Shown: in pieces, positions 1-64,000 of the stretch
How positions within the stretch are numbered: position 1 is the stretch's first letter
How the letters are laid out: every line of letters starts with the position of its first letter
Assembly: GCA_020631355.1 (NCBI GenBank)
Contig: JAHDHL010000007.1
Coordinates: forward strand, 62,001-126,000
Length of the DNA: 64,000 nucleotides
Source of the DNA: Saprospiraceae bacterium
GTDB lineage: Bacteria > Bacteroidota > Bacteroidia > Chitinophagales > Saprospiraceae
Direction of reading: 5' to 3'
The notes under the pieces: model-generated
What the model was told of the DNA's origin: nothing
The model's database searches: none
Seen by the model: only the letters and a program-made list of their open reading frames with translations
Translations under genes and position numbers: made by a program

Positions 1-2
1 AT

Positions 3-275
3 ACCCAGGCCATCCAGAATGGCGGTAAGGCTATGGGGCAATTCGTTCCCAAAGCCATCGAGAACAAACAGAAATCCGAATTGATTGAAAAGCTCAACAA
101 GGAAGTTTCCAAACTGACAAGCATCATCAACAAATGGGATGATAAGGACTTGAGTACTTATCTGCTACCTCATCCGTTAATTGGCAAGATGACCCTCAAC
201 GAGATACTTTATTTCACTATTTTCCATACGGAATACCACATCAAAATTCTCAAGCGGGACTATGGAGACAATTAA
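3..275 (+). CDS. DinB-like / DUF1569-type protein, 3' part only
   Basis: The frame is open from the left edge of the window, so this is the C-terminal 90 residues of a gene that starts outside it. The end of the protein has the pattern of DinB_2/DUF1569 four-helix proteins: HPLIGKMTLNEILYF, then FHTEYHIKIL, where the two histidines correspond to the usual metal-site region of the last helix. Members are putative metal-dependent stress or thiol-transfer enzymes, but this one cannot be assigned a reaction. It converges on umuC with only 7 bases between the stop codons and no obvious terminator. Confidence 0.6.
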   Translation, partial: TQAIQNGGKAMGQFVPKAIENKQKSELIEKLNKEVSKLTSIINKWDDKDLSTYLLPHPLIGKMTLNEILYFTIFHTEYHIKILKRDYGDN

Positions 276-282
276 TCCATTG

Positions 283-1551
283 TCATTTCACTTCCAATAA
301 TTCGTTCCAGTCCGTAGTGTATTCAGGTGATTGGCGTTCTTTTCTGTACAGTTTATGAATATCCTCATCATAACTTGCCATTCGGAGTGTTCCCTTTCCG
401 AACTTAGAATTGATTTCATCCATTGTATCCATCAGGTCATTCCGTCTTGGGATATGGGATGTCGATTCGAATAAATGGGTCTGTATAGGATTCCGAGGGC
501 GCAAATCAAAGAGCCCAATACCTAATTTTTTGTAGGATGCACTATGGTCATAAATGGAATCCAATACATCCTTTGCTGCACGGATGAGTAGTGACGTATC
601 AGAGGAAGCAACAGGCAAACTACAAACGCCCGACAGCTTGAGTTGCCGTACATTGTCCTTGAATGGATTCGTACGGATGAATACACTCAATCCCAGGGCC
701 ACCTGGTTATAATTCCTCAATTTCTCCCCAGCTCTGGCAGCATGCTTGCTTACGGCTTCCATCAATACGTCCTTTCCTTTCAAATCAGATTTGAATGTTC
801 TGGAAACCAGAATGTGCTTTCTCGAAGTACGGGGTTCTATCAGGTCATTACAGGGAATACCATTCAATTCCAATAGCATTCGTTGGCCCAATACACCCAA
901 ACGTTTCCGTATCGCTTGCTCATTCGCCTTTGTGAATTCCCTAATCGTATGGATTCCCATTTGATTCAATCGGTGTTGCAATCCCTTGCTGATACCCCAA
1001 ACCTTATTCACAGGTAGTTCATCCATTATCTTGTCATTCGGTTCTATGACATATACCCCACTCCCTGAATAATTATTAGCCTTAGCCATTTTATTAGCGA
1101 GCTTGGCCAGTGTCTTAGTAGGACCAAAACCAATGGATACAGGAATGCCTGTCGAACGCAGAATCCATGCCCTTGTCCTCAGACCATGCTCCATCAGTTG
1201 CTTTCGCTCGAAACCATTGGCACGAATGAATGCCTCATCTATCGAGTAAACCTCAATCTCTGCAAATGCCTGTTCCAAAATATCCATTACCCTATCCGAC
1301 ATATCTCCATACAATCGGTAGTTCGATGATAATATGGCCGTATTATGTCGACTCAGTATCTCCTTGCATTTCCAATAAGGAATAGCCATCGGAATATCCA
1401 AGGCTTTCAGTTCCTTACTCCTAGCTACGATACAACCATCATTGTTCGATAGAATGGCAACGGGCCTATCCTTCAATCTTGGATTGAAAGCCCGTTCACA
1501 GGATGCATAAAAATTATTACAATCCGCTAATCCATAATAATTCATCTCCAC
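283..1551 (-). CDS. umuC: UmuC, Y-family translesion DNA polymerase (Pol V catalytic subunit)
   Basis: A complete 422-residue Y-family polymerase of usual UmuC length. The palm carboxylates are visible: Asp10 in GLADCNNFY and Asp105-Glu106 in YSIDEAF. A helix-hairpin-helix region follows (about 180-215), then the little-finger domain. Near the C terminus QTHLF resembles a beta-clamp binding motif. The protein copies past DNA lesions together with the processed UmuD' dimer. No umuD lies beside it; an altered umuD is 23 kb away on the same strand. The 280 bases upstream are shared with a divergent TonB receptor gene. Function is secure; its partner in this organism is not. Confidence 0.95.
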   Translation of the reverse strand: MEMNYYGLADCNNFYASCERAFNPRLKDRPVAILSNNDGCIVARSKELKALDIPMAIPYWKCKEILSRHNTAILSSNYRLYGDMSDRVMDILEQAFAEIEVYSIDEAFIRANGFERKQLMEHGLRTRAWILRSTGIPVSIGFGPTKTLAKLANKMAKANNYSGSGVYVIEPNDKIMDELPVNKVWGISKGLQHRLNQMGIHTIREFTKANEQAIRKRLGVLGQRMLLELNGIPCNDLIEPRTSRKHILVSRTFKSDLKGKDVLMEAVSKHAARAGEKLRNYNQVALGLSVFIRTNPFKDNVRQLKLSGVCSLPVASSDTSLLIRAAKDVLDSIYDHSASYKKLGIGLFDLRPRNPIQTHLFESTSHIPRRNDLMDTMDEINSKFGKGTLRMASYDEDIHKLYRKERQSPEYTTDWNELLEVK

Positions 1552-1795
1552 TTTATTTTCTCATAGAACCCTATCATGGAATACCCATCATAGGGAAGCC
1601 ATTGTATGACTTCGAAGCTATTCAGTCCTTGATGTACCCATCAGAGATGATGAAGTTTCTTTGGAGAGGGAGGTACAATGACAACAGGAAGAACCATCCT
1701 CTAGTTCCTTAACAAGCATTTTATGCCAAAAAAAGTCATAAAGAATTCGTCAGGACTCAATTCTAAAAAGATATGGCAGATACGGCAATTCATCA

Positions 1796-1827
1796 TTTGC
1801 TATGGCAAGCTAATTTCAGTAACTTTG
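1796..1827 (+). promoter_or_regulatory. Bacteroidota-type promoter of the TonB receptor gene
   Basis: TTTG at 1796-1799 is followed after 20 bases by TAACTTTG at 1820-1827, a full match to the phylum's -33 TTTG / -7 TAnnTTTG promoter. The start codon is at 1832, only five bases after the -7 box, so the transcript would be leaderless or nearly so. Confidence 0.55.
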
Positions 1828-1831
1828 AAGT

Positions 1832-4081
1832 ATGAAAAAATTAATGGGACTAATCACTGGATGTTGTCTTTTCACAACCCTTTCCTTTGCACAAACGGTC
1901 AAGGGTACCGTGGTGGATGAAGATATGGGAATTCTCATCGGTGCTACGGTCTATTGGGTGGATACTACCATAGGTGATGCAACGGATGAATGGGGGGAAT
2001 TCGAATTGAATGGTGATAATATCGAGGATAAACGCATCGTCATTTCCTATGTAGGATATACGAATGATACCATTATGGGTAATATGGATGCCGATTTCAT
2101 GATACAGATGATACCTGAGGGTGCTCTCAGTGAAGTGTTGGTAGAGGGGAAGAAAACAGGAAGTTTCATTTCTTCCTCATCCCCATCCAAAATCGAGGTC
2201 ATCAATGATGTGGAGTTGGGTAAGGCTGCTTGTTGTGACCTTGCCGGATGTTTCAATACCAATGCATCCGTAGAACCTGCTACTACCAATATTGTCACGA
2301 ATTCCAAGGAACTCCGAATCCTAGGGTTGAGCGGGGTTTATAACCAATTACTCCTTGATGGTAATCCTCTGATCCAAGGTTTATCATTCACCTATGGGGT
2401 CAGTTCCGTACCGGGACCATTCGTCAAGAACATCTTCATTTCCAAGGGTACCAATTCCGTATTACAAGGTGTGGAGAGCATCAGCGGACAGATCAATGTC
2501 ATCATTCATGAACCCAGTGATGCACCAAGGCTCTATGCCAATGTATTCCTGAATTCTTTCCTAGAATCCCAATACAATCTTTACAGTGGTTATAAATTGG
2601 GGAAAACAGAGCACTTCATCGGAGCCCATGTCGTACAACCTGCTAGGAAATTTGATCGTAATGATGATGGTTTCCTAGACCTCCCCCAACTTTCCAGATA
2701 TGAACTCATGGATAAGTGGACCTATGGAGAGGCAACGGAAAATGGTTGGTCCAATAAGGGAGGTATCCGCTGGACGAATGAGAAACGTGTTGGTGGCCAA
2801 GAAGCCTATGACCCTAAGACTGACTTAGGTTCAAGCACAATCTACGGGCAGCAAATCAAGTACAACCAAGTCGATTTATGGAATAGGAATAATTATCGTT
2901 TCAATGAGAACCATGCCCTGAATCTCATCATTTCGGGGCAACACCATAAACAGGAAGCATGGTATGGCGAAACGCTATACGATGCCCAACAATTACTAAT
3001 CAATGCCACATTACAACACGAATTCGTATATGGCAACGGAAGTAATCTTAGGGTTGGTACAAGTTTCAAATACCTGGATTTGGACGAGGATATTTCATTT
3101 AGCAATAATCCCTTGGATAAAACCTTTGCGGGACAATATGAAACCAAGGAAGTCGTTCCGGGTATTTTTGCTGAGAACACCTACTTTACCAAAGATGATA
3201 AGTTGACCCTGATGCTGGGGTTAAAGGTCGATCATCTGAATCGTTTCGGATGGAAGTATGCACCTCGTACACTTATCAAATATTCACCGGCTGAGAAAAC
3301 GGATATCAGATTATCCGCAGGATATGGCTGGCATCTTCCCAAGCCATTCGCTGAACAAGTCAGGGTTCTCGGCACCCAAAGGGATATCCATTTCCATGGA
3401 ATCCTAAGACCGGATGAGGCATGGAACTATGGTATCAATGCTACCCAGAAGTTTGAGGGGAATAAGTATTCGGGAACATTCACAGTAGACTATTACCAAA
3501 CCAGATTCACCAATCATGTGCAGCCACATTATCATGAATTCCATGATGCCATCGTATTCGAAAATAATTCCAGGCCTGCTGTAGGAAATGGTTTCCAAGC
3601 ACAAATTACGATAGACCTTTGGGATTGGGTCAACATCAAAACCGCTTACAACTTCATGGATATGCAACACTATGATATAGAGGATGGTGAACGACAACCC
3701 ATGGACTTTGTTATCAGGCATAAATTCCTCACCACCCTCTCCTTGGCTCCCAAGGGTAAGGATTGGCACTTTGACACCAACCTGAAGTGGCATGGCCCAA
3801 TCTCTTTGCCTGATACGGAATTCTATCCGGATAATTTCAAACAGGATGATTTTTCCATTCCATATACAACAGTGGATGCTCAATTCACCTATAAGTGGAA
3901 ATCATTGGAATGGTATCTGGGAGTGGAAAATATTTTTGACTTCAGACAGGACAATCCTATCATATCAGCTTCCGATCCATTCAATCCTTTCTTTGACACC
4001 TCATTCGCATGGGGACCGGTAAGAGGTAGGGAAGCCTATGTTGGTTTCAGATATACACTTGAAAGGAAAAAGGAGGAGTAG
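1832..4081 (+). CDS. TonB-dependent outer-membrane receptor, probably for a metal
   Basis: A 749-residue outer-membrane receptor. A signal peptide ends near LSFAQ (about residue 20). A carboxypeptidase-like beta-sandwich domain follows (about 22-100, starting TVKGTVVDED). The plug (about 110-230) contains KAACCDLAGCF and LGLSGVYNQLLLDG, and a 22-strand barrel ends in an aromatic-rich strand (FRYTLERK). The CC-containing plug sequence is typical of a Bacteroidota receptor group often found with copper and other metal-handling genes, so metal uptake is inferred rather than shown. It has no SusD partner. Translation probably starts at MKKLMG because the signal peptide begins there. Confidence 0.88.
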   Translation: MKKLMGLITGCCLFTTLSFAQTVKGTVVDEDMGILIGATVYWVDTTIGDATDEWGEFELNGDNIEDKRIVISYVGYTNDTIMGNMDADFMIQMIPEGALSEVLVEGKKTGSFISSSSPSKIEVINDVELGKAACCDLAGCFNTNASVEPATTNIVTNSKELRILGLSGVYNQLLLDGNPLIQGLSFTYGVSSVPGPFVKNIFISKGTNSVLQGVESISGQINVIIHEPSDAPRLYANVFLNSFLESQYNLYSGYKLGKTEHFIGAHVVQPARKFDRNDDGFLDLPQLSRYELMDKWTYGEATENGWSNKGGIRWTNEKRVGGQEAYDPKTDLGSSTIYGQQIKYNQVDLWNRNNYRFNENHALNLIISGQHHKQEAWYGETLYDAQQLLINATLQHEFVYGNGSNLRVGTSFKYLDLDEDISFSNNPLDKTFAGQYETKEVVPGIFAENTYFTKDDKLTLMLGLKVDHLNRFGWKYAPRTLIKYSPAEKTDIRLSAGYGWHLPKPFAEQVRVLGTQRDIHFHGILRPDEAWNYGINATQKFEGNKYSGTFTVDYYQTRFTNHVQPHYHEFHDAIVFENNSRPAVGNGFQAQITIDLWDWVNIKTAYNFMDMQHYDIEDGERQPMDFVIRHKFLTTLSLAPKGKDWHFDTNLKWHGPISLPDTEFYPDNFKQDDFSIPYTTVDAQFTYKWKSLEWYLGVENIFDFRQDNPIISASDPFNPFFDTSFAWGPVRGREAYVGFRYTLERKKEE
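2813..2829. repeat. Copy 1 of a dispersed palindromic 17-mer
   Basis: CCTAAG-ACTGA-CTTAGG, inside the TonB receptor gene where it encodes PKTDLG. Closely related sequences occur at 19874, 23476 and 58704. Confidence 0.3.
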
Positions 4082-4126
4082 GAATGGGATTTATCCAAGG
4101 GCATCCCCATCCTTAAAAAATACGAA

Positions 4127-5095
4127 ATGGCGTATCATGTTAGCAAAACGGATTTAGAATTATTAAATAGGAGATTCAATAATTGGAATACAAGCATTCC
4201 TATTAATAAACACACGATCATTTCCTTTATCAAAGGATTTGAGACATTGCTCAACTACGATAAAAATATACCATCCCTTGGAGAAGACCACACTATATCG
4301 GGATTAATAAGCAACTACTTATGGAATAAATACAAGATTAAACATATCAATCTTGAACGCTCAATTAATCATCTTTCAAAAATCCAAGAGCAGCATTGGG
4401 TTGAAACGTTCATCCAAGTTTTCTACGATTTCCAAAATGAGATAAACTGGAATCATGGATATGCAAGAATTGATAGAAATTCAGTTTATGAACCTTTAAT
4501 TATCAATAAAATAAAATCAGAACAAGAACTCCCTAGCTATAAATGCCTGAATGGCAGCATCATACAAAAAGGAACGATTATCCAATTGAACGATTTAATG
4601 AATGAAAATTATAAGGAAACCATTTATTTCGATGTTCATATAGACTGCCCAAAATGGGATTTATTCATCCCATCAGATAGAAGCTTCAAATTTGTAAATT
4701 TCCTACACGATGATACACTTTTTGGAAATGTAATTGGCATTTATAGTTTGATGACTTCGGAAGTAGTGCAAATACTAGAAATTCAAAATAAAGTATCTGC
4801 ATTAACGAATCATTTCCTGATAGAAATCGATGAAGCCTTAAAAAAAGAGGAGATTCTCATTGAAGCAAATCATACCATAAACCACAACCAAGATTGGCAG
4901 GAAAATAATCTATCAGAATTTCATGAAAGAGCGGAAAACTACATTTTGGGTTTTATCACAAAAAAAGAACTATGGTCAGGCATATTGGGATTGGACACCT
5001 ATGCACCTTTCCATGATAGAATGGAGGAAAAAGGCATCCAATATGGTATCTATGGACGAAGCATAAAGGATATTTGGGAATTATCAAGGAATTAA
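4127..5095 (+). CDS. Hypothetical protein, 322 aa
   Basis: I do not recognise this family. The protein is soluble, with no signal peptide or membrane segment, and is rich in Asn, Ile and Lys; the gene is clearly more AT-rich than its neighbours. The N-terminal half looks helical. A central block (about 150-215) has beta character, with IYFDVHIDCPKWDLFIPSDR, and the C terminus ends in a short helix. It follows the TonB receptor after 45 bases and could be co-transcribed, although the composition change suggests a separate origin. Confidence 0.7.
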   Translation: MAYHVSKTDLELLNRRFNNWNTSIPINKHTIISFIKGFETLLNYDKNIPSLGEDHTISGLISNYLWNKYKIKHINLERSINHLSKIQEQHWVETFIQVFYDFQNEINWNHGYARIDRNSVYEPLIINKIKSEQELPSYKCLNGSIIQKGTIIQLNDLMNENYKETIYFDVHIDCPKWDLFIPSDRSFKFVNFLHDDTLFGNVIGIYSLMTSEVVQILEIQNKVSALTNHFLIEIDEALKKEEILIEANHTINHNQDWQENNLSEFHERAENYILGFITKKELWSGILGLDTYAPFHDRMEEKGIQYGIYGRSIKDIWELSRN

Positions 5096-5190
5096 AAAAC
5101 TGATGGTTCCCAAACAACTACCTGTACCCAATCCCGATGGCACTAATCCTCGTATATCCTAAAGGCTTGTAAAGGGATAAATCCTACCCT

Positions 5191-5610
5191 TTATTCATCC
5201 TTACCCAATAGCTTCCCGCCTAAGTAGGCCATAGGAACCGGCACAATCAAGCCTACGACTACCATCCAAGTGGGATGAGGCAACTGAAAGGTCATCAATA
5301 ATACAAGCAGTGCCACGACTACACCAATCACGAATGAACTATTCTTCCAATATTCGGGCATAATCTTAGCGGCAACCAAAGCTCCAAGGAAAGGACCTAC
5401 GGCCCATCCTACAATATTGAAAAGTAAACTTCCCACACTCAATCCAGAAAAGAGTTCAGCTTGTTGCTCCCTTGTCATTTCCAGAATCCTATCGAAACCA
5501 TCCGGTGGTGGTATGATTGTGTGGCCAATGGTCTCAATTATGGCAACAGCCAAAGCATTAACAATCAAACCCGCAACAACTGCAAATATTTTCTTACCCA
5601 TGATATCCAA
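5191..5610 (-). CDS. Small integral membrane protein, four segments
   Basis: A 139-residue protein with about four hydrophobic segments (roughly residues 7-27, 55-80, 88-108 and 112-132) separated by short loops. The first loop holds a conserved-looking TIGHTIIPPPDG. The real start may be the internal MGKK, three codons later. Similar small inner-membrane proteins of unknown function are common in Bacteroidota. It converges with the preceding hypothetical gene and stands alone. Confidence 0.65.
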   Translation of the reverse strand: MDIMGKKIFAVVAGLIVNALAVAIIETIGHTIIPPPDGFDRILEMTREQQAELFSGLSVGSLLFNIVGWAVGPFLGALVAAKIMPEYWKNSSFVIGVVVALLVLLMTFQLPHPTWMVVVGLIVPVPMAYLGGKLLGKDE

Positions 5611-5709
5611 ATCTTAATTGATATTCGAATGATGAAATTAAAAAATTAAGCGTCCAAAGACAAAAATAATCTGACACCAAGACGTGCAACTAAGTTAAAA
5701 CAATAGTAT

Positions 5710-5742
5710 TTTGGCACCGCATTCCAACCTTACCTAAGTTAG
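5710..5742 (+). promoter_or_regulatory. Possible promoter of pyruvate carboxylase
   Basis: TTTG at 5710-5713 is followed after 21 bases by TAAGTTAG at 5735-5742, one base off the TAnnTTTG -7 consensus. It would give a leader of about 75 bases before the preferred start codon at 5823. Confidence 0.35.
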
Positions 5743-5822
5743 ATACTATAAAATGTATTCCGGCAACGAGTCGGGATATGAATCGGGCTTATTATTTAAA
5801 CAGGATTGATTACAAATATACA

Positions 5823-8800
5823 ATGAACGAAAAGAAACGTTTCTCCAAACTGATGGTTGTCAATAGGGGTGAAATCGCCATTCGGGTATTGAGGGCCGCA
5901 TCAGAATTGGGCCTCCGTACAGTAGCCGTATACACATTTGAAGACCGTTATTCCTTACATAGATACAAGGCGGATGAATCTTATCAGATAGGTAAGGAAG
6001 ATCAGCCATTAAAGCCTTATTTGGATATTGAGGAAATCATCAGGGTCGCCAAGGAAAATGGTGTGGAAGCCATTCATCCCGGATATGGTTTCCTTTCTGA
6101 GAATGTGAACTTCGTTCGTAAGTGTGATGAGGCAGGAATCATCTTCGTGGGACCTACCGCCGATACGATGGACCGCTTGGGTGATAAGGTCAGGGCCAAA
6201 CAATTGGCCCGTTCCATGGATGTCCCACTGATTGAGGATAGTAAGGAAGAACTCAAGGATGTAGCCACCGCACTCAAGGAGGCCAAACGCATCACTTTCC
6301 CTATCATGGTCAAAGCTGCCGCAGGTGGTGGTGGACGAGGAATGAGGGTCGTTCATAATGAAAATGACCTCGAAAAAGCTTTCATAGAAGCCAAGAGGGA
6401 AGCAAAGACCGCCTTTGGGGATGATACCATATTCCTTGAAAAATTCATTGCCAATCCCAAGCACATAGAAATTCAAATCCTGGGAGATAACCATGGTAAT
6501 CTTGTACACCTCTATGAAAGGGACTGTTCTGTACAGAGACGTTTCCAAAAAGTAGTGGAAGTTGCACCTGCTAGTACGCTCTCAACTGCAGTCAAGGAAA
6601 AACTATACGACTATGCACTAAGAATTGCCAAGGAGGCCAATTATAGGAATGCCGGAACTGTGGAATTCTTGGTTGAGGGTGACGATATCTACTTCATTGA
6701 GGTCAATCCAAGGATTCAGGTAGAGCATACCATTACGGAGGAGGTGACAGGAATCGATATCGTAAGGACACAGATTCTTGTGGCCATGAACTATCCACTC
6801 CACCATCCTACCATCTTCATCAGGAGCCAGATGGATGTACAATGCCAAGGCTATGCCATCCAGTGCAGAATCACAACAGAAGACCCTACGGCCAATTTCA
6901 AACCTGATTATGGTACTTTGGTAGCTTATCGTTCGGCAGCTGGTTTTGGTATTCGTTTGGATGCGGGTAGTGCCTATGCAGGAGCAAAGATCTCACCTTT
7001 CTTTGATAGTATGCTGGTTAAGGTAACCGCAAGAGGCAGAACCCTTAAGGGAGCCGCACAGCGATTGCACCGTGCCCTAACGGAATTCAGAATCAGGGGC
7101 GTCAAGACCAATATGGGATTCCTGATGAACCTACTGAATGATGAGACATTCCAAGAGGGTAAATGTACGGTTAAGTTCATTCAGGAAAATCCCCAAATCC
7201 TGAGTATCCCCAGATATCGGGACAGAGGAACCAAATTATTGAAATACCTTGCCAATGTTACCGTCAATGGTAATCCCGATGTCAAGTACGTGGATGAATC
7301 CAAGACATTCCTCAATCCTGTGGTTCCGGATTTTGATACAAGTGCACCATTCCCTAGAGGTTCCAAAACCTTATATAATGAATTGGGGAGGGAAAAATTC
7401 CTAAAGTGGCTCAGGACTTCCAAACCGATCCAATATACTGATACGACTTTCAGGGATGCCCACCAATCCTTATTAGCTACAAGGGTCAGGACGTATGATA
7501 TCCAAAAAATTGCAGAAGCCTATGCAAGGCAGTGCAATGATGTCTTCTCAGCGGAAGTCTGGGGAGGAGCCACCTTTGATGTATGTATGCGATTCCTAAA
7601 GGAAGACCCATGGACGAGGTTGGCCATCATCAGGGAATCCATGCCCAATATCCTACTTCAGATGCTACTGAGGGGATCCAATGCCGTGGGCTATACGGCT
7701 TATCCGGATAACCTTGTGGAGGAATTCATCGTCAAGGCTGCAGATACGGGTATTGATATCTTCAGGATATTCGATTCGCTGAACTGGGTGGAGGCCATGA
7801 AGGTAAGTATCAAAACCGTAAGGGAAAAAACGAATTCCATTGCACAGGCCTGCATCTGCTATACAGGAGATATCTCCAATCCTGACAAAAAGAAATACAC
7901 CCTCCAATATTACTTGGATCTAGCCAAGGAATTAGAAGATGCCGGAGCCCACATGATTGGTGTAAAGGATATGGCCGGATTGCTCAAGCCCCAAGCAGCA
8001 GCCACCCTGATTGGAGCATTGAGGGATACCGTGAATATTCCTATTCATCTACACACACACGATACCTCATCCATCCAATCCACCACCTATCTGAAAGCCA
8101 TAGAGGCAGGTGTTGATGTTGTGGATGTGGCATTGAGTTCCATGTCTGGTTTGACTTCCCAACCCAACTTCAATTCCGTTGCGGCATTCATGAGGGGACA
8201 TGACCGTGAAAATCAGTTGGATTATCAAGCCTTGGAGAACCATTCCAATTATTGGGAAGCGGTCAGGCGTTATTATTATCCTTTTGAAACGGAATTAAAG
8301 GCGGGGACAGCCCAGGTTTATGAACATGAAATTCCCGGAGGACAATACTCCAATCTCAGACCACAAGCCAGGGGACTGGGACTTGAGGACCAATTCGAGC
8401 TCATTAAGGATAATTACAGGATTGCAAATCAATTATTCGGTGATTTAGTCAAGGTAACACCATCTTCAAAAGTGGTGGGAGACATGGCTATGTTCATGAC
8501 TTCCAATGGATTAACCAAGGAGGATATCATCGACAAGGGAGATACACTTTCATTTCCTGATAGCGTAAAAGCATTGTTCAGGGGAGATTTGGGCCAACCC
8601 TATGAAGGATTCCCCAAGGCATTGCAGAAAAAGATTCTCAAAGGCGAAAAACCTTATACGGAAAGACCTAATGCCCATTTGGAACCTATTGATTTCGTCA
8701 AGGAATTCAAGGAGTTCAAAATGGATTTTGACTATTGTGATGACAAGGATTTCCTATCCTATAAACTGTATCCAAGGGTATTCAAGGATTATTATGACCA

Positions 8801-9263
8801 CTATCAGGAATATGGTGTGGTGCGTACCCTACCCTCCCCGGCATTTTTCTATGGCCTGAAGCAGAATGAGGAAATTCTGGTAGAAATTGCCAATGGAAAA
8901 AACCTCCTGATTCAATTCCTGAACGTATCAGCTCCGAATGAGGATGGTTTCCGTACTGCATTCTTCAAGTTGAATGGACAGACTCGTTCAATTTCCGTAC
9001 TCGACCAATCCTTGCAAATCGAAAAAATCGAGCACAGGAAAGTAGAGAAAGATAGCGATATCGGTGCCCCACTACAGGGTAGTCTATCCAAGATTCTGGT
9101 CAAGGAGGGAGATGCGGTGAAAGTCAATACGCCGCTATTCATCATCGAAGCCATGAAGATGGAATCCACTATTACTTCGCCTATAAAAGGGAAGGTGAAG
9201 AAAATCCATCTGGGAGAAAAGACAATGGTAGAACAGGATGATTTGGTAATAGAATTAGAATAG
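5823..9263 (+). CDS. pyc: Pyruvate carboxylase
   Basis: A single-chain pyruvate carboxylase that makes oxaloacetate from pyruvate, bicarbonate and ATP to refill the TCA cycle. From the chosen start (MNEKKRF, 1146 aa, the usual length) the order is: biotin carboxylase domain (about 5-450, with AAAGGGGRGMR and EVNPRIQVEHT), carboxyltransferase TIM barrel (about 520-790, with TTFRDAHQSLLATR and the HLHTHDTSS metal site), the allosteric/PYC region, and the biotinyl domain with EAMKMES. The biotinylated lysine is about residue 1112. An upstream in-frame ATG at 5778 would add 15 residues unlike the family. It is a single-gene unit with a strong terminator. Confidence 0.96.
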   Translation: MNEKKRFSKLMVVNRGEIAIRVLRAASELGLRTVAVYTFEDRYSLHRYKADESYQIGKEDQPLKPYLDIEEIIRVAKENGVEAIHPGYGFLSENVNFVRKCDEAGIIFVGPTADTMDRLGDKVRAKQLARSMDVPLIEDSKEELKDVATALKEAKRITFPIMVKAAAGGGGRGMRVVHNENDLEKAFIEAKREAKTAFGDDTIFLEKFIANPKHIEIQILGDNHGNLVHLYERDCSVQRRFQKVVEVAPASTLSTAVKEKLYDYALRIAKEANYRNAGTVEFLVEGDDIYFIEVNPRIQVEHTITEEVTGIDIVRTQILVAMNYPLHHPTIFIRSQMDVQCQGYAIQCRITTEDPTANFKPDYGTLVAYRSAAGFGIRLDAGSAYAGAKISPFFDSMLVKVTARGRTLKGAAQRLHRALTEFRIRGVKTNMGFLMNLLNDETFQEGKCTVKFIQENPQILSIPRYRDRGTKLLKYLANVTVNGNPDVKYVDESKTFLNPVVPDFDTSAPFPRGSKTLYNELGREKFLKWLRTSKPIQYTDTTFRDAHQSLLATRVRTYDIQKIAEAYARQCNDVFSAEVWGGATFDVCMRFLKEDPWTRLAIIRESMPNILLQMLLRGSNAVGYTAYPDNLVEEFIVKAADTGIDIFRIFDSLNWVEAMKVSIKTVREKTNSIAQACICYTGDISNPDKKKYTLQYYLDLAKELEDAGAHMIGVKDMAGLLKPQAAATLIGALRDTVNIPIHLHTHDTSSIQSTTYLKAIEAGVDVVDVALSSMSGLTSQPNFNSVAAFMRGHDRENQLDYQALENHSNYWEAVRRYYYPFETELKAGTAQVYEHEIPGGQYSNLRPQARGLGLEDQFELIKDNYRIANQLFGDLVKVTPSSKVVGDMAMFMTSNGLTKEDIIDKGDTLSFPDSVKALFRGDLGQPYEGFPKALQKKILKGEKPYTERPNAHLEPIDFVKEFKEFKMDFDYCDDKDFLSYKLYPRVFKDYYDHYQEYGVVRTLPSPAFFYGLKQNEEILVEIANGKNLLIQFLNVSAPNEDGFRTAFFKLNGQTRSISVLDQSLQIEKIEHRKVEKDSDIGAPLQGSLSKILVKEGDAVKVNTPLFIIEAMKMESTITSPIKGKVKKIHLGEKTMVEQDDLVIELE

Positions 9264-9289
9264 AATTAAAATTATTTGATAATAAAAAA

Positions 9290-9320
9290 CATGGGCATCC
9301 TGATAATCAGGGTGCCCATG
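9290..9320. terminator. Bidirectional terminator, pyc / nitroreductase
   Basis: A 14-bp stem (CATGGGCATCCTGA / TCAGGGTGCCCATG, one G-U pair) with a three-base loop lies between two convergent genes. An A-run lies to its left and a T-rich stretch to its right, so it can serve both strands. Confidence 0.75.
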
Positions 9321-9337
9321 TCTTCATTCCTACCTTT

Positions 9338-10012
9338 CTACTTCCATGTTACGATTTGTTCCATTGGTCTTCTAGACTTAGGATGAGCCGGAGCTCCCTT
9401 ACGATAACCGAATGCAACCATATAGGACAATCCGTATTTTTCGGTATCCACTCCGAATTGGTCTTTGAGTAATGCTTCCGCCTTTTCTTGGTGGAAGCCC
9501 TCTATAGGACAACTATCAATGCCTACAAGGGCTGCTGAAGTCATCATGTTTGCCAATGCAATGTATGTCTGTTTGGAAGCCCAATCGAAAATTTTCTTAT
9601 CCGTATCCAAATTGAAATCACGTTCTTGGAATTCCCTATAAAATTTGGAATATACCTCAATCACATCCTCCGGAAATTGCTTGACATCCCTCATCATATG
9701 CATGATATAATCCGCATCCCATTTCAACATCGGAGATTTCATGCTCAAACCCAAGATAAAATGACTCGCAGTATCCAATTTCAATGGCGCACCCCAAGCC
9801 ACTGGCTTCAACTGCTCACGCAATTCCTTATCCTGTACCACAACAAAGTGCCAAGGCTCGAATCCGAATGAACTCGGGGATAGGTTCGCTGTCTGTAAAA
9901 TGAATTGGATATCCTCATCAGATAGTTGTCTATCAGCATCAAATTCCTTGCAGGCATGTCTGAATTGAAAAGCTTGGATGATGTCTTCTTTTGAAAAATT
10001 AGGTTTGTTCAT
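9338..10012 (-). CDS. Nitroreductase family NAD(P)H oxidoreductase
   Basis: A 224-residue FMN enzyme of the NfsB-like nitroreductase family. It has the N-terminal FMN-phosphate contact region (FQFRHACKEFD), SPSSFGFEPWHFVVV, the central helix WASKQTYIALANMMTSAALVGID, SCPIEGF, and the C-terminal MVAFGYRKGAPAHPKSRRP. Such enzymes reduce nitro compounds and quinones. It is divergent from an HxlR regulator with palindromes between the two, an arrangement that usually means the regulator controls the reductase in response to electrophiles or quinones. The substrate is unknown. Confidence 0.9.
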   Translation of the reverse strand: MNKPNFSKEDIIQAFQFRHACKEFDADRQLSDEDIQFILQTANLSPSSFGFEPWHFVVVQDKELREQLKPVAWGAPLKLDTASHFILGLSMKSPMLKWDADYIMHMMRDVKQFPEDVIEVYSKFYREFQERDFNLDTDKKIFDWASKQTYIALANMMTSAALVGIDSCPIEGFHQEKAEALLKDQFGVDTEKYGLSYMVAFGYRKGAPAHPKSRRPMEQIVTWK

Positions 10013-10030
10013 ATTCTTGATTCGTTTTAT

Positions 10031-10047
10031 ACTATAATAATTATAGT
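10031..10047. promoter_or_regulatory. Operator 1 for the HxlR regulator
   Basis: A perfect palindrome, ACTATAAT-A-ATTATAGT, in the divergent intergenic region, just upstream of the -33 element of the regulator gene. Its size and symmetry suit the dimeric winged-helix HxlR proteins. Confidence 0.55.
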
Positions 10048-10077
10048 TGCAAAACTAATCATAGTGTAATACCTTTG
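10046..10077 (+). promoter_or_regulatory. Promoter of the HxlR gene with a second operator half-pair
   Basis: GTTG at 10046-10049 and TACCTTTG at 10070-10077 are 20 bases apart, matching the -33/-7 spacing. Between them, at 10054-10065, ACTAATCATAGT repeats the outer arms (ACTA...TAGT) of operator 1. Binding here would block transcription, consistent with autorepression. Confidence 0.45.
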
Positions 10078-10117
10078 CAATAACGGTCAAAAAGGATAGT
10101 TTAAATTTTATTTTATC

Positions 10118-10450
10118 ATGCATCAATTCAAAGGACGGGAATATCCCTGTTGTACTAGCCTAACAATGGGAATCATCGGAGGAAAATGGAAGACGGCTAT
10201 TCTTTATCACCTCATGAAAGGGACACTCCGATATAGTGAATTAAGAAAACAGATGCTTAGTGTGACGGAACGTACATTGAGCATACAATTGAAAGCCTTG
10301 GTTGAAGATGGGTTAGTCGAAAGGAAAGTATACACCTCCAAACCACCTCTGAAAGTCGAATACTCATTAACGGACTTCGGAAAAACACTTATCCCTTTGA
10401 TACAATCCATTGCCGACTGGGGGGATTATGTCTTGGAAACTCAATCCTAG
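10118..10450 (+). CDS. HxlR-family winged-helix regulator
   Basis: A 110-residue regulator with the HxlR signature: YPCCTSLTMGIIGGKWK, LRYSELRKQM, VTERTLSIQLKALVEDGLVERK and PPLKVEYSLTDFG. The N-terminal Cys pair (CC at residues 11-12) sits where redox-sensing family members such as YodB carry their sensing cysteine, so thiol modification by quinones or other electrophiles is a reasonable inference. Its divergent partner is a nitroreductase. Its stop codon overlaps that of the convergent next gene within the same CTAG. Confidence 0.92.
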   Translation: MHQFKGREYPCCTSLTMGIIGGKWKTAILYHLMKGTLRYSELRKQMLSVTERTLSIQLKALVEDGLVERKVYTSKPPLKVEYSLTDFGKTLIPLIQSIADWGDYVLETQS

Positions 10451-11151
10451 TCCATCAGGTTTCTCTTTTTCTTCAGCCATATCCGTCCTCCTACATCCAA
10501 TCCCAAGTGATTCATTCCTCTCACAGAGGCATTGTCCTTGGAATAATCCAAAGCCATATACACCATGATTCTAGGAAGTACGGAATACTCAAATCCTACA
10601 TGAACACTAGGAATGGTCCAATAGGATGTCCCTGTGTTTCTTTCTCGATTTCTCCAAGATAAATCCCCATTTATCTCATCATATGTCAACCAAGAATACA
10701 TATAAATATTCCGCCCGAACCCTAAATCACCATATATGCTCCAGCTCAAATTGGGGAAATAATATCTATAACCAACGGACAACTGCAATCGGGTATAATA
10801 GTCCTCAAAACGAACATCCGTGGTACAATCCGTATTGTAGACCAACGGTGGACTGGAATCAAACGGGTCAGCATCCGAATCGACACCGTAACAGTAAGCT
10901 CTTTTTTGGTGGTTAAGGCTCCCTATCCATTCAAGGTACATTCCATTGCGAAATGCATATTGCAATCCTATACCGTAATTTGTATTCAGTTGCTTTCTCT
11001 CTGGTAATATAATCAAATCAGGATTCAATTCAGGACTGAATGAAAGTACTTGATTCACCTCCAATTTCGCAGAAAAACCTGTAACATCCACTTGGCAAAA
11101 AAGAGGTTGGGACAAATAAAAAACAAGAATAAATAAGGTAAAATACTTCAT
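10447..11151 (-). CDS. Probable outer-membrane beta-barrel protein
   Basis: A 234-residue protein with a signal peptide (cleavage near FCQVDVTG). It then alternates aromatic and polar residues in short beta strands such as YGIGLQYAFRNGMYLEWIGSL, YYTRLQLSVGYRYYF and WSIYGDLGFGRN. It ends LDVGGRIWLKKKR without a T9SS domain. This is the look of the small porin-family/OmpW-like barrels common in Bacteroidota. No specific function can be given. It converges on the HxlR gene with overlapping stop codons. Confidence 0.75.
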   Translation of the reverse strand: MKYFTLFILVFYLSQPLFCQVDVTGFSAKLEVNQVLSFSPELNPDLIILPERKQLNTNYGIGLQYAFRNGMYLEWIGSLNHQKRAYCYGVDSDADPFDSSPPLVYNTDCTTDVRFEDYYTRLQLSVGYRYYFPNLSWSIYGDLGFGRNIYMYSWLTYDEINGDLSWRNRERNTGTSYWTIPSVHVGFEYSVLPRIMVYMALDYSKDNASVRGMNHLGLDVGGRIWLKKKRNLMD

Positions 11152-11432
11152 AATATCTATTCAAATATCCATAAAATATTATTCATAATATCCGGATATT
11201 ACATCCAGCATCAAATTATTTACAAAATAAATAAAAAATTAAAAAACACAAATTAATACTGATTATCAGACACTTAAAAACACACCCATTGTACAAATCC
11301 TTACATTAAAACTTCTTTTTTTAAAACCAATGGAACTTTAAAAAGTCAATATCATATTGATTGAGGTGTAGAATATAAAAGATTAAAAACAGTTGGTCCA
11401 AAGATAAAAACCAACATATAAAAGACAACATC
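11152..11432. other. AT-rich intergenic region
   Basis: 281 bases with strong A/T runs and no credible open frame. It separates the divergent barrel-protein gene (minus) and the DUF7873-like gene (plus), so it should hold both promoters, but I cannot pick a clear -33/-7 pair. Confidence 0.5.
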
Positions 11433-12236
11433 ATGAAGCAGAAGACGCTGAATCAGATTTTAGCCCTAACAGAAAATCAACAATCCCAAATCAAGGGAAT
11501 GCTTACGGATTACATTAATTATTTCAAGAAAAACCAAGGAGATTTCCGAGGGGAAAAGAAAACCTACGAATCCGTCCCGGGATATGTCGATGTACCCCAA
11601 AACAGATATCACCGCAGGATTGTCACTACGGTGGATGAAAAAATCAACTATCTCCAAGAAACCCTTTCACCTATTCTTGAGAATATGCTCACACTTGAGT
11701 CCACCAACGCCTCTGGTACTCCCAAGGCCGAACTCATTGTGGATGGTGAATCGTGGGGAGAATTCTCATCTTTGGAATTACTCCGTTTGAAGTCATTCGT
11801 CTCCAATTCGAAATTTGTGGAAATGCTAGGCAATATTCCTACTAGAAGTGATGCTAAGAACTGGATCTCATCCGTAGAAGAAGGATATGAGAACAGGAAA
11901 GTCATGCAAATCCCCACCATGCAATTCGAGGAAAAGACGACGGAAAAAGAGGAGATGATTCTCATTGACCCTAACATCGAAAGGGCCATCGAAGCAGGTA
12001 AGGATATTAATTATTCACCTCAGAAAACAGTCAGAACCAAGCAGGTGGTCATCGGAAATGGAACATTCACTGAATTCTCAGGAGAATGGAGCCACATCAG
12101 TAGGGCCGGAGCCCTGAAGAAACTGCAATCCCTTAAGGAAGCCATCATTGATGCCTTACAAAGGGCCAACCAAGTGGAAATCGTAGAAAGCAAGCTGAAA
12201 AGCGATAAGATATTTGAATATTTGTTTGGGAACTAA
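11433..12236 (+). CDS. Hypothetical protein resembling the DUF7873 family
   Basis: A 267-residue soluble protein. Its layout matches a family I know as DUF7873 from actinobacteria and phages: an N terminus like KTLNQILAL, a KxYxxVPG segment, an AELIVDGESWGEF motif, LLRLKSFVSN, a W near residue 143, then RTKQVVIGNGTF, a helical section (GALKKLQSLKEAIIDALQRANQ), and a final KIFEYLFGN. The family has no established function. The assignment is from memory of the pattern and is tentative. It is followed by an unusual 546-base non-coding stretch with tRNA-like segments. Confidence 0.6.
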   Translation: MKQKTLNQILALTENQQSQIKGMLTDYINYFKKNQGDFRGEKKTYESVPGYVDVPQNRYHRRIVTTVDEKINYLQETLSPILENMLTLESTNASGTPKAELIVDGESWGEFSSLELLRLKSFVSNSKFVEMLGNIPTRSDAKNWISSVEEGYENRKVMQIPTMQFEEKTTEKEEMILIDPNIERAIEAGKDINYSPQKTVRTKQVVIGNGTFTEFSGEWSHISRAGALKKLQSLKEAIIDALQRANQVEIVESKLKSDKIFEYLFGN

Positions 12237-12384
12237 AGTCCGAAACAGGTATTAAGAATCAGTCTTTTAGTCTTAGATTCAGTACATCCTATCACTGAGA
12301 TTTAGTGTAAGTGTTGAGACTGTAGTTTGAGACTGAGATTAACCCGCATGGAAACTCATTCCTATCATTCAACCATGGTGTAAA

Positions 12385-12412
12385 AAGAGTTCGAGTCTCT
12401 TCCTGAGCTCCA
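12385..12412 (+). other. tRNA-like 3' end A (T-arm, acceptor strand, CCA)
   Basis: AAGAG-TTCGAGT-CTCTT forms a perfect 5-bp T-stem with a canonical TTCRANN loop. Exactly seven bases (CCTGAGC), one discriminator base (T) and CCA follow. No pairing 5' acceptor strand is found upstream. The complement GCTCAGG lies downstream at 12428-12434, so as a tRNA the halves would be in permuted order. It may be a tRNA fragment or the 5' side of a plain hairpin. Confidence 0.3.
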
Positions 12413-12436
12413 ATTCGTTTTCAGTACGCTCAGGAA
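12400..12436 (+). other. 9-bp hairpin
   Basis: TTCCTGAGC and GCTCAGGAA form a perfect stem around a 19-base loop. No T-run follows, so a terminator role for the upstream gene is unlikely but possible. Confidence 0.45.
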
Positions 12437-12558
12437 TACGCAGGGTATTTACACTGTAACCAGCATCAGATTCAAGGGGAATGAACAGGATTACATGCCA
12501 AGGAGGGGGGATCTTCATAGGATATAGTGATTTCCCCCTCGTTTTTTATCATATACTC

Positions 12559-12659
12559 ACCAAAGTATGCCAACATGGAAGAGCAGCTTTTCGGAATCAT
12601 GATTAGATAGGAGTCATGTGGGAGAGTGCGTGGGAGTTCGAATCTCGCCTTTGGTACCA
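12559..12659 (+). other. tRNA-like sequence B, class II-like, possibly degenerate
   Basis: ACCAAAG (12559-12565) pairs perfectly with CTTTGGT (12649-12655), followed by A and CCA. The T-arm at 12632-12648 is GGGAG-TTCGAAT-CTCGC with 4 of 5 pairs. T8, A9 and a 3-bp D-stem (TGC/GCA) around a loop containing AA..GG..A resemble Leu/Ser-type tRNAs, as does the overall 101 bases. The anticodon arm is poor: the best fit with a U33 reads CAT at 12598-12600 on a 4-of-5 stem that includes a wobble. An alternative 7-bp hairpin spans 12598-12618. It is either a decayed tRNA gene or a non-decoding tRNA-like RNA. Confidence 0.4.
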
Positions 12660-12782
12660 TCAGAAAAATATTACGGAAACCCATCCCCATAAGAATCCGT
12701 TTTTTCTACCCATCAAAATGGAACTAAATAAGCCAGTTGAAGCATTATTCATCCGTAACGTTTATTATTTAATTCCAAAATC

Positions 12783-13490
12783 ATGTTAACCTTTACCACT
12801 ACAGACGACATCCCACCCTATTCGGGATGGTTCGAAGCACATGTGACCGTACAACAACTGTCGGATTCACAAATTCCCATCTTTAATCACATCTGTGAGG
12901 ATTTGGGAGTCAAATCCATACAAATCCAATTGTCCCGGGGAGATGTGATGGTCCAACCCATGACATGCTCCAGACATCAGGGTAGTTTTCAGGAAATCTA
13001 TCTTGAAGTATTGGATATTGCCCGAGTATTGCAGAGCAATGGCCTTGAGGTCAGTCGGTTGAAAATCGAAGCCCATCCGGATAATATCGGTGTACCCAAG
13101 GATGGTTTTGAAGCTCGGCACCATTCGGATAAGAATTACTTCGAACATCATCTGAAAGTACTTTTGGATACACAATCCGATAAACAGACATTGTTTGATA
13201 TTTGCCAGTTGCATCAGGCACATTTGTCTTCCAATGCATTCAAACAAATGGAGGATGGCCAATACCAAAACTTCATCACAACCCGTGCATACGGATTAGG
13301 TAAAGATGAAGCTTATACCCGTTTTGAAATGCTCAAACAGGATATTGCTGATTTGGGAATTACCATCCTGAAACACTTTACCGAATATTGTGTATTCGAT
13401 ACGAATATCGATTTGGATAAGAATTGGCTGACACAGGATTCTCCTTGCGATTTATGTAAGGACCCTTGTCTCAAACGATTGAATGAATAA
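12783..13490 (+). CDS. 2H-phosphoesterase-like protein paired with an NTase
   Basis: A 235-residue protein with an internal duplication: FEAHVTV (17-23) and FEHHLKV (120-126) start two similar halves, each followed by a helix with IC (HICEDLG, DICQLHQ). The HVTV element matches the HxTx motif of 2H phosphoesterases/RNA ligases; the second copy has HLKV, so only one site looks canonical. The C terminus carries a Cys cluster (C222, C225, C229). I recall similar proteins in actinobacteria without an assigned function. It lies 12 bases before the AbiEii-type gene, clearly in one operon. RNA-end chemistry is an inference from the motif. Confidence 0.7.
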   Translation: MLTFTTTDDIPPYSGWFEAHVTVQQLSDSQIPIFNHICEDLGVKSIQIQLSRGDVMVQPMTCSRHQGSFQEIYLEVLDIARVLQSNGLEVSRLKIEAHPDNIGVPKDGFEARHHSDKNYFEHHLKVLLDTQSDKQTLFDICQLHQAHLSSNAFKQMEDGQYQNFITTRAYGLGKDEAYTRFEMLKQDIADLGITILKHFTEYCVFDTNIDLDKNWLTQDSPCDLCKDPCLKRLNE

Positions 13491-13502
13491 TATTAAAACC
13501 AT

Positions 13503-14426
13503 ATGCCCCTATTCCATCATTCAGACTTGGATGATGGGGTAGTTGGGCTAATACATGATATCCAGAACATCATGATTGACTTACATCAACAATTACAGGA
13601 TTATGCCCAACGGCACCAAATGGACATCGAAGATGCCAAACGGTTGTATGTCTTGGAACAACTGGCCCGATGTATCAGTCGAATCCTCATTTCGCAAGAG
13701 CAACCCGCTTTCATTTTTAGGGGAAGTCTGATATTACAAAATTGGGTCTACCCCAAGAAAAGGGTGGTCAAGGACCTTGATTTCCTTGGAATGGATGGTT
13801 TTGACATGGCTGCCTGCAAACAATTGATTACCCAAGCACTAGGCAGCAATGAGCATTGTCCGGCTGTGGAATTCTATCCTAGCAAGATGGCTTTGATAAA
13901 AACTTGGGTGGAAACTGATTTTCCAGGGACGAGGATCATCATTCCTTATCGGTTCCTAGGAGATGAGGATACCATCCAAATGGATTTTGGTTTTGATGAC
14001 ACGGTATATCCCAAACCAATCATCCATGAATATCAGACCATGTTGGATGATGTTTCCTTTCCCATACCTACGGTTTCTCCCGAAATCGCATTGGCATGGA
14101 AAGTACATGGTCTTTTCGAATTTTGGGATAAGGGATACAGGTGGTCATCCAAGACATTGTATGATATCCATCTCATCCTTACGGAATTAACCATTGACAA
14201 GGAATTATTCGGTAAGGTAATTGGCATTGCATTCGAGGACAAGAATACGCCCATGTGGACGTATCGTAGGGTTTTCAATGGTCAATTCGGACTCAGTAAG
14301 AGCAGTCGCAGGACTTGGAAAGTATTCTTGAGGAAAAATGGTTTGGATGATTTTCCTTGGACCCATTTGGAAATATTGGAAATACACAGGGAATTCCTAG
14401 ATGAATTCTTCATCGAATATGCATGA
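13503..14426 (+). CDS. AbiEii/AbiGii-type nucleotidyltransferase
   Basis: A 307-residue DUF1814-type nucleotidyltransferase. The active-site features are FRGSLIL (73-79), KDLDFLG with Asp91 and Asp93, and IQMDFGF with Asp160. Later blocks LAWKVHGL and KTLYDIHLIL match the C-terminal half of the family. AbiEii proteins are toxins of toxin-antitoxin or phage-abortive systems; the relative MenT3 adds pyrimidines to tRNA 3' ends, especially tRNA-Ser. No AbiEi-type antitoxin is adjacent; the partner here is the 2H-like protein. Toxin activity is therefore uncertain, and a tRNA-end-modifying housekeeping role is possible. Confidence 0.75.
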   Translation: MPLFHHSDLDDGVVGLIHDIQNIMIDLHQQLQDYAQRHQMDIEDAKRLYVLEQLARCISRILISQEQPAFIFRGSLILQNWVYPKKRVVKDLDFLGMDGFDMAACKQLITQALGSNEHCPAVEFYPSKMALIKTWVETDFPGTRIIIPYRFLGDEDTIQMDFGFDDTVYPKPIIHEYQTMLDDVSFPIPTVSPEIALAWKVHGLFEFWDKGYRWSSKTLYDIHLILTELTIDKELFGKVIGIAFEDKNTPMWTYRRVFNGQFGLSKSSRRTWKVFLRKNGLDDFPWTHLEILEIHREFLDEFFIEYA

Positions 14427-14431
14427 TGATG

Positions 14432-14460
14432 GAAAGCCATTTCTTTTTGAAATGGCTTTC
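14432..14460 (+). terminator. Terminator of the 2H-like/NTase operon
   Basis: GAAAGCCATTTC and GAAATGGCTTTC form a perfect 12-bp stem with a TTTTT loop, five bases after the NTase stop codon. The downstream T-run is weak. Confidence 0.6.
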
Positions 14461-14580
14461 GCATTTATTAACTTAGGCTTTGATACCGTGGATATTTGAG
14501 TCTTTCGAAAATGATCCCATGACTGATTCATTTGTCATTCCACCAACCATTCTAGACAATCTCATTACAAATACTTATCC

Positions 14581-15291
14581 ATGAAATATATACTCACACT
14601 TTTCTGGCTTTGTTTCGGTTTGATTATCCAGGCACAATCCGTCATTCTTTTGGAAGAAGAATACGTATCGGGAATATATGAGAACTTGGATATTTCCGAT
14701 AATTTCAATGATATCTCACTTGACCTGTATTTCAAGAACAATACGGATAATGATATCAATGTGAATTGGAAACGGGAATTCAGTGACGAATGTCCCTTGG
14801 AATGGGATGTCCTCACGGCAGACCAAATACTAACCTATACACCACCTGTCAATGAATCGCAAATGCCTATTCCCTTATCACCTACAGATTCTCATATCAT
14901 TGTCCGTCAGATTTTTTGGCCGAATACGATACCCGGGTGTTGTGATATCATGATGACATTCTCCTTGGACGGAGCACCTGAAAATCCGATTGACACGGGT
15001 TATTATCACATTGAAATCAATGCAGAAGCATGTGCCTCAACCAGTGTTCCTGAAGCTTCAGAGGCATCCATTGACATCTATCCCAACCCTGCGGATGACT
15101 TACTTCATATAACCCAAACAGAATCCATCCAGTCTATCAAAATATTTGATACCAAAGGAATGGAATGCTTGGAATTCAAGGAAATAGTCGACAGTTCCTT
15201 GGATATTTCCAAGCTATCACCCGGTCTGTATCATTGTAGTATTACCCACAAGGACCATCGAATCCTACATCATAGATTACTCGTCAGATAA
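14581..15291 (+). CDS. Secreted protein with T9SS sorting domain
   Basis: A 236-residue protein. A signal peptide ends at IIQAQS. The middle region (about 25-155) is beta-rich, with a likely disulfide-rich patch (PGCCDIMM and DEC). The C-terminal about 80 residues are a T9SS type A sorting domain: IDIYPNPADDLLHI, IKIFDTKGM, LDISKLSPGLYHC, HRLLVR. It would be exported and anchored on, or released from, the cell surface. Its stop codon overlaps the next start (TAATG). Confidence 0.85.
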   Translation: MKYILTLFWLCFGLIIQAQSVILLEEEYVSGIYENLDISDNFNDISLDLYFKNNTDNDINVNWKREFSDECPLEWDVLTADQILTYTPPVNESQMPIPLSPTDSHIIVRQIFWPNTIPGCCDIMMTFSLDGAPENPIDTGYYHIEINAEACASTSVPEASEASIDIYPNPADDLLHITQTESIQSIKIFDTKGMECLEFKEIVDSSLDISKLSPGLYHCSITHKDHRILHHRLLVR

Positions 15292-15593
15292 TGAAAAAAC
15301 TCCAAGGAAAAATCGTTCAGCGTTCGTTCATTAATAAGAGGGGAAAGGTGATACCCGATGTATTCGACCTTTATCTCGAACAATGCGATGGGACAAGGAT
15401 TTTCATTAAAACCATAGTTGATTCAGGAGGTATGACCAAAGAGGAACTACTACCCTATCTCAACCAATCCGTAACCGTGCAGGCCAGTCCAATGAATGGG
15501 GAACTCGATTCCAGTCCCAATCTGGATTATCCTGTACAGAGTAGAATAGGAGGATATTTACTGATTCATTCCATCAGTCTTTCGGATTCCTAA
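15291..15593 (+). CDS. Small hypothetical protein
   Basis: A 100-residue soluble protein whose ATG shares its A with the preceding TAA stop, so translation is probably coupled. It has no signal peptide and looks like a small beta-barrel (KIVQRSFINKRGKVIPDVFDLYLEQ, IFIKTIVDSGG, VTVQASPM). Similar short proteins are found in Bacteroidota with no known role. I cannot name the family. Confidence 0.65.
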   Translation: MKKLQGKIVQRSFINKRGKVIPDVFDLYLEQCDGTRIFIKTIVDSGGMTKEELLPYLNQSVTVQASPMNGELDSSPNLDYPVQSRIGGYLLIHSISLSDS

Positions 15594-15607
15594 TCCATAG
15601 GAAAGGC

Positions 15608-15615
15608 TATCTTTG
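15608..15615 (+). promoter_or_regulatory. -7 box close to a start codon
   Basis: TATCTTTG matches the TAnnTTTG element exactly and ends six bases before the ATG at 15621. No exact TTTG lies at the right distance upstream; TTTCG at 15580-15584 is the nearest. As at 1832, a leaderless transcript is suggested. Confidence 0.35.
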
Positions 15616-15620
15616 CCCCT

Positions 15621-17039
15621 ATGGGCCTTGGGACTAAAGATAGCTTAGGAAAACTACTTGGTGATATCCGATTCTGGATATTATTTTTCTTGGTTATCCG
15701 ATTATTCGGAATCACGGATCCCCCCATAGAAATGGGTCATAATTGGAGGCAAGCCTATACCAATATGATTGCCCGTAATTTCCTTGAGATACAGGCTCAT
15801 CCGTTTTATCCGAGAGTGGACCATGCAGGACACCTTACAGGTATCACCGGTATGGAATTCCCCTTGTTGAATTATATGATTTTTGGAATGTCCATGATTT
15901 TCGGATTCGAGCATCATCATGGTAGAATCATCAATCTGCTGGTCAGTAGTATCGGCATCCTTTACTTCTTCAAGTCCGTCAGATTATTATTCAATAGGGA
16001 TGTGGCCCTATACAGTTCCTTGGTCCTACTCCTTTCCATTTGGTTTGCTTTCATGAGAAAATTAATGCCTGATACATTTAGTATGGCACTAGGTTTTATT
16101 GGTATATATTATTTGATACAATATCTCAGGCAAGGAAAGAATCTGTTCGTCCTCCTTTATTTCATCTTCATTACACTAGGAATCCTATCCAAACTACCCG
16201 CACTCATACTGATGAGTCCCTTGGTTATACTTCCTTTTATCAAGGAGGTGGCCCTAAGGAGAAAATGGATCAGTTATATCACTAGTTTCATTAGTGTTGG
16301 TATCGTTGGCCTTTGGTACTTCTATTGGATTCCTCACTTGAATTCCGTGTATGGATTCCCTTTGTTCTATCCTAAGGAAATGGGTGAGGGACTTGCTGAA
16401 ATATCCGGTTTCATTCCCGAACTACTAGAGAAATTCTATTTCAGTGCCTTTCATTCCTTTGTGGCTTTTGCCGTATTTCTCTTGGGTATTTTCCAACTTT
16501 TCAAAAGTAAGAATTCATGGGTCAAATGGGCTTTCGGGGTGGTATGTTTGGTTTTTTCCATCTTCATTATCAAGACCGGGAACTTCTTTCCCCAACACAA
16601 TTATTACATCATACCCTTTGTGCCCTTCATGGCCATATTGGTGGGTATGGCCATAGAATCCTTTCCTCCCAAATGGGCCTATCTCGTTCTCATTATTATC
16701 GGGGTGGAAAGTATTGCGAACCAGCAACACGATTTCTTCATTCGTTCGGATAAGGAATATGTCCTTGGATTGGAATCACTTTGTGATGAATACATTCCCA
16801 AAACATCACGAATCATCATCAATGGTGGGAATTCTCCTATGCTGATGTATTTCAGTCATCGGAAAGGATGGTCCGTTTCGCCATCAACATTGAAGGACGA
16901 TTTTCAGATTCGATTCAGGAAGAATCTGGGTGCGGAATACATCATTATAGACAAACATCAAGATATGGAATCCCTAACCGGTTATCCATTAATCTATTCT
17001 GATGCACATTTTGACATTCTTAGTTCAGAAAAAGATTAG
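15621..17039 (+). CDS. GT-C-type membrane glycosyltransferase (ArnT/PMT-like)
   Basis: A 472-residue integral membrane protein with about ten hydrophobic segments and a soluble C terminus (about 375-472). The first periplasmic loop has the acidic, aromatic pattern of GT-C enzymes (PPIEMGHNWRQAYTNMIARNF, then GMEFPLLNY), and the second carries FMRKLMPDTFSM. These enzymes transfer a sugar or other group from a polyprenyl phosphate to a periplasmic acceptor. Donor and acceptor cannot be inferred. It stands alone, converging on a regulator gene. Confidence 0.75.
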   Translation: MGLGTKDSLGKLLGDIRFWILFFLVIRLFGITDPPIEMGHNWRQAYTNMIARNFLEIQAHPFYPRVDHAGHLTGITGMEFPLLNYMIFGMSMIFGFEHHHGRIINLLVSSIGILYFFKSVRLLFNRDVALYSSLVLLLSIWFAFMRKLMPDTFSMALGFIGIYYLIQYLRQGKNLFVLLYFIFITLGILSKLPALILMSPLVILPFIKEVALRRKWISYITSFISVGIVGLWYFYWIPHLNSVYGFPLFYPKEMGEGLAEISGFIPELLEKFYFSAFHSFVAFAVFLLGIFQLFKSKNSWVKWAFGVVCLVFSIFIIKTGNFFPQHNYYIIPFVPFMAILVGMAIESFPPKWAYLVLIIIGVESIANQQHDFFIRSDKEYVLGLESLCDEYIPKTSRIIINGGNSPMLMYFSHRKGWSVSPSTLKDDFQIRFRKNLGAEYIIIDKHQDMESLTGYPLIYSDAHFDILSSEKD

Positions 17040-17048
17040 GGGTAACTA

Positions 17049-17948
17049 TCAATGTTCTGACAGGACTAACCTATACCCTACTCCCCTGATATTGATGATT
17101 CGTAAGTTAGGGTCAGCTTCTAATTTCTTACGAAGTTTGGAGATGAATACATCCAGGGTTCTTCCTACATAATCACCATCATCGCCCCATATTTCCCTGA
17201 GTATTACCTGACGTTCCACGGGTTCGTTGGAAGATGCATGAAGCAATGCCAACAATGCTGTTTCCTTGTGGGATAAATCCGTTTTTTCTTTTCCTCTTGT
17301 CAATGTCATCGCATTGGTATCGAATGTATAGGAACCAATGATTACGGTATCCTCATTGATGACCTTCTTTTGGCGAAAGAACATGAACCCAAGGAAAGAT
17401 AGAATAAGAACCAAAGGGAATATCCACCAGAATTTCGAATAGGAAGTATTCAAATCCATGGCAGCCAACATAGAACCCTTTGCTACGAAGTTGGACATGG
17501 GTGGAGGCTGGTCGAGAAAGGTAATCCAGAAATGGTAACAATCCCTCGGCATTTCCCGCCCTCCACAAGGCAGTATTCCGTTCCCTCCCAACTCAAAACT
17601 ATGTACGATTTCATTGGTTTCGCATTCTTCTGTTTCTACTATGCATTTAGGTTCGGCACCTGATGCAGTCAGTACACTATCCACTATACCTATGATATCT
17701 GCCGGTTTGAAAGAGATGGGTTGTTCCAATGGAATACGATATCTATTATTCACGTATTCAATGGCTAGGACACGGGATGTATCGTCACCGAGATGTTTCA
17801 GTATCTCATGCCCAATCATTCGCATGACCACCTTGTTGTGCCTAACTTCCTGTTCACTCTCATGGGTAGCCCACAAGGTAGTGGTACCTAGCCATAGTAC
17901 CATGAAATAACTGATACGCAATCCCACTTTCATCTTATCACTTCGCAT
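17049..17948 (-). CDS. Membrane-anchored ToxR-like winged-helix regulator
   Basis: A 299-residue one-component transmembrane regulator. A signal-like segment at the N terminus is followed by a periplasmic sensor domain of about 150 residues with several Cys (CIVETEECE, GILPCGG, PRDCYHF). One membrane segment (about 175-193, FWWIFPLVLILSFLGFMFF) precedes a C-terminal OmpR/PhoB winged helix (about 205-297, with VERQVILREIWGDD and LDVFISKLRKKLEADP). The topology puts the DNA-binding domain in the cytoplasm. It is divergent from a TonB-like gene, its probable target. The start may be the internal MKVGLRI. Confidence 0.88.
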   Translation of the reverse strand: MRSDKMKVGLRISYFMVLWLGTTTLWATHESEQEVRHNKVVMRMIGHEILKHLGDDTSRVLAIEYVNNRYRIPLEQPISFKPADIIGIVDSVLTASGAEPKCIVETEECETNEIVHSFELGGNGILPCGGREMPRDCYHFWITFLDQPPPMSNFVAKGSMLAAMDLNTSYSKFWWIFPLVLILSFLGFMFFRQKKVINEDTVIIGSYTFDTNAMTLTRGKEKTDLSHKETALLALLHASSNEPVERQVILREIWGDDGDYVGRTLDVFISKLRKKLEADPNLRIINIRGVGYRLVLSEH

Positions 17949-18088
17949 ATTACAAATGTATGCCTCATGGATTCCAAATGCAGCACTAAACCTCCATTTT
18001 ACGTTGATTTTACACTATTTTACATTCATTCAACATCCCAAAACACCTTTGCCCGTATCTTTGAATAGCATTATTTAAAGTAAGAGAC

Positions 18089-18847
18089 ATGAGATTAGTC
18101 ATTATCATCAGTTTGATTTTCGTTTCGTTCCTCAGTTACACTCAGGAATGTACAGAAGTACAATATGAAGTGAATAAGGTTTTTCCTTTCATTTCCCTTT
18201 CCATGGAAAATATTCAGAAAGCCACTACCCTATCCGACCTTGACCCAAGGGGAAGAATGTACAAATCCATTTGGATTAAGGAATTCAAATCCGTTGACAT
18301 TATGGCTTCCGTAAATGGAAAAACGGAAGTAGCCACCGGAAATGATGAGCTATTGAATGAACGGCAGAAAGCACTCATTACCAAAGCTGATTTAGGAAAG
18401 GAGATTGAAGTTAGGATTTCCTATATCCCCAACAATAATCTCAAATACAATGATGTAAAGGAAATCAGTTTCGATTTTTGGGTCAATCCCCAAGAGGAAG
18501 CTGCTTTTGTTGGAGGCCAAAAAGCTTTGAACCAATATATTGAACAAAATGCCATCAGCCAGATACCCTCCGGTACATTTACGGGATATAAGATTACCAT
18601 CATCACATTCACCGTTACATCAGAGGGTTTAATCCGGGAGCCCGAATTATTCACATCCTGTGGCGATGAAGCGGTGGACCAAGCTATTCTAAGCTCCGTC
18701 TGTAATATGCCTACCTGGAATCCTGCCAGTTATAACAAAGGCCCAAAAGTCAATCAAAAATGTGCCTTACTGGTTGGCAATATGGAAAGTTGCATGGTCA
18801 ATACCCTTAACATCAAGGCCTCAAAAATTATGGAAGCGAATCATTAA
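18089..18847 (+). CDS. Periplasmic protein with a TonB C-terminal-like domain
   Basis: A 252-residue protein with a signal peptide (ending near LSYTQE), a middle region without recognisable motifs, and a C-terminal TonB-like fold (about 150-230). That domain includes FVGGQKALNQYIEQN, TFTVTSEGLIREPELFTSCGDEAVDQAIL and MPTWNPASYNKGPKV. It lacks the membrane anchor and proline-rich spacer of true TonB, so it is probably not an energy transducer. Proteins of this type are often divergent from ToxR-like winged-helix regulators in Bacteroidota, as here. Confidence 0.75.
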   Translation: MRLVIIISLIFVSFLSYTQECTEVQYEVNKVFPFISLSMENIQKATTLSDLDPRGRMYKSIWIKEFKSVDIMASVNGKTEVATGNDELLNERQKALITKADLGKEIEVRISYIPNNNLKYNDVKEISFDFWVNPQEEAAFVGGQKALNQYIEQNAISQIPSGTFTGYKITIITFTVTSEGLIREPELFTSCGDEAVDQAILSSVCNMPTWNPASYNKGPKVNQKCALLVGNMESCMVNTLNIKASKIMEANH

Positions 18848-18927
18848 TTACCATCCATTCATACTTTTTTCAAAAAAATCAGGGTCATCTGCAACAAAAC
18901 GGATTTTCTCCGCACCTTTAAAAGTAG

Positions 18928-19485
18928 ATGGCACATGAAGCACATACCGAAACCGCTTTAATCAAAGCTTGTATCAAGGGAAATCGCAAAGCCCAGTTTT
19001 CCTTATATGGACAGTACAAAACCTATCTCTATGGGATCTGTCTGCGATATGCCAAATCCCCACAAGAAGCACAGGATATCCTACAAGAGGGATTCTTCAG
19101 CATCCTCAGGGATATCAAGCAATTCAGCGGACAATCACCACTCAGGGCTTGGATGAGAAAGGTCATGGTCAATGCGGCCCTGATGCACATCAGAAAACAT
19201 AGGAAAATCGAATTCTCGGCACTTGAGGTAGACAAGCTCGATCATATACACTACTCCGAGGACACATTCCAAATCATGGATAGAGCTAATGCCGTTATCC
19301 ATCTCATCCAACAACTTCCTGTTTCCTATCAGACTGTCTTCAACCTCAGGGCTATGGAAGGATATTCCTTTAGGGAAATATCCCAACAACTGGGTGCCAA
19401 TGAAGCTACACTCAGGTCCCATTTCCTGAGGGCTCGGAAACAATTACAGCAAATCCTGAACAAAGAATTGAATAAGAATGGATGA
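18928..19485 (+). CDS. ECF RNA polymerase sigma factor
   Basis: A 185-residue sigma-70 family protein with region 2 (about 20-90: FSLYGQYKTYLYGICLRY, EAQDILQEGFFSILRDIKQF, LRAWMRKVMVNAALMHIRK) and region 4 (about 125-180: LPVSYQTVFNLRAMEGYSFREISQQLG, EATLRSHFLRARKQL). It directs RNA polymerase to a specific regulon and overlaps the next gene by 8 bases. That gene is membrane-anchored, which fits a sigma/anti-sigma pair. Confidence 0.93.
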   Translation: MAHEAHTETALIKACIKGNRKAQFSLYGQYKTYLYGICLRYAKSPQEAQDILQEGFFSILRDIKQFSGQSPLRAWMRKVMVNAALMHIRKHRKIEFSALEVDKLDHIHYSEDTFQIMDRANAVIHLIQQLPVSYQTVFNLRAMEGYSFREISQQLGANEATLRSHFLRARKQLQQILNKELNKNG

Positions 19486-20260
19486 CAATAATAACATAGA
19501 AGATTTTTTCAACAACTCCATGGAGCATTTTAATGATGCACCACCCGATTCCGTCTGGAATGGAATCAATAATCGTCTGGACCAATCACCCGTATGGTGG
19601 AAACAGCCGAAGATATGGGCTTCGGGTTTATTCTTATTCTTACTGATAGGCAGTATCATTGGGTATTCCATACATATGAACCAACGGGTACACCAGCTCG
19701 AAAATGAAGTGGGTCTTCTGAATCATATCAAGGATTCCTTGGAATTCGCCAATCTGGAAGTACAGAGTCATCTTGTGGATTGTGGTTTCAAATCCGATAA
19801 GTTGGTCAGTATCATCAATGCTTATTCTGCGGTGGAAAAGCCGATGGAGCGCACACCCAAAAAAGCTGCTATGCCTAAGCCTGACTTAGGAACAACCACT
19901 GTTGAATCCACTACGAATGCCATCATTGGAATTCCACAACAAGGAAGGACACAAAGGATGGCTCCCCCAATTACTCCAAGCCCGGTAGTGGAGGAAGAAA
20001 TCATTCCAGATGAATTGAACGAACAGATTGACAGCATTATCACAAACCAATCCGAAATGATTGAAAAAGGTGAACAACTCATCAAAGTTCCGATTCATGC
20101 CCTTGATAAGGATTCCAGTGACCAAAAATATATCGAGGTAGAGGGAATGAAGCCTGACATCAAGAAAAGTATTAAGGAACAGTTCAAGGATATAAAGGAA
20201 AGATTGGAATTCAAAAAATGGAAACTCAGAAAACGAAAGGATAGGAATCGAGACGAATAA
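19478..20260 (+). CDS. Probable membrane anti-sigma factor
   Basis: A 260-residue single-pass protein. A short acidic cytoplasmic N terminus (about 1-45, IEDFFNNSMEHFNDAPPDSVWNGI) resembles the sigma-binding segment of Bacteroidota anti-sigma proteins. One membrane segment (about 50-68) is followed by a coiled-coil-like stretch (HQLENEVGLLNHIKDSLE), a Pro/Thr-rich linker, and a highly charged C terminus (KERLEFKKWKLRKRKDRNRDE). The 8-base overlap with the sigma gene supports the role. No zinc-binding HxxxCxxC motif is present. Confidence 0.65.
   Translation: MDDNNNIEDFFNNSMEHFNDAPPDSVWNGINNRLDQSPVWWKQPKIWASGLFLFLLIGSIIGYSIHMNQRVHQLENEVGLLNHIKDSLEFANLEVQSHLVDCGFKSDKLVSIINAYSAVEKPMERTPKKAAMPKPDLGTTTVESTTNAIIGIPQQGRTQRMAPPITPSPVVEEEIIPDELNEQIDSIITNQSEMIEKGEQLIKVPIHALDKDSSDQKYIEVEGMKPDIKKSIKEQFKDIKERLEFKKWKLRKRKDRNRDE
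19874..19890. repeat. Copy 2 of the dispersed palindromic 17-mer
   Basis: CCTAAG-CCTGA-CTTAGG, within the anti-sigma-like gene, encoding PKPDLG. It differs from the copy at 2813 by one base. Confidence 0.3.
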
Positions 20261-20362
20261 CAGTCCCAATGCGGACTTTCCGGTCTGAATTCAGGTAATC
20301 CTGCAACAAGTCCTTATTAATACTGTATTTTCATTGTCTACCAAGGCATTGTACTTAATACT

Positions 20363-21334
20363 ATGATTACAAAACGAATCAGGGCTTTATTCCATCCGGA
20401 ACTCTATCATGGTTGGGGAAGAAAACGCAGATATTTTGAGGGATGGTACTTCAAGATTGTCAGTAAGGACGAACAACACGCCTTTGCTTTCATTCCCGGA
20501 ATTGCCATGGATGAGCAGGGACAGCAACAAGCTTTCATTCAGGTTTTGGATGGAAAGAATAGGACTGCGGAGTATCACCGATTCGATGCCTCGTCATTCC
20601 AACCTGATAGCAAGAAATTCGAAGTCCATATTGCAGACCATTTTTTTTCCAAGGAGCAAATCCATCTGAACCTGCCAAAATTATCGGGTATCCTTTCTTT
20701 TTCCAATCCGATTTCCTGGCCTAGTTCCCTCTTTTCTCCGGGTATCATGGGGCCATTTTCCTTTGTTCCTTTTATGGAATGTTATCATGGCATAGTGAGC
20801 ATGAATCATGGTATCAAGGGAGCATTACGCATCAATGACCAACTCATCGACTTCACAGGAGGAAAGGGATATTTGGAAAAGGATTGGGGCCATTCCTTTC
20901 CCAGTGGATATATCTGGATGCAGAGCAACCATTTCAGTCAGTCGAATATTTCATTCAAGGCATCCGTGGCCCGTATTCCTTGGTTGGGTTCCTCTTTCGT
21001 AGGATTCATTGCAGGTATCTGGATGAATAATGAAATCATTACATTCACTACCTATAATCTTACCCGTCTCAAAAAGGCATTCGCGGACAAGGAAAGGGTT
21101 GAGGTCGTGATGGAAAATAACCGATACCGATTACATATTGAAGCACCGAGGGAAAAGGCAACAGCCTTAGCTTCTCCCATAGCAGGATTCATGGATGGCA
21201 AGATAGAGGAAAGTATGACGGGGCAGTTGCATGTCAGGCTCTTGGATAAAAAATCAAACCGAATGATACTAGATGATATTGGTAGGAATGGTGGCTTGGA
21301 AGTTGGTGGAAATATCGAGGATGTCATCGTATGA
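20363..21334 (+). CDS. Tocopherol cyclase-like protein
   Basis: A 323-residue protein with the N-terminal signature of the tocopherol cyclase family (YHGWGRKRRYFEGWYFK), followed by FAFIPGIAMD, then GGKGYLEKDWGHSFPSGYIWMQSNHF, the most conserved block of the family. It has no signal peptide or membrane segment. In plants and cyanobacteria the enzyme closes the chromanol ring of vitamin E. Bacteroidota homologues occur without the rest of the tocopherol pathway, so the substrate here is probably another isoprenoid or lipid and is not known. Confidence 0.82.
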   Translation: MITKRIRALFHPELYHGWGRKRRYFEGWYFKIVSKDEQHAFAFIPGIAMDEQGQQQAFIQVLDGKNRTAEYHRFDASSFQPDSKKFEVHIADHFFSKEQIHLNLPKLSGILSFSNPISWPSSLFSPGIMGPFSFVPFMECYHGIVSMNHGIKGALRINDQLIDFTGGKGYLEKDWGHSFPSGYIWMQSNHFSQSNISFKASVARIPWLGSSFVGFIAGIWMNNEIITFTTYNLTRLKKAFADKERVEVVMENNRYRLHIEAPREKATALASPIAGFMDGKIEESMTGQLHVRLLDKKSNRMILDDIGRNGGLEVGGNIEDVIV

Positions 21335-21398
21335 TTAGATATAGTTTTAGAAGTTGTTCGAAAAGTATAGTTTCCGATTATATTGAAGTACCTTAAGT

Positions 21399-21406
21399 TA
21401 TATTTG
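21399..21406 (+). promoter_or_regulatory. -7 promoter box
   Basis: TATATTTG matches TAnnTTTG and lies 29 bases before the ATG at 21436. No clear TTTG partner is found 20 bases upstream. Confidence 0.3.
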
Positions 21407-21435
21407 TTATTTATCTCACTAAAACGACCTCGATA

Positions 21436-22317
21436 ATGAAACATTTCCTATTTCTATTCCTACTATTGCCATCCATTATACTCATTGCACAGGATAATGA
21501 GCATACAAAGCAAACACAACTCATTGTTGATGAGGGCAAGGCTTTGTACAAAAGAGAAATGGCTTCTTGGTACGGAACCGATATTTTCCTATCCAAATGG
21601 GAAGATAAGTCCAAAATTGGTGGTTATTTTTCCTATCTCGATGAAGCCGATGTACCTACCTGTCTTTTCTTTTCCAAGGATACCGACCCCAAGGTTCTCG
21701 GAACCATCGCTTTCGATGCTGATTATAATTTGGAAACAGCCCGAGTGAATTTGGAGGAACGTGAACTCTCCGATGTCGAGAGGGATTTGTATACCCTTAG
21801 ACAGGCAGCCATTGATACCATCCAGCAGGATACCATCTTCGAATTTTATCAACAAACCAATTTCAATCTCATTCCCATTATCTGGAAAGGCAAGAAAAAG
21901 GTGTATATCCTTACAGGTCCATCCGTTAGTGGAGTCGTGATTTTCGGTAATGATTACCTATTGGAATTCGATGATGAGAATAAGATAGAATCCATCAGGA
22001 AATTGCATAATAATATCATTCCTCTTGAATATGGGCATGACGAAGCAGAGGAGGAATCCATGCATTCCCATAATCACAATACAGGTGATTTCATTACTGC
22101 CACGGATGTTTGTACGCTGATGCTATATGGGAAATACACCCAATGGAAACGGCATCATATCGTATCTCCCGAATATCTCACGACATGGGATTTCAAGGAT
22201 AATAGTTTCGTTATCATTCCTAAGAAAGTCATTGACAAAATCCTGAAAGACCAAGAAAAACGAAAAGCACAGGAGGAAAAGCAAAGCAAGAAAAAGAAAA
22301 AACGAAAAAAGGATTAG
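21436..22317 (+). CDS. Secreted hypothetical protein
   Basis: A 293-residue protein with a clear signal peptide (ending near ILIAQD). The body is mixed alpha/beta with no motif I know. A His-rich patch (ESMHSHNHNTGDF, about 215-227) might bind metal. The last 25 residues are a lysine-rich tail (KDQEKRKAQEEKQSKKKKK). It lacks a T9SS domain and is probably periplasmic. The next gene starts three bases after its stop, so the three genes to 24351 are likely one operon. Confidence 0.7.
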   Translation: MKHFLFLFLLLPSIILIAQDNEHTKQTQLIVDEGKALYKREMASWYGTDIFLSKWEDKSKIGGYFSYLDEADVPTCLFFSKDTDPKVLGTIAFDADYNLETARVNLEERELSDVERDLYTLRQAAIDTIQQDTIFEFYQQTNFNLIPIIWKGKKKVYILTGPSVSGVVIFGNDYLLEFDDENKIESIRKLHNNIIPLEYGHDEAEEESMHSHNHNTGDFITATDVCTLMLYGKYTQWKRHHIVSPEYLTTWDFKDNSFVIIPKKVIDKILKDQEKRKAQEEKQSKKKKKRKKD

Positions 22318-22320
22318 GCC

Positions 22321-23406
22321 ATGTCGCATCATACCTACCAAGTCAAGAAGAAACAATTCGGTGTATCCAGAATTGTTGAGACGGATATTCCTGAAGCCGA
22401 CCAGTTGCAAGAGGGAGAAGTCCTTTTCAGCATAGAACGCTTCAGTTTCACTTCCAATAACATCACTTATGCCGCAGTGGGTTATCAGGTTCGATATTGG
22501 GAATTTTTCCCTGTGGATGATGAATGGGGTGTCATTCCAGTATGGGCATTTGCAAAGGTCGAAGCTTCCGCATCCGAACATATCCGTGTAGGGGATGTCT
22601 ATTATGGATATTTTCCGATGTCGAGTCATTTCATTTCCAAAGTGGGAACCATCAAACCACACGGATTCTCTGAGGGACATGAACATCGTCAGACCTTGTC
22701 TCCCATTTATAATTTTTATACCCTTACGGGAAATGACCCCAGCATTCCCAGGGGAAATACGGATATCCAACTTGTATTTCGTCCCTTATTGACCACTTCG
22801 TTCCTGTTGGATCATTTTCTTTCTGACCATCAATACTTTGATGCCCAACAAATCATCCTCACCAGTGCATCCAGTAAGACCGCCATTGCATTGGCGACTT
22901 TTCTTAAGCATAGAAAAACACAGGAAGGCATATCCGTTCGGATTCTAGGCCTGACTTCCCAAAAAAATGAGGCTTTTGTAAAACGGCTCGGTATTTATGA
23001 TGAGGTCCTCACCTATGATGAGATATCCTCCGTTCCAATGCAAGCATCCACCATTGTTGATTTTGCGGGGAATGCACATTTGCTGAACCAGGTCGGAGAT
23101 CACCTCGGTACACAGCTCAGGAAACTTTCGCAGGTCGGAATGGTCCAGTGGCAGGAAAAACCGGAGGAACTGAAAATCGAGGGAGAATTCTTCTTTGCAC
23201 CGGCTTATATCCAGATGAAGTTCAAGGAATGGACTATGGAACATTACAGCCAGCTACTTCACAGTGCATGGAATGTATTTTTGGAACAATCCGAGGATTG
23301 GTTCGACTTGCAACATATCAGGGGAAAGGAAGACATCCATTCCTTCTATCCTAAGATGCTCAATGGATTGGCCCAACCCAAGGATGCATATATTCTTTCG
23401 TTTTAA
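22321..23406 (+). CDS. DUF2855 family protein (MDR-like)
   Basis: A 361-residue protein with the characteristic DUF2855 blocks: FSFTSNNITYAAVG, WGVIPVWAFAKV, GDVYYGYFPMSSHF, and the Rossmann-like IILTSASSKTAIALA. The family is distantly related to medium-chain dehydrogenases/reductases but lacks an obvious zinc site. Its reaction is unknown. It is followed six bases later by a true MDR oxidoreductase, suggesting the two act on related substrates. Confidence 0.85.
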   Translation: MSHHTYQVKKKQFGVSRIVETDIPEADQLQEGEVLFSIERFSFTSNNITYAAVGYQVRYWEFFPVDDEWGVIPVWAFAKVEASASEHIRVGDVYYGYFPMSSHFISKVGTIKPHGFSEGHEHRQTLSPIYNFYTLTGNDPSIPRGNTDIQLVFRPLLTTSFLLDHFLSDHQYFDAQQIILTSASSKTAIALATFLKHRKTQEGISVRILGLTSQKNEAFVKRLGIYDEVLTYDEISSVPMQASTIVDFAGNAHLLNQVGDHLGTQLRKLSQVGMVQWQEKPEELKIEGEFFFAPAYIQMKFKEWTMEHYSQLLHSAWNVFLEQSEDWFDLQHIRGKEDIHSFYPKMLNGLAQPKDAYILSF

Positions 23407-23412
23407 ATTGTC

Positions 23413-24351
23413 ATGATGAAAGCTGCTGTATTCCGCCAATTCGGTGATGTGGATGTTGTCCAAATAGAAGACATTCCTAAACCAGACTTAGGAAAGGGCA
23501 ATCTGCTCATTCAGGTCAAGGCTGCGGCATTGAATCCAAAGGATGTCCTATTGCGCAAAGGTAAATTCAAGCGATTATCCGGTTCTAAATTCCCTAAATA
23601 TGTTGCATTCGATTTTGCAGGAATCGTAGCAGATGCTAACGGGAATTCCCATTACAAGGATGGAGATCCCGTTTTTGGTATGCTCAATGGTTGGAAAAGC
23701 AGGTGTTGTGCGGAATATCTCGTTTGCCAGCCCAACGAACTGTTTCATCTTCCGAAAGGTGCCAGTTTCGAAGCCGCTTCTGGTATTCCCCTAGCGGCAC
23801 AGACCGCACTGCAGGCCATGCGTGATGAAGCCGGATTACAGGCCGGACAGCGTATCCTCATCAATGGTGCATCAGGTGGTGTAGGAACCTTGGCCATACA
23901 AATCGCACGGATTCTTGGTGCGCGAATCACTACTACATCCAGTGCAAGGAATCTGGATTTATGTACCTCATTGGGCGCTCACGAAACATGGAATTACAAA
24001 ACAACGGATATTACCAGAAGTACCGACCGATTTGATGTATTCTTTGATGTATTCGGTAATTATTCCTTTAGGAAAGTAAAACATCTACTATCCCCAAAGG
24101 GTGTATATGTCAGTACTGTTCCCCAATTTGAAATTATCAAGGATAAGGCTTTCAATTGGTTTCGTTCGAAAAAAGCCCAACTCGTCGTGGTCCAATCGAA
24201 TAGTAAGGACTTGGAGTGGCTTTGCCAGCAAGTGGAAAACGGAAATATCATCCCCCAAATCGAGGCGATATTCCCTTTGGGACAAATCAGGGATGCACAA
24301 CTCCAAATCGAATCCAAACGCTCCAGAGGCAAGGTCATCGTTCGAATCTGA
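23413..24351 (+). CDS. MDR-family NAD(P)H quinone oxidoreductase
   Basis: A 312-residue zinc-independent medium-chain reductase of the QOR/ZTA1 type. It has the GroES-like N-terminal half (IQVKAAALNPKDVLLRKG, FDFAGIVADA) and the nucleotide-binding half with INGASGGVGTLAIQIARILGA and FDVFFDVFGNYSF. The C terminus ends with SKRSRGKVIVRI. No zinc-ligand pattern is present. Likely a reductase of quinones or enones. It is the last gene of the run that starts at 21436. Confidence 0.9.
   Translation: MMKAAVFRQFGDVDVVQIEDIPKPDLGKGNLLIQVKAAALNPKDVLLRKGKFKRLSGSKFPKYVAFDFAGIVADANGNSHYKDGDPVFGMLNGWKSRCCAEYLVCQPNELFHLPKGASFEAASGIPLAAQTALQAMRDEAGLQAGQRILINGASGGVGTLAIQIARILGARITTTSSARNLDLCTSLGAHETWNYKTTDITRSTDRFDVFFDVFGNYSFRKVKHLLSPKGVYVSTVPQFEIIKDKAFNWFRSKKAQLVVVQSNSKDLEWLCQQVENGNIIPQIEAIFPLGQIRDAQLQIESKRSRGKVIVRI
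23476..23492. repeat. Copy 3 of the dispersed palindromic 17-mer
   Basis: CCTAAA-CCAGA-CTTAGG, within the quinone oxidoreductase gene, again encoding PKPDLG although the protein is unrelated to the one holding copy 2. Confidence 0.3.
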
Positions 24352-24357
24352 CAAGCA

Positions 24358-24738
24358 TCATACAGGGAAGTGCAGAACGACGGTCACTACTCCCCATACC
24401 ACCAATTCCGCATCACTTGATATTCTTGTGGATGGTACATCCGGATGTGCAGCCCGCAACCAGATTGCATCCCCCTCTGGCATGTATTTCCTTACCAGAT
24501 ATTCACGATTTATCTCTGCCACAATGATATCACCATATTGGGGCGGAAAAACGGAGCGATCCACAACCAATACATCCTCATCGTGGATGCCCGCATGCAA
24601 CATTGCATTCCCTTTCATTCGTAAAAAATAGGTAGCCGTAGGATGTTGGATTAACAAATCATCCAGACTCAAGTTCGCTTTCTTATAGTCGTCAGCAGGT
24701 GACGGGAATCCCGTACACCGGTTCTTTCTCCTCTTCAT
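24358..24738 (-). CDS. umuD: UmuD-like protein lacking the catalytic Ser-Lys dyad
   Basis: A 126-residue S24 (LexA/UmuD) fold protein that aligns closely with UmuD: CTGFPSPADDY at the processing region, LLIQHPTATYFLRMKG, GIHDEDVLVVDRS, GDIIVAEI. The catalytic serine of GDSM is alanine here (KGNAML, codon gca). The catalytic lysine of E-F-T-V-K is arginine (REYLVRKY). Both halves of the dyad are therefore lost. Only about nine residues precede the normal cleavage point, so the chain is already close to UmuD' in size. It could act as a constitutive, cleavage-independent partner of the UmuC at 283-1551, or be decaying. Confidence 0.85.
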   Translation of the reverse strand: MKRRKNRCTGFPSPADDYKKANLSLDDLLIQHPTATYFLRMKGNAMLHAGIHDEDVLVVDRSVFPPQYGDIIVAEINREYLVRKYMPEGDAIWLRAAHPDVPSTRISSDAELVVWGVVTVVLHFPV

Positions 24739-25080
24739 CTCAAAATATGGTGGAGGTTATTCCTCCTTGGTTCTCAATAGTATGCACCACCATCAGGGAC
24801 CCTCTCCCGTAGATGATGATATTTTGTAGTTCTGACGTACTTGAAAGCAGTAATCGAATCCAAATTTAAAAACATTTTGTTTAAAATTATTTATTTTAAC
24901 ATATCCGCACGCTCAATAATATTTTCCAAATCATTGTTGATTCATACCATCATCTATATTTGTGGGAAAATCCTGGGTTATCATACCAGAATCGAGTCAC
25001 CTGAAGGGAACGCTTTTGTCTATAAGGGTGTTCTAGTGCTTTATTTCTTGCAATAACAGCATCATTAAACTGGCAGCCTT
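24739..25080. other. Divergent intergenic region, umuD / MFS transporter
   Basis: 342 bases without a convincing gene. A TATATTTG box at 24955-24962 (plus strand) could drive the MFS gene with a leader of about 110 bases. A 71-codon open frame in the region is rich in Ile, Lys and Phe codons and has no ribosome-binding context, so I do not call it. I could not identify a damage-response operator for umuD. Confidence 0.45.
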
Positions 25081-26355
25081 ATGCGAAGGAGAATTGGAAG
25101 TTTAGCCGTTAAGACATTGGATATGCCCAAGCGCATTGCTTCCCAATGGATTGAATCCTTTGCAGGTCTTTCTAAGGAAGTGTGGTTATTATTCCTGATT
25201 ACCCTGATTAACCGGAGTGGGACAGTTGTCATCATTTTCCTGAGTATCTACCTTACGGAACAATTGGGATTCAGTAAGAGTCAGGCTGGTATAGTCATCG
25301 GTTGTTTTGGTCTCGGGTCTGTACTTGGGACTTGGCTCGGGGGCTATCTCACGGATAAGTTGGGTTATTATTATGTCATGTTCGGTTCACTATTCGCAGT
25401 GGGCTTTTTCTTTTTTGGGATGGGTTATATTACTACATTCTATGCTTTCTGCACTTTCGTTACGATTACGGCTGCGGTGGGAGACATGTACAATCCAGCC
25501 AGCCAGGCTTCCATTGCGGTATATAGCAAGACGGAGAATCACTCAAGGGCCCTTTCCCTTATCCGGTTGGCCATTAATCTCGGATTTGCCGTAGGTAGTG
25601 GTATGGTTGGTTTGATTGCAGGGTTTTATGGCTATTATTGGTTATTCATCATTGATGGTGTGACCTGTATCGTAGCAGCCCTGGTCTTCCTCTTAATCAT
25701 GGATAATATCAAGGAAAAAGTCCAACAAAAGAAAGATGTGGACGAAGCAGAGCATACAGAAATCGTTCGGTCTCCCTATACGGATGTTTGGTTTTTGGCA
25801 TTCATGGTTTTTCTTGCATTGGCAGCTTTTCCATTCTTTCAGCTATTCACGGCATATCCGGTATTCGTCAAGGAAGAACTGATGTTCGATGAAGCGGAAT
25901 ATGGCGCAATCATGGCATTCAACGGGATTCTCCTATTCATATTCGAAATGCCCATCATCCATTATCTGACCCAGAAGAACAAGGAAATGATTTCCCTTGT
26001 CATCGGAGCATTTCTGATTGCATTATCATTCTTTGTTTTCAATCTGTTCGGTTTCTATACTTGGGTGGCTATTGTCGCCATGGTATTGATTGTTTTTGGG
26101 GAAATCCTGAATTTTCCATTCAGTACATCCGTGGCATTGAGCCGGAGTCACCCGACGAATAGAGGAATGTATATGGGATTGTTTTCAATGACATTCTCAT
26201 TCATGTTCATCTTTTCTCCTTGGATGGGAATGAAAGTCGTTGAGCTCTATGGCTACCATGCATTATGGGCATTGGCCGGTATCACAGCGATGGTCTCAAC
26301 CATAGGTTTATATTTTCTCTCCAAGTTTTACCAGCCGGTATTCAGTGATGGATAG
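25081..26355 (+). CDS. MFS transporter, multidrug-type
   Basis: A 424-residue major facilitator with 12 predicted membrane segments. The first half has the loop 2-3 motif GGYLTDKLGYYYV preceded by GCFGLGSVLGTW. A central cytoplasmic loop (about 205-230, KEKVQQKKDVDEAEH) separates the halves, and LSRSHPTNRGMYMGLFSMTFSF is near segment 10. It resembles the drug:H+ antiporter-like groups common in Bacteroidota. The substrate is unknown. The gene is alone and ends in a strong terminator. Confidence 0.88.
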   Translation: MRRRIGSLAVKTLDMPKRIASQWIESFAGLSKEVWLLFLITLINRSGTVVIIFLSIYLTEQLGFSKSQAGIVIGCFGLGSVLGTWLGGYLTDKLGYYYVMFGSLFAVGFFFFGMGYITTFYAFCTFVTITAAVGDMYNPASQASIAVYSKTENHSRALSLIRLAINLGFAVGSGMVGLIAGFYGYYWLFIIDGVTCIVAALVFLLIMDNIKEKVQQKKDVDEAEHTEIVRSPYTDVWFLAFMVFLALAAFPFFQLFTAYPVFVKEELMFDEAEYGAIMAFNGILLFIFEMPIIHYLTQKNKEMISLVIGAFLIALSFFVFNLFGFYTWVAIVAMVLIVFGEILNFPFSTSVALSRSHPTNRGMYMGLFSMTFSFMFIFSPWMGMKVVELYGYHALWALAGITAMVSTIGLYFLSKFYQPVFSDG

Positions 26356-26382
26356 GTGACCTGTTTCCTTATTGTGTAAAAA

Positions 26383-26422
26383 AGAAACCCCGAATTTTTG
26401 AAAATCAAAATTCGGGGTTTCT
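26383..26422. terminator. Bidirectional terminator
   Basis: A perfect 16-bp stem (AGAAACCCCGAATTTT / AAAATTCGGGGTTTCT) with an eight-base loop lies between the convergent MFS and EAD11 genes. Confidence 0.85.
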
Positions 26423-26452
26423 AATTGTCAGAAAATTTGAAATAACCCATGT

Positions 26453-27229
26453 CTAATCATCATCCCATAAATCATCGTAGGATATGTCGTCATCCATATC
26501 TGTTTCATATTCCTGCATAACTTGGAATACCTTGGAATTCATGAAATAGGACGAAACAACACCTCCCAATACTCCTAGGAAGCCAGCTTTGAATAATTGC
26601 TTATAATTGGACTCATCCTGTTGGATGGCTGTCTCTAGTTTATCCGAATAATCCGAGCGATAATCATCGTATTTCTGCCATCCTGAGAATAGGTATTCTA
26701 TGACCCTACTCTGATGATATATGTATGATTTGACATCATCAGGGGTTTTCCAAAAGGATGTTATTCCTAATAGGGTTTCGTATTCTAGGTTAGCCAGAAT
26801 AAAACTTAGGGAGATACTTTTACCATTGTTGTGTTTTTCCTCATTAGCCAGTTTTCTGAATGCATTGAAATCTTCCGCTATGAACCATTTCATGAATACA
26901 TCTATAGGCCCCTCTTTCTTCAGTATTCCTAATTTCTTATTACTCAAAGCCAAACTCAATTCCGTATTAGAGATGAAATCCAAGCGCTTTCGCTTCAATC
27001 CTGAAGCAGATTCCTTTTCGATTTCCGTTATGATATATAATAATGCGAATACAATTCTATTCCGTTCATATTCGGGAGGATGATTACCCATTACGAATTG
27101 ATGGTACCATTCCTTGTATTGAGAACTCAACAATGAGATATCATCACTGAATTTACAATCCAATGCAAGCAATGCAGTGATGGCACCATCAATATCGTTC
27201 TTAGCAATCAGCTTCCTGTAATCTGGCAT
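26453..27229 (-). CDS. EAD11-type adaptor protein with acidic tail
   Basis: A 258-residue protein. The first about 72 residues fit the effector-associated domain 11 pattern: YRKLIAKNDIDGAITALLAL, then LLSSQYKEWYHQFVMG, then ERNRIVFALLYIITEIE. EADs are small death-like adaptor domains that link effectors in NTP-dependent conflict systems of multicellular or complex bacteria. The middle (about 80-205) is helical and unknown. A hydrophobic stretch, FLGVLGGVVSSYFM (about 219-232), precedes a very acidic tail (ETDMDDDISYDDLWDDD). It lies 13 bases downstream of the 1082-residue membrane protein in the same operon. The domain call is by pattern, not by search. Confidence 0.65.
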   Translation of the reverse strand: MPDYRKLIAKNDIDGAITALLALDCKFSDDISLLSSQYKEWYHQFVMGNHPPEYERNRIVFALLYIITEIEKESASGLKRKRLDFISNTELSLALSNKKLGILKKEGPIDVFMKWFIAEDFNAFRKLANEEKHNNGKSISLSFILANLEYETLLGITSFWKTPDDVKSYIYHQSRVIEYLFSGWQKYDDYRSDYSDKLETAIQQDESNYKQLFKAGFLGVLGGVVSSYFMNSKVFQVMQEYETDMDDDISYDDLWDDD

Positions 27230-27242
27230 TTATCCGAATCTA

Positions 27243-30200
27243 TTATTCACAAGGTTTCCTGTTCTTCTCGGCATCCACTTCCTCTGCATCCCACAGTCTC
27301 TTGATCTTCTCCAAGTCGTATTCTTCGAAACCATCACGAAGCATGAGTATCATTTCGGCACTTTCCCAATCAGGGACATTCATATTCCAAGTAGGTGTGG
27401 GGCGATTTTCCAGGGCTGTAAGGGTTTCTGAAGATAAATGGTGTAATTTTTCAACTGGAAACTCTGTTCCCAGATCACCATTCATGATAACCCTGAATAA
27501 TCGCTGAGCAATGGCAAAGGAAGCCATTCTCTCCAAGGTGTACCTGTCATTACTATTGGTGCCGACTCCCAACCATACCAACTTACCAATGGTATTGTTC
27601 CTTTCCAATGCGGGGAATTCCCAAGGATCTGAAATATCATTATCCCCATCATTATCTCCCAAAGGGCTGTATGCAAGCTGCCTCATGAATCTGAAAGGGA
27701 AAAGATGATCATCATTCTGTTTGAGGAAGTTCAAATCAGCATCCACCTCATAATCCTGTTCCCTTACACCTGACCATTGTTCCACTTCCACCTTCAGATA
27801 CTTTTCTGCATCATCGGCATCAATTTCCTTGGTTCCCATTGCATCGACAAAAATGGAGAATATCCCATCCGATGCTTGCATCGCCCTGTAAATTTCCTCT
27901 AGGAATGATTGTTCATAATACTTACCCTTACCCCACATATGGGAAGATTCCTCATCCATGAGTAATCGCCCCTCGTTCAACACATTATATATCTCATCCC
28001 AATCTTTTTCTAGTACGGATTCGAATTGTTCCATAATCAAATCTATCTCGAATGAGAAATCAGCCTTATTGGCGGCGAATTTGAAAACAGCATACTTATA
28101 GAGCATTTCCTGATATCCATAGGATTTCATGAGTCGATCCACTTGTTCGCTATTATCACCTGAAGCATACTTATCGACAAAACGATCCAGATTAATAGCA
28201 TTACATCCTAATTCCGTATCCAACAAGGTAGGATGCGTGAGTATCTTAAGCATGGGTATCGGATTGCCTGTTACCATCGTAACAGTAGTCAGACGACCAT
28301 CAGAAACATAAGCAAGGGCCTGATTCAGGATATCCTCCTCGAATATTCCCGCGGAAATTTTTTCACCATCCTTTCTATGGAGATAAATCTCTAATCCAGT
28401 ATCTCTTTTTTCCCAAGTAATATCATTGAATTCCACTCCTGTATTGCCTGTATTCGTTGGTTCCTTACCAATTAATACACCTCCGATTCTTCTAAAACCC
28501 TTGAGTGCCTTGAAATTCCTGGCTCTTGAAGCACTAGCAGAAGCAAGGGGCTTGATGGCATGTCTGGAATGCTTGAGTGCCTTGGCAGCATTGGATGATG
28601 CATCCGCACCAGCCTGGCCCGGAAAGTATCTATTGAAGTCAGATAATGACTCTGTATATCGAAGTAACTTGGCATCATCCGATTTGGCTAGGGCTTCTAC
28701 GGCTCTACGTGCCTTAGTAGCCTGATTAGCATCCATCTTATGATCCACTGCCGAAGGAAAATCGACTAGTTCATTATATGCCGTTTTCAAAGGTATCTCA
28801 CTATTGGTAGTAAACGCTGAAAATTTAGTATTCCCGATAGGGGAAGTCTTCGAATTCTGGACGGCTTCCTTGATGCCCTTAGAATAGAGATCATTAGTAA
28901 ATCGGCTTTGTTTGAGTTCTACCATTCTCCTCACTGTATTATCTCCGTATTGCCCAAAAGCTTCCTTTACAACCTTACCCTCCATCTTATCCAATGCAGA
29001 TACTTCATCCAGGGTTTTCCCAGTGAGTTCATTGACCAAATCGCCAATCATACTACCTAGAACTTGCCTTGGAGTAGCAGTCGTAGAGAAAGAATTCTTA
29101 GACGATTTAATCTTGCTCCTTTCGGCCTTAATACGTTTCCAACTCTTGGGATCCTTATCTACCCTAGACTTAAGATTGGCTCTGAATTTCCTACCATTGG
29201 AAGAAACGGGTTTCTTCGAATGGATATTCTTCGAAAAATTATGACTGAATCTCTTTGCGAAATCAGATTCAGGAGAATCGAATTTAATATGCTTTCCTGG
29301 TTCGGAAAAATTGAAACTGGTTCCGTGATGTTTATTCCTATAATCTGCATAATCAGAAACAATCCTACTCTTGACAGCATTCGTCATTAGCGCATAACCA
29401 ATTACTGTTGTAGATATGACACCGGGTTGCCCCATCTCCTCAGCAATGGAAAGTTCATATATTCTTGATATCTCATCTAATAACTCCAGATTCTCATCAT
29501 TCCAATCTATGGGTTCATCATCATCCTCCTCATTTGAATCAGGATTCGAACCTGAAGACTGAAGTGGTGTGCCCGATTTCAAATTCTCAACCCATTCCTT
29601 ATCCAGTTTTTGCTGTTCCATCCTCACCTGTACATCAAATAATCCCTTGGTAGAATCAGTAATCATATCCTTTGTAATCGGACTCGTTGCTGCCAGGAAA
29701 GAAAGCATTACCATAGCCAAACCTATAGAGGTAAAAACCTTTCCTGTCTTGTGTACCAGATTGACCATTCCCGTGCTAGAAAATAAGATAAGGAGACGAT
29801 TCAAGAAACCTTTGGGTGGTTCACTACCCTTGGCATCCATTGTTCCATACACCCGTCTTTTGGCATCCAACTCAAAATAGTGTTCCCTTAAATTTTGGAT
29901 ATTTTCTTCTATGAGGGCAACTGCTTTGAGTTTCCCTTCTTCTCCACCATCAAAAAAGGAATGAGACGTAGAATTCAGACGATTCAACTGACGTTCTTGC
30001 TCCTTTATTTTCAAATTTACATCTCTCATATCTGATGTAGGATCTAAATCCTCAAGTTTCCCCTCCCTCAAGTCAGCAATAATTTTCCTCAACTCGTCAT
30101 AGACACCCATTCTGATTTTCCTGATGTACACCAAAACAAGAATACCTGCCAAAAGAAAGAATATGACATAGAATTTCAGGTAGTCAACGGAATTAATCCA

Positions 30201-30491
30201 AGCACTAACTCCTGTAAGGAAAGTAAAGAGATTCGAAGCAATCTTTTCCGAACCAATAAAAAAACCATCTGAAAAATCAAGTATTTTCAGGAAAGCCCAA
30301 ATACCTCCGTATGTCAGAAAAGCCACGAATGCAAATCGCTTAATTAGTGAAATAAGAGCTATCCAACTTATTTTAGTTAATGCGGGAAATTTACTTTTAT
30401 GAAAAGATCTATCCTTTACTATTGGGAGACAAATATATTTGAAAATGGTCCATGTGATAATGGATATAAATGTAACTGCTAATAAGTCCAT
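27243..30491 (-). CDS. Large multi-domain membrane protein, unknown family
   Basis: A 1082-residue protein I do not recognise. The N terminus has about four membrane segments (roughly 3-22, 42-66, 84-98, 105-124), a charged coiled-coil-like stretch (about 130-215), and a fifth segment near 255-275 (IGLAMVMLSFLAATSP). An acidic Ser/Asn linker (SSGSNPDSNEEDDDEP) and a long soluble region follow. The basic, Ser/Ala-rich middle (about 400-640) looks disordered or helical, and the final 400 residues look folded, mostly helical and acidic. There is no Walker, protease or nuclease motif I can defend. It is co-transcribed with the EAD11 protein; composition is AT-rich, suggesting an acquired module. 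Confidence 0.8.
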   Translation of the reverse strand: MDLLAVTFISIITWTIFKYICLPIVKDRSFHKSKFPALTKISWIALISLIKRFAFVAFLTYGGIWAFLKILDFSDGFFIGSEKIASNLFTFLTGVSAWINSVDYLKFYVIFFLLAGILVLVYIRKIRMGVYDELRKIIADLREGKLEDLDPTSDMRDVNLKIKEQERQLNRLNSTSHSFFDGGEEGKLKAVALIEENIQNLREHYFELDAKRRVYGTMDAKGSEPPKGFLNRLLILFSSTGMVNLVHKTGKVFTSIGLAMVMLSFLAATSPITKDMITDSTKGLFDVQVRMEQQKLDKEWVENLKSGTPLQSSGSNPDSNEEDDDEPIDWNDENLELLDEISRIYELSIAEEMGQPGVISTTVIGYALMTNAVKSRIVSDYADYRNKHHGTSFNFSEPGKHIKFDSPESDFAKRFSHNFSKNIHSKKPVSSNGRKFRANLKSRVDKDPKSWKRIKAERSKIKSSKNSFSTTATPRQVLGSMIGDLVNELTGKTLDEVSALDKMEGKVVKEAFGQYGDNTVRRMVELKQSRFTNDLYSKGIKEAVQNSKTSPIGNTKFSAFTTNSEIPLKTAYNELVDFPSAVDHKMDANQATKARRAVEALAKSDDAKLLRYTESLSDFNRYFPGQAGADASSNAAKALKHSRHAIKPLASASASRARNFKALKGFRRIGGVLIGKEPTNTGNTGVEFNDITWEKRDTGLEIYLHRKDGEKISAGIFEEDILNQALAYVSDGRLTTVTMVTGNPIPMLKILTHPTLLDTELGCNAINLDRFVDKYASGDNSEQVDRLMKSYGYQEMLYKYAVFKFAANKADFSFEIDLIMEQFESVLEKDWDEIYNVLNEGRLLMDEESSHMWGKGKYYEQSFLEEIYRAMQASDGIFSIFVDAMGTKEIDADDAEKYLKVEVEQWSGVREQDYEVDADLNFLKQNDDHLFPFRFMRQLAYSPLGDNDGDNDISDPWEFPALERNNTIGKLVWLGVGTNSNDRYTLERMASFAIAQRLFRVIMNGDLGTEFPVEKLHHLSSETLTALENRPTPTWNMNVPDWESAEMILMLRDGFEEYDLEKIKRLWDAEEVDAEKNRKPCE

Positions 30492-30860
30492 TTTATTAGT
30501 TTTTAGTATTTATACTTCTACAGTATTTGGAATATTTTTTAACCTTAGATGATTCCTATCCAATTTCTTGAGCCTCTCACCCCGTCTTAATCAGGGATGA
30601 CCAAAAAGAAGTAGAGGCTAATTATCTGCATGATAATTAAGCTACCCAAAACCAGAATTGAAATAGGGAATTGCTATTTTAGTGTTGTAGTATCCATTGT
30701 TTTCTATCGCTTTATGTTTTTAAAAATTAAGTCTAAATTTGAAGTAAAGTATATACTTGGTTTTCTTTTAGTTGTGAATATAAAAATAACAACGAGAAAA
30801 ACTAAAAAGAAAATGGGAATTAAAACATAATTTTAATTCAAATATCACTACATTAAATAT
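30492..30860. other. AT-rich intergenic region with an 8-bp hairpin
   Basis: 369 bases between the divergent large membrane protein and GNAT-fusion genes. It contains the hairpin TAATTATC-TGCAT-GATAATTA (30619-30639) and a longer-range pair AGCCTCT/AGAGGCT around 30571-30617. A 66-codon frame (30630-30830) is extremely Lys/Ile-rich and is not called. The promoters for both flanking genes must lie here. Confidence 0.45.
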
Positions 30861-31778
30861 ATGCAATTCACCTATCTAGATGGCAATAACAACAAGTATT
30901 CCTGTAAAGGAAAACAACTGGAATATGTATCGATGCAAGCCGCATTGAGTTCCAGTGGAACATATAGTGGAGGCTCTGATTCCGTAAAGGTTCTGACATT
31001 ACAAATGCTACATTCCCTAAAGGAAATATTCGATAAAATCGTTGAGATCGAACAGAAGGATTACAAGCGCAATATGGGTTCCGGACAATTGCATTTTGGT
31101 GGGAAAAATATTATTCTTCCCATGCGGCATCCTTTGAAAATAGCATTGGAACACGAATTGGAAAAAATAAGAATGTGCAATGCCATTGATTGTATGGATC
31201 CAATTATTCTGGAAAATAATCGGGTAAGGTTATCACCTTTGGGAGAGGAACATTTTGAAGCCTTATTACCCATTGCCACCGAATATCCTGACTTACTCCG
31301 GTATTCTCCCTCACCATTCGGAAATGAGGATGGATTGCGAGCATATATCGCAAGGGCAATGAAAGCCAAATCAGAGGGCATCCGATACCCTTTTGTCATT
31401 TATGACAAACAGCATCAGCAAATTGCAGGAAGTACTAGTTTTGGTAATATTGCCAATGCACATCTGAGGGTGGAAATCGGTTGGACGTGGATTACTCCCC
31501 TACTCCAACGTACCGGACTGAATAGGAATAATAAATTCCTCATGTTACAATATGCATTCGATACACTGGGATTCGAACGGGTGGAATTCAAATCGGATAG
31601 TAGGAACCTGCAATCCAGAAAAGCGATGGAGGATATCGGAGCCAGATTTGAGGGCGAACTCAGGAGTCATATGATTATGCCTGATGGATACAGGAGGAAT
31701 TCGGTCTATTATGGTATTATTAAATCAGAATGGGACGGAATCAAACAAAATATTTTTACGGACATCAAAAACAATTAA
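30861..31778 (+). CDS. Fusion of a Bacteroidota-specific domain to a GNAT acetyltransferase
   Basis: A 305-residue protein in two parts. Residues 1 to about 105 (QFTYLDGNNNKYSCKGKQLEY, SSGTYSGGSD, MGSGQLHFGGKNIILPM) match a small stand-alone domain I recall from Bacteroidota, of unknown function. Residues about 115-290 are a RimJ/RimL-type GNAT: ILENNRVRLSPLGEEHFEAL, IAGSTSFGNI, EIGWTWITP, LQYAFDTLGFERVEFKSD, NLQSRKAMEDIGARFEGELR. The GNAT transfers acetyl from acetyl-CoA, usually to an amine or N terminus. The fusion suggests the N-terminal part selects the target. A methyltransferase gene follows three bases later. Confidence 0.82.
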   Translation: MQFTYLDGNNNKYSCKGKQLEYVSMQAALSSSGTYSGGSDSVKVLTLQMLHSLKEIFDKIVEIEQKDYKRNMGSGQLHFGGKNIILPMRHPLKIALEHELEKIRMCNAIDCMDPIILENNRVRLSPLGEEHFEALLPIATEYPDLLRYSPSPFGNEDGLRAYIARAMKAKSEGIRYPFVIYDKQHQQIAGSTSFGNIANAHLRVEIGWTWITPLLQRTGLNRNNKFLMLQYAFDTLGFERVEFKSDSRNLQSRKAMEDIGARFEGELRSHMIMPDGYRRNSVYYGIIKSEWDGIKQNIFTDIKNN

Positions 31779-31781
31779 TCC

Positions 31782-32438
31782 ATGGCATTTCCCAAGGAAC
31801 ACATCATTCCATTTTATGGCTCGGAGCGGCCCGAAATGTTTGAAATCGAACGTCGGTGTATGGATCGGGAGGGCAAGGTAATCCGATACCTGAATGAGCA
31901 TTTGCCAAAAGGAATGATCCTGGATGTAGGTGCAGGAAATGGTTTTACCGCCATGCAGTTGCAACAAGAGGATAGGATTGTAGTAGCATTGGAACCCAAT
32001 GAGGGAATGATAAATCATGACCGCAATTTGGTATGGATTAATGCTTCAGCAACCAATATTCCATTGCATTCGAATAGCATTGATGCCGCCTATGCCACTT
32101 GGGCATTCTTTTTCCCCAGTTTTCATCAGGATAAGGTTGATATAGGTCTGAAAGAACTCCAAAGGGTGGTCAAGAAAGGAGGTAAGATTCTTATCGTGGA
32201 TAATGCAGGAGATGACGAATTCTCATCACTGACTACAAATTCCATAGGAGGGTGCAAATATGATTGGGAATATTGGAAGAATCAGGGATTCCAACACCAC
32301 ATTATCCATTCTAAGTTCATATTTGATGATGTGGATGAGGCCCAAAAATTATTGGGTTTTTATTTTGGAGAAAAGGGTCATACTTTTGATAAGACAGAAA
32401 TCGAGTATAGGATTGTGGTCTATGAGGGAATTGTATAA
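31782..32438 (+). CDS. Class I SAM-dependent methyltransferase
   Basis: A 218-residue Methyltransf_11-type enzyme with motif I ILDVGAGNGFTA (about 46-57), an acidic end of beta-2 (VVALEPNEGM), IPLHSNSIDAAYATWAFFF (motif II/III) and LKELQRVVKKGGKILIVDN. The substrate is unknown. It starts three bases after the GNAT fusion, so the two probably modify a common molecule or are at least co-expressed. Confidence 0.85.
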   Translation: MAFPKEHIIPFYGSERPEMFEIERRCMDREGKVIRYLNEHLPKGMILDVGAGNGFTAMQLQQEDRIVVALEPNEGMINHDRNLVWINASATNIPLHSNSIDAAYATWAFFFPSFHQDKVDIGLKELQRVVKKGGKILIVDNAGDDEFSSLTTNSIGGCKYDWEYWKNQGFQHHIIHSKFIFDDVDEAQKLLGFYFGEKGHTFDKTEIEYRIVVYEGIV

Positions 32439-32506
32439 GAATGGTACGCTGCCCTTAGATGGTTCATCTGAAATCCAATTCCCTATGAATTCTCAAATGT
32501 GAAGAC

Positions 32507-33376
32507 ATGCTATCATTTTTGAACAAACCTTATCCCTGTGACCATAGCCTAAGTTCAGGATTGAAGAACGCACTGGGTGTATCCTTTTTCCTGATTGTCT
32601 TCTTCTTTATATTCCAACCATTCGGTATCGGAAATATTGCAATGAAAGATAGGATTATCGTTATTCTGTTGTATGGTCTGGTAAATTTCGTTGCTACCCT
32701 ATCCATATTGTATTTGCTGAAATTCGTTTTTCCTAAATTCTACGATGATGAACAATGGGTCGTATGGAAAGAAATCATTTCCTTTCTTTTTCTTTTTCTT
32801 GCCATAGATGCAGGTTGCCTGATTGTAAATACGCTCTATTTCAATGATCCTTTCGGTTTTCCTGACTTTTTCCTGCAATTCATTTATGTATTGGCCTTTG
32901 GTAGTCTTCCTGTCGGATTTTCCATATTGATGAAGTATAATAGGCAACTCAGAAAGAATCTGGAAGAAGCAAAGCACATAAATTCCGCAATTAATTCTAA
33001 GGAAGAAAACTCTGAAGTAGTAAAAGTAATTACTATAAAATTACAATCGGATAATAAGAATGAATCCCTGGAATTAAGTCCTACATCATTCTATGCGGCA
33101 GAAAGTGCGGCCAATTACGTCACTGTTTCCCATTTGATGGAGGGACAAATCAAGAAATCCCTACTCAGGACTACGATGAAGAATATGATTTCGGACATAG
33201 GAGAGGTGAATCATATTACCAGATGCCATCGTTCGTTCATTGTCAATCTTAATCATATAGAAAGTATCCAAGGGGATTCGAGAGGGTATGAAATCACACT
33301 TAAGAATGATGCCGGTATAATTCCTGTGTCCCGTTCCTATATCCCAACCATAAAATCTTACCTGAACATCAACTAG
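32507..33376 (+). CDS. Membrane-anchored LytTR-family regulator
   Basis: A 289-residue regulator with four membrane segments in the first about 140 residues (VSFFLIVFFFIFQPFG, IIVILLYGLVNFVATLSILYLL, ISFLFLFLAIDAGCLIV, FFLQFIYVLAFGSLPVGFSIL), a coiled linker (LRKNLEEAKHINSAINSKEE), and a C-terminal LytTR DNA-binding domain (about 175-287: FYAAESAANYVTV, LRTTMKNMI, ITRCHRSFIVNLNHIESI, IIPVSRSYI). This one-component form, without a response-regulator receiver domain, is widespread in Bacteroidota. The signal sensed and the genes controlled are unknown. Confidence 0.9.
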   Translation: MLSFLNKPYPCDHSLSSGLKNALGVSFFLIVFFFIFQPFGIGNIAMKDRIIVILLYGLVNFVATLSILYLLKFVFPKFYDDEQWVVWKEIISFLFLFLAIDAGCLIVNTLYFNDPFGFPDFFLQFIYVLAFGSLPVGFSILMKYNRQLRKNLEEAKHINSAINSKEENSEVVKVITIKLQSDNKNESLELSPTSFYAAESAANYVTVSHLMEGQIKKSLLRTTMKNMISDIGEVNHITRCHRSFIVNLNHIESIQGDSRGYEITLKNDAGIIPVSRSYIPTIKSYLNIN

Positions 33377-33582
33377 GAGCCATATATCCTATCGTATCCC
33401 AATGGTCCCAATTCTGTTGAATTCATCCCAAATCCACTACCAAACATCCCTTGTCCCAGTCATCCGTCCCTATGATTTGATTCATTGATTTTTTTGGAAT
33501 AATCTTGTTTCAACGTTTTTAAAGTCAACAATATCAATGACTTAATAAAATCACTATTCCATTCATAGAAAATCAATAAGAC

Positions 33583-34386
33583 ATGAAAAAGTTCGTTTTG
33601 CTATTCATTACCATTTGTATCTCAACCCTTTCATTCGCACAATTCGATGACAAGTTCTATAAGCCGACCAAGGAAGTCCTTCCTATGGATTCCTTGGATT
33701 ATGAAGAATATTTCGTAGAAATCCAAAAGGACTCATTACACTATTGCATCTTCAAATCAGAGCAGGAAAAGCCCTTGGCGACCATCTTTTATTATCATGG
33801 TGCAGGTGGGAACATCAGTACCCATGTAGATGCCATTAGGCCCTTGGTCAGTGCAGGATACCAAGTGGTCATGATGGATTTCAGAGGTTACGGGAAATCA
33901 ACAGGAAAACCAACGCACATCAATATCAGCATTGACGCTCAAATCATTTTCAATCTATTGTTGGAACGGGAAGATATCAAGTCGTATCCCATCATTAATT
34001 ATGGTGCATCCCTAGGTTCTCAGATCGCAACGAATATGGCCCGTTACAATAAGTATCAAGTGGATGCACTCGTCATAGATGGAGGAATGACTTCCTTTAC
34101 CGACATTGCGATGCATTATGCACCAGAGGGACAAAGAGGGGTGATTAGGAAATTCGTTACTTCGCCTTATTCATCCAAGGAGGATATTACCATGTTGGGA
34201 GATATGCCTACACTCATCATACATAGCGAGGAGGACAGTGCCGTTCCGATGTCGATGGCCAAGGAACATCTGGATAAGGCTTCGGGTAAAGTATCATTCT
34301 TCGAATTTGAGGGAGAACATCTGATGGGAACCATCCTAGCCACAAATGGAATCCTTTCTGAATTGGAGGAGTTGCTGAAGTCCTGA
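33583..34386 (+). CDS. Secreted alpha/beta hydrolase
   Basis: A 267-residue hydrolase with a signal peptide (ending LSFAQ), so it acts in the periplasm or outside. Features include IFYYHGAGGN (oxyanion region), VVMMDFRGYGKSTG, the nucleophile elbow YGASLGSQ, the acid region LIIHSEEDSAVP, and the catalytic His in FEGEHLMG. It resembles the BAAT/BEM46-like serine peptidase or esterase group. The natural substrate is unknown. A terminator follows the gene. Confidence 0.88.
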   Translation: MKKFVLLFITICISTLSFAQFDDKFYKPTKEVLPMDSLDYEEYFVEIQKDSLHYCIFKSEQEKPLATIFYYHGAGGNISTHVDAIRPLVSAGYQVVMMDFRGYGKSTGKPTHINISIDAQIIFNLLLEREDIKSYPIINYGASLGSQIATNMARYNKYQVDALVIDGGMTSFTDIAMHYAPEGQRGVIRKFVTSPYSSKEDITMLGDMPTLIIHSEEDSAVPMSMAKEHLDKASGKVSFFEFEGEHLMGTILATNGILSELEELLKS

Positions 34387-34392
34387 TATCAG

Positions 34393-34436
34393 GGAATTGG
34401 CATGACAGAATAGAATTTGTTATGCCAATTCCTTTT
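34393..34436 (+). terminator. Rho-independent terminator of the hydrolase gene
   Basis: GGAATTGGCAT and ATGCCAATTCC form a perfect 11-bp stem, followed by TTTT. It begins seven bases after the hydrolase stop codon. Confidence 0.8.
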
Positions 34437-34464
34437 CCTATTTTGGTATCCAAATGCATGCCTT

Positions 34465-34833
34465 ATGAAAATGAATCTAAAATCCCAATTGGATACGGTC
34501 AATGATTATTTCTCTCCCAAGGTAATTGGGGAAGTCAATGATGTCTATGTAAAAGTAGCCAAAATCAAGGGGGATGAGATTCCTTGGCACAATCATAAGA
34601 ATGAGGACGAGCTATTCTATATCATCGAAGGAAGTCTTTTCTTTGAAGTCGAGGGGCAAGAGGGTTTTATGATGCACAAGGGTGATTTATTCATTGTAAA
34701 AAAGGGCATCAACCACAAGGTTTCTTCCAAGGAAGAATGTAAGATTATGCTCATAGAAAATAAGACTACCGCACACACAGGGGATATCCAAACGGCAATT
34801 ACCAGAAGTATTGACGAACAATTGGGACAGTAA
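34465..34833 (+). CDS. Small cupin-domain protein
   Basis: A 122-residue single-domain cupin from the preferred start MKMNLKSQ; a longer frame from 34417 adds a hydrophobic stretch unlike the family and would begin inside the terminator. Cupin motif 1 is WHNHKNEDELFYIIEG (His42, His44, Glu49) and motif 2 ends GDLFIVKKGINHKV (His84), giving a likely metal site. Such proteins can be sugar or small-molecule isomerases or simple sensors; no more can be said. Confidence 0.85.
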   Translation: MKMNLKSQLDTVNDYFSPKVIGEVNDVYVKVAKIKGDEIPWHNHKNEDELFYIIEGSLFFEVEGQEGFMMHKGDLFIVKKGINHKVSSKEECKIMLIENKTTAHTGDIQTAITRSIDEQLGQ

Positions 34834-34838
34834 AATGA

Positions 34839-35258
34839 CTAGAGGAATACCTCAGCATCATTGGTGAATGCCTTGAATTCTATCGGATTTCCACTGGGAT
34901 CCAGGAAAAACATCGTCCACTGCTCCCCTACCTGACCTTGGTAACGAATGTAGGGCCTCACGATAAAATCAATCTTATGTGCTTCTAATTTAGCTTGTAC
35001 AGTCTTGAATGCAGCTTGGGAAAGTAAACATCCGAAATGTGGCATAGGAACCTTGATTCCATCCACCAATCCGCAATAATCCGCCTTGGGAATATCACTG
35101 GAAACATGTGCGGATAACTGATGACCAAAAAAATTGAAATCTATCCACGTATCAGTTGAACGTCCTTCCTCGCAACCTAGGACTCCCATATAGAAATCAC
35201 GAGTTGAAGCAATATCCATTACCTTGAAAGCATAATGAAAACGGGTCATATCAGGCAT
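34839..35258 (-). CDS. VOC (glyoxalase/dioxygenase fold) protein
   Basis: A 139-residue VOC-superfamily protein with paired beta-alpha-beta-beta-beta modules: FHYAFKVMDIASTRDFYMGVLGCEEG in the first and VPMPHFGCLLSQAAFKTVQAKL, then WTMFFLDPSGNPIEFKAF, in the second. His, His and Glu at the expected metal positions are visible. The chosen ATG overlaps the end of pgk by 8 bases; an ATG three codons later is equally possible. It is co-transcribed with pgk, perhaps handling a reactive triose-derived by-product, but this is an inference from position only. Confidence 0.82.
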   Translation of the reverse strand: MPDMTRFHYAFKVMDIASTRDFYMGVLGCEEGRSTDTWIDFNFFGHQLSAHVSSDIPKADYCGLVDGIKVPMPHFGCLLSQAAFKTVQAKLEAHKIDFIVRPYIRYQGQVGEQWTMFFLDPSGNPIEFKAFTNDAEVFL

Positions 35259-36468
35259 TAATCGTTTTTCCCATTGCCTTGACTCCAGGCAATTCCTTTC
35301 CCTCCAGTAATTCCAACATGGCTCCACCTCCTGTGGATACATAACTGACTTCCTTGGATAATCCCATTTGGTTGACCGCAGCTACGGAATCTCCTCCTCC
35401 AATAAGGGAAAATCCACCATTCTTGGTCGCATCAGCAACTGCCTGGGCTACGAGCTTCGTTCCATTCGCAAATTTGGACATTTCGAATACACCCATCGGG
35501 CCATTCCAAAGAATGGTCTTCGCATTATTGATGGCCTGACTGAATTCATTCTGGGCATAGACCCCAATATCCAATCCCATCCAACCATCAGGAATCAAAT
35601 CAGAGGGTGCCACCTTGAACTGGGCATCATTGGAAAAGGCATCAGCCACAACAGAATCGGAGGGCAATAATAACTCCACTCCCTTATCCTTGGCTTTCTG
35701 AACCAATTCATTGGCCAGCGCCATTCTATCTTCCTCACATAGTGAATTACCGATCTGACCTCCTCTGGCTTTCATGAATGTATATGCCATTCCTCCTCCG
35801 ATGATGAGGGTGTCCACCTGGTCAATCAAACGATCCAATAATAGCATCTTGTCTGAAACCTTGGCACCTCCTACAATCGCTACGAATGGACGTTCGGGAT
35901 TATTGGTTACCCTAGCGGCATTCCTCAACTCATTTTCCAAGAGTAGTCCGAAACATTTGTGGTCCGCATCAAAGAATTCTGCTACGGTTGTGGTAGAAGC
36001 GTGTGCCCTATGTGCTGTCCCGAAGGCATCGTTCACATAGACATCGGCCAGTGAAGCCAATTGTGATGCAAATTCCTTATCACCTTTCTTTTCCTCCTTT
36101 TGGAAACGGGTGTTCTCCAGCAACATAACTTGGCCTCGCTTGAGATTAGCGGCCATTTCAGTCGCTTTCTCCCCTACGGTCTCCTCACAAAACCTAACTT
36201 CCACTCCCAATATTTCTACCAATTTTCCTACGATATTCTTCAGTGTGAAGCGCTCGACGTCGATACTGCCATCTTCCTTGAGTGCTTTCTGAGGTCGTCC
36301 CAAATGGGACATCAATATGATGGCTCCGCCTCCTTCCAGGATGCCCTCCAAAGTGGGCATTGCTCTCCTGATACGGGTATCATCCGTTACCTCAAATGTT
36401 TGTTTATCCAATGGTACATTAAAATCAACACGTACCAGAACTTTCTTATCTGAAAAATTAATATTCAT
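35251..36468 (-). CDS. pgk: Phosphoglycerate kinase
   Basis: A 405-residue glycolytic kinase that converts 1,3-bisphosphoglycerate and ADP to 3-phosphoglycerate and ATP. It shows the N-terminal KKVLVRVDFNVPLD, substrate-binding ILMSHLGRPQ, MLLENTRFQKEE, the hinge region IVGGAKVSDKMLLLDRL, and the nucleotide-binding SLIGGGDSVAAV and STGGGAMLELLEGK. Length is usual. It lies downstream of gap on the same strand, but a terminator between them suggests separate transcripts. Confidence 0.97.
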   Translation of the reverse strand: MNINFSDKKVLVRVDFNVPLDKQTFEVTDDTRIRRAMPTLEGILEGGGAIILMSHLGRPQKALKEDGSIDVERFTLKNIVGKLVEILGVEVRFCEETVGEKATEMAANLKRGQVMLLENTRFQKEEKKGDKEFASQLASLADVYVNDAFGTAHRAHASTTTVAEFFDADHKCFGLLLENELRNAARVTNNPERPFVAIVGGAKVSDKMLLLDRLIDQVDTLIIGGGMAYTFMKARGGQIGNSLCEEDRMALANELVQKAKDKGVELLLPSDSVVADAFSNDAQFKVAPSDLIPDGWMGLDIGVYAQNEFSQAINNAKTILWNGPMGVFEMSKFANGTKLVAQAVADATKNGGFSLIGGGDSVAAVNQMGLSKEVSYVSTGGGAMLELLEGKELPGVKAMGKTINA

Positions 36469-36500
36469 AGGTCTAAATATTGTAGGTGGCTTTCTTATCG

Positions 36501-36508
36501 CAAAAATA
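36501..36508 (-). promoter_or_regulatory. -7 box ahead of pgk
   Basis: On the minus strand the sequence reads TATTTTTG, an exact TAnnTTTG match, 33 bases before the pgk start codon. The -33 partner is not clear. Confidence 0.3.
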
Positions 36509-36585
36509 AAAAAGAAAGACAGATTTAGAAAAATTGGAATAGGAAGTCATATTAATTCCAATATCCTGACTCAGAAAATACAAAA

Positions 36586-36609
36586 GGGATTGCCCATAAG
36601 GACAATCCC
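36586..36609 (-). terminator. Terminator of gap
   Basis: GGGATTG/CAATCCC, a 7-bp stem extended by an inner CC/GG across a bulge, is followed on the minus strand by CTTTTG. It lies 27 bases after the gap stop codon. Confidence 0.6.
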
Positions 36610-36636
36610 ACACTTTATCATGAATTATAGATTAAC

Positions 36637-37626
36637 CTAGACTCTAGCGGCTAAATCAGCCAATCTGGCCGAATATCCCGCTTCATTATCATACCATGAT
36701 ACAATCTTGACCAATTTCCCTGATACTTGGGTCAATTGGGAATCATATATGGATGAGTGCTTATTCCCAATGATATCAGATGATACCAATGGTGCTTCAG
36801 CATATTCCAACACACCTTTCATAGGGCCCTCGCTCGCAGCTTTGAATGCTGCATTGATGGACGCTACAGTTACATCCTTATCCACTACTGCAGTCAGTTC
36901 TATCAAGGAACCTGTTACTGTTGGTACACGGACAGCCATTGCGAATAACTTTCCTTTGGATCCTGGCAACACCTTACCCAATGCAGATGCAGCTCCAGTG
37001 GTCGTAGGAACGATATTGATGGCAGCGGCCCTTGCTCTCCTCAAATCACTATGGGGAGCATCCTGAATCCGCTGGTCTGATGTATATGAGTGAATTGTTG
37101 TTACATTGCCTTGTACCAATCCCCAATTGTCCTCGACAACCTTGATGACAGGTGCCAAACAATTCGTAGTACAGGATGCATTGGAGAAATAATCCTTTTG
37201 ATGTGTAATCAATTCATCATTCACACCCAAAACAATCGTTTCGAATCCATCACCTTTTGCCGGTGCGGAAAGAATGACATTATCCGCTCCTGCTTTTTTA
37301 TGCAAACCTGCCTTTTCCTTGGTTCTGAAAACACCAGTACATTCCAAAACTGTGTTTACACCCAAATCCTTCCAAGGTAGGTCAGCGGGATTCCTTTCAG
37401 CATAGGCTTTCATGGTGTGTCCGTTGACTGTGATGGAATCTTCCGTATAGCTCACTTCCCCGGGATAGATACCCTGAGCAGAGTCATATTTGAACAAATG
37501 GGCTAAGGTCTTATTATCGGTTAGGTCATTGATGGCAACTACCTCAACTTCCGGATTATCCAGTAAGTTCCTGAGTGTCAGTCGGCCAATTCTTCCAAAG
37601 CCATTGATGGCGATTTTTCTAGGCAT
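36637..37626 (-). CDS. gap: Glyceraldehyde-3-phosphate dehydrogenase, type I
   Basis: A 329-residue GAPDH with the NAD-binding AINGFGRIGRLTLRNLL, VAINDLTD (the Asp after beta-2 favours NAD), the active-site SNASCTTNCLAPV with catalytic Cys152, IHSYTSDQRIQDAPH, RRARAAAINIVPTTTGAA, and the C-terminal SWYDNEAGYSARLADL. It catalyses oxidative phosphorylation of glyceraldehyde-3-phosphate, one step before Pgk, which is encoded just downstream. Confidence 0.97.
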   Translation of the reverse strand: MPRKIAINGFGRIGRLTLRNLLDNPEVEVVAINDLTDNKTLAHLFKYDSAQGIYPGEVSYTEDSITVNGHTMKAYAERNPADLPWKDLGVNTVLECTGVFRTKEKAGLHKKAGADNVILSAPAKGDGFETIVLGVNDELITHQKDYFSNASCTTNCLAPVIKVVEDNWGLVQGNVTTIHSYTSDQRIQDAPHSDLRRARAAAINIVPTTTGAASALGKVLPGSKGKLFAMAVRVPTVTGSLIELTAVVDKDVTVASINAAFKAASEGPMKGVLEYAEAPLVSSDIIGNKHSSIYDSQLTQVSGKLVKIVSWYDNEAGYSARLADLAARV

Positions 37627-37779
37627 TGTATACTTGGTTTAATTAATAAGGTAATCTCATTACTTAGTGTAAAAATAACAATAATTAAAATGAATAACAA
37701 GACTTCGGTTCGTTTTGTTTTAAAACATAGCCGGATTTTTAGGAAAAGGCTAAATTAGCAGCAGACAAAACCCAAGAAT

Positions 37780-38358
37780 ATGGACCAAGGAAAACTCATT
37801 AGTTTGCTCGAATCACTGCTGGCATCCGCACAAACCGGACGAAATTATGCCAGGGATTATCACAATCAACAACGATATGACGATATTCTGGAAAAGATAA
37901 AAGGACTGTATGAATTGATTCCCCAATTCCAATCCTCCTATATCCCAAAAATGGATCAGACCGGGTACATTACCCCAAAGGTGGGTGTGAATGCCATTAT
38001 CAGGAATGAGAAAGGACAATTCCTACTTGAAAAGAGAAAGGATGACCATTCATGGTGTATCATCGGAGGATGGTGTGAGCCACAACTATCGCCAGAACAG
38101 AATATCATCAAGGAAGTAAGGGAAGAAACGGGGCTAGAAGTAAGTCAAATGGAAATGGTCCATATTTTTTCCAGAACTGCCAATGACCTTTATCCCTATA
38201 GTTCTTACCATATCGTATATGCCTGCGAGGTAGAAAAGGGGGACATCCAAATTTCAGAAGAAAGTGACGATGTGGCTTTCTGGGATTTTGATGAGGTTTC
38301 CCCTTGGCACTATGACCACAAGGAATGGATAGCCCATTATTTGAAAAATAAGGAATAG
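37780..38358 (+). CDS. Nudix hydrolase with N-terminal dimerisation domain
   Basis: A 192-residue protein with a helical N-terminal domain (about 1-60, MDQGKLISLLESLLASAQTG, typical of NUDIX_N_2 proteins that act on ADP-ribose-like compounds) and a Nudix domain. The Nudix box reads GGWCEPQLSPEQNIIKEVREETGL. The core EVREETG is intact, but the early Glu (usual EPGES) is Leu and the usual Arg before the Glu pair is Lys. The catalytic glutamates remain, so activity on ADP-ribose or a sugar nucleotide is plausible but may be altered. Confidence 0.85.
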   Translation: MDQGKLISLLESLLASAQTGRNYARDYHNQQRYDDILEKIKGLYELIPQFQSSYIPKMDQTGYITPKVGVNAIIRNEKGQFLLEKRKDDHSWCIIGGWCEPQLSPEQNIIKEVREETGLEVSQMEMVHIFSRTANDLYPYSSYHIVYACEVEKGDIQISEESDDVAFWDFDEVSPWHYDHKEWIAHYLKNKE

Positions 38359-38507
38359 TATCATTCCGACAATGGGATTTTATTGTATTTTAGGGGCTGT
38401 TCAAATTATATATTTGAAACATTGATGTAATGGACCCAAGGGAGGGGGATACATGCATTCATACTATTATCATCCATAACAACTTATTCTTCGATTTACA
38501 ACATATT

Positions 38508-39455
38508 ATGAGCACCACCGAGCAAACTTCTGGCATCAAGGCAGAGCGTATTGATTCACTTTTGGATTCCATCCTGGTCATACTGAACCAAGAAGCAGAA
38601 CAGGAGGAACAAGAGCATGAAACCTGCGAGCATCATTCCAATAATAAGGCTTCATATCTTTCTATCTCCATCATTGATCATGCCCATGATATACCAAAAA
38701 ATGAAATAGAGCTACTCAAGGAAACAGCCCTAATACGAGAGGAAGCCTTAACATTACTTCGCCAAAATCAAATAGCGGATGGCACGGCACTCCTTGCCAA
38801 ATCCAATCATATCCAATCCAACCATCATCTGAATCATGAAGCAAAATTGCTTTTCGAAACATTCCAAGCAGCTGCGGATAGTTTTCTTAGCTTGAAAAAA
38901 GGAGCGTACAAGGAGTCCATGAGACTAATGGAAAACGCACTGAAAACGCATCAGGAGTTGTATCTGGAATATCAGTATCCGATTCAGGTGAGGCGCATCC
39001 ATCTGGCTAGGAACTGTACCAGAATCATGAGTATGGAAAGACGGTACGAAGCTGCCTTTGAGTATTCAACGCAACTGATACTTCATACTTTATCAGCAGC
39101 ATATGAGTGGCCGATGTCGGTTTGCCGACTCAAAATAACGGATAGTATCTCCGCATCATCCCAATTGTTTGTCATTAACCAATTATTGAATGAAATCGTA
39201 TTCATCCTGGAACAACATCCCTCGCCTGCAATCCTACTGCGATTCAGGACTTTCATCCAATGCCTTAATCAAATCGGTACGTCGGAATCCCAATTGGTAC
39301 TCGATTGGGCCAGTGCATACCAAGCACATAAAGAGAATGATGATATTCGGTTTCTAGAACATACGACGTCATTCCTCAAACATCATCAGAATAGATTACC
39401 TGTCGTGTATCCTTTCATCGTCAATACGCTAATAGAGCAATATTTCGAGGCTTGA
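38508..39455 (+). CDS. Hypothetical helical protein
   Basis: About 315 residues from the preferred start MSTTEQTSG; a start at 38430 would add 26 unlikely residues. The protein is soluble and almost all helical, with heptad-like runs (IDSLLDSILVILNQEAEQEEQEHE; ETALIREEALTLLRQNQ; ESMRLMENALKTHQELYLEY) that suggest TPR-like repeats around 130-250. The N-terminal part is rich in His and Glu (HETCEHH). I do not know the family. The following gene starts about 50 bases later. Confidence 0.65.
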   Translation: MSTTEQTSGIKAERIDSLLDSILVILNQEAEQEEQEHETCEHHSNNKASYLSISIIDHAHDIPKNEIELLKETALIREEALTLLRQNQIADGTALLAKSNHIQSNHHLNHEAKLLFETFQAAADSFLSLKKGAYKESMRLMENALKTHQELYLEYQYPIQVRRIHLARNCTRIMSMERRYEAAFEYSTQLILHTLSAAYEWPMSVCRLKITDSISASSQLFVINQLLNEIVFILEQHPSPAILLRFRTFIQCLNQIGTSESQLVLDWASAYQAHKENDDIRFLEHTTSFLKHHQNRLPVVYPFIVNTLIEQYFEA

Positions 39456-39505
39456 ACACAGGAAATACTACATACAGTATATATCAACTTCAAAATCATA
39501 TCAAA

Positions 39506-40150
39506 ATGAAACCAATACTTACCCTAATCATCATGTTCTGCATTAGCCTACAAAGCATAGGTGCTGTCGAAATCGATGGGATATTCCATATTGAGTTCCC
39601 AATGGAACACGATACCATGAAAATGGAAAGAGGCGGATATGACCTTGTCAATTATTTCGCCAATACCCTTGACGGCTCATTCATTTTCCAAGTTTCTGAG
39701 AAATCAGGTTACAACAAGAGTCTGGGACTAGGTTATCCATCAGATGTCCTGGAATATTACAAAAGTGTCGTAGAAGGTATGAGTACCAGTATGGAGAAAA
39801 ACGGTTTCAAACTCGGTGCATCCTCCCCTATTGAAATGAATGGCATACAAGGATATCGCATCATCGTGAATGATCCCGAAATCGAAGAACAGATTGGAGA
39901 ATCCTTGCTATTCACATTGAATGACAAATTGTATCAGGCTACATACCTGAGTCCATATGATTACAGTGAGAAAGCTAAGGAAACCTATCTGGAATCCTTG
40001 AGATTGACCGTTTCCGAAGATGATTACCAATACCTTTCCGAAAACAGTACGGCCTATGAAATGGGAGCCCTGGTAGGAAAGTTCATGGTATATGGTGTCA
40101 TTCTTATCGGCATATTGATTTTGATTCTCGTTTCGAGAAGAAATCGGTAA
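39506..40150 (+). CDS. Exported protein with C-terminal membrane anchor
   Basis: From the preferred start MKPILTL the product is 214 residues: a signal peptide (ending near SIGAVE), a periplasmic domain of about 160 residues, and a C-terminal membrane segment (LVGKFMVYGVILIGILILILV) followed by a short basic tail (SRRNR). The fold of the exported part is not recognised; FHIEFPMEHDTMKMERGG and GIQGYRIIVNDPE are the most distinctive segments. An upstream ATG at 39452 overlaps the previous gene and would bury the signal peptide. Confidence 0.7.
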   Translation: MKPILTLIIMFCISLQSIGAVEIDGIFHIEFPMEHDTMKMERGGYDLVNYFANTLDGSFIFQVSEKSGYNKSLGLGYPSDVLEYYKSVVEGMSTSMEKNGFKLGASSPIEMNGIQGYRIIVNDPEIEEQIGESLLFTLNDKLYQATYLSPYDYSEKAKETYLESLRLTVSEDDYQYLSENSTAYEMGALVGKFMVYGVILIGILILILVSRRNR

Positions 40151-40208
40151 TCTCCGGATACTCCTATGTATCCACATAAATATTATTTATCAAATAAAAA
40201 TTTCAACC

Positions 40209-41033
40209 ATGGCACAAGAAAAAATTACCAGAAAGAGAAAGAAGAAAAAGAAATCAAGAGTCCTAGAATTATGCTATGTATCCAATGCCAGTATTGCGGA
40301 ATATAGCATGGACACCAAGTATCCAATCATTTCAGCCAAGGACAAAAATGTAAAGGCAGATCCCGATTTCTTGGAAAAGGGCATTGACATCGGACTGATG
40401 AAATTGCACATCAACAATGCACCTGAAAGAAGAAAACTACTGGGATTGGTACCCGATAGGGATTATGAGATTATCGTAAAGTTCTCACCGGTCATACTTC
40501 ATGGAACGGACCAGCGGGAAGTTATGAAAATCAATTATTGCAAATTCTTCAATATTGAAAAGAATGATTCAGGGGATGGATTCACCTACAAGAAGATGTT
40601 TTCCAATCTAAGAATAAAGAATACACTCTCGTTTGATGTGCAACTTACGGAAATTGATAACAACATTGTCGACCCCCAACCCTTATCTAATCTTTTGAAT
40701 GATACGGGTATAGGTACAGCACTGGACCTATCGCCTGTCAACCCTAAGCAGTATTTAGAATTGGCTTCCAATATCGTAGGTAAGATACAGGATGTATTCG
40801 GTAAGGATAAGGAAGGAGATGATGGGCTTTGGAAAGATACATTGAATATAGAGCCTGCCCCGACCATTCCCGGAAGTTACAAACTGAGGGAGGGATTCTA
40901 TATTATTCTGGAGAGTCAGGATATCAAGATTAATCATCTGATATACCATAACAATAAGGTTGTTCATAGTAAGACACTTCAGGAAATCGAAGCGAATTAC
41001 CTTGTATTCGGAGTGGGTAAGCGGAATCTATAA
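40209..41033 (+). CDS. Hypothetical protein with a polybasic N terminus
   Basis: A 274-residue protein starting with a strongly basic segment (KITRKRKKKKKSR), then a beta-rich body such as DYEIIVKFSPVILHG and GFYIILESQDIKINHLIYHNN, and no membrane segment. The basic start could bind nucleic acid or membranes. The family is unknown to me. It stands alone between two unrelated genes. Confidence 0.65.
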   Translation: MAQEKITRKRKKKKKSRVLELCYVSNASIAEYSMDTKYPIISAKDKNVKADPDFLEKGIDIGLMKLHINNAPERRKLLGLVPDRDYEIIVKFSPVILHGTDQREVMKINYCKFFNIEKNDSGDGFTYKKMFSNLRIKNTLSFDVQLTEIDNNIVDPQPLSNLLNDTGIGTALDLSPVNPKQYLELASNIVGKIQDVFGKDKEGDDGLWKDTLNIEPAPTIPGSYKLREGFYIILESQDIKINHLIYHNNKVVHSKTLQEIEANYLVFGVGKRNL

Positions 41034-41110
41034 AATCCAAAAGTCAATGCCAGCGGGAATGTCCAATCCCATTTCATCAGAGCATTAACAATCGATTTTA
41101 TAGAATCCGC

Positions 41111-41118
41111 TATATTTG
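41111..41118 (+). promoter_or_regulatory. -7 promoter box
   Basis: TATATTTG matches TAnnTTTG and lies 28 bases before the ATG at 41147. No convincing TTTG is found at the -33 distance. Confidence 0.35.
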
Positions 41119-41146
41119 CGAATTTTATAATTACAAACATAATAAC

Positions 41147-41611
41147 ATGAATTCAACTAGAATCCTTACCGCTCTATTCACCCTTATGATGATTGGGTTT
41201 TCTGTTCAAGCTCAGATTGATGAGGATTATGTGGGCTATTGGGTACTAAAGGGTGGCGTAACGTCCAAGGACAAATGTGCCAAGGACCAGGTACTAGAAC
41301 TCAAGGCAGACGGTACTGCCGTTTATTACTATGGTGCGAATGCCAAGAATTGCGAACCTGTCATCATGGAATATGACGAGTGGAGAATCGTAAAGAAAAA
41401 AGTCCTGATTGAGGAACCTACGCTCAAGGACATCGTTCTTGACAGAACCCATAGGACCATTGTCGGGCTGGATGTAGGAAACGGAATTGGTATCCGAGGT
41501 ATCGTAAAGAAGAAAAATGGTCCAAGAATGACCATTATCGCTGAAGTACCTGAGGGAGATACGACCACAGAAAAGGAATTGACTTTCCTTAGGAGAAAGG
41601 AAAAGAAATAA
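41147..41611 (+). CDS. Small secreted protein
   Basis: A 154-residue protein with a signal peptide (ending VQAQI). The mature part, VGYWVLKGGVTSKDKCAKDQVLELKADGTAVYY, looks like the first strands of a lipocalin-like or META-type small barrel used by many exported Bacteroidota proteins, with two cysteines that could form a disulfide. The tail is rich in Lys. Function unknown. Confidence 0.75.
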   Translation: MNSTRILTALFTLMMIGFSVQAQIDEDYVGYWVLKGGVTSKDKCAKDQVLELKADGTAVYYYGANAKNCEPVIMEYDEWRIVKKKVLIEEPTLKDIVLDRTHRTIVGLDVGNGIGIRGIVKKKNGPRMTIIAEVPEGDTTTEKELTFLRRKEKK

Positions 41612-41632
41612 TTATGGATTTCTCCCAATGAA

Positions 41633-41663
41633 AAAGGCCTTAGGTAATATACCTAAGGCCTTT
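41633..41663. terminator. Bidirectional terminator
   Basis: AAAGGCCTTAGGT and ACCTAAGGCCTTT form a perfect 13-bp stem with a five-base loop between convergent genes. Confidence 0.85.
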
Positions 41664-41683
41664 CGTTATTCTGGGTCGTTCGA

Positions 41684-44446
41684 TTACTGAACGGCCACTT
41701 TCTTATTAATGGTCTTACCATTCGCTGTCAATTGGATGTGATACATCCCCTTTGCGACACCTCCAAGGTCAAGCAGTTCGATTTGCTGTCCGATATATAC
41801 GGATGTATTGCCCCATGTCTTTATCTCACGACCTGTCATATCCAATAATGTGATGTTCAAATCCATATTTTCCAATGCTTCGAACTCGATATTCACCTCA
41901 CCCCTCGTTGGGTTTGGATAAACAGACAGACCGGTCAATGTACCTTCGATTTCCTCATTGGAAACAGAGAATATGAAGGCATTCGCTTCTACCCTTTCGG
42001 AAATACACTCAATCTTTTCCTTTTCGATGTTCCAATTATAGAAGTAATAATAGTAGCCATTACCATAGACAGATGTAGTAATCTCACCTACGTCGCCGAT
42101 TGGATATGGATAATTTACACCACCATCATTTCTGAACATGTTATTCTGAGGGCAACGCAAGGAAAGATCGTTTCCTACAGGCACCTCAAAATTCAAATCA
42201 AGCGTATGCTCTCCCTGACCCAAATCAAAGCTAGCCGTAGCCAAAATATTATCATTCTGATCCACTAACTGGATATCCCTCACACCGGATGGTGCACCAT
42301 TAGGAACATAGACGGTGACATTCTTCAATGTAAATGGTTCGTATACTTCAAAGTAACTGTATGCACCTGTACTTGGCAATCCACCGCCACCAGCATTATC
42401 GGTCTTACCTCCATTCTGTTCTTCACCACCATCGACAAGTTGTGACTCCACATAAACGGTAGAATCCATATCCATATAATCAATATCGAAAGAACTACCT
42501 GTACCAATCTGGTTTCCTCCGGTTGGACTATCAAACCAAACCAGATTATCACCTGTGGCAGTAATCGTAGCTGGTCCTGGGTCATTGATAACTGCATTCT
42601 GTACAACGGGAGTTCCAGGATTCAATACAGTAATCTCTACTGATTGCGAAGTCAATGTATTACTGGAACAGGTACTTTCAGTTTGGACGAAATATGTACC
42701 GGACTCTGTAATAGTGATACTTTCCCCTGTTTCACTATTGGACCAGACCGGATTCATACCACTACCCAAATCGGTTGTCAATGTAACTGTTTCTCCAAAG
42801 CAGAACTTATCATCACCATCCAGACTGATGATGGGATCTGTCTCCTCGATGATGGTGGTCGTAATCGAGTTACTCAAGGAAACACAATCGTTTGCATCCG
42901 TTGATACCACACTATAGTTTCCTGCTTCCGTTACCGTAATCGTTGGAGTAGTAGCTCCATTGGACCAAGTGTAATTAGCGAAACCTGCTGGTGCAGCCAA
43001 TTCTACGGAACCACCCACACAGAATGCTGCGTTTCCTGTTACCTGAATATCTGAAGCAGCCAATAAACAATCCGCTTCAGGGATATTGTGTGTCGTATTG
43101 ATTTGTGCATCCTCGATTACCGTCTTCACACCTGATGGCCACTTGATGACCATGGAATCGATTTCTGTAGCCGTACCCAAACCGAAGTGTACGGTCAAGG
43201 AACTCATAGGACTGAAGCTCTGTCCTGCACGCACCTCACGAATCTGGATACCCCAAGCACCATGAATCTCCACTCTTGCACCAATTCCGTTCTTGTTACT
43301 TACGATACCTTGGGTATTTACCTTAACCCAATTGTTGTTATTCGCATCATTGATATAAAGGGCATTCCCCTTGATGACATCAAGGAAACCATCATTATTA
43401 AAGTCTCCGATTCCTCCATCATCGAATGGCAAATCATATCCTGTAAAGGTCATATCACCATTATTCAGGTACAATTCCTTACCAAGTTCAGAGAAGATGT
43501 CAATAAAACCATCATTATTGAAATCACCCGATGCATTCTCCCATGCTCCAAGGTCATAGGGTGGAATACCAGATGACATAATGGACTCCGTGTAGTTTCC
43601 GTTTCCATCATTCACCATAAAGCGATTCTGCTCGTCATGATTTACTATGAATGCATCAAAATCACCATCATTATCAAAATCCTCGAATACGGTAGCCCAT
43701 GATTGTGCATTATCATCCATCCCGATTTGAGCTCCTACCTCGGTGTAGGTACCATCGCCATTATTCCTATACATGGCATTGGTTCTTTCGATATCACCCG
43801 GAGAAGAACCCTGACGACATTTTGTGATGTACAAGTCCGTATCCCAATCATTATCATAATCCACCCAAAGTGCAGCATAATTACCGGCAAGGTCAAGGGT
43901 TTGGATAAGGTTCTGGTCCTCTACCAAAACACCATTCCCATCATTCCTGTATGGGTGACTCTGATCCACATCGTGGCAAACAAAAGCATCCAAATGACCA
44001 TCATTATCAATATCCGCAAAAGTGGAACGTTGTGAAAAGATATAATCACTGTGATAATCCTCTGTGAATGCTGTACCATCCGCATTGGCATAGATGAATG
44101 ATACAGCCTGACCGCCTCCGAAAAGAAGATCCATGTATCCGTTTCCATCAATATCACCCGCACATAGACTCCATGTAGGATAGTTTTGTAAACTCACCGG
44201 ATATTGATTCTGGACAAAAGAACCATCTGGTTGTTGGTAATCAATCGTAATCATGTTTGTGGTTACCCTTACCACATCGTCCAAATGGTCACCATTCATA
44301 TCTACGGCGCAATCCTCATAAGAACTTCCCGATAGAGAATTCAGACTACTGGACATATTGGTGAAACTCACCTGTTGGGCCATAAGACCAACTGATGCCC
44401 CGGCTATCAGGCAGTGGATAAGTAAAATGTTGTACAATTTTTTCAT
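41684..44446 (-). CDS. FG-GAP/ASPIC surface protein with T9SS domain
   Basis: A 920-residue exported protein. After the signal peptide (ending GLMAQ) come about six FG-GAP/VCBS repeats with calcium-type loops (DMNGDHLDD, DIDGNGYMD, DFDNDGDFDAF, DFNNDGFID). An ASPIC/UnbV domain (IGARVEIHGAWGIQIREVRAG, FGLGTATEIDSMVIKWPSG) follows near 370-450, then two Ig-like repeats (CVGGSVELAAPAGFANYTWSNG, CFGETVTLTTDLGS), a beta-sandwich, and a C-terminal T9SS sorting domain (LSVYPNPTRGEVNIEF, ITLLDMTGREI). It is a calcium-stabilised surface or secreted protein encoded 10 bases after a T9SS cytochrome, so the two are probably deployed together. Confidence 0.88.
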   Translation of the reverse strand: MKKLYNILLIHCLIAGASVGLMAQQVSFTNMSSSLNSLSGSSYEDCAVDMNGDHLDDVVRVTTNMITIDYQQPDGSFVQNQYPVSLQNYPTWSLCAGDIDGNGYMDLLFGGGQAVSFIYANADGTAFTEDYHSDYIFSQRSTFADIDNDGHLDAFVCHDVDQSHPYRNDGNGVLVEDQNLIQTLDLAGNYAALWVDYDNDWDTDLYITKCRQGSSPGDIERTNAMYRNNGDGTYTEVGAQIGMDDNAQSWATVFEDFDNDGDFDAFIVNHDEQNRFMVNDGNGNYTESIMSSGIPPYDLGAWENASGDFNNDGFIDIFSELGKELYLNNGDMTFTGYDLPFDDGGIGDFNNDGFLDVIKGNALYINDANNNNWVKVNTQGIVSNKNGIGARVEIHGAWGIQIREVRAGQSFSPMSSLTVHFGLGTATEIDSMVIKWPSGVKTVIEDAQINTTHNIPEADCLLAASDIQVTGNAAFCVGGSVELAAPAGFANYTWSNGATTPTITVTEAGNYSVVSTDANDCVSLSNSITTTIIEETDPIISLDGDDKFCFGETVTLTTDLGSGMNPVWSNSETGESITITESGTYFVQTESTCSSNTLTSQSVEITVLNPGTPVVQNAVINDPGPATITATGDNLVWFDSPTGGNQIGTGSSFDIDYMDMDSTVYVESQLVDGGEEQNGGKTDNAGGGGLPSTGAYSYFEVYEPFTLKNVTVYVPNGAPSGVRDIQLVDQNDNILATASFDLGQGEHTLDLNFEVPVGNDLSLRCPQNNMFRNDGGVNYPYPIGDVGEITTSVYGNGYYYYFYNWNIEKEKIECISERVEANAFIFSVSNEEIEGTLTGLSVYPNPTRGEVNIEFEALENMDLNITLLDMTGREIKTWGNTSVYIGQQIELLDLGGVAKGMYHIQLTANGKTINKKVAVQ

Positions 44447-44456
44447 ATCTCAATTT

Positions 44457-46397
44457 TTATGGTATGATGATTTTTTCAATAATAGAATGACCATCCTTAT
44501 TTTCAAAAAGGATGATGTATAATCCTGATCCCCCTGGAATGGAGATGTCATACTGACCCGTTTGTTGCTTCTTATGTTGTAGGGAACGGCCATTCACATC
44601 ATAAACTGTGTAGGCATGTATTTCTTCTGATTGTACCGTTACCATTCCATCTGCAGAAAGATTCGACAATACCTTGATGAATGGTGTACCATTAAAGAAT
44701 TCGGATGTGCTTACAAATGTTCCCACATCAACGGAACGCTCCTTAATGAGTATGGGTTGTCTATCCGCAGCATCGAACATGGCTCTGAATTCATCAATCT
44801 CATCCGATTGTTCTGAAAACATTTCCTCCATCCATTTAGGAGGAGCCGTCTGATAATAAACCCTTGCAGTAGCAGTAAGTTCACCATTCTCCCCATTCGT
44901 GGGAACATGGAAATACAACTTATCCCCACCCGTTCCTTCCTGACCATTATCCAGGTTGAAATTCTCATCTGTTTCCGCCATTCCAACGACCCTCACAGTA
45001 TCATATACCGTATGGCTTGAGGAGAATCCCTCCGGAGCCAATCTATTATCCTTAAGGGCATGGTCTCCCCTTACGAGAACTGTCGTAACATCATTATTGA
45101 CATCCGCCATGACCATTTCGTAAATCTGTACTTCATCCTCTGAACGGATAATATCATAATGTGGTTCATAATCCGCATTATGCCCTACGACCTCAAAATC
45201 ATCATCGGTCCTACCTGAAATAAAGAGGGTATCACCTTGTTCGTTTTCTACCAAGAATTCTACGAATGCCCTACGGGAAGGATAACCCGAGGGAAACTTA
45301 TGCCCGGCCAGATTCAGCATATCCACCTCAAAGAATACGGTATCAGCCGTGCGGTCAAGGAAGTTCAAATCAAGGGCGATACTCTTGTTGTATAACATAT
45401 CCTCAGTGGCCATAATGGCCTGAGTGAACTGTTCGTAATTGGCCGTAAGGCCCAATTCATCTATATGGTCCCTGAAAATCTTCAGCATGAATACATTCGC
45501 TCCGGCCAATTCGTGGAGGTAGAATGGGCTCCTGGGTTCTGTTTCATAGCCCGCAGCAATCAGAACCTGTCCCTTGGCCATGGCTTCCATATGGCAATTC
45601 TGGCAAGAAACACCATCGTTTTCATACTTGGAATTAAGCCATTCGTGATAAGTGGCCTGCTCTACGAATGATGTTCCGGTATAATTTCCATCATAATCCA
45701 ATGTTTCCGTAACGAGCGTATGGCAACCTGCACAAATTCCTGCATCACTGATATGTTCACTATATACCGGCTGATAGGTACTGGCCATCACCATAGGGCT
45801 TTCCAATGGACTGATGTATGGCCCATAAGCAACCCTTGTGGTATCAAAGTTCAGATGCCCGGAATGCAAGCTTCCCAATTCCTTATCTGATTGTTGGTGA
45901 CAAGCCAAGCAGGAAACACCATCCAATGCAATTGAGTCACTCATCATTTCTGCCATGGAATAATATTCCTGTCCATTGTGCAATGCGGCAAAATGTCCCA
46001 TCGGAGCATGGCAGGAAGTACACTTGTGTTCTATGGCTTGCTGGTGCTGTGGATACAACAATACCTCATGGCTTACCTTTGCTCGCCAGAAAGGATCCTT
46101 GGATGAATTGGCCATCATGGTAGCCCGCCAATCATCCACAAGGTTGATATCATTCCCCAAGGGATCGACACTGGCTATTCCGGCCGTATCCATTCCATGA
46201 CATTGGATGCATTCCCCTGAACCGGCAAAAAGGACATTGAATCCACCGGGTAATGAATCCGCCATCATTTCAAATTGCAATTTCTCGAATTCGGAATGGA
46301 AGTTATCATTAGCAGTAGCCATTCTGAGTGGGAGCTCCGCCAAGAAAGGAATGGATACAATTACAAAGAAGATGAGAATCTTTTTCTTTCTGCTCAT
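44457..46397 (-). CDS. Pentahaem c-type cytochrome with T9SS domain
   Basis: About 646 residues from the preferred start MSRKKKILIFF, which places the export signal at the N terminus (an earlier ATG at 46445 adds 16 residues). Five CxxCH haem sites are present: GECIQCH, HKCTSCH, VSCLACH, GICAGCH and VSCQNCH, all in the first 285 residues, as in cytochrome c554-like electron carriers. The C-terminal half is beta-rich and ends with a T9SS-like sorting domain (VYDVNGRSLQHKKQ, SGLYIILFENKDG). A surface-exposed multihaem protein is implied. Its operon partner is the FG-GAP/ASPIC protein. Confidence 0.88.
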   Translation of the reverse strand: MSRKKKILIFFVIVSIPFLAELPLRMATANDNFHSEFEKLQFEMMADSLPGGFNVLFAGSGECIQCHGMDTAGIASVDPLGNDINLVDDWRATMMANSSKDPFWRAKVSHEVLLYPQHQQAIEHKCTSCHAPMGHFAALHNGQEYYSMAEMMSDSIALDGVSCLACHQQSDKELGSLHSGHLNFDTTRVAYGPYISPLESPMVMASTYQPVYSEHISDAGICAGCHTLVTETLDYDGNYTGTSFVEQATYHEWLNSKYENDGVSCQNCHMEAMAKGQVLIAAGYETEPRSPFYLHELAGANVFMLKIFRDHIDELGLTANYEQFTQAIMATEDMLYNKSIALDLNFLDRTADTVFFEVDMLNLAGHKFPSGYPSRRAFVEFLVENEQGDTLFISGRTDDDFEVVGHNADYEPHYDIIRSEDEVQIYEMVMADVNNDVTTVLVRGDHALKDNRLAPEGFSSSHTVYDTVRVVGMAETDENFNLDNGQEGTGGDKLYFHVPTNGENGELTATARVYYQTAPPKWMEEMFSEQSDEIDEFRAMFDAADRQPILIKERSVDVGTFVSTSEFFNGTPFIKVLSNLSADGMVTVQSEEIHAYTVYDVNGRSLQHKKQQTGQYDISIPGGSGLYIILFENKDGHSIIEKIIIP

Positions 46398-46613
46398 GGA
46401 ATAGGTTGGAATGGTTCGTTCTCTATTGTAGTAAAAATAACGCAAATAAGCTATATCATTTCATTCAAGATGATATTATGACAAATAGTAGGCATAAGGA
46501 ATATGGAATCTCCCCACATAGATTACTTTCTGCAAGCTTTACGTTAAATGACATATGCCAAAAATACCTTATTTTTAAGATATCGTAACAATGATGCCTT
46601 CAAAGAACAGGAT

Positions 46614-47387
46614 ATGATACGCAAGATTGGGTTCTTTTCCTTTTGTCTTATACTCTATGCCTGCCAGTATAATAGCAGGGATAACCCTACAATCCAAGCA
46701 GAAGCAGATACTGTCGAATCGGAAATACATCAGGATGCACGCGAATACTTCACCGCCTATTCAGTTGAGGAAGCCATGGCTGACCCTGAGGGAGTGATAG
46801 AATTATACCTTCGGAATGATAAGCAATTGACCCAATTGCCCGTGGATATTGGCAAGATGGTCAATCTGAGGGTGTTGAATGTATCAGGTACGAAAATCAG
46901 GACCATTCCCAATAGTATATCCAATTGCAAATATCTGTCAGAAATCATTGCCAATGCCTCCCGCATCACAACAATCCCCGATTCCATCGGTGAATTGGGG
47001 TTTCTTAGAAAATTGAATTTTGGATACAATGCCATTGATTCTATTCCCAGCTCATTGGGACAATTGGTGGGTTTGGAAGAATTGAATCTGGGTAGCAATC
47101 ATATTAGTCAATTACCAGATTCATTTGCAGGATTGAAACATTTGACATTCTGTGATGTTTCTGATAATGAATTAGAAATATTCCCTGATGCCATTTTAGG
47201 TCTTGAAAAAGTGGGAAATTTATGGATGCATGGAAATGCATTCGACTCAATTCCTAAAGAAATACAATTACTCAAAAATCTCCATCACTTTCTAGTTGAC
47301 GCACATGAAATTAAGAATATCAAGGAGATTGAAGCATTGATTCCCGGAGTCTATATCATTGATGAATACGAAAGAAATAAAAATTAA
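46614..47387 (+). CDS. Leucine-rich-repeat lipoprotein
   Basis: About 257 residues from MIRKIGFF; a longer frame from 46548 lacks the signal at its N terminus. A lipobox-like LILYAC gives a lipidated Cys. From about residue 70 there are seven LRRs of the bacterial type, such as LTQLPVDIGKMVNLRVLNVSGTK, IPDSIGELGFLRKLNFGYN and IPSSLGQLVGLEELNLGSN. LRR lipoproteins usually bind proteins or glycans at the cell surface. The ligand is unknown. An AT-rich operon starts 50 bases downstream. Confidence 0.85.
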   Translation: MIRKIGFFSFCLILYACQYNSRDNPTIQAEADTVESEIHQDAREYFTAYSVEEAMADPEGVIELYLRNDKQLTQLPVDIGKMVNLRVLNVSGTKIRTIPNSISNCKYLSEIIANASRITTIPDSIGELGFLRKLNFGYNAIDSIPSSLGQLVGLEELNLGSNHISQLPDSFAGLKHLTFCDVSDNELEIFPDAILGLEKVGNLWMHGNAFDSIPKEIQLLKNLHHFLVDAHEIKNIKEIEALIPGVYIIDEYERNKN

Positions 47388-47436
47388 AAAACCATATTAA
47401 AATATATAAAACTACAAGACACCTTATCATATAATA

Positions 47437-48711
47437 ATGAGAATTAACATCATATTTTCCACCCTTAACACCAACAACACAAAACACTTATTAAACAGCA
47501 TTCAACAACAAATAAAACTTGAAAAAAACATACTGAATCCTCATCGGGTTCACATACACATTCTCGACAAGACAATCCTACAAGAGGTTTCTGATATATT
47601 AGTACAAAAGGAATGGAATTTCGAAACAACGGTTTGTAACAAAAGAGAAATACGAACCCTAGAAACCAAATACAAAGTACTAATAAGAAGTATTCGTTTG
47701 AATATCGAACGGGATAGTATCCTAAGGACTAGAATCCAACAATTCCTATATATCAATAATAATAAAAACATTTTCGAGCAATCCATTATCTGGCAATTGG
47801 ATGATGATATGCTTTTCCATGGGCTAAGGGTTAAGGATGGAAAATTATCCTATTTTAATAAGAATTATTTCCAACAACTCATTCAACTTTATCTAACCAA
47901 AGGACATGAAATAGATGCAATTATCGGAGGAAGTTCGCTCGTACCTCCAATTCCCTCTTTTTTGTATTGCGAATCACAATTGAAAGATATTATCCATAGA
48001 CAACATCATATCGGAACCCACCAACAAGTCCTTGAACAAGGGTATCATGATTTTGAAAATAGATTACAGAATCAGCAGCAGCATTACTTGGATTTATATC
48101 CTAATCTTGATGCCATATCCAAAGTGGAATTCATCCTAAAAGGCATTCCTGTCAGTAGAATCACGCTTACCGATATCGGTCATCTGAATCCACGACCATC
48201 ACAATTACACAGAGGAGGTAATTTTATTATTTTCAATCCCAATATATTGGATATCCCTCATATCGGAATTCCATTAAAAAACGGCAAACCCGCACGAAGA
48301 AGTGATATGATTCACGCCCTATTGCTTCGGGATTTGAATTTCAACATCATGGATATTCCATATTTTTCCTTGATACACCAAAGGAATTTCGAAACTGTCC
48401 ATTTGGATGCCTCCTTGAAAAAATATAGGGAGGATGCTTACGGAGCCTTGTTTGTCAAATACCTGACTTCAGGAAAAAAAGCTTTTTTCGAGAGGCTACA
48501 ATTTTACCAAAAGCATCTTTATCGTATTGTAGCATTATTAAATAACGAAAAACTAAAAGGGCATTTTTCCAAGGAAGCAACAATCATTCAGAACGAAGCA
48601 TCACACTTCAGGAATTTCAATATTCCAGAATGGCTGAATAAATTCGAACAACAAAAAATAATGTACCATGACATCAAAGAAAAACTTGCAGATCGGTATC
48701 ATTGGTTCTAA
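47437..48711 (+). CDS. Glycosyltransferase-like protein
   Basis: A 424-residue AT-rich gene product, first of six overlapping genes. The N terminus has an alpha/beta pattern (RINIIFSTLNTNN, VHIHILDKT). The segment IIWQLDDDMLFHG (about 117-129) looks like the DxD metal/nucleotide-sugar motif of a GT-A fold, followed later by HRGGNFIIFNP and MIHALLLRDLNF. The C-terminal about 90 residues are helical. Glycosyl transfer is inferred from the DDD motif and layout only. The next gene begins 44 bases before its end. Confidence 0.6.
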   Translation: MRINIIFSTLNTNNTKHLLNSIQQQIKLEKNILNPHRVHIHILDKTILQEVSDILVQKEWNFETTVCNKREIRTLETKYKVLIRSIRLNIERDSILRTRIQQFLYINNNKNIFEQSIIWQLDDDMLFHGLRVKDGKLSYFNKNYFQQLIQLYLTKGHEIDAIIGGSSLVPPIPSFLYCESQLKDIIHRQHHIGTHQQVLEQGYHDFENRLQNQQQHYLDLYPNLDAISKVEFILKGIPVSRITLTDIGHLNPRPSQLHRGGNFIIFNPNILDIPHIGIPLKNGKPARRSDMIHALLLRDLNFNIMDIPYFSLIHQRNFETVHLDASLKKYREDAYGALFVKYLTSGKKAFFERLQFYQKHLYRIVALLNNEKLKGHFSKEATIIQNEASHFRNFNIPEWLNKFEQQKIMYHDIKEKLADRYHWF

Positions 48712-49186
48712 TTCTAGTGTTTGTTCCAAGGAGCTGTATACATTTGCCTTTAACTTGGGTAAGGCATTGGCAGACGAAGGATATATACTCTTGAACGGAG
48801 GCATGCAGGGTGTAATGGAAGCCGTTTCCAAGGGAGCCCAACAATCCGACAACAAGAATTCCAGGGTTATAGGAATCCTACCTTTTGACCATAGGGAAAC
48901 ATGTAATGATTACCTAGATATCGTTATCCCAACAGGAGTGGGATTTGCGAGGAATGCCATCCTCGTCCTTTCTTCTGACATCCTGATTGCACTAGGAGGC
49001 GGAGCAGGAACATTGAATGAAATCAGCTATGCCTGGCAATTCAATAAAAAAGTATTCTGCCTTACCCAAACCGAGGGTTGGAGTGCAAAAATAGCTGATA
49101 CGAATATTGATCATAGAAAGTCAGATTTATTAATTGGCTTCAAGGATATCAGCGAAGTCATCCAAAACATAAGGAACCATGAATAA
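48668..49186 (+). CDS. LOG/TIGR00725-type nucleotide-binding protein
   Basis: A 172-residue Rossmann-like protein: LQIGIIGSNSSV at the first strand, LLNGGMQGVMEAVSKGA, and ALGGGAGTLNEISYAW containing the GGxGTxxE motif of the lysine-decarboxylase-like/LOG superfamily. The start is fixed by the first strand, so the 44-base overlap with the upstream gene is real. LOG proteins cleave nucleotide N-glycosidic bonds or bind nucleotide-derived signals. In this operon it may supply or remove a nucleotide moiety, which is inference. Confidence 0.85.
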   Translation: MTSKKNLQIGIIGSNSSVCSKELYTFAFNLGKALADEGYILLNGGMQGVMEAVSKGAQQSDNKNSRVIGILPFDHRETCNDYLDIVIPTGVGFARNAILVLSSDILIALGGGAGTLNEISYAWQFNKKVFCLTQTEGWSAKIADTNIDHRKSDLLIGFKDISEVIQNIRNHE

Positions 49187-49997
49187 GGTACTGATGTTCC
49201 ATAGGATACTTCCCCAACAAATGATATCGGAAAATGATGCATATTACCAAAGGGGAACATTAATCAGTTGTGAATTATTGGAAAAGGTCATTTTGTTTTT
49301 CCAACGTTCCAATTATGAATTCATAACTCTAAACCAACTCGAAAAAGAAGATAAAAATAAGGTGGTCCTTACTTTTGATGATGGCTATGAGGACAATTAT
49401 TCATATGTCATTCCCCTTCTTGAAAAATACGGCATTAATGCTACTTTCTACCCTACTCTGGGATATTGTCTGAATCAAGATGTAGCCCCCTTGGATTATT
49501 ATTATCATCATGTCAATAATCATATTAAGGATAATCGGAAACAGGATTGGATTACAGGTTCGATTAAAAAAAGTTTCATCAGCCTGAATCATGAACAACA
49601 AAAAAAATTCATTCATAAAATTTATAAAAACAAAAATCTACCATCCGTAAAGGATATCGGATTAAGATATATGGATATGGAACAAATTTGTTCCTTACAG
49701 GAAGCAGGTCATGAAATTGGTGGCCACAGTATGTATCATGATATCTACACCTACATCAGTACCGAAAAAGTAAGGCAGGACCTAACCGAGATGATGTTTC
49801 ATTTTAATCAATATGGAATCCACATTTCATCATTCGCTTACACGGATGGACAATATTCCAATGATATTATCCATGAATTATTACAAATGAATATAAAGAA
49901 AGCCTGCACCATCCATTCCTTAGGAATCAATCCGGAATATCCTATGGAAATAGAAAGGTCATTCATTAACTCAACCTGGTATGAAAATAACATCTGA
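49179..49997 (+). CDS. Polysaccharide deacetylase (NodB-type)
   Basis: A 272-residue carbohydrate esterase 4 protein. Motif 1 is VVLTFDDGYEDN (Asp67-Asp68) and motif 2 is IGGHSMYHD (His183, His187), forming the Asp-His-His metal site. The N terminus KVLMFHRILP matches the polysaccharide-deacetylase enzymes that act on exported sugars, but no signal peptide is present, so it would work in the cytoplasm on a precursor. It overlaps the LOG-like gene by 8 bases. Confidence 0.87.
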   Translation: MNKVLMFHRILPQQMISENDAYYQRGTLISCELLEKVILFFQRSNYEFITLNQLEKEDKNKVVLTFDDGYEDNYSYVIPLLEKYGINATFYPTLGYCLNQDVAPLDYYYHHVNNHIKDNRKQDWITGSIKKSFISLNHEQQKKFIHKIYKNKNLPSVKDIGLRYMDMEQICSLQEAGHEIGGHSMYHDIYTYISTEKVRQDLTEMMFHFNQYGIHISSFAYTDGQYSNDIIHELLQMNIKKACTIHSLGINPEYPMEIERSFINSTWYENNI

Positions 49998-51603
49998 AAA
50001 TATTCTGGATTTCAATCGACTATTGGGAATAGATATGGGTCCCCCGATAAAATCCCAACTAGATGATATCATTCGTATAGCTGCGGAAAAAATACCTTGG
50101 CAGAATATTTCAATGATTCATCAATATTTCAGAAAAGCACCTTCGAACAAGGAAATCATCAATAATATCATTTCAGGAAAAGGAGGTATCTGTTTGGGTA
50201 TTAACCGATTCATGCTCCACTACCTGAAAGCATTGGGATATAATGCACAATATATCCTATGTAGTAGGAAAAATAATAAACGGAATCACTTGGCTCTGAT
50301 TGTCCGTATCCGACAGCAGATTTTCTTTGTTGATTTCGGTGATGCCCAACCCTATTATGAAGCTTTGGACATCAGTAATCCCAAGGAAATAATCAGGGGC
50401 GATATTAGATTCAGAATCAGCGCCAGAAAAAAAGATTATCTAATAGAAAGATATATCAGGGGCCATTGGTATTTCCATTACGAATTCAATCTGGAACGAG
50501 TAAGGGAGGTGGAAATCCAAGCATTGGTTCATCGATATCATCATGATATTTTTTATGGTCCTTTCTGGAAAGATATTCATTGGGCGGCCTACCCTGAACA
50601 AAAATTGAGAGCCATTAAAAATACGACCCTCATTATCGAATCTGATGATGGAATCATTCGAAAACATCCTTATCAAAAAAGTGATTTACTGCATCAACTA
50701 GGCCATTATCTCAACTTGGGAATTGCGGATTGTAACAAAATTGGAAAAGCATTCAACCAACTCAGGAAAATCAACCAATCGGAACGATTCGGATTACAAT
50801 TATCGGATAAGGAAATCCAAGGATTCCTATCCTCTATACATTTGGATCACGCTGAGATAACAATGGCATTCCTAATACGATTTATCCGACAGGTATTATC
50901 TGAAATACCATTCCAGAATTTCAAGATGATTGAAAGGGGATTCGGACACATTCCTACAAAAAATGATATCAAGGAAGATATGTTATCCCTGAGGGGAGGA
51001 ACTTGCGCGACCATGAATACCTTTTTGGGCTGTGTACTTTATTCCTTGGGATTTGATATTTGCCTTATCAGTGGTACGATGCAAAAACAAGATGACCATT
51101 TCGCCTTATTATTATCGCTTGACAATAAGAAATATGTCGTGGATATGGGAGATGGGCAGCCATATTTTTCTCCTTTCGAAATACAAGAAAAGTCACTTAT
51201 CCATCATCATCCATTCAGGACATATAGGGTATCATCCTCTGATGTCCAACAAATGCAGATTGAATTCCTAATCCAAGGAGAATGGAAAAGGGATGTCACT
51301 TATCATATCCGCCCCCAACCCTTTTCATTCTTCAGAAAGACACTGGAAAATCATTACACCAAAAAAGCCTTTGGTCCTTTTTGGCGAGGTTTGCGATATG
51401 CCATTTATCCCCAACAAAGATTATTATCCGTCAGGGATGATATCATCAAGGTACAACAAGTGGACAATACCATAAAACATATATCCTTTAACAATGTAAA
51501 TGAATTCAAACAATTATTAACCCAATATGAATTCATTTGTAAAAAAGAATTATTACAATGCTATCAAAAATTAAAAACATATGATATCACAGAAAGAAAT
51601 TGA
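49981..51603 (+). CDS. Tandem arylamine N-acetyltransferase-like protein
   Basis: A 540-residue protein made of two NAT-like halves (about 1-265 and 285-540). Half 1 has IPWQNI, GKGGICLGINRF with Cys71, NHLALIV with His103, and VDFGDAQPYY with Asp118. Half 2 has IPFQNF, LRGGTCATMNTF with Cys342, DHFALLL with His373, and VDMGDGQPYF with Asp388. Both Cys-His-Asp triads are intact. Known NATs are single domains of about 255-285 residues that move acetyl or longer acyl groups from CoA; relatives close amide bonds in natural-product pathways. A double enzyme is unusual. It overlaps both neighbours (17 and 23 bases). Confidence 0.82.
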   Translation: MKITSENILDFNRLLGIDMGPPIKSQLDDIIRIAAEKIPWQNISMIHQYFRKAPSNKEIINNIISGKGGICLGINRFMLHYLKALGYNAQYILCSRKNNKRNHLALIVRIRQQIFFVDFGDAQPYYEALDISNPKEIIRGDIRFRISARKKDYLIERYIRGHWYFHYEFNLERVREVEIQALVHRYHHDIFYGPFWKDIHWAAYPEQKLRAIKNTTLIIESDDGIIRKHPYQKSDLLHQLGHYLNLGIADCNKIGKAFNQLRKINQSERFGLQLSDKEIQGFLSSIHLDHAEITMAFLIRFIRQVLSEIPFQNFKMIERGFGHIPTKNDIKEDMLSLRGGTCATMNTFLGCVLYSLGFDICLISGTMQKQDDHFALLLSLDNKKYVVDMGDGQPYFSPFEIQEKSLIHHHPFRTYRVSSSDVQQMQIEFLIQGEWKRDVTYHIRPQPFSFFRKTLENHYTKKAFGPFWRGLRYAIYPQQRLLSVRDDIIKVQQVDNTIKHISFNNVNEFKQLLTQYEFICKKELLQCYQKLKTYDITERN

Positions 51604-52666
51604 TGCTTATCATGAGCAGGGGTATCTCATCATCCGGAATTTCATTTCGGACGAAAAAGTGGAGCAATTGCGATTGAGATACCATTCGCTCAGAAAGAAA
51701 CTATCAGAAGCATCCAATATACAATACGAGGATTATGAAAGGGAAATATCCCAAGTAAGGGATATCTGGAAATTTGATGATGATTACCGAAGATTATTAT
51801 TGGAAGATGAGATTGCCCGGGCGGTTCCCCAATTTTTCGCCAATAAAAGTGGGCGACTCCTACACGACCATATTATCCATAAGCCCAAGGGGAATAATGG
51901 TATCGTTCCTTGGCATCAGGATTACACCTATTGGCCCGTAGACCAATCGAACGGACTTTCTTTCTGGATACCCCTTGAGGATTTGGATGAACAATCAGGC
52001 GTTTTGGAAGTCATTCCCAAATCTCATTCGAAAGGAGAGGAAGCACCCGTCGATTTTATTAATAATCAGAAACAATTCCCTAAAAATGACATTCGTTTCC
52101 TTACTGTCAACAAAGGGGATCTGGTCGTGCTTCACTCCTTGACCTGGCATCGGACATCCGAGAATATTTCCGTTCCTCAACGCACCGCCTATATTTCGCT
52201 TTGGATAGATAGCCAAGCCAAATATGCCCCCAAACATGCAGATTGGCATCCCGTCAATGATAACGTAACGGTCAATGAGGGAGAAATTCTCAATGAGGAC
52301 TGGTTTCCATCCGTAGGTTTGTCGCAGAAAAAATCTGCAGGTACGAATTACGTGGATAATTCATCCATTGAGAAAAAAAATACGATTACCATGTTCAATG
52401 CCTCCAAGGTGGTGCGAAAATTCCTGACGAAAAAAATAGGACAGAAGGATTGTATCTGGACCTATCTGTATTCCAAGGAAAATAGAATGGCCACCGTTGA
52501 TGTTCTGGACCAGAGAAAAGCGTTCACGCCTCAGGATAAAAAAGAAATAGATGCTTCCCTGCTCTCCCTTGCCATCAACGGATTGGCGTACAAGCATCAC
52601 AGGGGGAGGAATGTCTACAATAAATCTTATGTCACCTTCAAGAAATATTTCCAATATGAATTTTAA
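51581..52666 (+). CDS. PhyH-family Fe(II)/2-oxoglutarate dioxygenase
   Basis: A 361-residue protein. The first about 250 residues are a phytanoyl-CoA dioxygenase-type domain: YHEQGYLIIRNFI, VPWHQDYTYWP with His112 and Asp114, NGLSFWIPLEDLDEQSGVL, and LTWHRTSEN with His190 completing the iron triad. Arg201 is the likely 2-oxoglutarate contact. A further about 100 residues (from about 260 on) form an unrecognised C-terminal domain with FNASKVVRKFLTKK and DVLDQRKAF. PhyH enzymes hydroxylate or otherwise oxidise small molecules in many biosynthetic clusters. Confidence 0.87.
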   Translation: MISQKEIDAYHEQGYLIIRNFISDEKVEQLRLRYHSLRKKLSEASNIQYEDYEREISQVRDIWKFDDDYRRLLLEDEIARAVPQFFANKSGRLLHDHIIHKPKGNNGIVPWHQDYTYWPVDQSNGLSFWIPLEDLDEQSGVLEVIPKSHSKGEEAPVDFINNQKQFPKNDIRFLTVNKGDLVVLHSLTWHRTSENISVPQRTAYISLWIDSQAKYAPKHADWHPVNDNVTVNEGEILNEDWFPSVGLSQKKSAGTNYVDNSSIEKKNTITMFNASKVVRKFLTKKIGQKDCIWTYLYSKENRMATVDVLDQRKAFTPQDKKEIDASLLSLAINGLAYKHHRGRNVYNKSYVTFKKYFQYEF

Positions 52667-53459
52667 TTATGACCGATATTTTGATACACTCAAAACCCTG
52701 GTTTCCAATAATGCGATTACGGATAATGATTCAGGATTGAAAAAGAATATTGATTTTATTATCCATTATCTCGAGGAGTTGGATTTTGATATAGAAATCC
52801 ATGCGAAAGAACATGCAACTCCAGTAATTTATGCCCATAGGAAATCGGTAAATAGTGATTTCAGATTGGGAATGTATGCGCATTATGATGTGGAGCCTAC
52901 CGACGAACAACAATGGTACACACCATCAACCGTTCTTACCCAAAAGGAAGATAGGATTTTTGGCAGGGGCGTAGCGGATAATCTCGGCATCCTACTCATG
53001 AGATTCCAAGCAGTGGAATACATGGTTGAACAACAAAAAGTACCTGAAATCCATTGGCTGTTCCAAGGACAGGAGGAAATACAATCACCACTTGCACATC
53101 AGCTATTCCCTAAACTGGATATAGGCGCAGTGGATATTTGGTTGGAAGAAACAGGTTATTTTGACATCAGTACACTCCGGCAGAGGTATCTGATTCTCAA
53201 TGAGAATCAGACGACCCATGAGGTCTTGGAAAAAGCCAAGGAATTACTCCCTGAAATGGAATTCACTTCCTATTCGGAATACAGAAGTCTGACTAAATTC
53301 GACCCTTGTCCATTCCTGAATCATATTCTAAAAAATACGGCTTATTTGGCCATTGGACCCAACGATGAATATTCCAATATCCATATGCCCAATGAGAGTC
53401 TTTCCATCCCTTTGATAGAGAAATCATATGACCAGATGGTTTCTATTCTTGGAATGTGA
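52656..53459 (+). CDS. Lidless M20-family metallopeptidase-like protein
   Basis: A 267-residue protein with all the metal and catalytic marks of the M20 family: YAHYDVEP (His76, Asp78), GRGVADNLG (Asp108), FQGQEEIQ (Glu140-Glu141), WLEETGYFD (acidic ligand) and NIHMPNES (His243). The usual dimerisation (lid) domain of about 110 residues is missing, so it is far shorter than the normal 370-450. It may be a single-domain hydrolase or ligase-like enzyme for an amide in this pathway. It starts 11 bases inside the PhyH gene and ends the overlapping run. Confidence 0.78.
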   Translation: MNFNYDRYFDTLKTLVSNNAITDNDSGLKKNIDFIIHYLEELDFDIEIHAKEHATPVIYAHRKSVNSDFRLGMYAHYDVEPTDEQQWYTPSTVLTQKEDRIFGRGVADNLGILLMRFQAVEYMVEQQKVPEIHWLFQGQEEIQSPLAHQLFPKLDIGAVDIWLEETGYFDISTLRQRYLILNENQTTHEVLEKAKELLPEMEFTSYSEYRSLTKFDPCPFLNHILKNTAYLAIGPNDEYSNIHMPNESLSIPLIEKSYDQMVSILGM

Positions 53460-53496
53460 TATATTAGAATCAAAATTAAAACCAAAAACCTCAATA

Positions 53497-54099
53497 ATGG
53501 AGATACAACTCATACAACAAACATTGAATGGCGAGGATATTCAATATATCATTCCATTAAATTCCAAAAAACTGGATATTCCAATGGATGATTATTCCAC
53601 CTCAACTGGATTAATTGAATATTTGGTCATATTGGCCCTTTGCCTAGTTCCGACCTTTTTCCTTATGGGAATATTCGGATTTATCCTAATGGATTTGGGA
53701 GGAGGCAATATCCGATTCTCTACCCTCCTTATGATGGGTCTTTTCATTTTGACCCTATTCATTTATTTCACAAGTATTATTTATGAGCGTTTCATAAAAT
53801 CTTATCCTAGTGTTGTCCTAATTATTACTGACAAGGATTTATATTATTTTCTTTTGAATCAGAATTATATAAAAAAATATAATTCATTCGATTTGGAAAT
53901 GGATAATCTAGGATCCTATTTTTTTGGCGATGTGAATGCAGACAATAATAAGATGGGAGAAAAGATTGTGATTGAAAAAGACGGGGACATATTACTCAAA
54001 GGCAGGATTAACATCAAGGATAAGGCATTATACTCTCCTCTCTTTAAAAAGGACCAATTCATTCCTCTAGGGGAACTCAGGGAATTATTCCTACAATAA
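53497..54099 (+). CDS. Two-segment membrane protein
   Basis: About 200 residues from MEIQLIQQ (an earlier frame start at 53428 overlaps the previous gene). Two membrane segments (about 40-65 and 75-97: LVILALCLVPTFFLMGIFGFIL; STLLMMGLFILTLFIYFTSII) are followed by a cytoplasmic C-terminal domain resembling a PH-like or DUF fold (VVLIITDKDLYYFLLNQN, KIVIEKDGDILLKGR). Function unknown. It follows the peptidase gene after 37 bases and may be the last gene of that operon, before a strong terminator. Confidence 0.68.
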   Translation: MEIQLIQQTLNGEDIQYIIPLNSKKLDIPMDDYSTSTGLIEYLVILALCLVPTFFLMGIFGFILMDLGGGNIRFSTLLMMGLFILTLFIYFTSIIYERFIKSYPSVVLIITDKDLYYFLLNQNYIKKYNSFDLEMDNLGSYFFGDVNADNNKMGEKIVIEKDGDILLKGRINIKDKALYSPLFKKDQFIPLGELRELFLQ

Positions 54100-54110
54100 A
54101 AAGAGAATAG

Positions 54111-54156
54111 ATAAAAATATCCCTTATTACTGGTCAGTAATAAGGGATATTTTTAT
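54111..54156. terminator. Bidirectional terminator
   Basis: The arms on either side of TGGTCA (54131-54136) are perfectly complementary over about 20 bp (ATATCCCTTATTAC / GTAATAAGGGATAT, extended by A/T pairs). It sits between convergent genes. Confidence 0.88.
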
Positions 54157-54178
54157 TTAATGGATATATAATCCGAGA

Positions 54179-55759
54179 TTACAATGTTTTCTTTTCGATG
54201 ATCCATCCGCCATCTCCGGTATTTTTCCTACCGATGAAATAAAAGGTATTACCTTCTTTCATGACCCTTGCAATCCTCATATCAGCATCAGGTTTTAACT
54301 CGGATAACTTTCCTGTCTCGAAGTTGCAGATCCAACGCTTATTCAGACTGTAATCTATCAGAATATTATCATCACTGATATTTACCAAGTTAATGCGTGG
54401 CGCCCTGGTTGAGGCTGCCTTACCGGTACCCAAACGTCCCATATGCCTTAGTGAACCATCGGCATTTACAGTCCAGAATAGGAAATCACCATATGTGGTC
54501 TTATTATCGACGGTAGTCTGGGAATATCCCATATACAAAGCCCCCTTGTCACCGAACTGGGCTACATACTTGGCTCCTTCTCTTACAGAAGCGACAAACT
54601 GGGAAGTCAGTGGTTCATTCGCCATACTCCTGTCCATTGGAGCCAACTTATGATTCTTCACCAATTCGGCCGTACCATCCTTACACAAATGCTCATCCAG
54701 TACATCCTCAGGGATGCCTTTTTTCGTACTCTTAGCGATAGGTATCAATAGACGGATTCCCTCCTTAGACTGACTAGCCGTAAGGATGGCAGGGCTCATC
54801 GGCCAATCTCCCTTGGCTCTAGATTTCATTTCAAAGGGTCCGGATAATTTTCCATTAGTGAATGCATACAATACATTGACATCCTTTTGTGGTTCAGGAT
54901 TCACCTTTTTCCATCCTAAACCGAACATCTCGCTAAAAACAAACAAGTGTCCTTTGGTTCCGCTTTCACTGCCTACAACCTCAACAGTATTCTTGACTTG
55001 GTGAGGAACCTTGAACAATACATCCTTTTCCTCTACGACCTTGGCTTCCTCATCATAACCGACAAACTTATAATCCCTGATGTAGGCAAATCTGTCTTTC
55101 TTATCATAGAATTGGTACCAAACCGGGAAGAATATCTCTCCCTTACCCCTATAATTCATTGTCGAAGGATTGGTCTTCCATTCCGCCTTGGGATTACCTG
55201 TTGGAAAATCAGCTACCTCCGTAGCATCCAGCCTACCCTTAATATTAAGGCTGTAAGGCTTCTTACTTCCCAACAAACCACCACCTACAAATTTGGCTTC
55301 AGTATCCTTGATGTAACTATTGTTCTCGATACTCCCACCTGTATGTTGTTTACAATTGGGGTATTTTTCCTTAAGTTCCTTCATTGTAGGGTCATCTGCC
55401 GTAGCGATTACCTTTGCTCCGGATTCAGAAATGGACTTATCCGTTACTTGGTATTTTCCGAGTCCGTCCACATCTTTCAACCTTACGGTATAATTTTCTT
55501 GGGAAAGCACCTTGCCCGCAGCATCCAATTGGCGGACTTCCAAAGTCCTCACTTCCACTTCCTCGGCACCACTACTGATGGCCCCCATCTTCTTGGACAT
55601 GAAGCCTTTCTTCTTCCCCCAGATATAAATATTATATCCGCTATCGGTCAGTTCTACCAGAATGGATTCATTGGAAGGAATTTCGAGATCAATGATTTGG
55701 GCATTTAGGGAAAACAAGCCCATCAAGCATAAAAAAGTAGTAAAAAACAAACGTTTCAT
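54179..55759 (-). CDS. Secreted hypothetical protein, 526 aa
   Basis: A protein with a signal peptide (ending SLNAQ), a Ser/Lys-rich N-terminal part, and a C-terminal half with repeated short strands such as YVAQFGDKGALYMGYSQT, DGSLRHMGRLGTGKAAST and DADMRIARVMKEGNTFYFIG that looks like a propeller-like repeat structure. No T9SS domain is present. I do not recognise the family. It stands alone. Confidence 0.7.
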   Translation of the reverse strand: MKRLFFTTFLCLMGLFSLNAQIIDLEIPSNESILVELTDSGYNIYIWGKKKGFMSKKMGAISSGAEEVEVRTLEVRQLDAAGKVLSQENYTVRLKDVDGLGKYQVTDKSISESGAKVIATADDPTMKELKEKYPNCKQHTGGSIENNSYIKDTEAKFVGGGLLGSKKPYSLNIKGRLDATEVADFPTGNPKAEWKTNPSTMNYRGKGEIFFPVWYQFYDKKDRFAYIRDYKFVGYDEEAKVVEEKDVLFKVPHQVKNTVEVVGSESGTKGHLFVFSEMFGLGWKKVNPEPQKDVNVLYAFTNGKLSGPFEMKSRAKGDWPMSPAILTASQSKEGIRLLIPIAKSTKKGIPEDVLDEHLCKDGTAELVKNHKLAPMDRSMANEPLTSQFVASVREGAKYVAQFGDKGALYMGYSQTTVDNKTTYGDFLFWTVNADGSLRHMGRLGTGKAASTRAPRINLVNISDDNILIDYSLNKRWICNFETGKLSELKPDADMRIARVMKEGNTFYFIGRKNTGDGGWIIEKKTL

Positions 55760-55900
55760 TCTAATGTGTTTTTATTAAAGATTATAGAATTCATAATTCC
55801 GGCACTTATTGCTGGAATACTTAAATTTCATGTCACAAAATTAAAATAATTATGCAAAATACAGTCTTATCCAAGCAGCAAGTCCATCTAATTAATTACA

Positions 55901-55951
55901 ACAGCCCCTTAGTTGACCGCCGCAATCTTTTGCGGTCAACTAAGGGGCTGT
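55901..55951. terminator. 20-bp perfect hairpin, probable terminator
   Basis: ACAGCCCCTTAGTTGACCGC and GCGGTCAACTAAGGGGCTGT form a perfect 20-bp stem with an 11-base loop, followed by TTTATTC on the plus strand. It lies past the end of the minus-strand pair at 55985-56783, so it probably stops that transcript. The length and GC content are unusual for the window. Confidence 0.55.
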
Positions 55952-55984
55952 TTATTCTACAATCCCTATTCTAATATTGAGGGG

Positions 55985-56380
55985 CTATAATTCCCAGTTC
56001 ATCTTTCTGGCTTCATTCAAAATCAGGAAGAATGGCATCCACCAAATCAGGTCGTTGGTCAGCAATGTATATCCGAAAGTAGCAGGAACATCTCCCTTGA
56101 TATAGTTGAATACGAAACCGATGGGACCAAAAATCTTACCCAGAAAACCCACTGCTACGATGGGCCAATGTTTTACGGGGTTATAAGATGACCACCAATA
56201 CCCCAATCCATATACACCAATGACCATTCCCATTCCTTGCCAAATCATAGGATGAATCGGTTCTTCCATTCCTGTCCAGTGGAAAAATGACATCGGAAAC
56301 AATACCACCCACGCTCCCCAAATGAGGTTATAAATGGCGGCTAATTTCATGACGGTACGCATCCAAGGTTTACTGACCAT
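55985..56380 (-). CDS. Four-segment membrane protein, gene 2 of pair
   Basis: A 131-residue protein with about four hydrophobic segments and recurring Trp/Gly/Pro: AAIYNLIWGAWVVLFP, WQGMGMVIGVYGLGYWW, VGFLGKIFGPIGFVF, NDLIWWMPFFLIL. I recall this pattern as a conserved but unnamed Bacteroidota/spirochaete membrane protein. It overlaps the upstream membrane-protein gene by 11 bases, so the two probably form a complex. Function unknown. Confidence 0.75.
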   Translation of the reverse strand: MVSKPWMRTVMKLAAIYNLIWGAWVVLFPMSFFHWTGMEEPIHPMIWQGMGMVIGVYGLGYWWSSYNPVKHWPIVAVGFLGKIFGPIGFVFNYIKGDVPATFGYTLLTNDLIWWMPFFLILNEARKMNWEL

Positions 56381-56783
56381 AAGTTATCAAGTTCAAAATG
56401 AAGATAATTGTCCATCCAAGGGTTCTGTACCAGTTGATTCGTACCAACCGATTCCTGATTGATTGGGTCTCCATCTCACTGTCTATCCGGCCATGTAATG
56501 GAATCGCAACGAAAAAAGTGATATACCAAATGACCAACAACAAGAGCAATGTGATAACACCATACACATCCACCAGCCTAAGCATAGTATAGGAATGCAG
56601 TATCAACTGGCCCAACATCAAGGGCAAAACAAAATATGTAATGCGTCCCGTATAGCTCGTATGCCATGACTTCATATCCGATTCATTGTAATAAAGGAAT
56701 CCTGGATATATAATGATTTGCACCAACCAAATCAGTAGGAACATCATTGCATCAACCAATAAGACCCATAATTCTAAGGACAT
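56370..56783 (-). CDS. Four-segment membrane protein, gene 1 of pair
   Basis: A 137-residue protein with about four membrane segments: MMFLLIWLVQIIIYPGFLYY, ITYFVLPLMLGQLILHSY, GVITLLLLLVIWYITFFVAIPLH and a C-terminal IIFILNLITYG. The VQ..IYPGF.YY / SWH..Y pattern is shared with unnamed small membrane proteins of marine bacteria. It is translationally coupled to the next gene. Function unknown. Confidence 0.75.
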   Translation of the reverse strand: MSLELWVLLVDAMMFLLIWLVQIIIYPGFLYYNESDMKSWHTSYTGRITYFVLPLMLGQLILHSYTMLRLVDVYGVITLLLLLVIWYITFFVAIPLHGRIDSEMETQSIRNRLVRINWYRTLGWTIIFILNLITYGQ

Positions 56784-56947
56784 GTAATCAAGACAAAAAT
56801 TGATGGAATTTGTTGAGGATTTTATTGTTTGCTGTTCTGGTATCTATGCTGGGATAGAACTTAAGAAAAGGATATGATGTTTACTACCTAATCATCCAGA
56901 TGATAGAATTGGCTACCATTCATCAGGATTATTATATCAAAACGAAT

Positions 56948-57919
56948 ATGAAACCATTCGAATCCATCAATAGGGCTTATAACGAAGTATTCCAACCACA
57001 ACGTTTGAGTGTAGGACTCGTGGTTCCCATCGAACCCTACCCGAATCATCCAGTCCCAAGGATGGAGCAACACCTTACAAGAATCAAGATGGCAGAAGCT
57101 TTGGGTTTCAAGTCGATTTGGTTAAGGGATGTCCCATTCCATGTACCCTCATTCGGTGATGCAGGACAAACTTTCGATCCATTCACCTATTTAGGCTTCA
57201 TTGCCGGGCAAACCTCGGAAATCGGATTAGGAATAGCCAGTATTGCATTGCCACTCCACCACCCGGTACATGTGGCCAAATCAGTAGCTACCATCGACCA
57301 ACTATCAGGAGGTAGAATCATATTGGGAGTGGCTTCGGGTGATCGATATGATGAGTATCCAGCAATGGGTATAGCATATGAGAAAAGAGGTGAGTTGTTC
57401 AGGGAAGCATTCCAGTATATCAGAAATGCCCAGAAAACATTCCCCAAATTCGAATCTGCCACATATGGTTCCCTAAAAGGACATATAGATATTCTTCCCA
57501 AGGCAAAGAATCATAAGATTCCCATGCTCATCACAGGACATAGCAGGCAGTCCTTGGATTGGAATGCACAACATGGTGATGGATGGATGTATTATCCTAG
57601 GAATATCCAACAGCAACAAACTTCCATACAACAGTGGAGGTCACTCATCCCTGATGCGGAATATGATAAACCATTCATGCAGCCTTTATATATTGACCTA
57701 ATGGATGATGATGATTTCATTCCACAACCCATTCATCTCGGATTAAGGATTGGAGCCAAGCACCTAAGGGATTATTTCAGATTCCTGGAGCAAATCGGCG
57801 TCAATCATATTGCCATTAATCTGAGATTCAATTCGAATCCCATCGAACAAACATTAGAGGCACTATCCAATAAAATCCTGCCTCATTTTCATCAACAAAA
57901 AGAAAATATTCATACATGA
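56948..57919 (+). CDS. LLM-class (luciferase-like) oxidoreductase
   Basis: About 323 residues from MKPFESINRA (an upstream in-frame ATG adds 16 atypical residues). It has the bacterial-luciferase fold: LSVGLVVPIEP, ALGFKSIWLRDVPFHVPSFGDAGQTFDPFTYLGFIAGQT, LPLHHPVHVAKSVATIDQLSGGRIILGVASG and MLITGHSRQSLDWNAQHGDGWMYYPRN. Members use FMN or F420 to oxidise small molecules. The next gene, an SDR, starts within an ATGA overlap, so the two are one operon. The substrate is unknown. Confidence 0.88.
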   Translation: MKPFESINRAYNEVFQPQRLSVGLVVPIEPYPNHPVPRMEQHLTRIKMAEALGFKSIWLRDVPFHVPSFGDAGQTFDPFTYLGFIAGQTSEIGLGIASIALPLHHPVHVAKSVATIDQLSGGRIILGVASGDRYDEYPAMGIAYEKRGELFREAFQYIRNAQKTFPKFESATYGSLKGHIDILPKAKNHKIPMLITGHSRQSLDWNAQHGDGWMYYPRNIQQQQTSIQQWRSLIPDAEYDKPFMQPLYIDLMDDDDFIPQPIHLGLRIGAKHLRDYFRFLEQIGVNHIAINLRFNSNPIEQTLEALSNKILPHFHQQKENIHT

Positions 57920-58719
57920 AAAAGCACATCTTCATCACAGGTAGTACGGATGGTATCGGAAAATTGGCAGCCATCCAATTGGCCAAGGAAGAACACCACA
58001 TTTATATCCATGGTAGGAAACAGGAAAAACTGGATAAGGTCGTAGAAGAAATCAAATCCCTTACGGGGAATGAGCAAGTGAAAGGATACAGGGCTGATTT
58101 TTCTGACCTGAATGATGTTCGGTCACTGGCAGAACAGATGAAATCTGATATTCCACAACTTGATGTATTGGTCAATAATGCAGGTGTTTTCAAAAGTCCC
58201 ATCGCAACCAATAAGGATGGATTGGATTTGAGGATGGTCGTAAATTATTTGGCTCCATTCGTATTGACGAATGCAGTTCTTCCCATCATTCAGAAAGGAC
58301 AATCCCCCAGAATCATTAATCTGAGTTCAGCAGCACAGGCTCCAGTCAGTCATGCTGTCTTATCCGGCCAAACCCATATTTCCGAACAGGCAGCATATGC
58401 CCAAAGTAAATTGGCCATTACGATGTGGAGTAACCACTTGGCGAAACGGCAAGAAGATATCGTGGTCATCCCTGTCAATCCGGGTTCACTTCTGAATACC
58501 AATATGGTCAAGGAGGGTTATGGCTATCATTGGTCTTCGGCCGATAAGGGTGCAAACATCATCCACGACCTAGCAGTAGGCAAGGAACATGCTGGAATGT
58601 CCGGGCAATATTTTGACAATGACCAAGAGAATTATGGTAGGGCCCATGCCGATGCTTATCATCAGAATAAAATCCAGCGATTAATTTCGGATACAGAGGA
58701 AATCCTAAGCCAGGTTTAG
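57916..58719 (+). CDS. SDR-family oxidoreductase
   Basis: A 267-residue short-chain dehydrogenase: TGSTDGIGKLAAIQL (cofactor Gly motif), NNAGVF, INLSSAAQAP (catalytic Ser), and YAQSKLAI (catalytic Tyr and Lys), with VNPGSLLNTNM after it. The Arg/Lys in IHGRKQEK suggests NADP(H). It is coupled to the LLM oxidoreductase by an ATGA overlap; together they may carry out successive redox steps on one compound. Confidence 0.92.
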   Translation: MKKHIFITGSTDGIGKLAAIQLAKEEHHIYIHGRKQEKLDKVVEEIKSLTGNEQVKGYRADFSDLNDVRSLAEQMKSDIPQLDVLVNNAGVFKSPIATNKDGLDLRMVVNYLAPFVLTNAVLPIIQKGQSPRIINLSSAAQAPVSHAVLSGQTHISEQAAYAQSKLAITMWSNHLAKRQEDIVVIPVNPGSLLNTNMVKEGYGYHWSSADKGANIIHDLAVGKEHAGMSGQYFDNDQENYGRAHADAYHQNKIQRLISDTEEILSQV

Positions 58720-58720
58720 G
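58704..58720. repeat. Copy 4 (variant) of the dispersed palindromic 17-mer
   Basis: CCTAAG-CCAGG-TTTAGG, spanning the stop codon of the SDR gene. Confidence 0.25.
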
Positions 58721-58793
58721 ATTGGGCGGATGGATACTTGGAGAAATGATTCCACTATTTCTTTGTACATTCAGTTATCTAAACCATTGACCA

Positions 58794-59207
58794 ATGCGAA
58801 AATCAATATCAGTATATTTGGTGATATTCATCTTGGCCATTTCATCCTGTAAGACAAAGGATAAGGTCAACACCCGCCCCATTTCCGTTCCACTTGAGGG
58901 AACGTATTGGTTATTGACCTATAACAATCTGACATTCGGAGAACGTTCCTATGAATTGGAATTCCTTGAGGATGGAAAACTTATGAATCATCACCCCAAC
59001 GAATCAACGCCGGATAATGACAGATGGATGCAGAAAGCGGGTAAGGTCCAGTTGTTATTCAATGATGGTTTTGCAAATTACAGAGGTGAATTCACTTCGA
59101 AAAAAGAAATGTCGGGTACTGCCACCAGCCAACAAGGAGGAGAATGGGAATGGAAAGCAGTCAAGATGAAAAAGAAAGCAGGTAATGAAACAGAGCAGGA
59201 TGAATAA
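58794..59207 (+). CDS. Small lipoprotein
   Basis: A 137-residue protein with a lipobox (LAISSC) giving a lipidated Cys near residue 19. The rest (LEGTYWLLTYNNLTFGERSYELEFLEDGKLMNHHP, GGEWEWKAVKMKKK) resembles the small lipocalin-like or META-like barrels exported by Bacteroidota. Function unknown. It converges on the substrate-binding-like gene. Confidence 0.75.
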   Translation: MRKSISVYLVIFILAISSCKTKDKVNTRPISVPLEGTYWLLTYNNLTFGERSYELEFLEDGKLMNHHPNESTPDNDRWMQKAGKVQLLFNDGFANYRGEFTSKKEMSGTATSQQGGEWEWKAVKMKKKAGNETEQDE

Positions 59208-59235
59208 TAGGATTCGGATATTCCAATTCCTCTGA

Positions 59236-60096
59236 TTACCGTCTCCAGACCAATTCAGGAACCTCATCCTTGTCCGTGATGATATCCGCAACCCTAAGAT
59301 TATGTACCACGCTCCTCAGCATCTTATCGCTGACCCAACCATGAATGGCCCATTCTGTGGCATGGTACCATCGTTCGACATCCTTGACCTGCTGGCCATA
59401 ACGGTCAGCTACCACAGGAATGAATTCATCGGTTTGCATGAATCGGTCACAACTGTCATGAATCGTTCTTAGCATCCTGATGATACTTTCTGGCTCACGG
59501 TCCAAAATATCCTTGGTCGCTGCCACTACGAAACAAGGCCAAGGCGTAACGAATTGTCCCACCCGTCTGAGTTGACCATTATCCACATAGGGTTTCGTCG
59601 TGAATTTTTCCCAATAGAATACATCCGTGGATAAGGATTCCAAAGATTCCAAGGCACCATCCAAGTTCTTGATGATGGTAAATTGCTCCTTGGCAATCTT
59701 ATGCCCATTGGCCGTAGCATCCACGATGGCCATTAGGTGAGAACCGGAACCGAATCTACTGATTCCATACTGTCTCTTATAAATTTCCTGGTGTGAAGCG
59801 AGACTATTCTTTGCACCGGTATGCACGCCCCATATCAGTGGTGTATTCACATATCCAGATACAATCTGACTCTGATTCCCTGCAATGACATCCTTGATGA
59901 TACCCTCCGTCAGTAAGATACAAGCATCCACTTCTCCATTTCTCAATGCCTTGGTCATCTGTCCTGTTCCTCCCTTGAAAGTAGTCCACTCCAAATTTAC
60001 GCCTCGCTGTTCGAAACTACCATTTTCAATAGCCAAGTGAATGGGTAGATTAAAATGTTCGGGAACTCCTCCGAGTCTTATCGTCTTCGATTGCAT
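59236..60096 (-). CDS. Cytosolic NMT1/THI5-like substrate-binding protein (Ca3427-like)
   Basis: A 286-residue type II periplasmic-binding-protein fold: IRLGGVPEHFNLPIHLAIENGSFEQRGVNLEWTTFKGGTGQMTKALRNGEVD and YGISRFGSGSHLMAIVDATANG. It lacks a signal peptide and no ABC permease or ATPase gene lies nearby, so it is unlikely to be a transporter subunit. It resembles the orphan Ca3427-like group found in fungi and bacteria. The ligand and role are unknown. Confidence 0.8.
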   Translation of the reverse strand: MQSKTIRLGGVPEHFNLPIHLAIENGSFEQRGVNLEWTTFKGGTGQMTKALRNGEVDACILLTEGIIKDVIAGNQSQIVSGYVNTPLIWGVHTGAKNSLASHQEIYKRQYGISRFGSGSHLMAIVDATANGHKIAKEQFTIIKNLDGALESLESLSTDVFYWEKFTTKPYVDNGQLRRVGQFVTPWPCFVVAATKDILDREPESIIRMLRTIHDSCDRFMQTDEFIPVVADRYGQQVKDVERWYHATEWAIHGWVSDKMLRSVVHNLRVADIITDKDEVPELVWRR

Positions 60097-60265
60097 ATCT
60101 TATCTAAGGATGATTGGAAAAAGTGGCAAGTTACAAAAAACAAAACCAAGGCCAAGGATTCGGTATGTCGCAGGCATTCCAAAGGAAAGGAAAGTCAATC
60201 GCAGAAAGCTACTCCATCCAAAAAACAAGAACGGCTCTCATGTACACTGACAAGTCTTTCCTATC

Positions 60266-61204
60266 TTGCGAACTCAATCTTTCGATATGGTCCTCAATCT
60301 TCTGAAAAAAGGTTATCACCTTACCCATGACATGGCATTTGACACACTCAAATGGAATCCATTATTCCCCAATGAGAAAAATGGAAAAGCCATTAAGTAT
60401 GGGCATATTTCCACAGAGCATTTGGATCATCCGGAACTTGATGACCAATTGGTCGAATCCTTGGTCAGTTCAGGTATTCCTGTGGAGGATTTTGAGATTG
60501 ACATTCCTGAATACCATAAGTATCTGAAAGCATCCAATTACCCTGACAGCTACTTCGGAGGAGGAAAGGATGAGACTCGCAATTTTACAGAAAAGACATT
60601 GGAACATTACGTTTCAACGAAATTCATGCAATTGGATTCGGATTCATTGTTTGTGGATATGGCGGCCTGTGATTCTCCATTCTATCAGATTATCAAGAAA
60701 AAATTCGGTTTACAACAATCCTTTCAGCAGGATTTGATTTATGAAAAGGGCATCAATGGTAATCAGATCGGTGGATACGGACACGAATTACCCTTTGGTG
60801 AAAATGAAGTGGATGCCATTACACTACATTGTTCCGTAGAACATTTTGAGGGGAACAGCGACACCTTGTTCTTCAAGGCCATGGAGCGACAACTCAAACC
60901 CGGAGGCAGAATCATTATCCTACCCTTTTACATTGCCTATGAATACACCATTCATGTTGACCCGATTTATAACCTATTGAGAAACCATAGGGTTACCTTG
61001 GATGATAATGAAAGGTTCACGCTGAGGTATTCGAGTTGGTACCAATTCTATTCCAGGCACTACGATACGCAAGCCATACAGGAACGAATCCTTGGTCCTT
61101 GTCCCGGTCTCGAACTGAAGATTTACAGGGTAAGGAATTTCAGGGATGTCAGTCCCAAGTGTTATCTCAGGTTTGTGGGGGTATTGGAAAAAAGGAAAAA
61201 CTAA
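60266..61204 (+). CDS. SAM-dependent methyltransferase-like protein
   Basis: A 312-residue protein. An N-terminal extension (about 1-110) precedes a class I methyltransferase core: LFVDMAACDSPFYQIIKKKFG replaces the usual Gly-rich motif I, followed by LPFGENEVDAITLHCSVEHFEGNSD and MERQLKPGGRIIILPFYIAYEYT. The altered motif I (DMAACDS rather than DxGxGxG) is odd and may affect cofactor binding. The start could be seven codons later (MVLNLL). Confidence 0.72.
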   Translation: MRTQSFDMVLNLLKKGYHLTHDMAFDTLKWNPLFPNEKNGKAIKYGHISTEHLDHPELDDQLVESLVSSGIPVEDFEIDIPEYHKYLKASNYPDSYFGGGKDETRNFTEKTLEHYVSTKFMQLDSDSLFVDMAACDSPFYQIIKKKFGLQQSFQQDLIYEKGINGNQIGGYGHELPFGENEVDAITLHCSVEHFEGNSDTLFFKAMERQLKPGGRIIILPFYIAYEYTIHVDPIYNLLRNHRVTLDDNERFTLRYSSWYQFYSRHYDTQAIQERILGPCPGLELKIYRVRNFRDVSPKCYLRFVGVLEKRKN

Positions 61205-61274
61205 GATTCATCCCATTGGAACAATGCCGATTCAGAATAAATCGGTTTTCTGATGGGTTACTTAAAAATCTGCG

Positions 61275-61715
61275 ATGCAAATCATTGAATCTGACATCAT
61301 CATCCATGCACCAAAGGATAAGGTTTGGGATATACTCATGGATCTTAAGCGATACGGAGAATGGAATAGTTTCACTCCTAAGGTGGAGTCCTCACTCCAA
61401 CCCGGAGATGATGTCATGTTACATGTGAATATGACTCCCGGCAAACCACTGATCCAACAAAAGGAAACCATTCTATGGCGTAAGGAGGAGACGTCAATTG
61501 CCTGGGGAATACCTCATTATTTCCCTGTAAGGACAGAACGGGCACAGATTCTCACAACATTGGAAAACGGACAAACCCTCTACCGGACGTATGATAAATT
61601 CTGGGGCATCTTGGTACCTTTGGTCATGTGGCTGTATAGAAAAAAGATACAAAATGGATTTGACCAAATGGCCAAAGACTTAAAAAAAAGAGCGGAATCA
61701 TTGAATCAAGGATAA
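61275..61715 (+). CDS. SRPBCC/polyketide cyclase-like protein
   Basis: A 146-residue START-like protein: MQIIESDIIIHAPKDKVWDILMDLKRYGEWNSFTPKVE is the typical opening, followed by VMLHVNMTPGKP and a long C-terminal helix (GFDQMAKDLKKRAESL). Such proteins bind hydrophobic ligands. Its last 18 bases overlap the convergent SDR gene. Confidence 0.85.
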   Translation: MQIIESDIIIHAPKDKVWDILMDLKRYGEWNSFTPKVESSLQPGDDVMLHVNMTPGKPLIQQKETILWRKEETSIAWGIPHYFPVRTERAQILTTLENGQTLYRTYDKFWGILVPLVMWLYRKKIQNGFDQMAKDLKKRAESLNQG

Positions 61716-62705
61716 TGACCTTTTCCATAATTCCACACCTAATTCCCTATCGACTGCCCTGACATCCATTTCCTTTTCCTGCATCATATGTAAATAAATA
61801 TCCGACTGCCCCTCTACTGCAGCGGAACAAGCCAAATACAATACGGGCTCAGCAGCCTTTTCAGGTGAATTAAAAAATAATTTAAATATTATTTTCAATA
61901 ATGGCTTTGACCAAGATGGTGCAGCTCTCGCAATATTACTATCAATAGGTCCGGGACAAATACTATGTATGGTTATCTTATTTTTTTTATTGTCTAATCT
62001 TCTTGATAATTCCCTTGAAAAAATATTCAAGAATAATTTATAATATCCATACAAGGAAATCACTTTAGACATATTATAATCTTCGTATATTCCGAATTTT
62101 TCCCAATTAATTTCCGGACTGCTCCTATGGGCTTCGGACGAGATAAATATGATTCTGGGAACTGCTCCATTATTCGTATTAAATACCGAATAATTCTCAT
62201 TTTGAATTTCGTCATTATTCTCATTCATGCTAAAACCGAATAATTGGCGAACCAGAATAAATTTGGATAAATAATTCACAAGGAACATCTCATCAAATCC
62301 GGATGCTGTTCTCCTTGCTCCATCAGGCACCATAGCAGCATTAAAAACAGCTATATCTATTTTCTCATCTCGTTGTCTTAATTTCTCTATTAGTGAGGAA
62401 ATACTCCCTAAATCAGATAGGTCTACATAAAGCATTTCTACTTGGTCATTACTACTCAGTCTCCTGACTTCTTCGCCTTTCTCAGGAATACCACTCCTAC
62501 ATATCATAATGACCTTGCCACCTCTTTGGGCCAGTTGTGTGGCAACCGCGAATCCTAGACCAGAACTAGCCCCAGTGACCAAACAAGTCTTACCATCTAT
62601 CCTTTCTTCATTACCCAAGGTTCCTATCGGATGCTTCTTTCTAAATAAATCAAGAATACCGTTTAAGGTTGCAGTAACAGGATTATTGTATTTATTATTA
62701 CTCAT
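61698..62705 (-). CDS. SDR-family oxidoreductase
   Basis: A 335-residue short-chain dehydrogenase: TCLVTGASSGLGFAVATQL, VFNAAMVPDG (in place of NNAG), IIFISSEAHRSS, and YGYYKLFLNIFSREL with the active-site Tyr/Lys. A C-terminal extension includes SPEKAAEPVLYLACS. It resembles retinol dehydrogenase/WW-domain oxidoreductase-like SDRs that act on hydrophobic alcohols. The gene overlaps the upstream sulfotransferase by 8 bases and is AT-rich. Confidence 0.88.
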   Translation of the reverse strand: MSNNKYNNPVTATLNGILDLFRKKHPIGTLGNEERIDGKTCLVTGASSGLGFAVATQLAQRGGKVIMICRSGIPEKGEEVRRLSSNDQVEMLYVDLSDLGSISSLIEKLRQRDEKIDIAVFNAAMVPDGARRTASGFDEMFLVNYLSKFILVRQLFGFSMNENNDEIQNENYSVFNTNNGAVPRIIFISSEAHRSSPEINWEKFGIYEDYNMSKVISLYGYYKLFLNIFSRELSRRLDNKKNKITIHSICPGPIDSNIARAAPSWSKPLLKIIFKLFFNSPEKAAEPVLYLACSAAVEGQSDIYLHMMQEKEMDVRAVDRELGVELWKRSLSLIQ

Positions 62706-63897
62706 AGGGAATTAAAAATCGTTTGCGATAAAATTCGAATTGTGCATCTACTTCCTTTTCAATTAATCCAAAATCAGATAATGTATAATGATGGACGCCG
62801 TATTTATGTTGCCGGTTCTGCATATTCATTTTATGAATAATTTCCTTTTCTTTCTTCCCGAATTCCAAACTTAAATCATCCATTAATCCAGCAATGGTTT
62901 TTTCATAATTATTTTTCATATCATGGTAGGAAATATGACTGACCTGAACAGTGGGATTCCCATCCCAATATTCCAGTGCATTCCGTAACATCATCACATC
63001 TTTCTCCAACCAATGTTTGGATAATTCCAAGGGATTTATCACATCAGAAAAAACCCATCGCCCATGATACACCATACTACAAAAAGACGGAATAACTTTT
63101 AAAGGATCCCGGTAGGTATGAATAAATTGTGCGTCAGGAAAAACTTGCACGGCCTCTTTTACAAACTCCAAATACTGAGGTGTTTTCAGTACCCATCTTT
63201 GGTTAGGGTTTTGCCAAGTAAGTAATTTTAATACTTTTTTCAAATATTGATATGCGGACAAATGATTTTGTTTCCTCAGCCATTCGACGTAAGTCGGAAC
63301 ATATAATGTTGCTTCCGGAACCGTTGAAATAAAAGTCATGTCATTCAAGAGAATATCTTCTTCAGGAGCTTGGAATTCAACTGGGTGGATAGCAAAAAAA
63401 TCCGGCGCCATAAAACGCAGCGCTTTTTCAGCTTGTTTAGCAAAAGCCTTTCTTTTTTTATTATCGGAATCATTCGGAATCGGAGCCGGATTCAGTGCTT
63501 CCCACGATTGTAATGACCGAATTGTAGGATGCGCCGATAACAACCTATGGAGTCTGGTAGTACCTGTGCGTTGCAAACCGGTGATGATGATGGGAGCATT
63601 GATTTCTATATCATTGATTTCCGGATGTTTCCTAAAAAGCTCCTCTACCCTTAATCTATTCATCAGGATATTGACGAGTCTCTCCCTCGTTATGAACTGA
63701 CCAAAGGAATGTAATCGTGCATCCTTATGTATGGAATGGATCAACTGCCTCAAAGGAGTGATGAAATCCTCATTACCGAAATCACTTAATCCGGTTTTCC
63801 GTCTGGCCCGATGGATCAAATCATCCACTTCCAAGCGGAAAGGGATATTCAACTTGTTCCAAGTCCTGATGATGAATGGTCGTTTTAATGCTTTCAT
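62698..63897 (-). CDS. PAPS-dependent sulfotransferase
   Basis: About 399 residues from MKALKRPF; this start overlaps an upstream stop in ATGA and is preferred over an ATG nine codons earlier. The PAPS 5'-phosphosulfate loop reads ITGLQRTGTTRLHRLL, and the 3'-phosphate region is FIHTYRDPLKVIPSF, as in the bacterial Sulfotransfer_3 family. It transfers sulfate to a hydroxyl or amine. The SDR downstream suggests a lipid-like or isoprenoid acceptor, but this is inference. Confidence 0.87.
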   Translation of the reverse strand: MKALKRPFIIRTWNKLNIPFRLEVDDLIHRARRKTGLSDFGNEDFITPLRQLIHSIHKDARLHSFGQFITRERLVNILMNRLRVEELFRKHPEINDIEINAPIIITGLQRTGTTRLHRLLSAHPTIRSLQSWEALNPAPIPNDSDNKKRKAFAKQAEKALRFMAPDFFAIHPVEFQAPEEDILLNDMTFISTVPEATLYVPTYVEWLRKQNHLSAYQYLKKVLKLLTWQNPNQRWVLKTPQYLEFVKEAVQVFPDAQFIHTYRDPLKVIPSFCSMVYHGRWVFSDVINPLELSKHWLEKDVMMLRNALEYWDGNPTVQVSHISYHDMKNNYEKTIAGLMDDLSLEFGKKEKEIIHKMNMQNRQHKYGVHHYTLSDFGLIEKEVDAQFEFYRKRFLIPYE

Positions 63898-64000
63898 AAG
63901 GATGCCAGTTGGACCAATCTGCATTGGGGTTCGGGAAATTCATTGGCATACCACCACCGCCACAACATCGTCCCTTGTTCGTGCCCACATGGATCAATCC
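63894..64000 (-). CDS. C-terminal end of an upstream gene, partial
   Basis: A minus-strand frame open from the right edge of the window for 34 codons, ending CRLVQLASL with a TGA that overlaps the sulfotransferase ATG. The visible part, GHEQGTMLWRWWYANEFPEP, cannot be assigned to a family. Its main value is in fixing the sulfotransferase start and showing that the operon extends to the right. Confidence 0.5.
   Translation of the reverse strand, partial: IDPCGHEQGTMLWRWWYANEFPEPQCRLVQLASL

Follow-up and report, generated by a model that had tools for sequence, protein, structure and literature searches.

The need for UmuD to cleave itself imposes a delay, so that the mutagenic Pol V comes into action only once damage persists; in E. 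coli the assembled Pol V enzyme is activated by RecA-ATP. E. coli cells whose full-length UmuD has its nucleophile replaced (S60A) show less UV mutagenesis and greater UV sensitivity (PMC3901139, PMC5342242), and in heterodimers the arm of UmuD S60A is cut by the active site of its partner (PMC5342242). UmuD 18, which has seven residues before the processing site, stays uncleaved, has the binding behaviour of UmuD', and supports mutagenesis at a low but measurable level; UmuD 3A (T14A L17A F18A), in which the docking stretch of the arm is affected, is a mimic of UmuD' (PMC5342242). E. coli UmuD also binds the polymerase alpha subunit and the clamp, and its inhibitory contacts with alpha require the longer, docked arm (PMC5342242). 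A published model of Pol V locates the N-terminus of UmuD' inside the cleft of UmuC, close to the active site (PMC12926913), so the length of the arm would be expected to influence activity. In Bacteroidetes, Chitinophagaceae included, CTAA-N5-TTAG is an SOS operator, and the SOS repressors of these bacteria keep the Ser-Lys dyad (PMC8565304).

The window analysed here, i.e., the whole 64,000-nucleotide stretch of Saprospiraceae DNA, carries a umuD-like gene (Table 1). Judged by its sequence, the membership of its product in the UmuD fold family is not in doubt: the protein matched Pfam S24 at 2.6e-20, scored 126 bits against NCBIfam PRK10276 (cut-off 110), and had E. coli UmuD' and UmuD as its top matches in a PDB search. 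Another family model (cut-off 111) gave 51 bits and aligned solely from profile position 94 on. However, alignment to 1umu (E. coli UmuD') set GNAM opposite GDSM and EYLVRK opposite EFTVKK, so that the Ser-Lys dyad of PRK10276-type autoproteolytic UmuD is replaced by Ala45 and Arg83. The open reading frame and the loss of both dyad residues that the earlier note had described were thereby confirmed, as was its count of about nine residues ahead of the cleavage point, where such a UmuD would have an arm of ~24 residues with a docking motif. Since an in-frame TAA lies seven codons 5' of the ATG, a long arm is not translatable in frame. The note's further claim that the processing region is conserved held for GFPSPA but not for the stretch preceding it, which has no proline-hydrophobic motif. 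At 126 aa, the protein has no space for a DNA-binding domain.

Table 1. Features of the window discussed in the text.
Feature	Position	Strand	Basis or remark
umuD-like gene, non-peptidase UmuD, 126 aa / 126 codons	24358..24738	-	ORF and translation; S24 and PRK10276 matches
Codon GCA (Ala45), in the place of catalytic Ser60 of E. coli UmuD	24604..24606	-	alignment to 1umu
Codon AGG (Arg83), in the place of catalytic Lys97	24490..24492	-	alignment to 1umu
Residual N-terminal arm MKRRKNRCT, 9 residues ahead of the processing point (E. coli: 24)	24712..24738	-	
GFPSPA, conserved start of UmuD'	24694..24711	-	alignment to 1umu
Inverted repeat GGAGG-N5-CCTCC, perfect; candidate operator	24752..24766	.	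14-28 bases upstream of the umuD start
umuC, presumed partner polymerase	283..1545	-	PF00817, ORF, motifs; 23 kb from umuD, same strand

The window assembly (6.2 Mb, Saprospiraceae-type) contains one UmuD, one UmuC, one further Y-family polymerase, and RecA. A search for a second, intact umuD, which the earlier note had recommended, found none in this genome: the other four S24 matches are open frames of 244-282 aa, and the two of these that were read (266 and 244 aa) keep both GDSM and the lysine. Side by side in the window genome, near a NusG-like gene, lie two S24 proteins (L002 and L004; G000:C113:3579-4746) whose N-terminal part is longer and which retain both Ser and Lys; they are possible repressors. 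The window UmuC scored 336 bits against the NCBIfam UmuC model, under its cut-off of 431, and appears from its sequence motifs to be intact, with DCNNFY, YSIDEAF, the clamp motif, and the C-terminal tail SPEYTTDW all present. The interval between umuC and umuD consists of ordinary genes, and no remnant of a umuD was found beside umuC. Because of this 23-kb gap, which was seen in the window genome only, balanced expression of the two proteins is not assured.

Eight congeners were searched, several of them represented by incomplete assemblies, and both a UmuD and a close UmuC (68%) were found in only one, G003 (JAHDFV010000061.1, a Saprospiraceae MAG); the other seven had neither, their Y-family matches reaching at most 25-27%. 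Thus, umuD is linked to umuC in the genus by co-occurrence and, in G003, by adjacency. The G003 UmuD starts with MKRKKNRCTGFPSPA and carries KGRAM and QYVVRR, so that its short start and its Ala/Arg pair match those of the window UmuD, to which it is 52% identical. Since the same two replacements occur in a congener whose umuD and umuC adjoin, loss of the dyad predates the split. The dyad-position codons of G003 are GCC (Ala) and CGG (Arg), versus GCA and AGG in the window, and arrival at Ala/Arg through different codons in a same-genus genome of this divergence excludes sequencing error in practice. An intact dyad in sister strains together with decay of this copy, or sequencing error, had been named as what might overturn the earlier note's proposal of selection for a non-cleaving protein; the G003 sequence speaks against these, and the proposal gains support, since Ala/Arg is present in both genomes of the genus in which the gene occurs, the presence of UmuC tracks it, and no sign of decay was seen. 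Two other genes on the G003 contig share ~70% identity with genes at window positions 41687-46460, which indicates that local gene order has been shuffled.

A view of the altered dyad as peculiar to one gene or genus was not supported by a survey of the phylum, where altered dyads recur and include most Chitinophagaceae UmuDs read. Among 232 distinct UmuD domains from the order, the phylum, and beyond, 130 were Ser/Lys, 82 Ala/Arg, 11 Ser/Arg, and 9 of other types, fractions that do not represent unbiased prevalences because the query profiles included dead UmuDs. The combination Ala/Lys occurred in none of these 232 domains. Considering this absence, the 82 Ala/Arg cases, and the clustering of altered proteins on trees, the change of the dyad is not a matter of chance. 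In Chitinophagaceae (family f20, including Terrimonas ferruginea, Flavihumibacter stibioxidans, Pseudoflavitalea rhizosphaerae, and others), 39 of 53 UmuD-like frames were Ala/Arg and six Ser/Arg, mostly adjoining umuC, and seven were Ser/Lys. All 17 UmuDs read from f44, a family of another class of the phylum, were altered (14 Ala/Arg, two Gly/Arg, one Glu/Arg), and isolated cases were seen in f23, f8, f17, and f65 as well as in two orphan Saprospiraceae genes. These orphans (L016, 1396-1836; L047, 1702-2151) have the dyads Ala/Arg and Asn/Lys, have lost the processing site (NFPIPG, SFPLPG), show no umuC in their flanks, and are sister rows on a long branch. Near-identical umuC and umuD genes were also observed at L129, L113, and L289, on contigs filed under both Bacteroidota and Ignavibacteria, a split that probably reflects naming differences between collections. 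In the open papers searched, we found no report of a dyad-dead UmuD in these families.

The altered proteins of Chitinophagaceae are under strong selection. Arg is present in 74 of 75 distinct proteins and Ala in 65 (the remainder being nine Ser and one Lys). Almost all have an arm of 27-28 residues, in which conservation of Tyr11, Gly13, Lys15, and Gln19 reaches 96% or more, and the Ala, Gly, and Phe that surround the processing site do not vary. Since close pairs moreover give dN/dS values of 0.01-0.07, umuD is not decaying in this family. The Pro-hydrophobic motif (as in E. coli TFPLF), in which a hydrophobic residue comes after a proline, precedes the site in 115 of 126 intact arms vs. 0 of 92 proteins of the altered groups, in which this stretch is polar or charged. 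The residue directly before the site is Thr instead of the usual Ala in 91 of the 92 altered proteins, which belong to three groups; Thr before Gly was considered as a marker of dead UmuD and rejected, since Halomonas and others pair Thr-Gly with an intact dyad. As read from the alignments, then, altered proteins lack the nucleophile, the base, and the docking motif together, and the window protein also lacks most of the arm. Ser/Arg pairs were observed in the Chitinophagaceae UmuDs L043, L044, L045, L070, L079, L104, L137, L139, L146, and L160. The serine of the Ser/Arg proteins of this family is mostly encoded by AGY, whereas that of Ser/Lys proteins is mostly encoded by TCN. In the UmuD tree, moreover, these Ser/Arg proteins fall inside the Ala/Arg group, which suggests that serine, though not lysine, may have come back after both had been lost.

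Upstream sequences point to retained transcriptional control in Chitinophagaceae. An exact CTAA-N5-TTAG lies within 200 bp upstream of 73 of 76 altered umuD genes of the family (mean for shuffled sequence, 0.42), and the motif precedes, at no greater distance, 6 of 35 Ser/Lys umuD genes of the order. It was found before no umuD of f44 or of the window genus; in the window itself it is absent before both umuD and umuC, and the genome has no excess of it. Therefore, Chitinophagaceae have very probably kept transcriptional SOS control of the gene while losing proteolytic control. The perfect inverted repeat just upstream of the window umuD (Table 1) was considered as the operator of a regulon, a role that is unsupported, the other genome copies examined sitting inside open frames. 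Upstream of six altered umuD genes of f44 (L236, L237, L274, L275, L277, and L241) lies a common element that contains ACACATA...TATACATATA-type repeats, possibly an operator unlike CTAA-N5-TTAG.

The UmuD tree has few columns and left the window pair (the window genome and G003) unplaced, and an outlier row distorted a larger tree. UmuC trees grouped the window pair with six or seven UmuCs of Saprospiraceae whose UmuD is Ser/Lys (100/99), separately from the Chitinophagaceae clade, which includes f8 rows (100/94 and 100/99), and from f44 (100/100). These separate clades speak for independent losses of the dyad and against a single origin of all dead UmuDs. However, AU tests did not formally reject a single clade of window and Chitinophagaceae sequences (p 0.062) or of Chitinophagaceae and f44 (p 0.34), and we therefore claim no number of origins.

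The replaced residues, the short arm, their conservation, and the linkage to umuC are direct observations, as are the operator and the purifying selection in Chitinophagaceae. The reading that we favour, at somewhat better than an even chance, is that the window gene encodes a non-peptidase UmuD that is UmuD'-like when made, a Pol V subunit needing no self-cleavage. With both nucleophile and general base gone, the protein should be unable to cleave itself, and it has almost no arm to remove and no motif at the place where the E. coli arm docks. It is predicted to dimerise and to bind the separately encoded UmuC, and the resulting complex would be an active translesion polymerase of the Pol V type. 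In that case, control would be exerted through protein amount and RecA-ATP activation of the assembled enzyme, instead of RecA-stimulated cleavage of UmuD, and damage induction in the window organism would be expected. The argument draws on the family, the partner, the conservation, and the E. coli work on the arm. Since UmuD 18 is weakly mutable and S60A lowers mutagenesis in E. coli, a dead dyad alone makes no activator, and it is for the window gene, with its short arm, that the earlier note's option of a permanent UmuD'-like activator appears supported, by analogy with UmuD 18, which partly mimics UmuD' (PMC5342242). The 23-kb gap between the window genes and the absence of the known type of SOS operator before either of them weigh against the favoured reading. 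In the arm-keeping form of Chitinophagaceae, damage induction would probably be kept behind the SOS operator with the proteolytic delay removed. Taken together, these bacteria probably run a Pol V-type polymerase without the safety step of self-cleavage.

The strongest rival reading holds that the protein is permanently an inhibitor or checkpoint form, an option that the earlier note had offered as a dominant inhibitor of Pol V. Like uncleaved UmuD, such a protein would hold back UmuC and replication after damage and keep mutagenesis down, and would never be activated; we consider this unlikely, though worth weighing. The reduced UV mutagenesis and UV sensitivity caused by S60A in E. coli (PMC3901139, PMC5342242) are what it would predict, and Chitinophagaceae forms retain, as uncleaved UmuD would, a 28-aa arm with conserved residues. 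The window protein, however, lacks most of the arm, and the docking motif is gone in all altered groups; the inhibitory contacts with alpha in E. coli need the longer, docked arm (PMC5342242). In addition, since the window genome has no cleavable UmuD, its UmuC would be left without any activating partner, yet UmuC is conserved. The inhibitor reading thus fits the arm-less window protein poorly and is possible, on stronger grounds, for the arm-keeping Chitinophagaceae forms.

That the window gene is a decaying relic, separated from umuC by rearrangement and deprived of its dyad by drift, is very improbable. The 23-kb separation and the long branches to the window pair on the UmuC tree would agree with decay, but both replacements are shared by the congener in which the genes adjoin, the reading frame is uninterrupted, and silent changes outnumber those of amino acids (window vs. 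G003 umuD, pN 0.30 and pS 0.77; umuC, 0.20 and 0.85), values that indicate constraint and not its strength since pS is saturated; furthermore, the same Ala/Arg pair is fixed under strong selection elsewhere. A shade less probable still is trimming in trans, by which another S24 protein or a general protease would remove the short N-terminus so that processing still controls Pol V. The cutting of the UmuD S60A arm by its partner in E. coli heterodimers (PMC5342242) gives a precedent, and the two S24 proteins with Ser and Lys (266- and 244-aa frames) might supply the activity; against this, the genome has no second UmuD, little could be trimmed from nine residues, and the altered proteins lack the docking motif and in nearly all cases have Thr before the site. 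The idea that the partner is no longer UmuC but, e.g., the replicative polymerase, the clamp, or a regulator has the slimmest chance of all, for although E. coli UmuD binds alpha and the clamp (PMC5342242) and the orphan Saprospiraceae genes have neither a nearby umuC nor GFPSPA, in the window genus the gene is found only together with UmuC, adjoins umuC in the congener, and keeps GFPSPA.

Extending the favoured reading of a UmuD that needs no self-cleavage to the phylum, we tentatively propose, at rather less than an even chance for all parts jointly, that whole Bacteroidota families have abandoned self-cleavage while keeping the polymerase and, in Chitinophagaceae, the SOS operator; that the 28-aa arm (Y-x-G-S/T-K-x-F-x-Q) has become a permanent working part; that the change from Lys to Arg was selected; and that separate lineages reached the same Ala/Arg end state. 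Within this proposal, the Chitinophagaceae arm could for instance contact UmuC, RecA, or the clamp, and selection of the Lys-to-Arg change itself is suggested by the near invariance of Arg while the serine position varies. Natural, conserved non-cleaving UmuDs suggest that the delay imposed by self-cleavage can be given up. They also provide material for testing whether cleavage does more than free the arm, what length of arm UmuC accepts, and whether control by transcription and RecA activation is enough. In addition, a great many Bacteroidota genes are wrongly given the automatic label 'autoproteolytic subunit'.

Compared with known systems, the window protein shares with E. coli UmuD/UmuD' (PRK10276) the S24 fold family, the GFPSPA start of UmuD', a UmuC partner, and a score above the family cut-off, but it has Ala/Arg in place of Ser60/Lys97, nine residues in place of 24 before the site, and no docking motif. 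The E. coli laboratory variants UmuD 18 and UmuD S60A resemble it in arm length and in the replaced nucleophile, respectively, and likewise stay uncleaved (PMC5342242); however, they are engineered and keep the dyad Lys, whereas the Bacteroidota losses of both residues are natural and conserved. Acinetobacter UmuDAb is also a UmuD that evolved a changed role, but it has an extra DNA-binding N-terminus and retains self-cleavage (PMC8565304), while only nine residues precede GFPSPA in the window protein. The LexA-like SOS repressors of Bacteroidetes (COG2932; PMC8565304) have an S24 domain, and their CTAA-N5-TTAG precedes the altered umuD genes of Chitinophagaceae, but they act as repressors, carry a helix-turn-helix, and have an intact dyad. 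HumD of phage P1 is the closest natural precedent: it is a UmuD synthesised with no arm and is annotated as functionally complementing UmuD'. The start of HumD is GFPSPA itself; its Lys region (EYRIKRY) is retained, and a serine lies near the nucleophile position (ADSH). It is a phage gene behind a LexA site, with no adjoining umuC in the stretch shown, while the window gene is chromosomal. Against the HumD model NF051876, the window protein scored 69 bits (cut-off 120), below the level for membership; like HumD, it starts at or near the UmuD' start and has no removable arm.

Follow-up and report, generated by a model that had tools for sequence, protein, structure and literature searches.

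Effector-associated domains (EADs) couple effectors and signaling parts to core proteins by homotypic contact, according to the sections of Kaur et al. (2020, 2021; PMC7159879, PMC8195603) on which we draw, and the sections used of PMC8195603 present the tracing of EADs to unknown linked proteins as a route to new effectors. Here we describe a gene pair from a 64,000-nucleotide stretch of contig JAHDHL010000007.1 of a Saprospiraceae bacterium (the window) that resembles the EAD principle, as given in those sections of PMC7159879 and PMC8195603, in its significant N-terminal EAD11 domain and in a genome where EAD11 is present many times over, 14 of the 23 further EAD11 genes carrying signaling or effector-type domains. 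It differs in that the partner of the EAD11 protein is none of the cores named there (VMAP, iSTAND, and GAP1) and, by Pfam, has no EAD match itself. MoxR-vWA ternary systems, whose third component is VMAP or iSTAND, share the idea of EAD-mediated coupling; however, a Pfam scan of 10 window neighbors detected no MoxR or vWA domain. If the partner is an effector, its site of action would be the membrane, as for known membrane-acting conflict effectors. Unlike them, it combines about four predicted segments with some 800 residues beyond the last one and lacks a significant match in PADLOC, Pfam, or NCBIfam.

The pair and its flanking features are as follows.

27243..30491, minus strand: large membrane protein gene, 1,082 amino acids (ORF, hydropathy, charge, and identity per region).
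27243..28541, minus strand: conserved C-terminal region of the large protein, residues 651 to 1082 (alignment of three homologs).
26453..27229, minus strand: small adaptor protein gene, 258 amino acids (ORF, Pfam, hydropathy, charge, and homology).
27017..27217, minus strand: EAD11 domain, residues 5 to 71 of the small protein (Pfam PF19964).
26383..26422, minus strand: terminator-like hairpin, a 16-pair stem and then a T run (pattern match only).
30492..30860, no strand: AT-rich upstream gap of 369 bases, 26.6% G+C (presumed promoter region).

An earlier sequence-only reading had placed the large gene upstream of the small one with 13 bases between them, and both positions and spacing are as it claimed. 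The hairpin and the gap that it named as flanks are likewise present, the hairpin lying 3' of the small gene and before a convergent MFS gene; across the region, neither terminator-like sites (3 found; shuffle mean, 3.2) nor promoter-like sites (14 found; shuffle mean, 15.0) exceeded their shuffles. The AT-rich composition attributed to the genes themselves was not borne out: the G+C content is 40.4% for the large gene and 37.3% for the small gene, versus 41.2 ± 3.3% for 41 other window ORFs hand-picked from the ORF list, and the base composition of the pair is thus ordinary.

The small protein begins, as had been proposed, with an EAD11 domain. PF19964 matched it with an E value of 3.1e-9 and 37.1 bits (Pfam gathering cutoff, 26), and a genome scan recovered the same domain at an E value of 8.1e-9. 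AlphaFold modeling from two sequences placed four helices within residues 4 to 74 at moderate confidence (block pLDDT, 57 to 76) and was unreliable over the remainder of the protein. EAD11 domains are small, consist entirely of helices, and sit at one end of their protein; residues 5 to 71 have this form, with helices taken from that moderate-confidence model. By profile match, then, the 258-residue product is a true EAD11 protein. Behind the domain come a pair-specific region, a glycine-rich hydrophobic segment (residues 212 to 230) that scores as a borderline membrane helix (1.46, hydropathy), and an acidic tail.

For the large protein, simple hydropathy predicted hydrophobic segments near residues 3 to 21, 41 to 71, 105 to 123, and 252 to 270, with a charged region at residues 125 to 250. 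A less conserved linker follows (residues 276 to 650; 25.4% and 21.8% identity to two homologs), in which an acidic stretch precedes a basic one. Identity rises to 39.9% and 33.3% in the C-terminal region, where GF.RIGGVLIG, QALAY..DGR, LDR.VD, WSGVRE, and PW.FPAL are invariant in all three homologs. The absence of any recognizable enzyme motif, asserted from the sequence, held up in family searches, with no significant match in Pfam, NCBIfam, PADLOC, PHROG, or PDB sequences and no known effector, enzyme, or sensor domain detected. A Pfam scan of the C-terminal region of the three homologs gave nothing significant (best E value, 0.048). Of the profile searches against PDB, one had a best E value of 0.52, no better than chance, and another returned no match. 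In PADLOC, neither window protein matched at E values up to 1, nor did the third homolog at E values up to 0.001. The AlphaFold model of the C-terminal region was unusable (pLDDT, 30.9). A possible resemblance of this region to DUF1598 (PF07643) found no support: the corresponding HMM did not match at the large-protein loci (G000, G546, and G1361) at E values up to 10, the search returning one unrelated place in G1361 (E value, 0.86), and DUF1598 was also absent from the Pfam scan of the three homologs. Judged from these searches and from hydropathy, this appears to be a previously unclassified membrane protein with about four predicted segments.

Relatives of the large protein are very rare. 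Outside the window genome, draws of 396 genomes (order) and 398 genomes (family) contained only that of Lewinella sp. W8 (G546), a class draw of 395 genomes contained one (G1361, a member of another family), and phylum draws of 395 and 242 genomes contained none, these draws overlapping one another; seven weak class-level matches (E values, 0.0037 to 0.062) were left out of the count. No relative was found in viral contigs, in plasmids and phages (queried with the W8 protein), or in a genome-contig collection queried with the single large protein, and a two-row alignment used as the query against the latter recovered only the W8 locus. Including the window, three large-protein loci are known.

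The two-gene unit recurs in W8 with its gene order unchanged, although the ORFs there overlap; its large protein is 32% and its small protein 28% identical to those of the window. The W8 small protein has an EAD11 domain over the Pfam cutoff (38.6 bits) and the same layout behind it, so the hydrophobic patch and acidic tail singled out in the sequence-only reading recur with the unit. Both tails are acidic (the final 30 residues have net charges of −10 and −13), and the other 23 EAD11 proteins of the window genome range from −5 to +4 in their final 20 residues. Moreover, the two pair members share homology in the part that follows EAD11 (E value, 3e-15), and this part has no relative among the other EAD11 proteins of both genomes (E value, 0.4 or worse, in a comparison where locus ends cut some long proteins). 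Because it is shared by the pair members and by no other EAD11 protein of the two genomes, this part probably serves the large protein specifically.

The third homolog differs. Recurrence of an EAD beside large-protein homologs, which had been put forward as a check, was seen in W8 and not in G1361, leaving one of three loci without an EAD11 neighbor. No EAD11 was detected anywhere in the G1361 genome at an E value of ≤0.01, and the gene downstream of its homolog has neither a Pfam match nor a relative in the window genome or W8. Since G1361 lacks both an EAD11 neighbor and any detected EAD11, the large protein does not depend on the domain, and since the large protein is kept there without it, we see the large protein as the likely core and EAD11 as the part that would connect it to a network.

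Such a network is suggested by the EAD11 repertoire. The window genome has 24 EAD11 genes, all over the cutoff, whereas 14 control genomes gave matches in two and none over the cutoff. In 14 of the other 23 genes, EAD11 is accompanied by Roc-COR, NACHT, NB-ARC, CHAT, caspase, trypsin, TIR, or FGE domains (one of these fusions is just below its cutoff), upholding the proposed link to conflict-type proteins. There is no second EAD11 match on the window contig and no cognate EAD on the large protein or in an adjacent gene in the window; other EAD types were covered through Pfam scans of both pairs and 10 window neighbors. The W8 pair has three further EAD11 genes within 26 kb, none adjacent, where about 0.13 would be expected (a test chosen post hoc). 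A tree of 42 EAD11 domains (24 from the window genome and 18 from W8) put the window domain beside that of a CHAT protein from its own genome and the W8 pair domain beside that of a 1,943-residue W8 protein, although 3 of its 39 inner branches are starred and 29 are open, and the output carries a warning that long branches meet. By pairwise score, the two pair members are each other's best match (107, versus 79 and 83 for the next). Given these features of the tree and this mutual best match, we do not claim co-evolution within a genome.

We propose, with a probability of roughly 45%, that the pair is a two-gene EAD11-coupled membrane unit in which EAD11 contacts activate the large protein as one output. 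The starting points are the EAD11 identity of the small protein, the retention of the pair in a second genome, the shared small-protein layout, and the size of the EAD11 repertoire. About four segments would anchor the large protein in the inner membrane, and its conserved C-terminal region would do the specific work, either on the envelope itself or by supporting a scaffold. Presumably made from the same transcript, the small protein would bind it via the C-terminal part that only the pair members share, with its glycine-rich hydrophobic segment and acidic tail, and display EAD11 to the cytosol. Like-with-like EAD11 contact could then join the membrane protein to other EAD11 proteins of the cell, for example, Roc-COR, NACHT, or NB-ARC switches or CHAT or caspase-type proteases. 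When the switches sense invasion or stress, the large protein would be activated as one of several outputs, with its action at the membrane.

Signaling could instead run in the opposite direction. The large protein may sense an envelope event, such as phage entry or membrane stress, and its EAD11 partner may recruit EAD11-CHAT, caspase, trypsin, or TIR executioners. The same genome holds EAD11 fused to each of these, a ready set of executioners, and the big, well-conserved C-terminal region, with no recognized effector domain in the protein, could do the sensing. However, no known sensor domain was recognized either, the sequence gives no direction, and in G1361, with no EAD11 detected, the large protein would have to signal otherwise. 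We regard this alternative as somewhat unlikely.

The surroundings of the pair bear on whether it belongs to immunity at all. Pfam matches were found in 9 of the 10 window neighbors scanned, all of metabolic or regulatory type (including dehydrogenase, MFS, GNAT, methyltransferase, LytTR, hydrolase, and cupin proteins); the tenth had none. Among five neighbors searched with PADLOC, only the methyltransferase at 31782 to 32438 matched (mad2; E value, 2.4e-9; part of the profile), which we read as a generic methyltransferase match. The flanks of the W8 pair, read from translations, appear nondefensive, for example, MutS2-like. The self-contained acquired module envisaged in the sequence-only reading is without positive evidence: gene composition is ordinary, and comparison with genus mates was uninformative as to gain or loss. 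Of 8 other genomes of the genus, 7 have the MFS neighbor (38 to 52% identity), and the stretches retrieved for six of those 7 loci contained none of 13 other window genes (tblastn; E value, ≤1e-5). These neighbors, together with the W8 flanks and the G1361 homolog without an EAD11 neighbor, would suit a lineage-specific envelope or housekeeping protein for which the EAD11 gene is a regulating or localizing add-on outside immunity. We consider this quite unlikely, since the distribution is too patchy (G546 and G1361 only, in the genome draws) and EAD11 elsewhere in the window genome is often tied to conflict-type domains. That the large protein is toxin-like and restrained by an antitoxin- or immunity-like small protein, with EAD11 as the release switch, is highly improbable: the unit is tight, its small partner is acidic, and the W8 small protein matches Pfam PoNi_N (E value, 6.4e-4, under the cutoff), Pfam AbiEi_3 (E value, 0.074), and PADLOC AbiEi (E value, 0.0065), but these matches are weak and absent for the window small protein, a toxin of this sort would rarely be as large as the large protein, and G1361 has no EAD11 partner.

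The earlier view of the membrane protein as an EAD-linked effector or sensor thus stands in part, with the retained W8 pair and the EAD11 repertoire in its favor and G1361 and the metabolic or regulatory neighbors against it. Most likely, the pair serves a conflict network as its EAD11-coupled membrane component, either effector or sensor; we infer binding, signaling direction, and activity. It is rather unlikely that the 1,082-residue protein founds a new family of EAD11-gated membrane executioners, which would disrupt or reorganize the envelope once the partner EAD11 is clustered by NLR-like or Roc-COR switches; such a family would be the bacterial counterpart of membrane effectors triggered by death domains. 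EADs are believed to connect varied parts to bacterial immune networks. Here there is a specific case, found in two genomes, in which a membrane protein of no known class comes with an EAD11 adaptor of its own. The window genome encodes 24 EAD11 proteins, Roc-COR, NACHT, and NB-ARC switches among them, and the gene pair offers a defined, testable link from death-like adaptors to the bacterial membrane.

Both genes of the proposed unit were found as adjacent minus-strand ORFs, with 13 bases between the large-protein gene and the small-protein gene:

26453-27229, minus strand, ORF of the small gene (258 aa)
27243-30491, minus strand, ORF of the large gene (1082 aa)

The sequence-only reading had assigned the start of the small protein to effector-associated domain 11 (EAD11), a death-like adaptor domain of conflict systems. 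This assignment was correct: Pfam placed PF19964 at residues 5 to 71 (E 3.1e-9; 37.1 bits, cut-off 26), and AlphaFold predicted a helical EAD11 with moderate confidence (block pLDDT 57 to 76).

A second copy of the unit is present in Lewinella sp. W8, where a large homolog of 1129 residues (32% identical to that of the window) is followed by an overlapping ORF for a 281-residue protein with EAD11 (E 1e-9) and 28% identity to the window's small protein. The parts of the two small proteins that follow EAD11 are homologous to each other (E 3e-15) and have no homolog among the other EAD11 proteins of both genomes (other matches, E ≥ 0.4), some of the long ones being truncated at locus ends. The window and W8 small proteins also share a glycine-rich hydrophobic segment and an acidic 30-residue tail (net charge, -10 and -13, respectively); in the other 23 EAD11 proteins encoded by the window's genome, the final 20 residues carry charges of -5 to +4. 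In light of the pair-specific homology beyond EAD11 and the conservation of the hydrophobic segment and acidic tail in W8, there is good sequence evidence that the small protein is a dedicated adaptor.

The window's genome (6.2 Mb) encodes 24 EAD11 domains, all above cut-off; among 14 control genomes, the family gave matches in 2 and exceeded the cut-off in none. A Pfam scan of the other 23 EAD11 genes revealed signaling- or effector-type domains in 14: Roc-COR in four (only COR is seen in one of these, which lies at a contig end), STAND NTPases in three (two NACHT and one NB-ARC), CHAT in three (one slightly below cut-off), and caspase, trypsin, TIR, and FGE-sulfatase in one each. Of the remaining nine, one directly follows RAMP-type genes and is described below, and eight showed no further clear domain. 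In W8, 18 EAD11 matches fall in 17 ORFs, and three further EAD11 genes lie within 26 kb of its pair, with ~0.13 expected (calculated after the cluster was seen); the pair's contig in the window's genome contains no second EAD11 match.

Several other EAD11 loci were observed. On contig C121 of the window's genome, three RAMP-type genes stand in a row (L053:7112-10144), the second of them above the Csm4_C cut-off, and their end is overlapped by an EAD11 ORF (locus L053:6403-7140, minus strand), in an arrangement like that of a type III CRISPR operon. The C-terminal part of this EAD11 protein weakly resembles NARF (PF20299; E 1.6e-4, below cut-off), and a link between EAD11 and type III CRISPR is possible at this locus. 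Contig C122 carries two nearby EAD11 genes (L039:5774-9434, minus strand), one of them 10 bases behind a gene whose product contains five hydrophobic segments and a match to Peptidase_M48 (E 4.9e-7), a second EAD11-membrane unit in the window's genome. On contig C105 (L055:5777-7275, minus strand), the ORF of a 187-aa EAD11 protein with two hydrophobic segments overlaps that of a 312-aa protein, which has a single hydrophobic segment and weakly matches coiled-coil-type families. In W8, a 1943-residue ORF less than 20 kb from the pair (L005:10025-15856, minus strand) has two EAD11 domains and a very glycine-rich C-terminal end.

The large protein and both of its homologs each contain about four hydrophobic segments (in the window's protein, near residues 3 to 21, 41 to 71, 105 to 123, and 252 to 270); the large protein gave nothing significant in Pfam, NCBIfam, PADLOC, PHROGs, or PDB sequences. 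Flank charges predict that the region past the fourth segment lies outside the cytoplasm, whereas a basic stretch in the linker argues for the cytoplasmic side. Several C-terminal motifs are invariant across the three homologs, and this region matches no recognized family; a suspected similarity to DUF1598 was not borne out by HMM and Pfam scans, and the AlphaFold model of the region was unusable (pLDDT 30.9).

The large protein is rare. Queries with the window's protein found only its own genome among 395 phylum genomes and, among 396 genomes of the order, one further genome, taken to be W8; a profile search of 398 family genomes likewise found these two only. A draw of 395 class genomes added one clear homolog, in a genome from another family (G1361; E 1.5e-73), and seven weak matches (E 0.0037 to 0.062) that were left out of the homolog count. 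G1361 was alone among 150 genomes of its family, as was the window's own among 242 phylum genomes; these draws overlap, and the counts are not additive. In genome_contigs, the W8 locus was the only relative found, and the viral contigs, plasmids, and phages searched yielded none.

The G1361 homolog (1118 residues) has no EAD11 neighbor. The gene immediately downstream begins 154 to 220 bases further on, according to which start is taken, and its product, a membrane protein of 245 to 267 residues, matched nothing in Pfam. Searched at E ≤ 0.01, that genome yielded no EAD11. EAD11 coupling is therefore observed at two of three large-protein loci, the window included, and the large protein can also occur with no EAD11 partner.

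The pair had also been described as an AT-rich acquired module. Low G+C content applies only to the 369-base gap upstream (26.6%); the large and small genes (40.4% and 37.3%) are of ordinary composition versus 41.2 ± 3.3% in 41 other window ORFs chosen from the ORF list. The acquired island was unsupported. Nine of 10 window neighbors have Pfam matches, of metabolic or regulatory types. A PADLOC scan of five neighbors matched one, a methyltransferase at 31782-32438 (mad2; E 2.4e-9, partial profile), which we read as a generic methyltransferase match. At 24358-24738 (minus strand) lies a Peptidase S24 (UmuD-like) ORF, with no polymerase-partner ORF evident alongside by eye in the ORF list.

Kaur et al. 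propose that EADs tie effectors and signaling parts to core switches via homotypic contact (PMC7159879, PMC8195603); by term count, EAD11 does not occur in the text of either paper. A CRISPR survey names EAD7 in a figure legend (PMC10910872), and PMC10907252 treats diversified conflict systems of multicellular bacteria. No description of the pair was found in the literature searched, a search beyond which lay supplements and most subscription papers.

The suggestion that the large protein is a new effector or sensor is plausible; retention of the pair in W8 strengthens it, and G1361, where no EAD11 was detected, weakens it. Sequence does not separate the two roles, and the membrane protein would be either an executioner or a reporter to executioners. 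Under the homotypic-contact proposal, the small protein would grip the membrane protein by the pair-specific C-terminal part and would present its own EAD11 to the cell's EAD11-bearing switches or proteases.

Follow-up and report, generated by a model that had tools for sequence, protein, structure and literature searches.

In the pathways leading to the peptidyl-nucleoside antibiotics blasticidin S and mildiomycin, a nucleotide N-glycosidase frees a base, a glycosyltransferase links this base again to another sugar, and amide chemistry together with a metallopeptidase finishes the molecule. The biosynthesis of Nod factors (lipochitooligosaccharides) employs a glycosyltransferase, a cytosolic CE4 enzyme and an N-acyltransferase, with an optional sulfotransferase and methyltransferase. 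As to the nucleotide-cleaving families, LOG-like SLOG proteins liberate free bases from nucleotides (PMC9503650), and COG3236 (NADAR) cuts the N-glycosidic bonds of early riboflavin intermediates produced by RibA (PMC5312566).

The window, that is the whole 64-kb stretch of DNA which we analysed, contains six genes on the same strand which span positions 47437-53459 (Table 1) and probably form one transcription unit. Consecutive genes overlap by 44, 8, 17, 23 and 11 bases; the same lengths had been given in the original prediction, and they proved exact when the open reading frames were checked again. Eleven of the 34 co-oriented neighbour pairs of the window overlap, and the six-gene set supplies five of these 11. 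For the last gene we took the ATG at 52656, in line with the homologues, and set aside the start of the ORF list (52551). The unit is followed by a hairpin, probably a two-way transcription terminator which closes it. No signal peptide or membrane segment was found in the proteins of this cluster, the CE4 protein included, whose N-terminus is devoid of any hydrophobic stretch.

Table 1. Features of the six-gene locus, in coordinates of the window
Feature	Coordinates	Strand	Description
GT	47437..48711	+	424 aa; no Pfam/PDB match; putative GT-A-like glycosyltransferase
SLOG	48668..49186	+	172 aa; LDcluster4/TIGR00725
CE4 de-N-acetylase	49179..49997	+	272 aa; Pfam polysaccharide deacetylase
NAT-NAT	49981..51603	+	540 aa; tandem arylamine N-acetyltransferase-like acyltransferase (putative)
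PhyH	51581..52666	+	361 aa; Fe(II)/2-oxoglutarate dioxygenase, Pfam
M20	52656..53459	+	267 aa; lidless metallo-amidohydrolase, Pfam
Hairpin	54111..54156	.	20-bp stem; 52-base self-match at 92%; probable terminator

By inspection of residues, the catalytic motifs are intact in all five recognised enzymes (SLOG, CE4, NAT-NAT, PhyH and M20). The CE4 protein matches Pfam PF01522 (8e-19, 68.3 bits against a cut-off of 23.1) and possesses both the Asp-Asp pair (TFDDGY at 65) and the HxxxH motif (HSMYH at 183-187, of the form HSxxH); it stays below the equivalog cut-offs of PgaB, NodB, PdaA and other named subfamilies, the best score being 41.2 bits against 321.9. The NAT-NAT protein matches PF00797 over two stretches (1e-35, 124.1 against 22.8 bits) and has a Cys-His-Asp triad in each half (GGIC68, NH102 and VD117; GGTC339, DH372 and VD387), so that the fold model and the triads point to a putative arylamine N-acetyltransferase-like acyltransferase. 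The PhyH protein (PF05721, 1.3e-29, 104.4 bits against a cut-off of 22) carries the iron site HxD...H (WHQD at 111, HRT at 190); its nearest solved relative is MysH (3.5e-22), and its C-terminal extension of 116 aa has no Pfam match. The M20 protein (PF01546, 4.2e-15, 56.6 bits against a cut-off of 24.6) lacks the lid/dimerisation domain, and full-size M20 models and structures match it mainly over the N-terminal catalytic part. Its metal ligands and catalytic Glu (H76, D108, E140, E141, E165 and H243) are invariant in five cluster members.

The first protein had been called glycosyltransferase-like. It matches nothing in Pfam, nor in PDB even by profile search. Because of its DDD motif (122-124) and of the repeated fusion of its homologues to GT2 domains, we take it as a putative glycosyltransferase. 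It also carries the motifs RGGN (259-262) and RRSD (287-290), and an alignment of 12 sequences has 35 columns conserved at 90% or more. Its profile aligns weakly with those of the GT2 partners (probability 5.8), without convincing homology; a structure predicted with three sequences as input had a mean pLDDT of 38.5 and was left out of the fold search.

With this protein as the query, eleven other clusters came up; they lie in Bacteroidota, on one Pseudoalteromonas plasmid (L010) and on one phage contig (L017). All of them contain a homologue of the query, in most cases fused to GT2 domains, and they reuse the families of the window in shifting order. CE4 homologues adjoin the GT in L003, L007, L040, L041, L043 and L061; single-domain relatives of the NAT protein are present in L009, L010, L018, L042 and L044, and several clusters have a NAT but no CE4. 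(A mutual exclusion of CE4 and AsnB, considered at one stage, was dropped once the G436 cluster had been completed by its missing half.) Among the matches found, full-length lidless M20 relatives are confined to these clusters. In the relatives the set is enlarged by another glycosyltransferase, a kinase-like domain, AsnB, a propeller, a sulfotransferase and methyltransferases; L018 has the compact set SLOG-GT2/GT/KIN-M20-AsnB-NAT. Several fusions occur (GT2-GT-KIN-MT, AsnB-NAT, RibA-NADAR-KIN, GT...SLOG); one relative has AsnB-NAT-GT2-GT as a single protein of 1453 aa, and the phage has a protein of 1799 aa of the form GT2-GT-kinase-methyltransferase-...-SLOG. Sugar-nucleotide genes adjoin two relatives, an epimerase in L042 and, identified by eye, a UDP-glucose-dehydrogenase-like ORF in L017.

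That these families turn up together again in eleven other clusters, reordered and fused, argues that the six genes belong to one pathway, as had been supposed from their overlaps, and the biosynthetic character assigned to them is upheld. Homologues of GT, SLOG, CE4, M20 and NAT cluster together and are not scattered singly. That unrelated genes were packed by chance or by general genome compaction could be suggested by the fact that the exact set of six, PhyH included, occurs only in this genome among the clusters found; but this explanation, contradicted by the recurrence in differing orders and fusions and by the far rarer overlaps among the neighbouring genes of the window, is scarcely credible. 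The window cluster is rather a divergent version, with a double NAT, a private PhyH (present in none of the eleven others) and no kinase or AsnB. Its chemistry may differ from that of its relatives, because the kinase-like domain is missing from the whole genome and GT2 and AsnB from the operon.

Several candidates were rejected as further clusters. L046, a viral match to the kinase profile, is a long polyvalent phage protein whose kinase-like domain is generic; L011, on a Salinivibrio plasmid, has GT2 and the kinase-like domain in common with the clusters but lacks the DDD glycosyltransferase and is only a cousin; Sinorhizobium GT2 matches were ordinary or unannotated. Viral scans with the M20 and NAT profiles gave no match. 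A DNA search of genomes of the same genus found the cluster in none of them, and the contigs examined showed no syntenic flanks for an empty-site comparison.

The second protein had been described as LOG-like and nucleotide-binding. Its membership of the SLOG superfamily holds (Pfam LDcluster4: 1.2e-41, 142.3 against 26.3 bits; TIGR00725: 143.5 against 106.9 bits), and the Arg and GGxGTxxE-type residues of LOG are present (Arg95, Glu118, GGGAGT), but it falls below the equivalog model of LOG, the cytokinin riboside monophosphate phosphoribohydrolase (45.4 against 300 bits). It is 43-51% identical to the SLOG proteins of other clusters, which form a tight group (259-288 bits) while the housekeeping LOG proteins of the same genomes reach at most 51.5 bits; on the phage contig, SLOG is fused to GT. 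In intact clusters without SLOG, RibA-NADAR stands in for it: RibA and NADAR domains occur in L010 and L044, in the latter as part of a fusion with the kinase-like domain. The one RibA-NADAR genome that was checked has no cluster SLOG. We predict that the SLOG protein is a nucleotide N-glycosidase, similar to phosphoribohydrolases. Two facts count against a nucleotide reading: SLOG proteins can act as sensors and not as enzymes, and RibA-COG3236 fusions are found in ordinary riboflavin operons too (PMC5312566).

Reading the chemistry and the product from the sequence families, we propose that the six genes represent a divergent version within a family of cytoplasmic clusters, mobile and modular, whose product is a small molecule that bears a sugar and an amide and probably derives from a nucleotide; we hold this tentatively, with slightly less than an even chance of being right. 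SLOG (RibA-NADAR in some clusters) would cleave the N-glycosidic bond of a nucleotide, giving a free base or a base-derived unit. Usually paired with a GT2, the DDD glycosyltransferase would build or attach a sugar from a nucleotide sugar, CE4 would take the acetyl off an amino-sugar nitrogen, the NAT protein would acylate an amine through a cysteine thioester, and PhyH would hydroxylate the product. The lidless M20 enzyme would hydrolyse an amide, to trim the product or to take off a protecting group. In the relatives, a carboxamide (AsnB), a sulfate and methyl groups could be added.

We favour a cytoplasmic small molecule over a surface sugar because there are no signal peptides and because no exporter, flippase or polymerase was seen in the clusters. 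No conserved precursor peptide was seen either, and in six relatives no short ORF recurs in the 500 bp that precede the first gene, as a RiPP precursor would. AsnB, CE4 and the sulfotransferase also fit the decoration of a polysaccharide, which counts against a small molecule. Uronic-acid amidation occurs in O-antigens, and together with the GT2 and GT domains and the epimerase of L042 these enzymes could make or modify an oligosaccharide of the cell envelope by deacetylation, acylation, sulfation and uronamide formation. We consider this unlikely: a priming or lipid-linked step was seen in none of the clusters, nor were flippase and polymerase, the CE4 protein has no signal peptide, SLOG and RibA-NADAR would have no role, and the phage and plasmid copies sit away from polysaccharide loci.

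The sequences show that the parts of the clusters travel, swap and fuse together. The AT-rich composition had been taken as a sign of horizontal acquisition, but it is a mild signal (37.7% GC in the six-gene region against 41.1% in the rest) because, of 116 sliding windows equal in length to this region, 6 have a GC content no higher than it. The scattered distribution and the swapping of modules are better evidence of horizontal spread. Mobility genes are found in L061 (an integrase) and L042 (IS21-type genes). This sporadic, mobile distribution, with the plasmid copy and without an exporter, would also suit a conflict or anti-phage system, whose product, or a modification put on nucleotides or on another cellular target, would protect the cell or the mobile element. 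Since three of the twelve clusters adjoin restriction-modification or TOTE conflict genes, such a system is a live rival: L018 adjoins type I restriction-modification, PDC-S26 and PDC-S69 genes, the phage cluster a type II restriction-modification pair, and L041 a TOTE primase-helicase. SLOG and NADAR are moreover common in nucleotide-based conflict systems (PMC9503650). Yet the other clusters, that of the window included, lie among ordinary genes, no effector or sensor is obvious, and PADLOC found only a weak, partial CorA-like match to PhyH among the window proteins (3.8e-4, 18.6 bits) and no match for the large proteins of L018 and L017; we judge defence to be as unlikely as glycan decoration.

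The cluster family is scattered and apparently undescribed. No description of it was found in the literature searched, including papers on CDC123 operons and on viral NADAR networks, and the earlier statement that no cluster with this combination is known stands there. A stronger form of our proposal, possible but less probable than the first, is that an undescribed class of mobile clusters (Bacteroidota, a proteobacterial plasmid, a phage) makes a new kind of glycosylated amide derived from a nucleobase, in which SLOG and RibA-NADAR can replace each other as suppliers of the base, the product possibly being an intracellular defence compound. A new nucleotide-derived sugar amide would represent a new class of natural products and, if defensive, a new biosynthetic kind of immunity, in a pathway which moves between phyla, plasmids and a phage with up to seven domains fused per protein. 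The exchange of SLOG and RibA-NADAR makes the proposed first step directly testable, and a GT without Pfam family together with a distinctive SLOG clade gives a clear handle for finding this apparently undescribed pathway.

Among described systems, Nod-factor biosynthesis shares with the clusters the set of glycosyltransferase, CE4, acyltransferase, sulfotransferase and methyltransferase. By such a logic, the glycosyltransferases would make a short amino-sugar compound, the cytosolic CE4 would de-N-acetylate it and NAT would N-acylate it, before hydroxylation, sulfation or methylation; NodC, NodB, NodA, NodH and NodS perform the equivalent chain. The adjacency of GT, CE4 and NAT in the window and the sulfotransferase and methyltransferase of the relatives agree with it. 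However, NodA and NodC homologues are absent, CE4 scores 19 bits with the NodB model against a cut-off of 240, the clusters with NAT but no CE4 do not fit, and SLOG, RibA-NADAR and M20 would be unexplained, as extra parts like AsnB and PhyH; we regard this logic as improbable, more so than glycan decoration or defence. The ansamycin amide synthases (GdmF), whose chains are among the solved relatives of NAT-NAT, share its fold and Cys-His-Asp triad, but the window protein has two such domains in tandem and no polyketide synthase is present among the genes examined. The RibA-COG3236 fusions of riboflavin operons (PMC5312566) have the two domains found in L010 and L044; unlike them, the RibA-NADAR of the clusters replaces SLOG, is fused to the kinase-like domain in L044, and lies among GT, AsnB and NAT, not among rib genes. 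In the viral SLOG-NADAR-Macro conflict networks, too, SLOG and NADAR target the N-glycosidic bonds of nucleotides and are present in phages, but a text search of their description (PMC9503650) gave no mention of the glycosyltransferases, GTP cyclohydrolase and asparagine synthase which dominate our clusters. Finally, the clusters differ from the blasticidin S and mildiomycin pathways in their enzyme families and have no aminotransferase or radical SAM core, but the steps proposed for them follow the same logic.

Six coupled genes had been predicted in the window and all six were recovered, on the plus strand, with overlaps of 44, 8, 17, 23 and 11 bases. Five of their products are far over the Pfam cut-off: SLOG (a predicted nucleotide N-glycosidase, LDcluster4/TIGR00725), the de-N-acetylase CE4, the tandem arylamine N-acetyltransferase-like NAT-NAT, the dioxygenase PhyH and the lidless amidohydrolase M20. 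Their active-site residues are complete, in both NAT halves too. The remaining product, a putative DDD-motif glycosyltransferase (GT), fits neither a Pfam nor a PHROGs family, lacks a PDB match and passes no NCBIfam cut-off. A hydropathy scan found neither signal peptide nor clear membrane segment in the six proteins. The unit ends, on its 3' side, at a hairpin with a 20-bp stem (54111-54156); the short ORF 5' of it (53428, or 53497, to 54099) may or may not be a member. The LRR gene upstream (46548-47387) probably does not belong to the system, since its homologue in a same-genus genome has different neighbours. Divergent from it, a cytochrome-c-like protein (44457-46445) carries several CxxCH motifs and a sorting-like C-terminal tail.

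Genes of the window cluster and architectures of its relatives (domain scan), in transcribed order; hyphen, fusion. GT2, partner glycosyltransferase; KIN, kinase-like domain; MT, methyltransferase; "propeller", our own reading of a 335-aa protein without Pfam match.
Locus	Feature	Coordinates	Strand	Basis or remark
Window	GT	47437-48711	+	ORF
Window	SLOG	48668-49186	+	ORF, Pfam
Window	CE4	49179-49997	+	ORF, Pfam
Window	NAT-NAT	49981-51603	+	ORF, Pfam
Window	PhyH	51581-52666	+	ORF, Pfam
Window	M20	52656-53459	+	ORF, Pfam
L003	GT, SLOG, CE4, propeller, TP-methylase			
L007	SLOG, CE4, GT2-GT-KIN-MT, DUF1152, sulfotransferase			
L040 and L041	SLOG, CE4, GT2-GT-KIN-MT, sulfotransferase			
L018	SLOG, GT2-GT-KIN, M20, AsnB, NAT			
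L042	SLOG, GT2-GT-KIN, sugar epimerase, DUF1152, M20, AsnB-NAT			
G436	integrase-like ORF, SLOG, CE4, GT2-GT-propeller, M20, AsnB, NAT			Two contigs
L010	GT2-KIN-GT, RibA-NADAR, AsnB, NAT			
L044	FGE-like, TP-methylase, M20, AsnB-NAT-GT2-GT, RibA-NADAR-KIN			
L043	CE4, GT2-GT with stops inside GT, partial propeller	8054-10905		DDE transposase upstream
L017	one 1799-aa protein, GT2-GT-KIN-MT-GT-GT2-SLOG	8873-14272		Second GT called by eye; two GT2 stretches backed by Pfam

As the GT is rare, the window's copy was taken as search bait. This search turned up L003 in an Aureispira MAG, two loci in genomes of the same order (L007; G436, split over L009 and L061, whose contigs have 55 end bases in common with the same protein continuing across), L010 on a plasmid of Pseudoalteromonas donghaensis, L018 in a complete genome from Bacteroidota, the phage contig L017 from IMG/VR, and loci in four further genomes of the class (L040, L041, L042, and one that holds L044 and, as a second, decaying copy, L043). 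Carriers are infrequent (3/396, 2/395, 1/249 and 5/395 genomes, counts which include the window's own genome or the centre genome; sample, about 1,840 of 97,973 species), and a DNA search of eight same-genus genomes, several of them incomplete, found the cluster in none.

In all twelve clusters the same families are found together, in varying order, and at least five kinds of fusion join them (GT2-GT-KIN-MT, GT-propeller, AsnB-NAT, AsnB-NAT-GT2-GT, RibA-NADAR-KIN); in the phage protein SLOG is additionally fused to GTs. Cluster SLOGs score 259-288 bits against their profile, and no housekeeping LOG protein in those genomes exceeds 51.5. The full-length lidless M20 occurs, among the collections searched, only in these clusters. 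Hence it is very unlikely that the six genes were packed by chance, and the original prediction of one pathway is borne out. The modules travel independently: between L042 and L044, identity is 89% for M20 and 20% for GT. The literature searched, which left out most subscription papers, holds no prior description of this family.

The plasmid cluster L010 (12721-19243) lies directly behind the conjugation genes TraV and TraC, and a type II restriction-modification pair immediately precedes the phage protein. An apparent diversity-generating retroelement (L009, 1-14265; reverse transcriptase 9150-10148) adjoins the G436 cluster, with several FGE/C-type-lectin-like proteins of similar C-termini around the reverse transcriptase. 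A cousin operon on a Salinivibrio plasmid (L011, 11992-17465) comprises GT2 and a KIN-bearing protein with further GT-like parts, followed by a hypothetical protein encoded on the opposite strand and a radical SAM protein.

Three clusters, one of them phage-borne, adjoin restriction-modification or TOTE genes, which makes a defence role plausible; however, no cluster protein convincingly matches a defence model, and several other sites are ordinary.

The most useful clue to mechanism is that both intact clusters devoid of SLOG, L010 and L044, contain RibA-NADAR. No cluster-type SLOG exists anywhere in the L044 genome, whose degraded L043 locus has neither. LOG-like SLOG enzymes set bases free from nucleotides (PMC9503650); early riboflavin intermediates are cut at N-glycosidic bonds by COG3236/NADAR (PMC5312566). 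We infer that the two share one function, the freeing of a base or ribose phosphate from a nucleotide. KIN has Asn where the HRD motif should supply the catalytic Asp (NIKPxN...IDYG) in 8/8 cluster copies (L007, L010, L017, L018, L040, L041, L042, L044) and in the Salinivibrio cousin, the DYG motif being retained; KIN may therefore transfer a group other than phosphate, or just bind nucleotide.

By sequence, the window and L003 form a divergent branch: their GTs are 31% identical, and either is 17-24% identical to those of other clusters. The window product may differ from that of the main branch, since its GT stands alone, KIN is absent from its whole genome, NAT is in tandem and PhyH, whose nearest solved relative is the dioxygenase MysH, is found in no other of the twelve clusters. 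The 116-aa C-terminal extension of PhyH (52316-52663) has no Pfam match.

Family membership, intact motifs, co-occurrence and cytoplasmic character are read from the sequences, while the order of the steps and their chemistry are proposed. SLOG or RibA-NADAR would split a nucleotide to release a base, or ribose phosphate. The small-molecule pathway would further employ two glycosyltransferases, an acyltransferase and either a deacetylase of the cytosol or an amidohydrolase, with AsnB, sulfotransferase, methyltransferases or dioxygenase as optional parts. The FGE-sulfatase-like protein heading L044 (15136-16044), where a TP-methylase is also present, is a possible extra tailoring step. Given this release step and this set of enzymes, the most economical reading is that the product is probably a nucleotide-derived small molecule that is glycosylated and bears an amide. 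Decoration of a surface glycan would call for the flippase, polymerase and export signals that are missing, and does not explain SLOG. Nod-factor-like chemistry leaves the nucleotide enzymes unaccounted for, but it does account for GT, CE4 and NAT.
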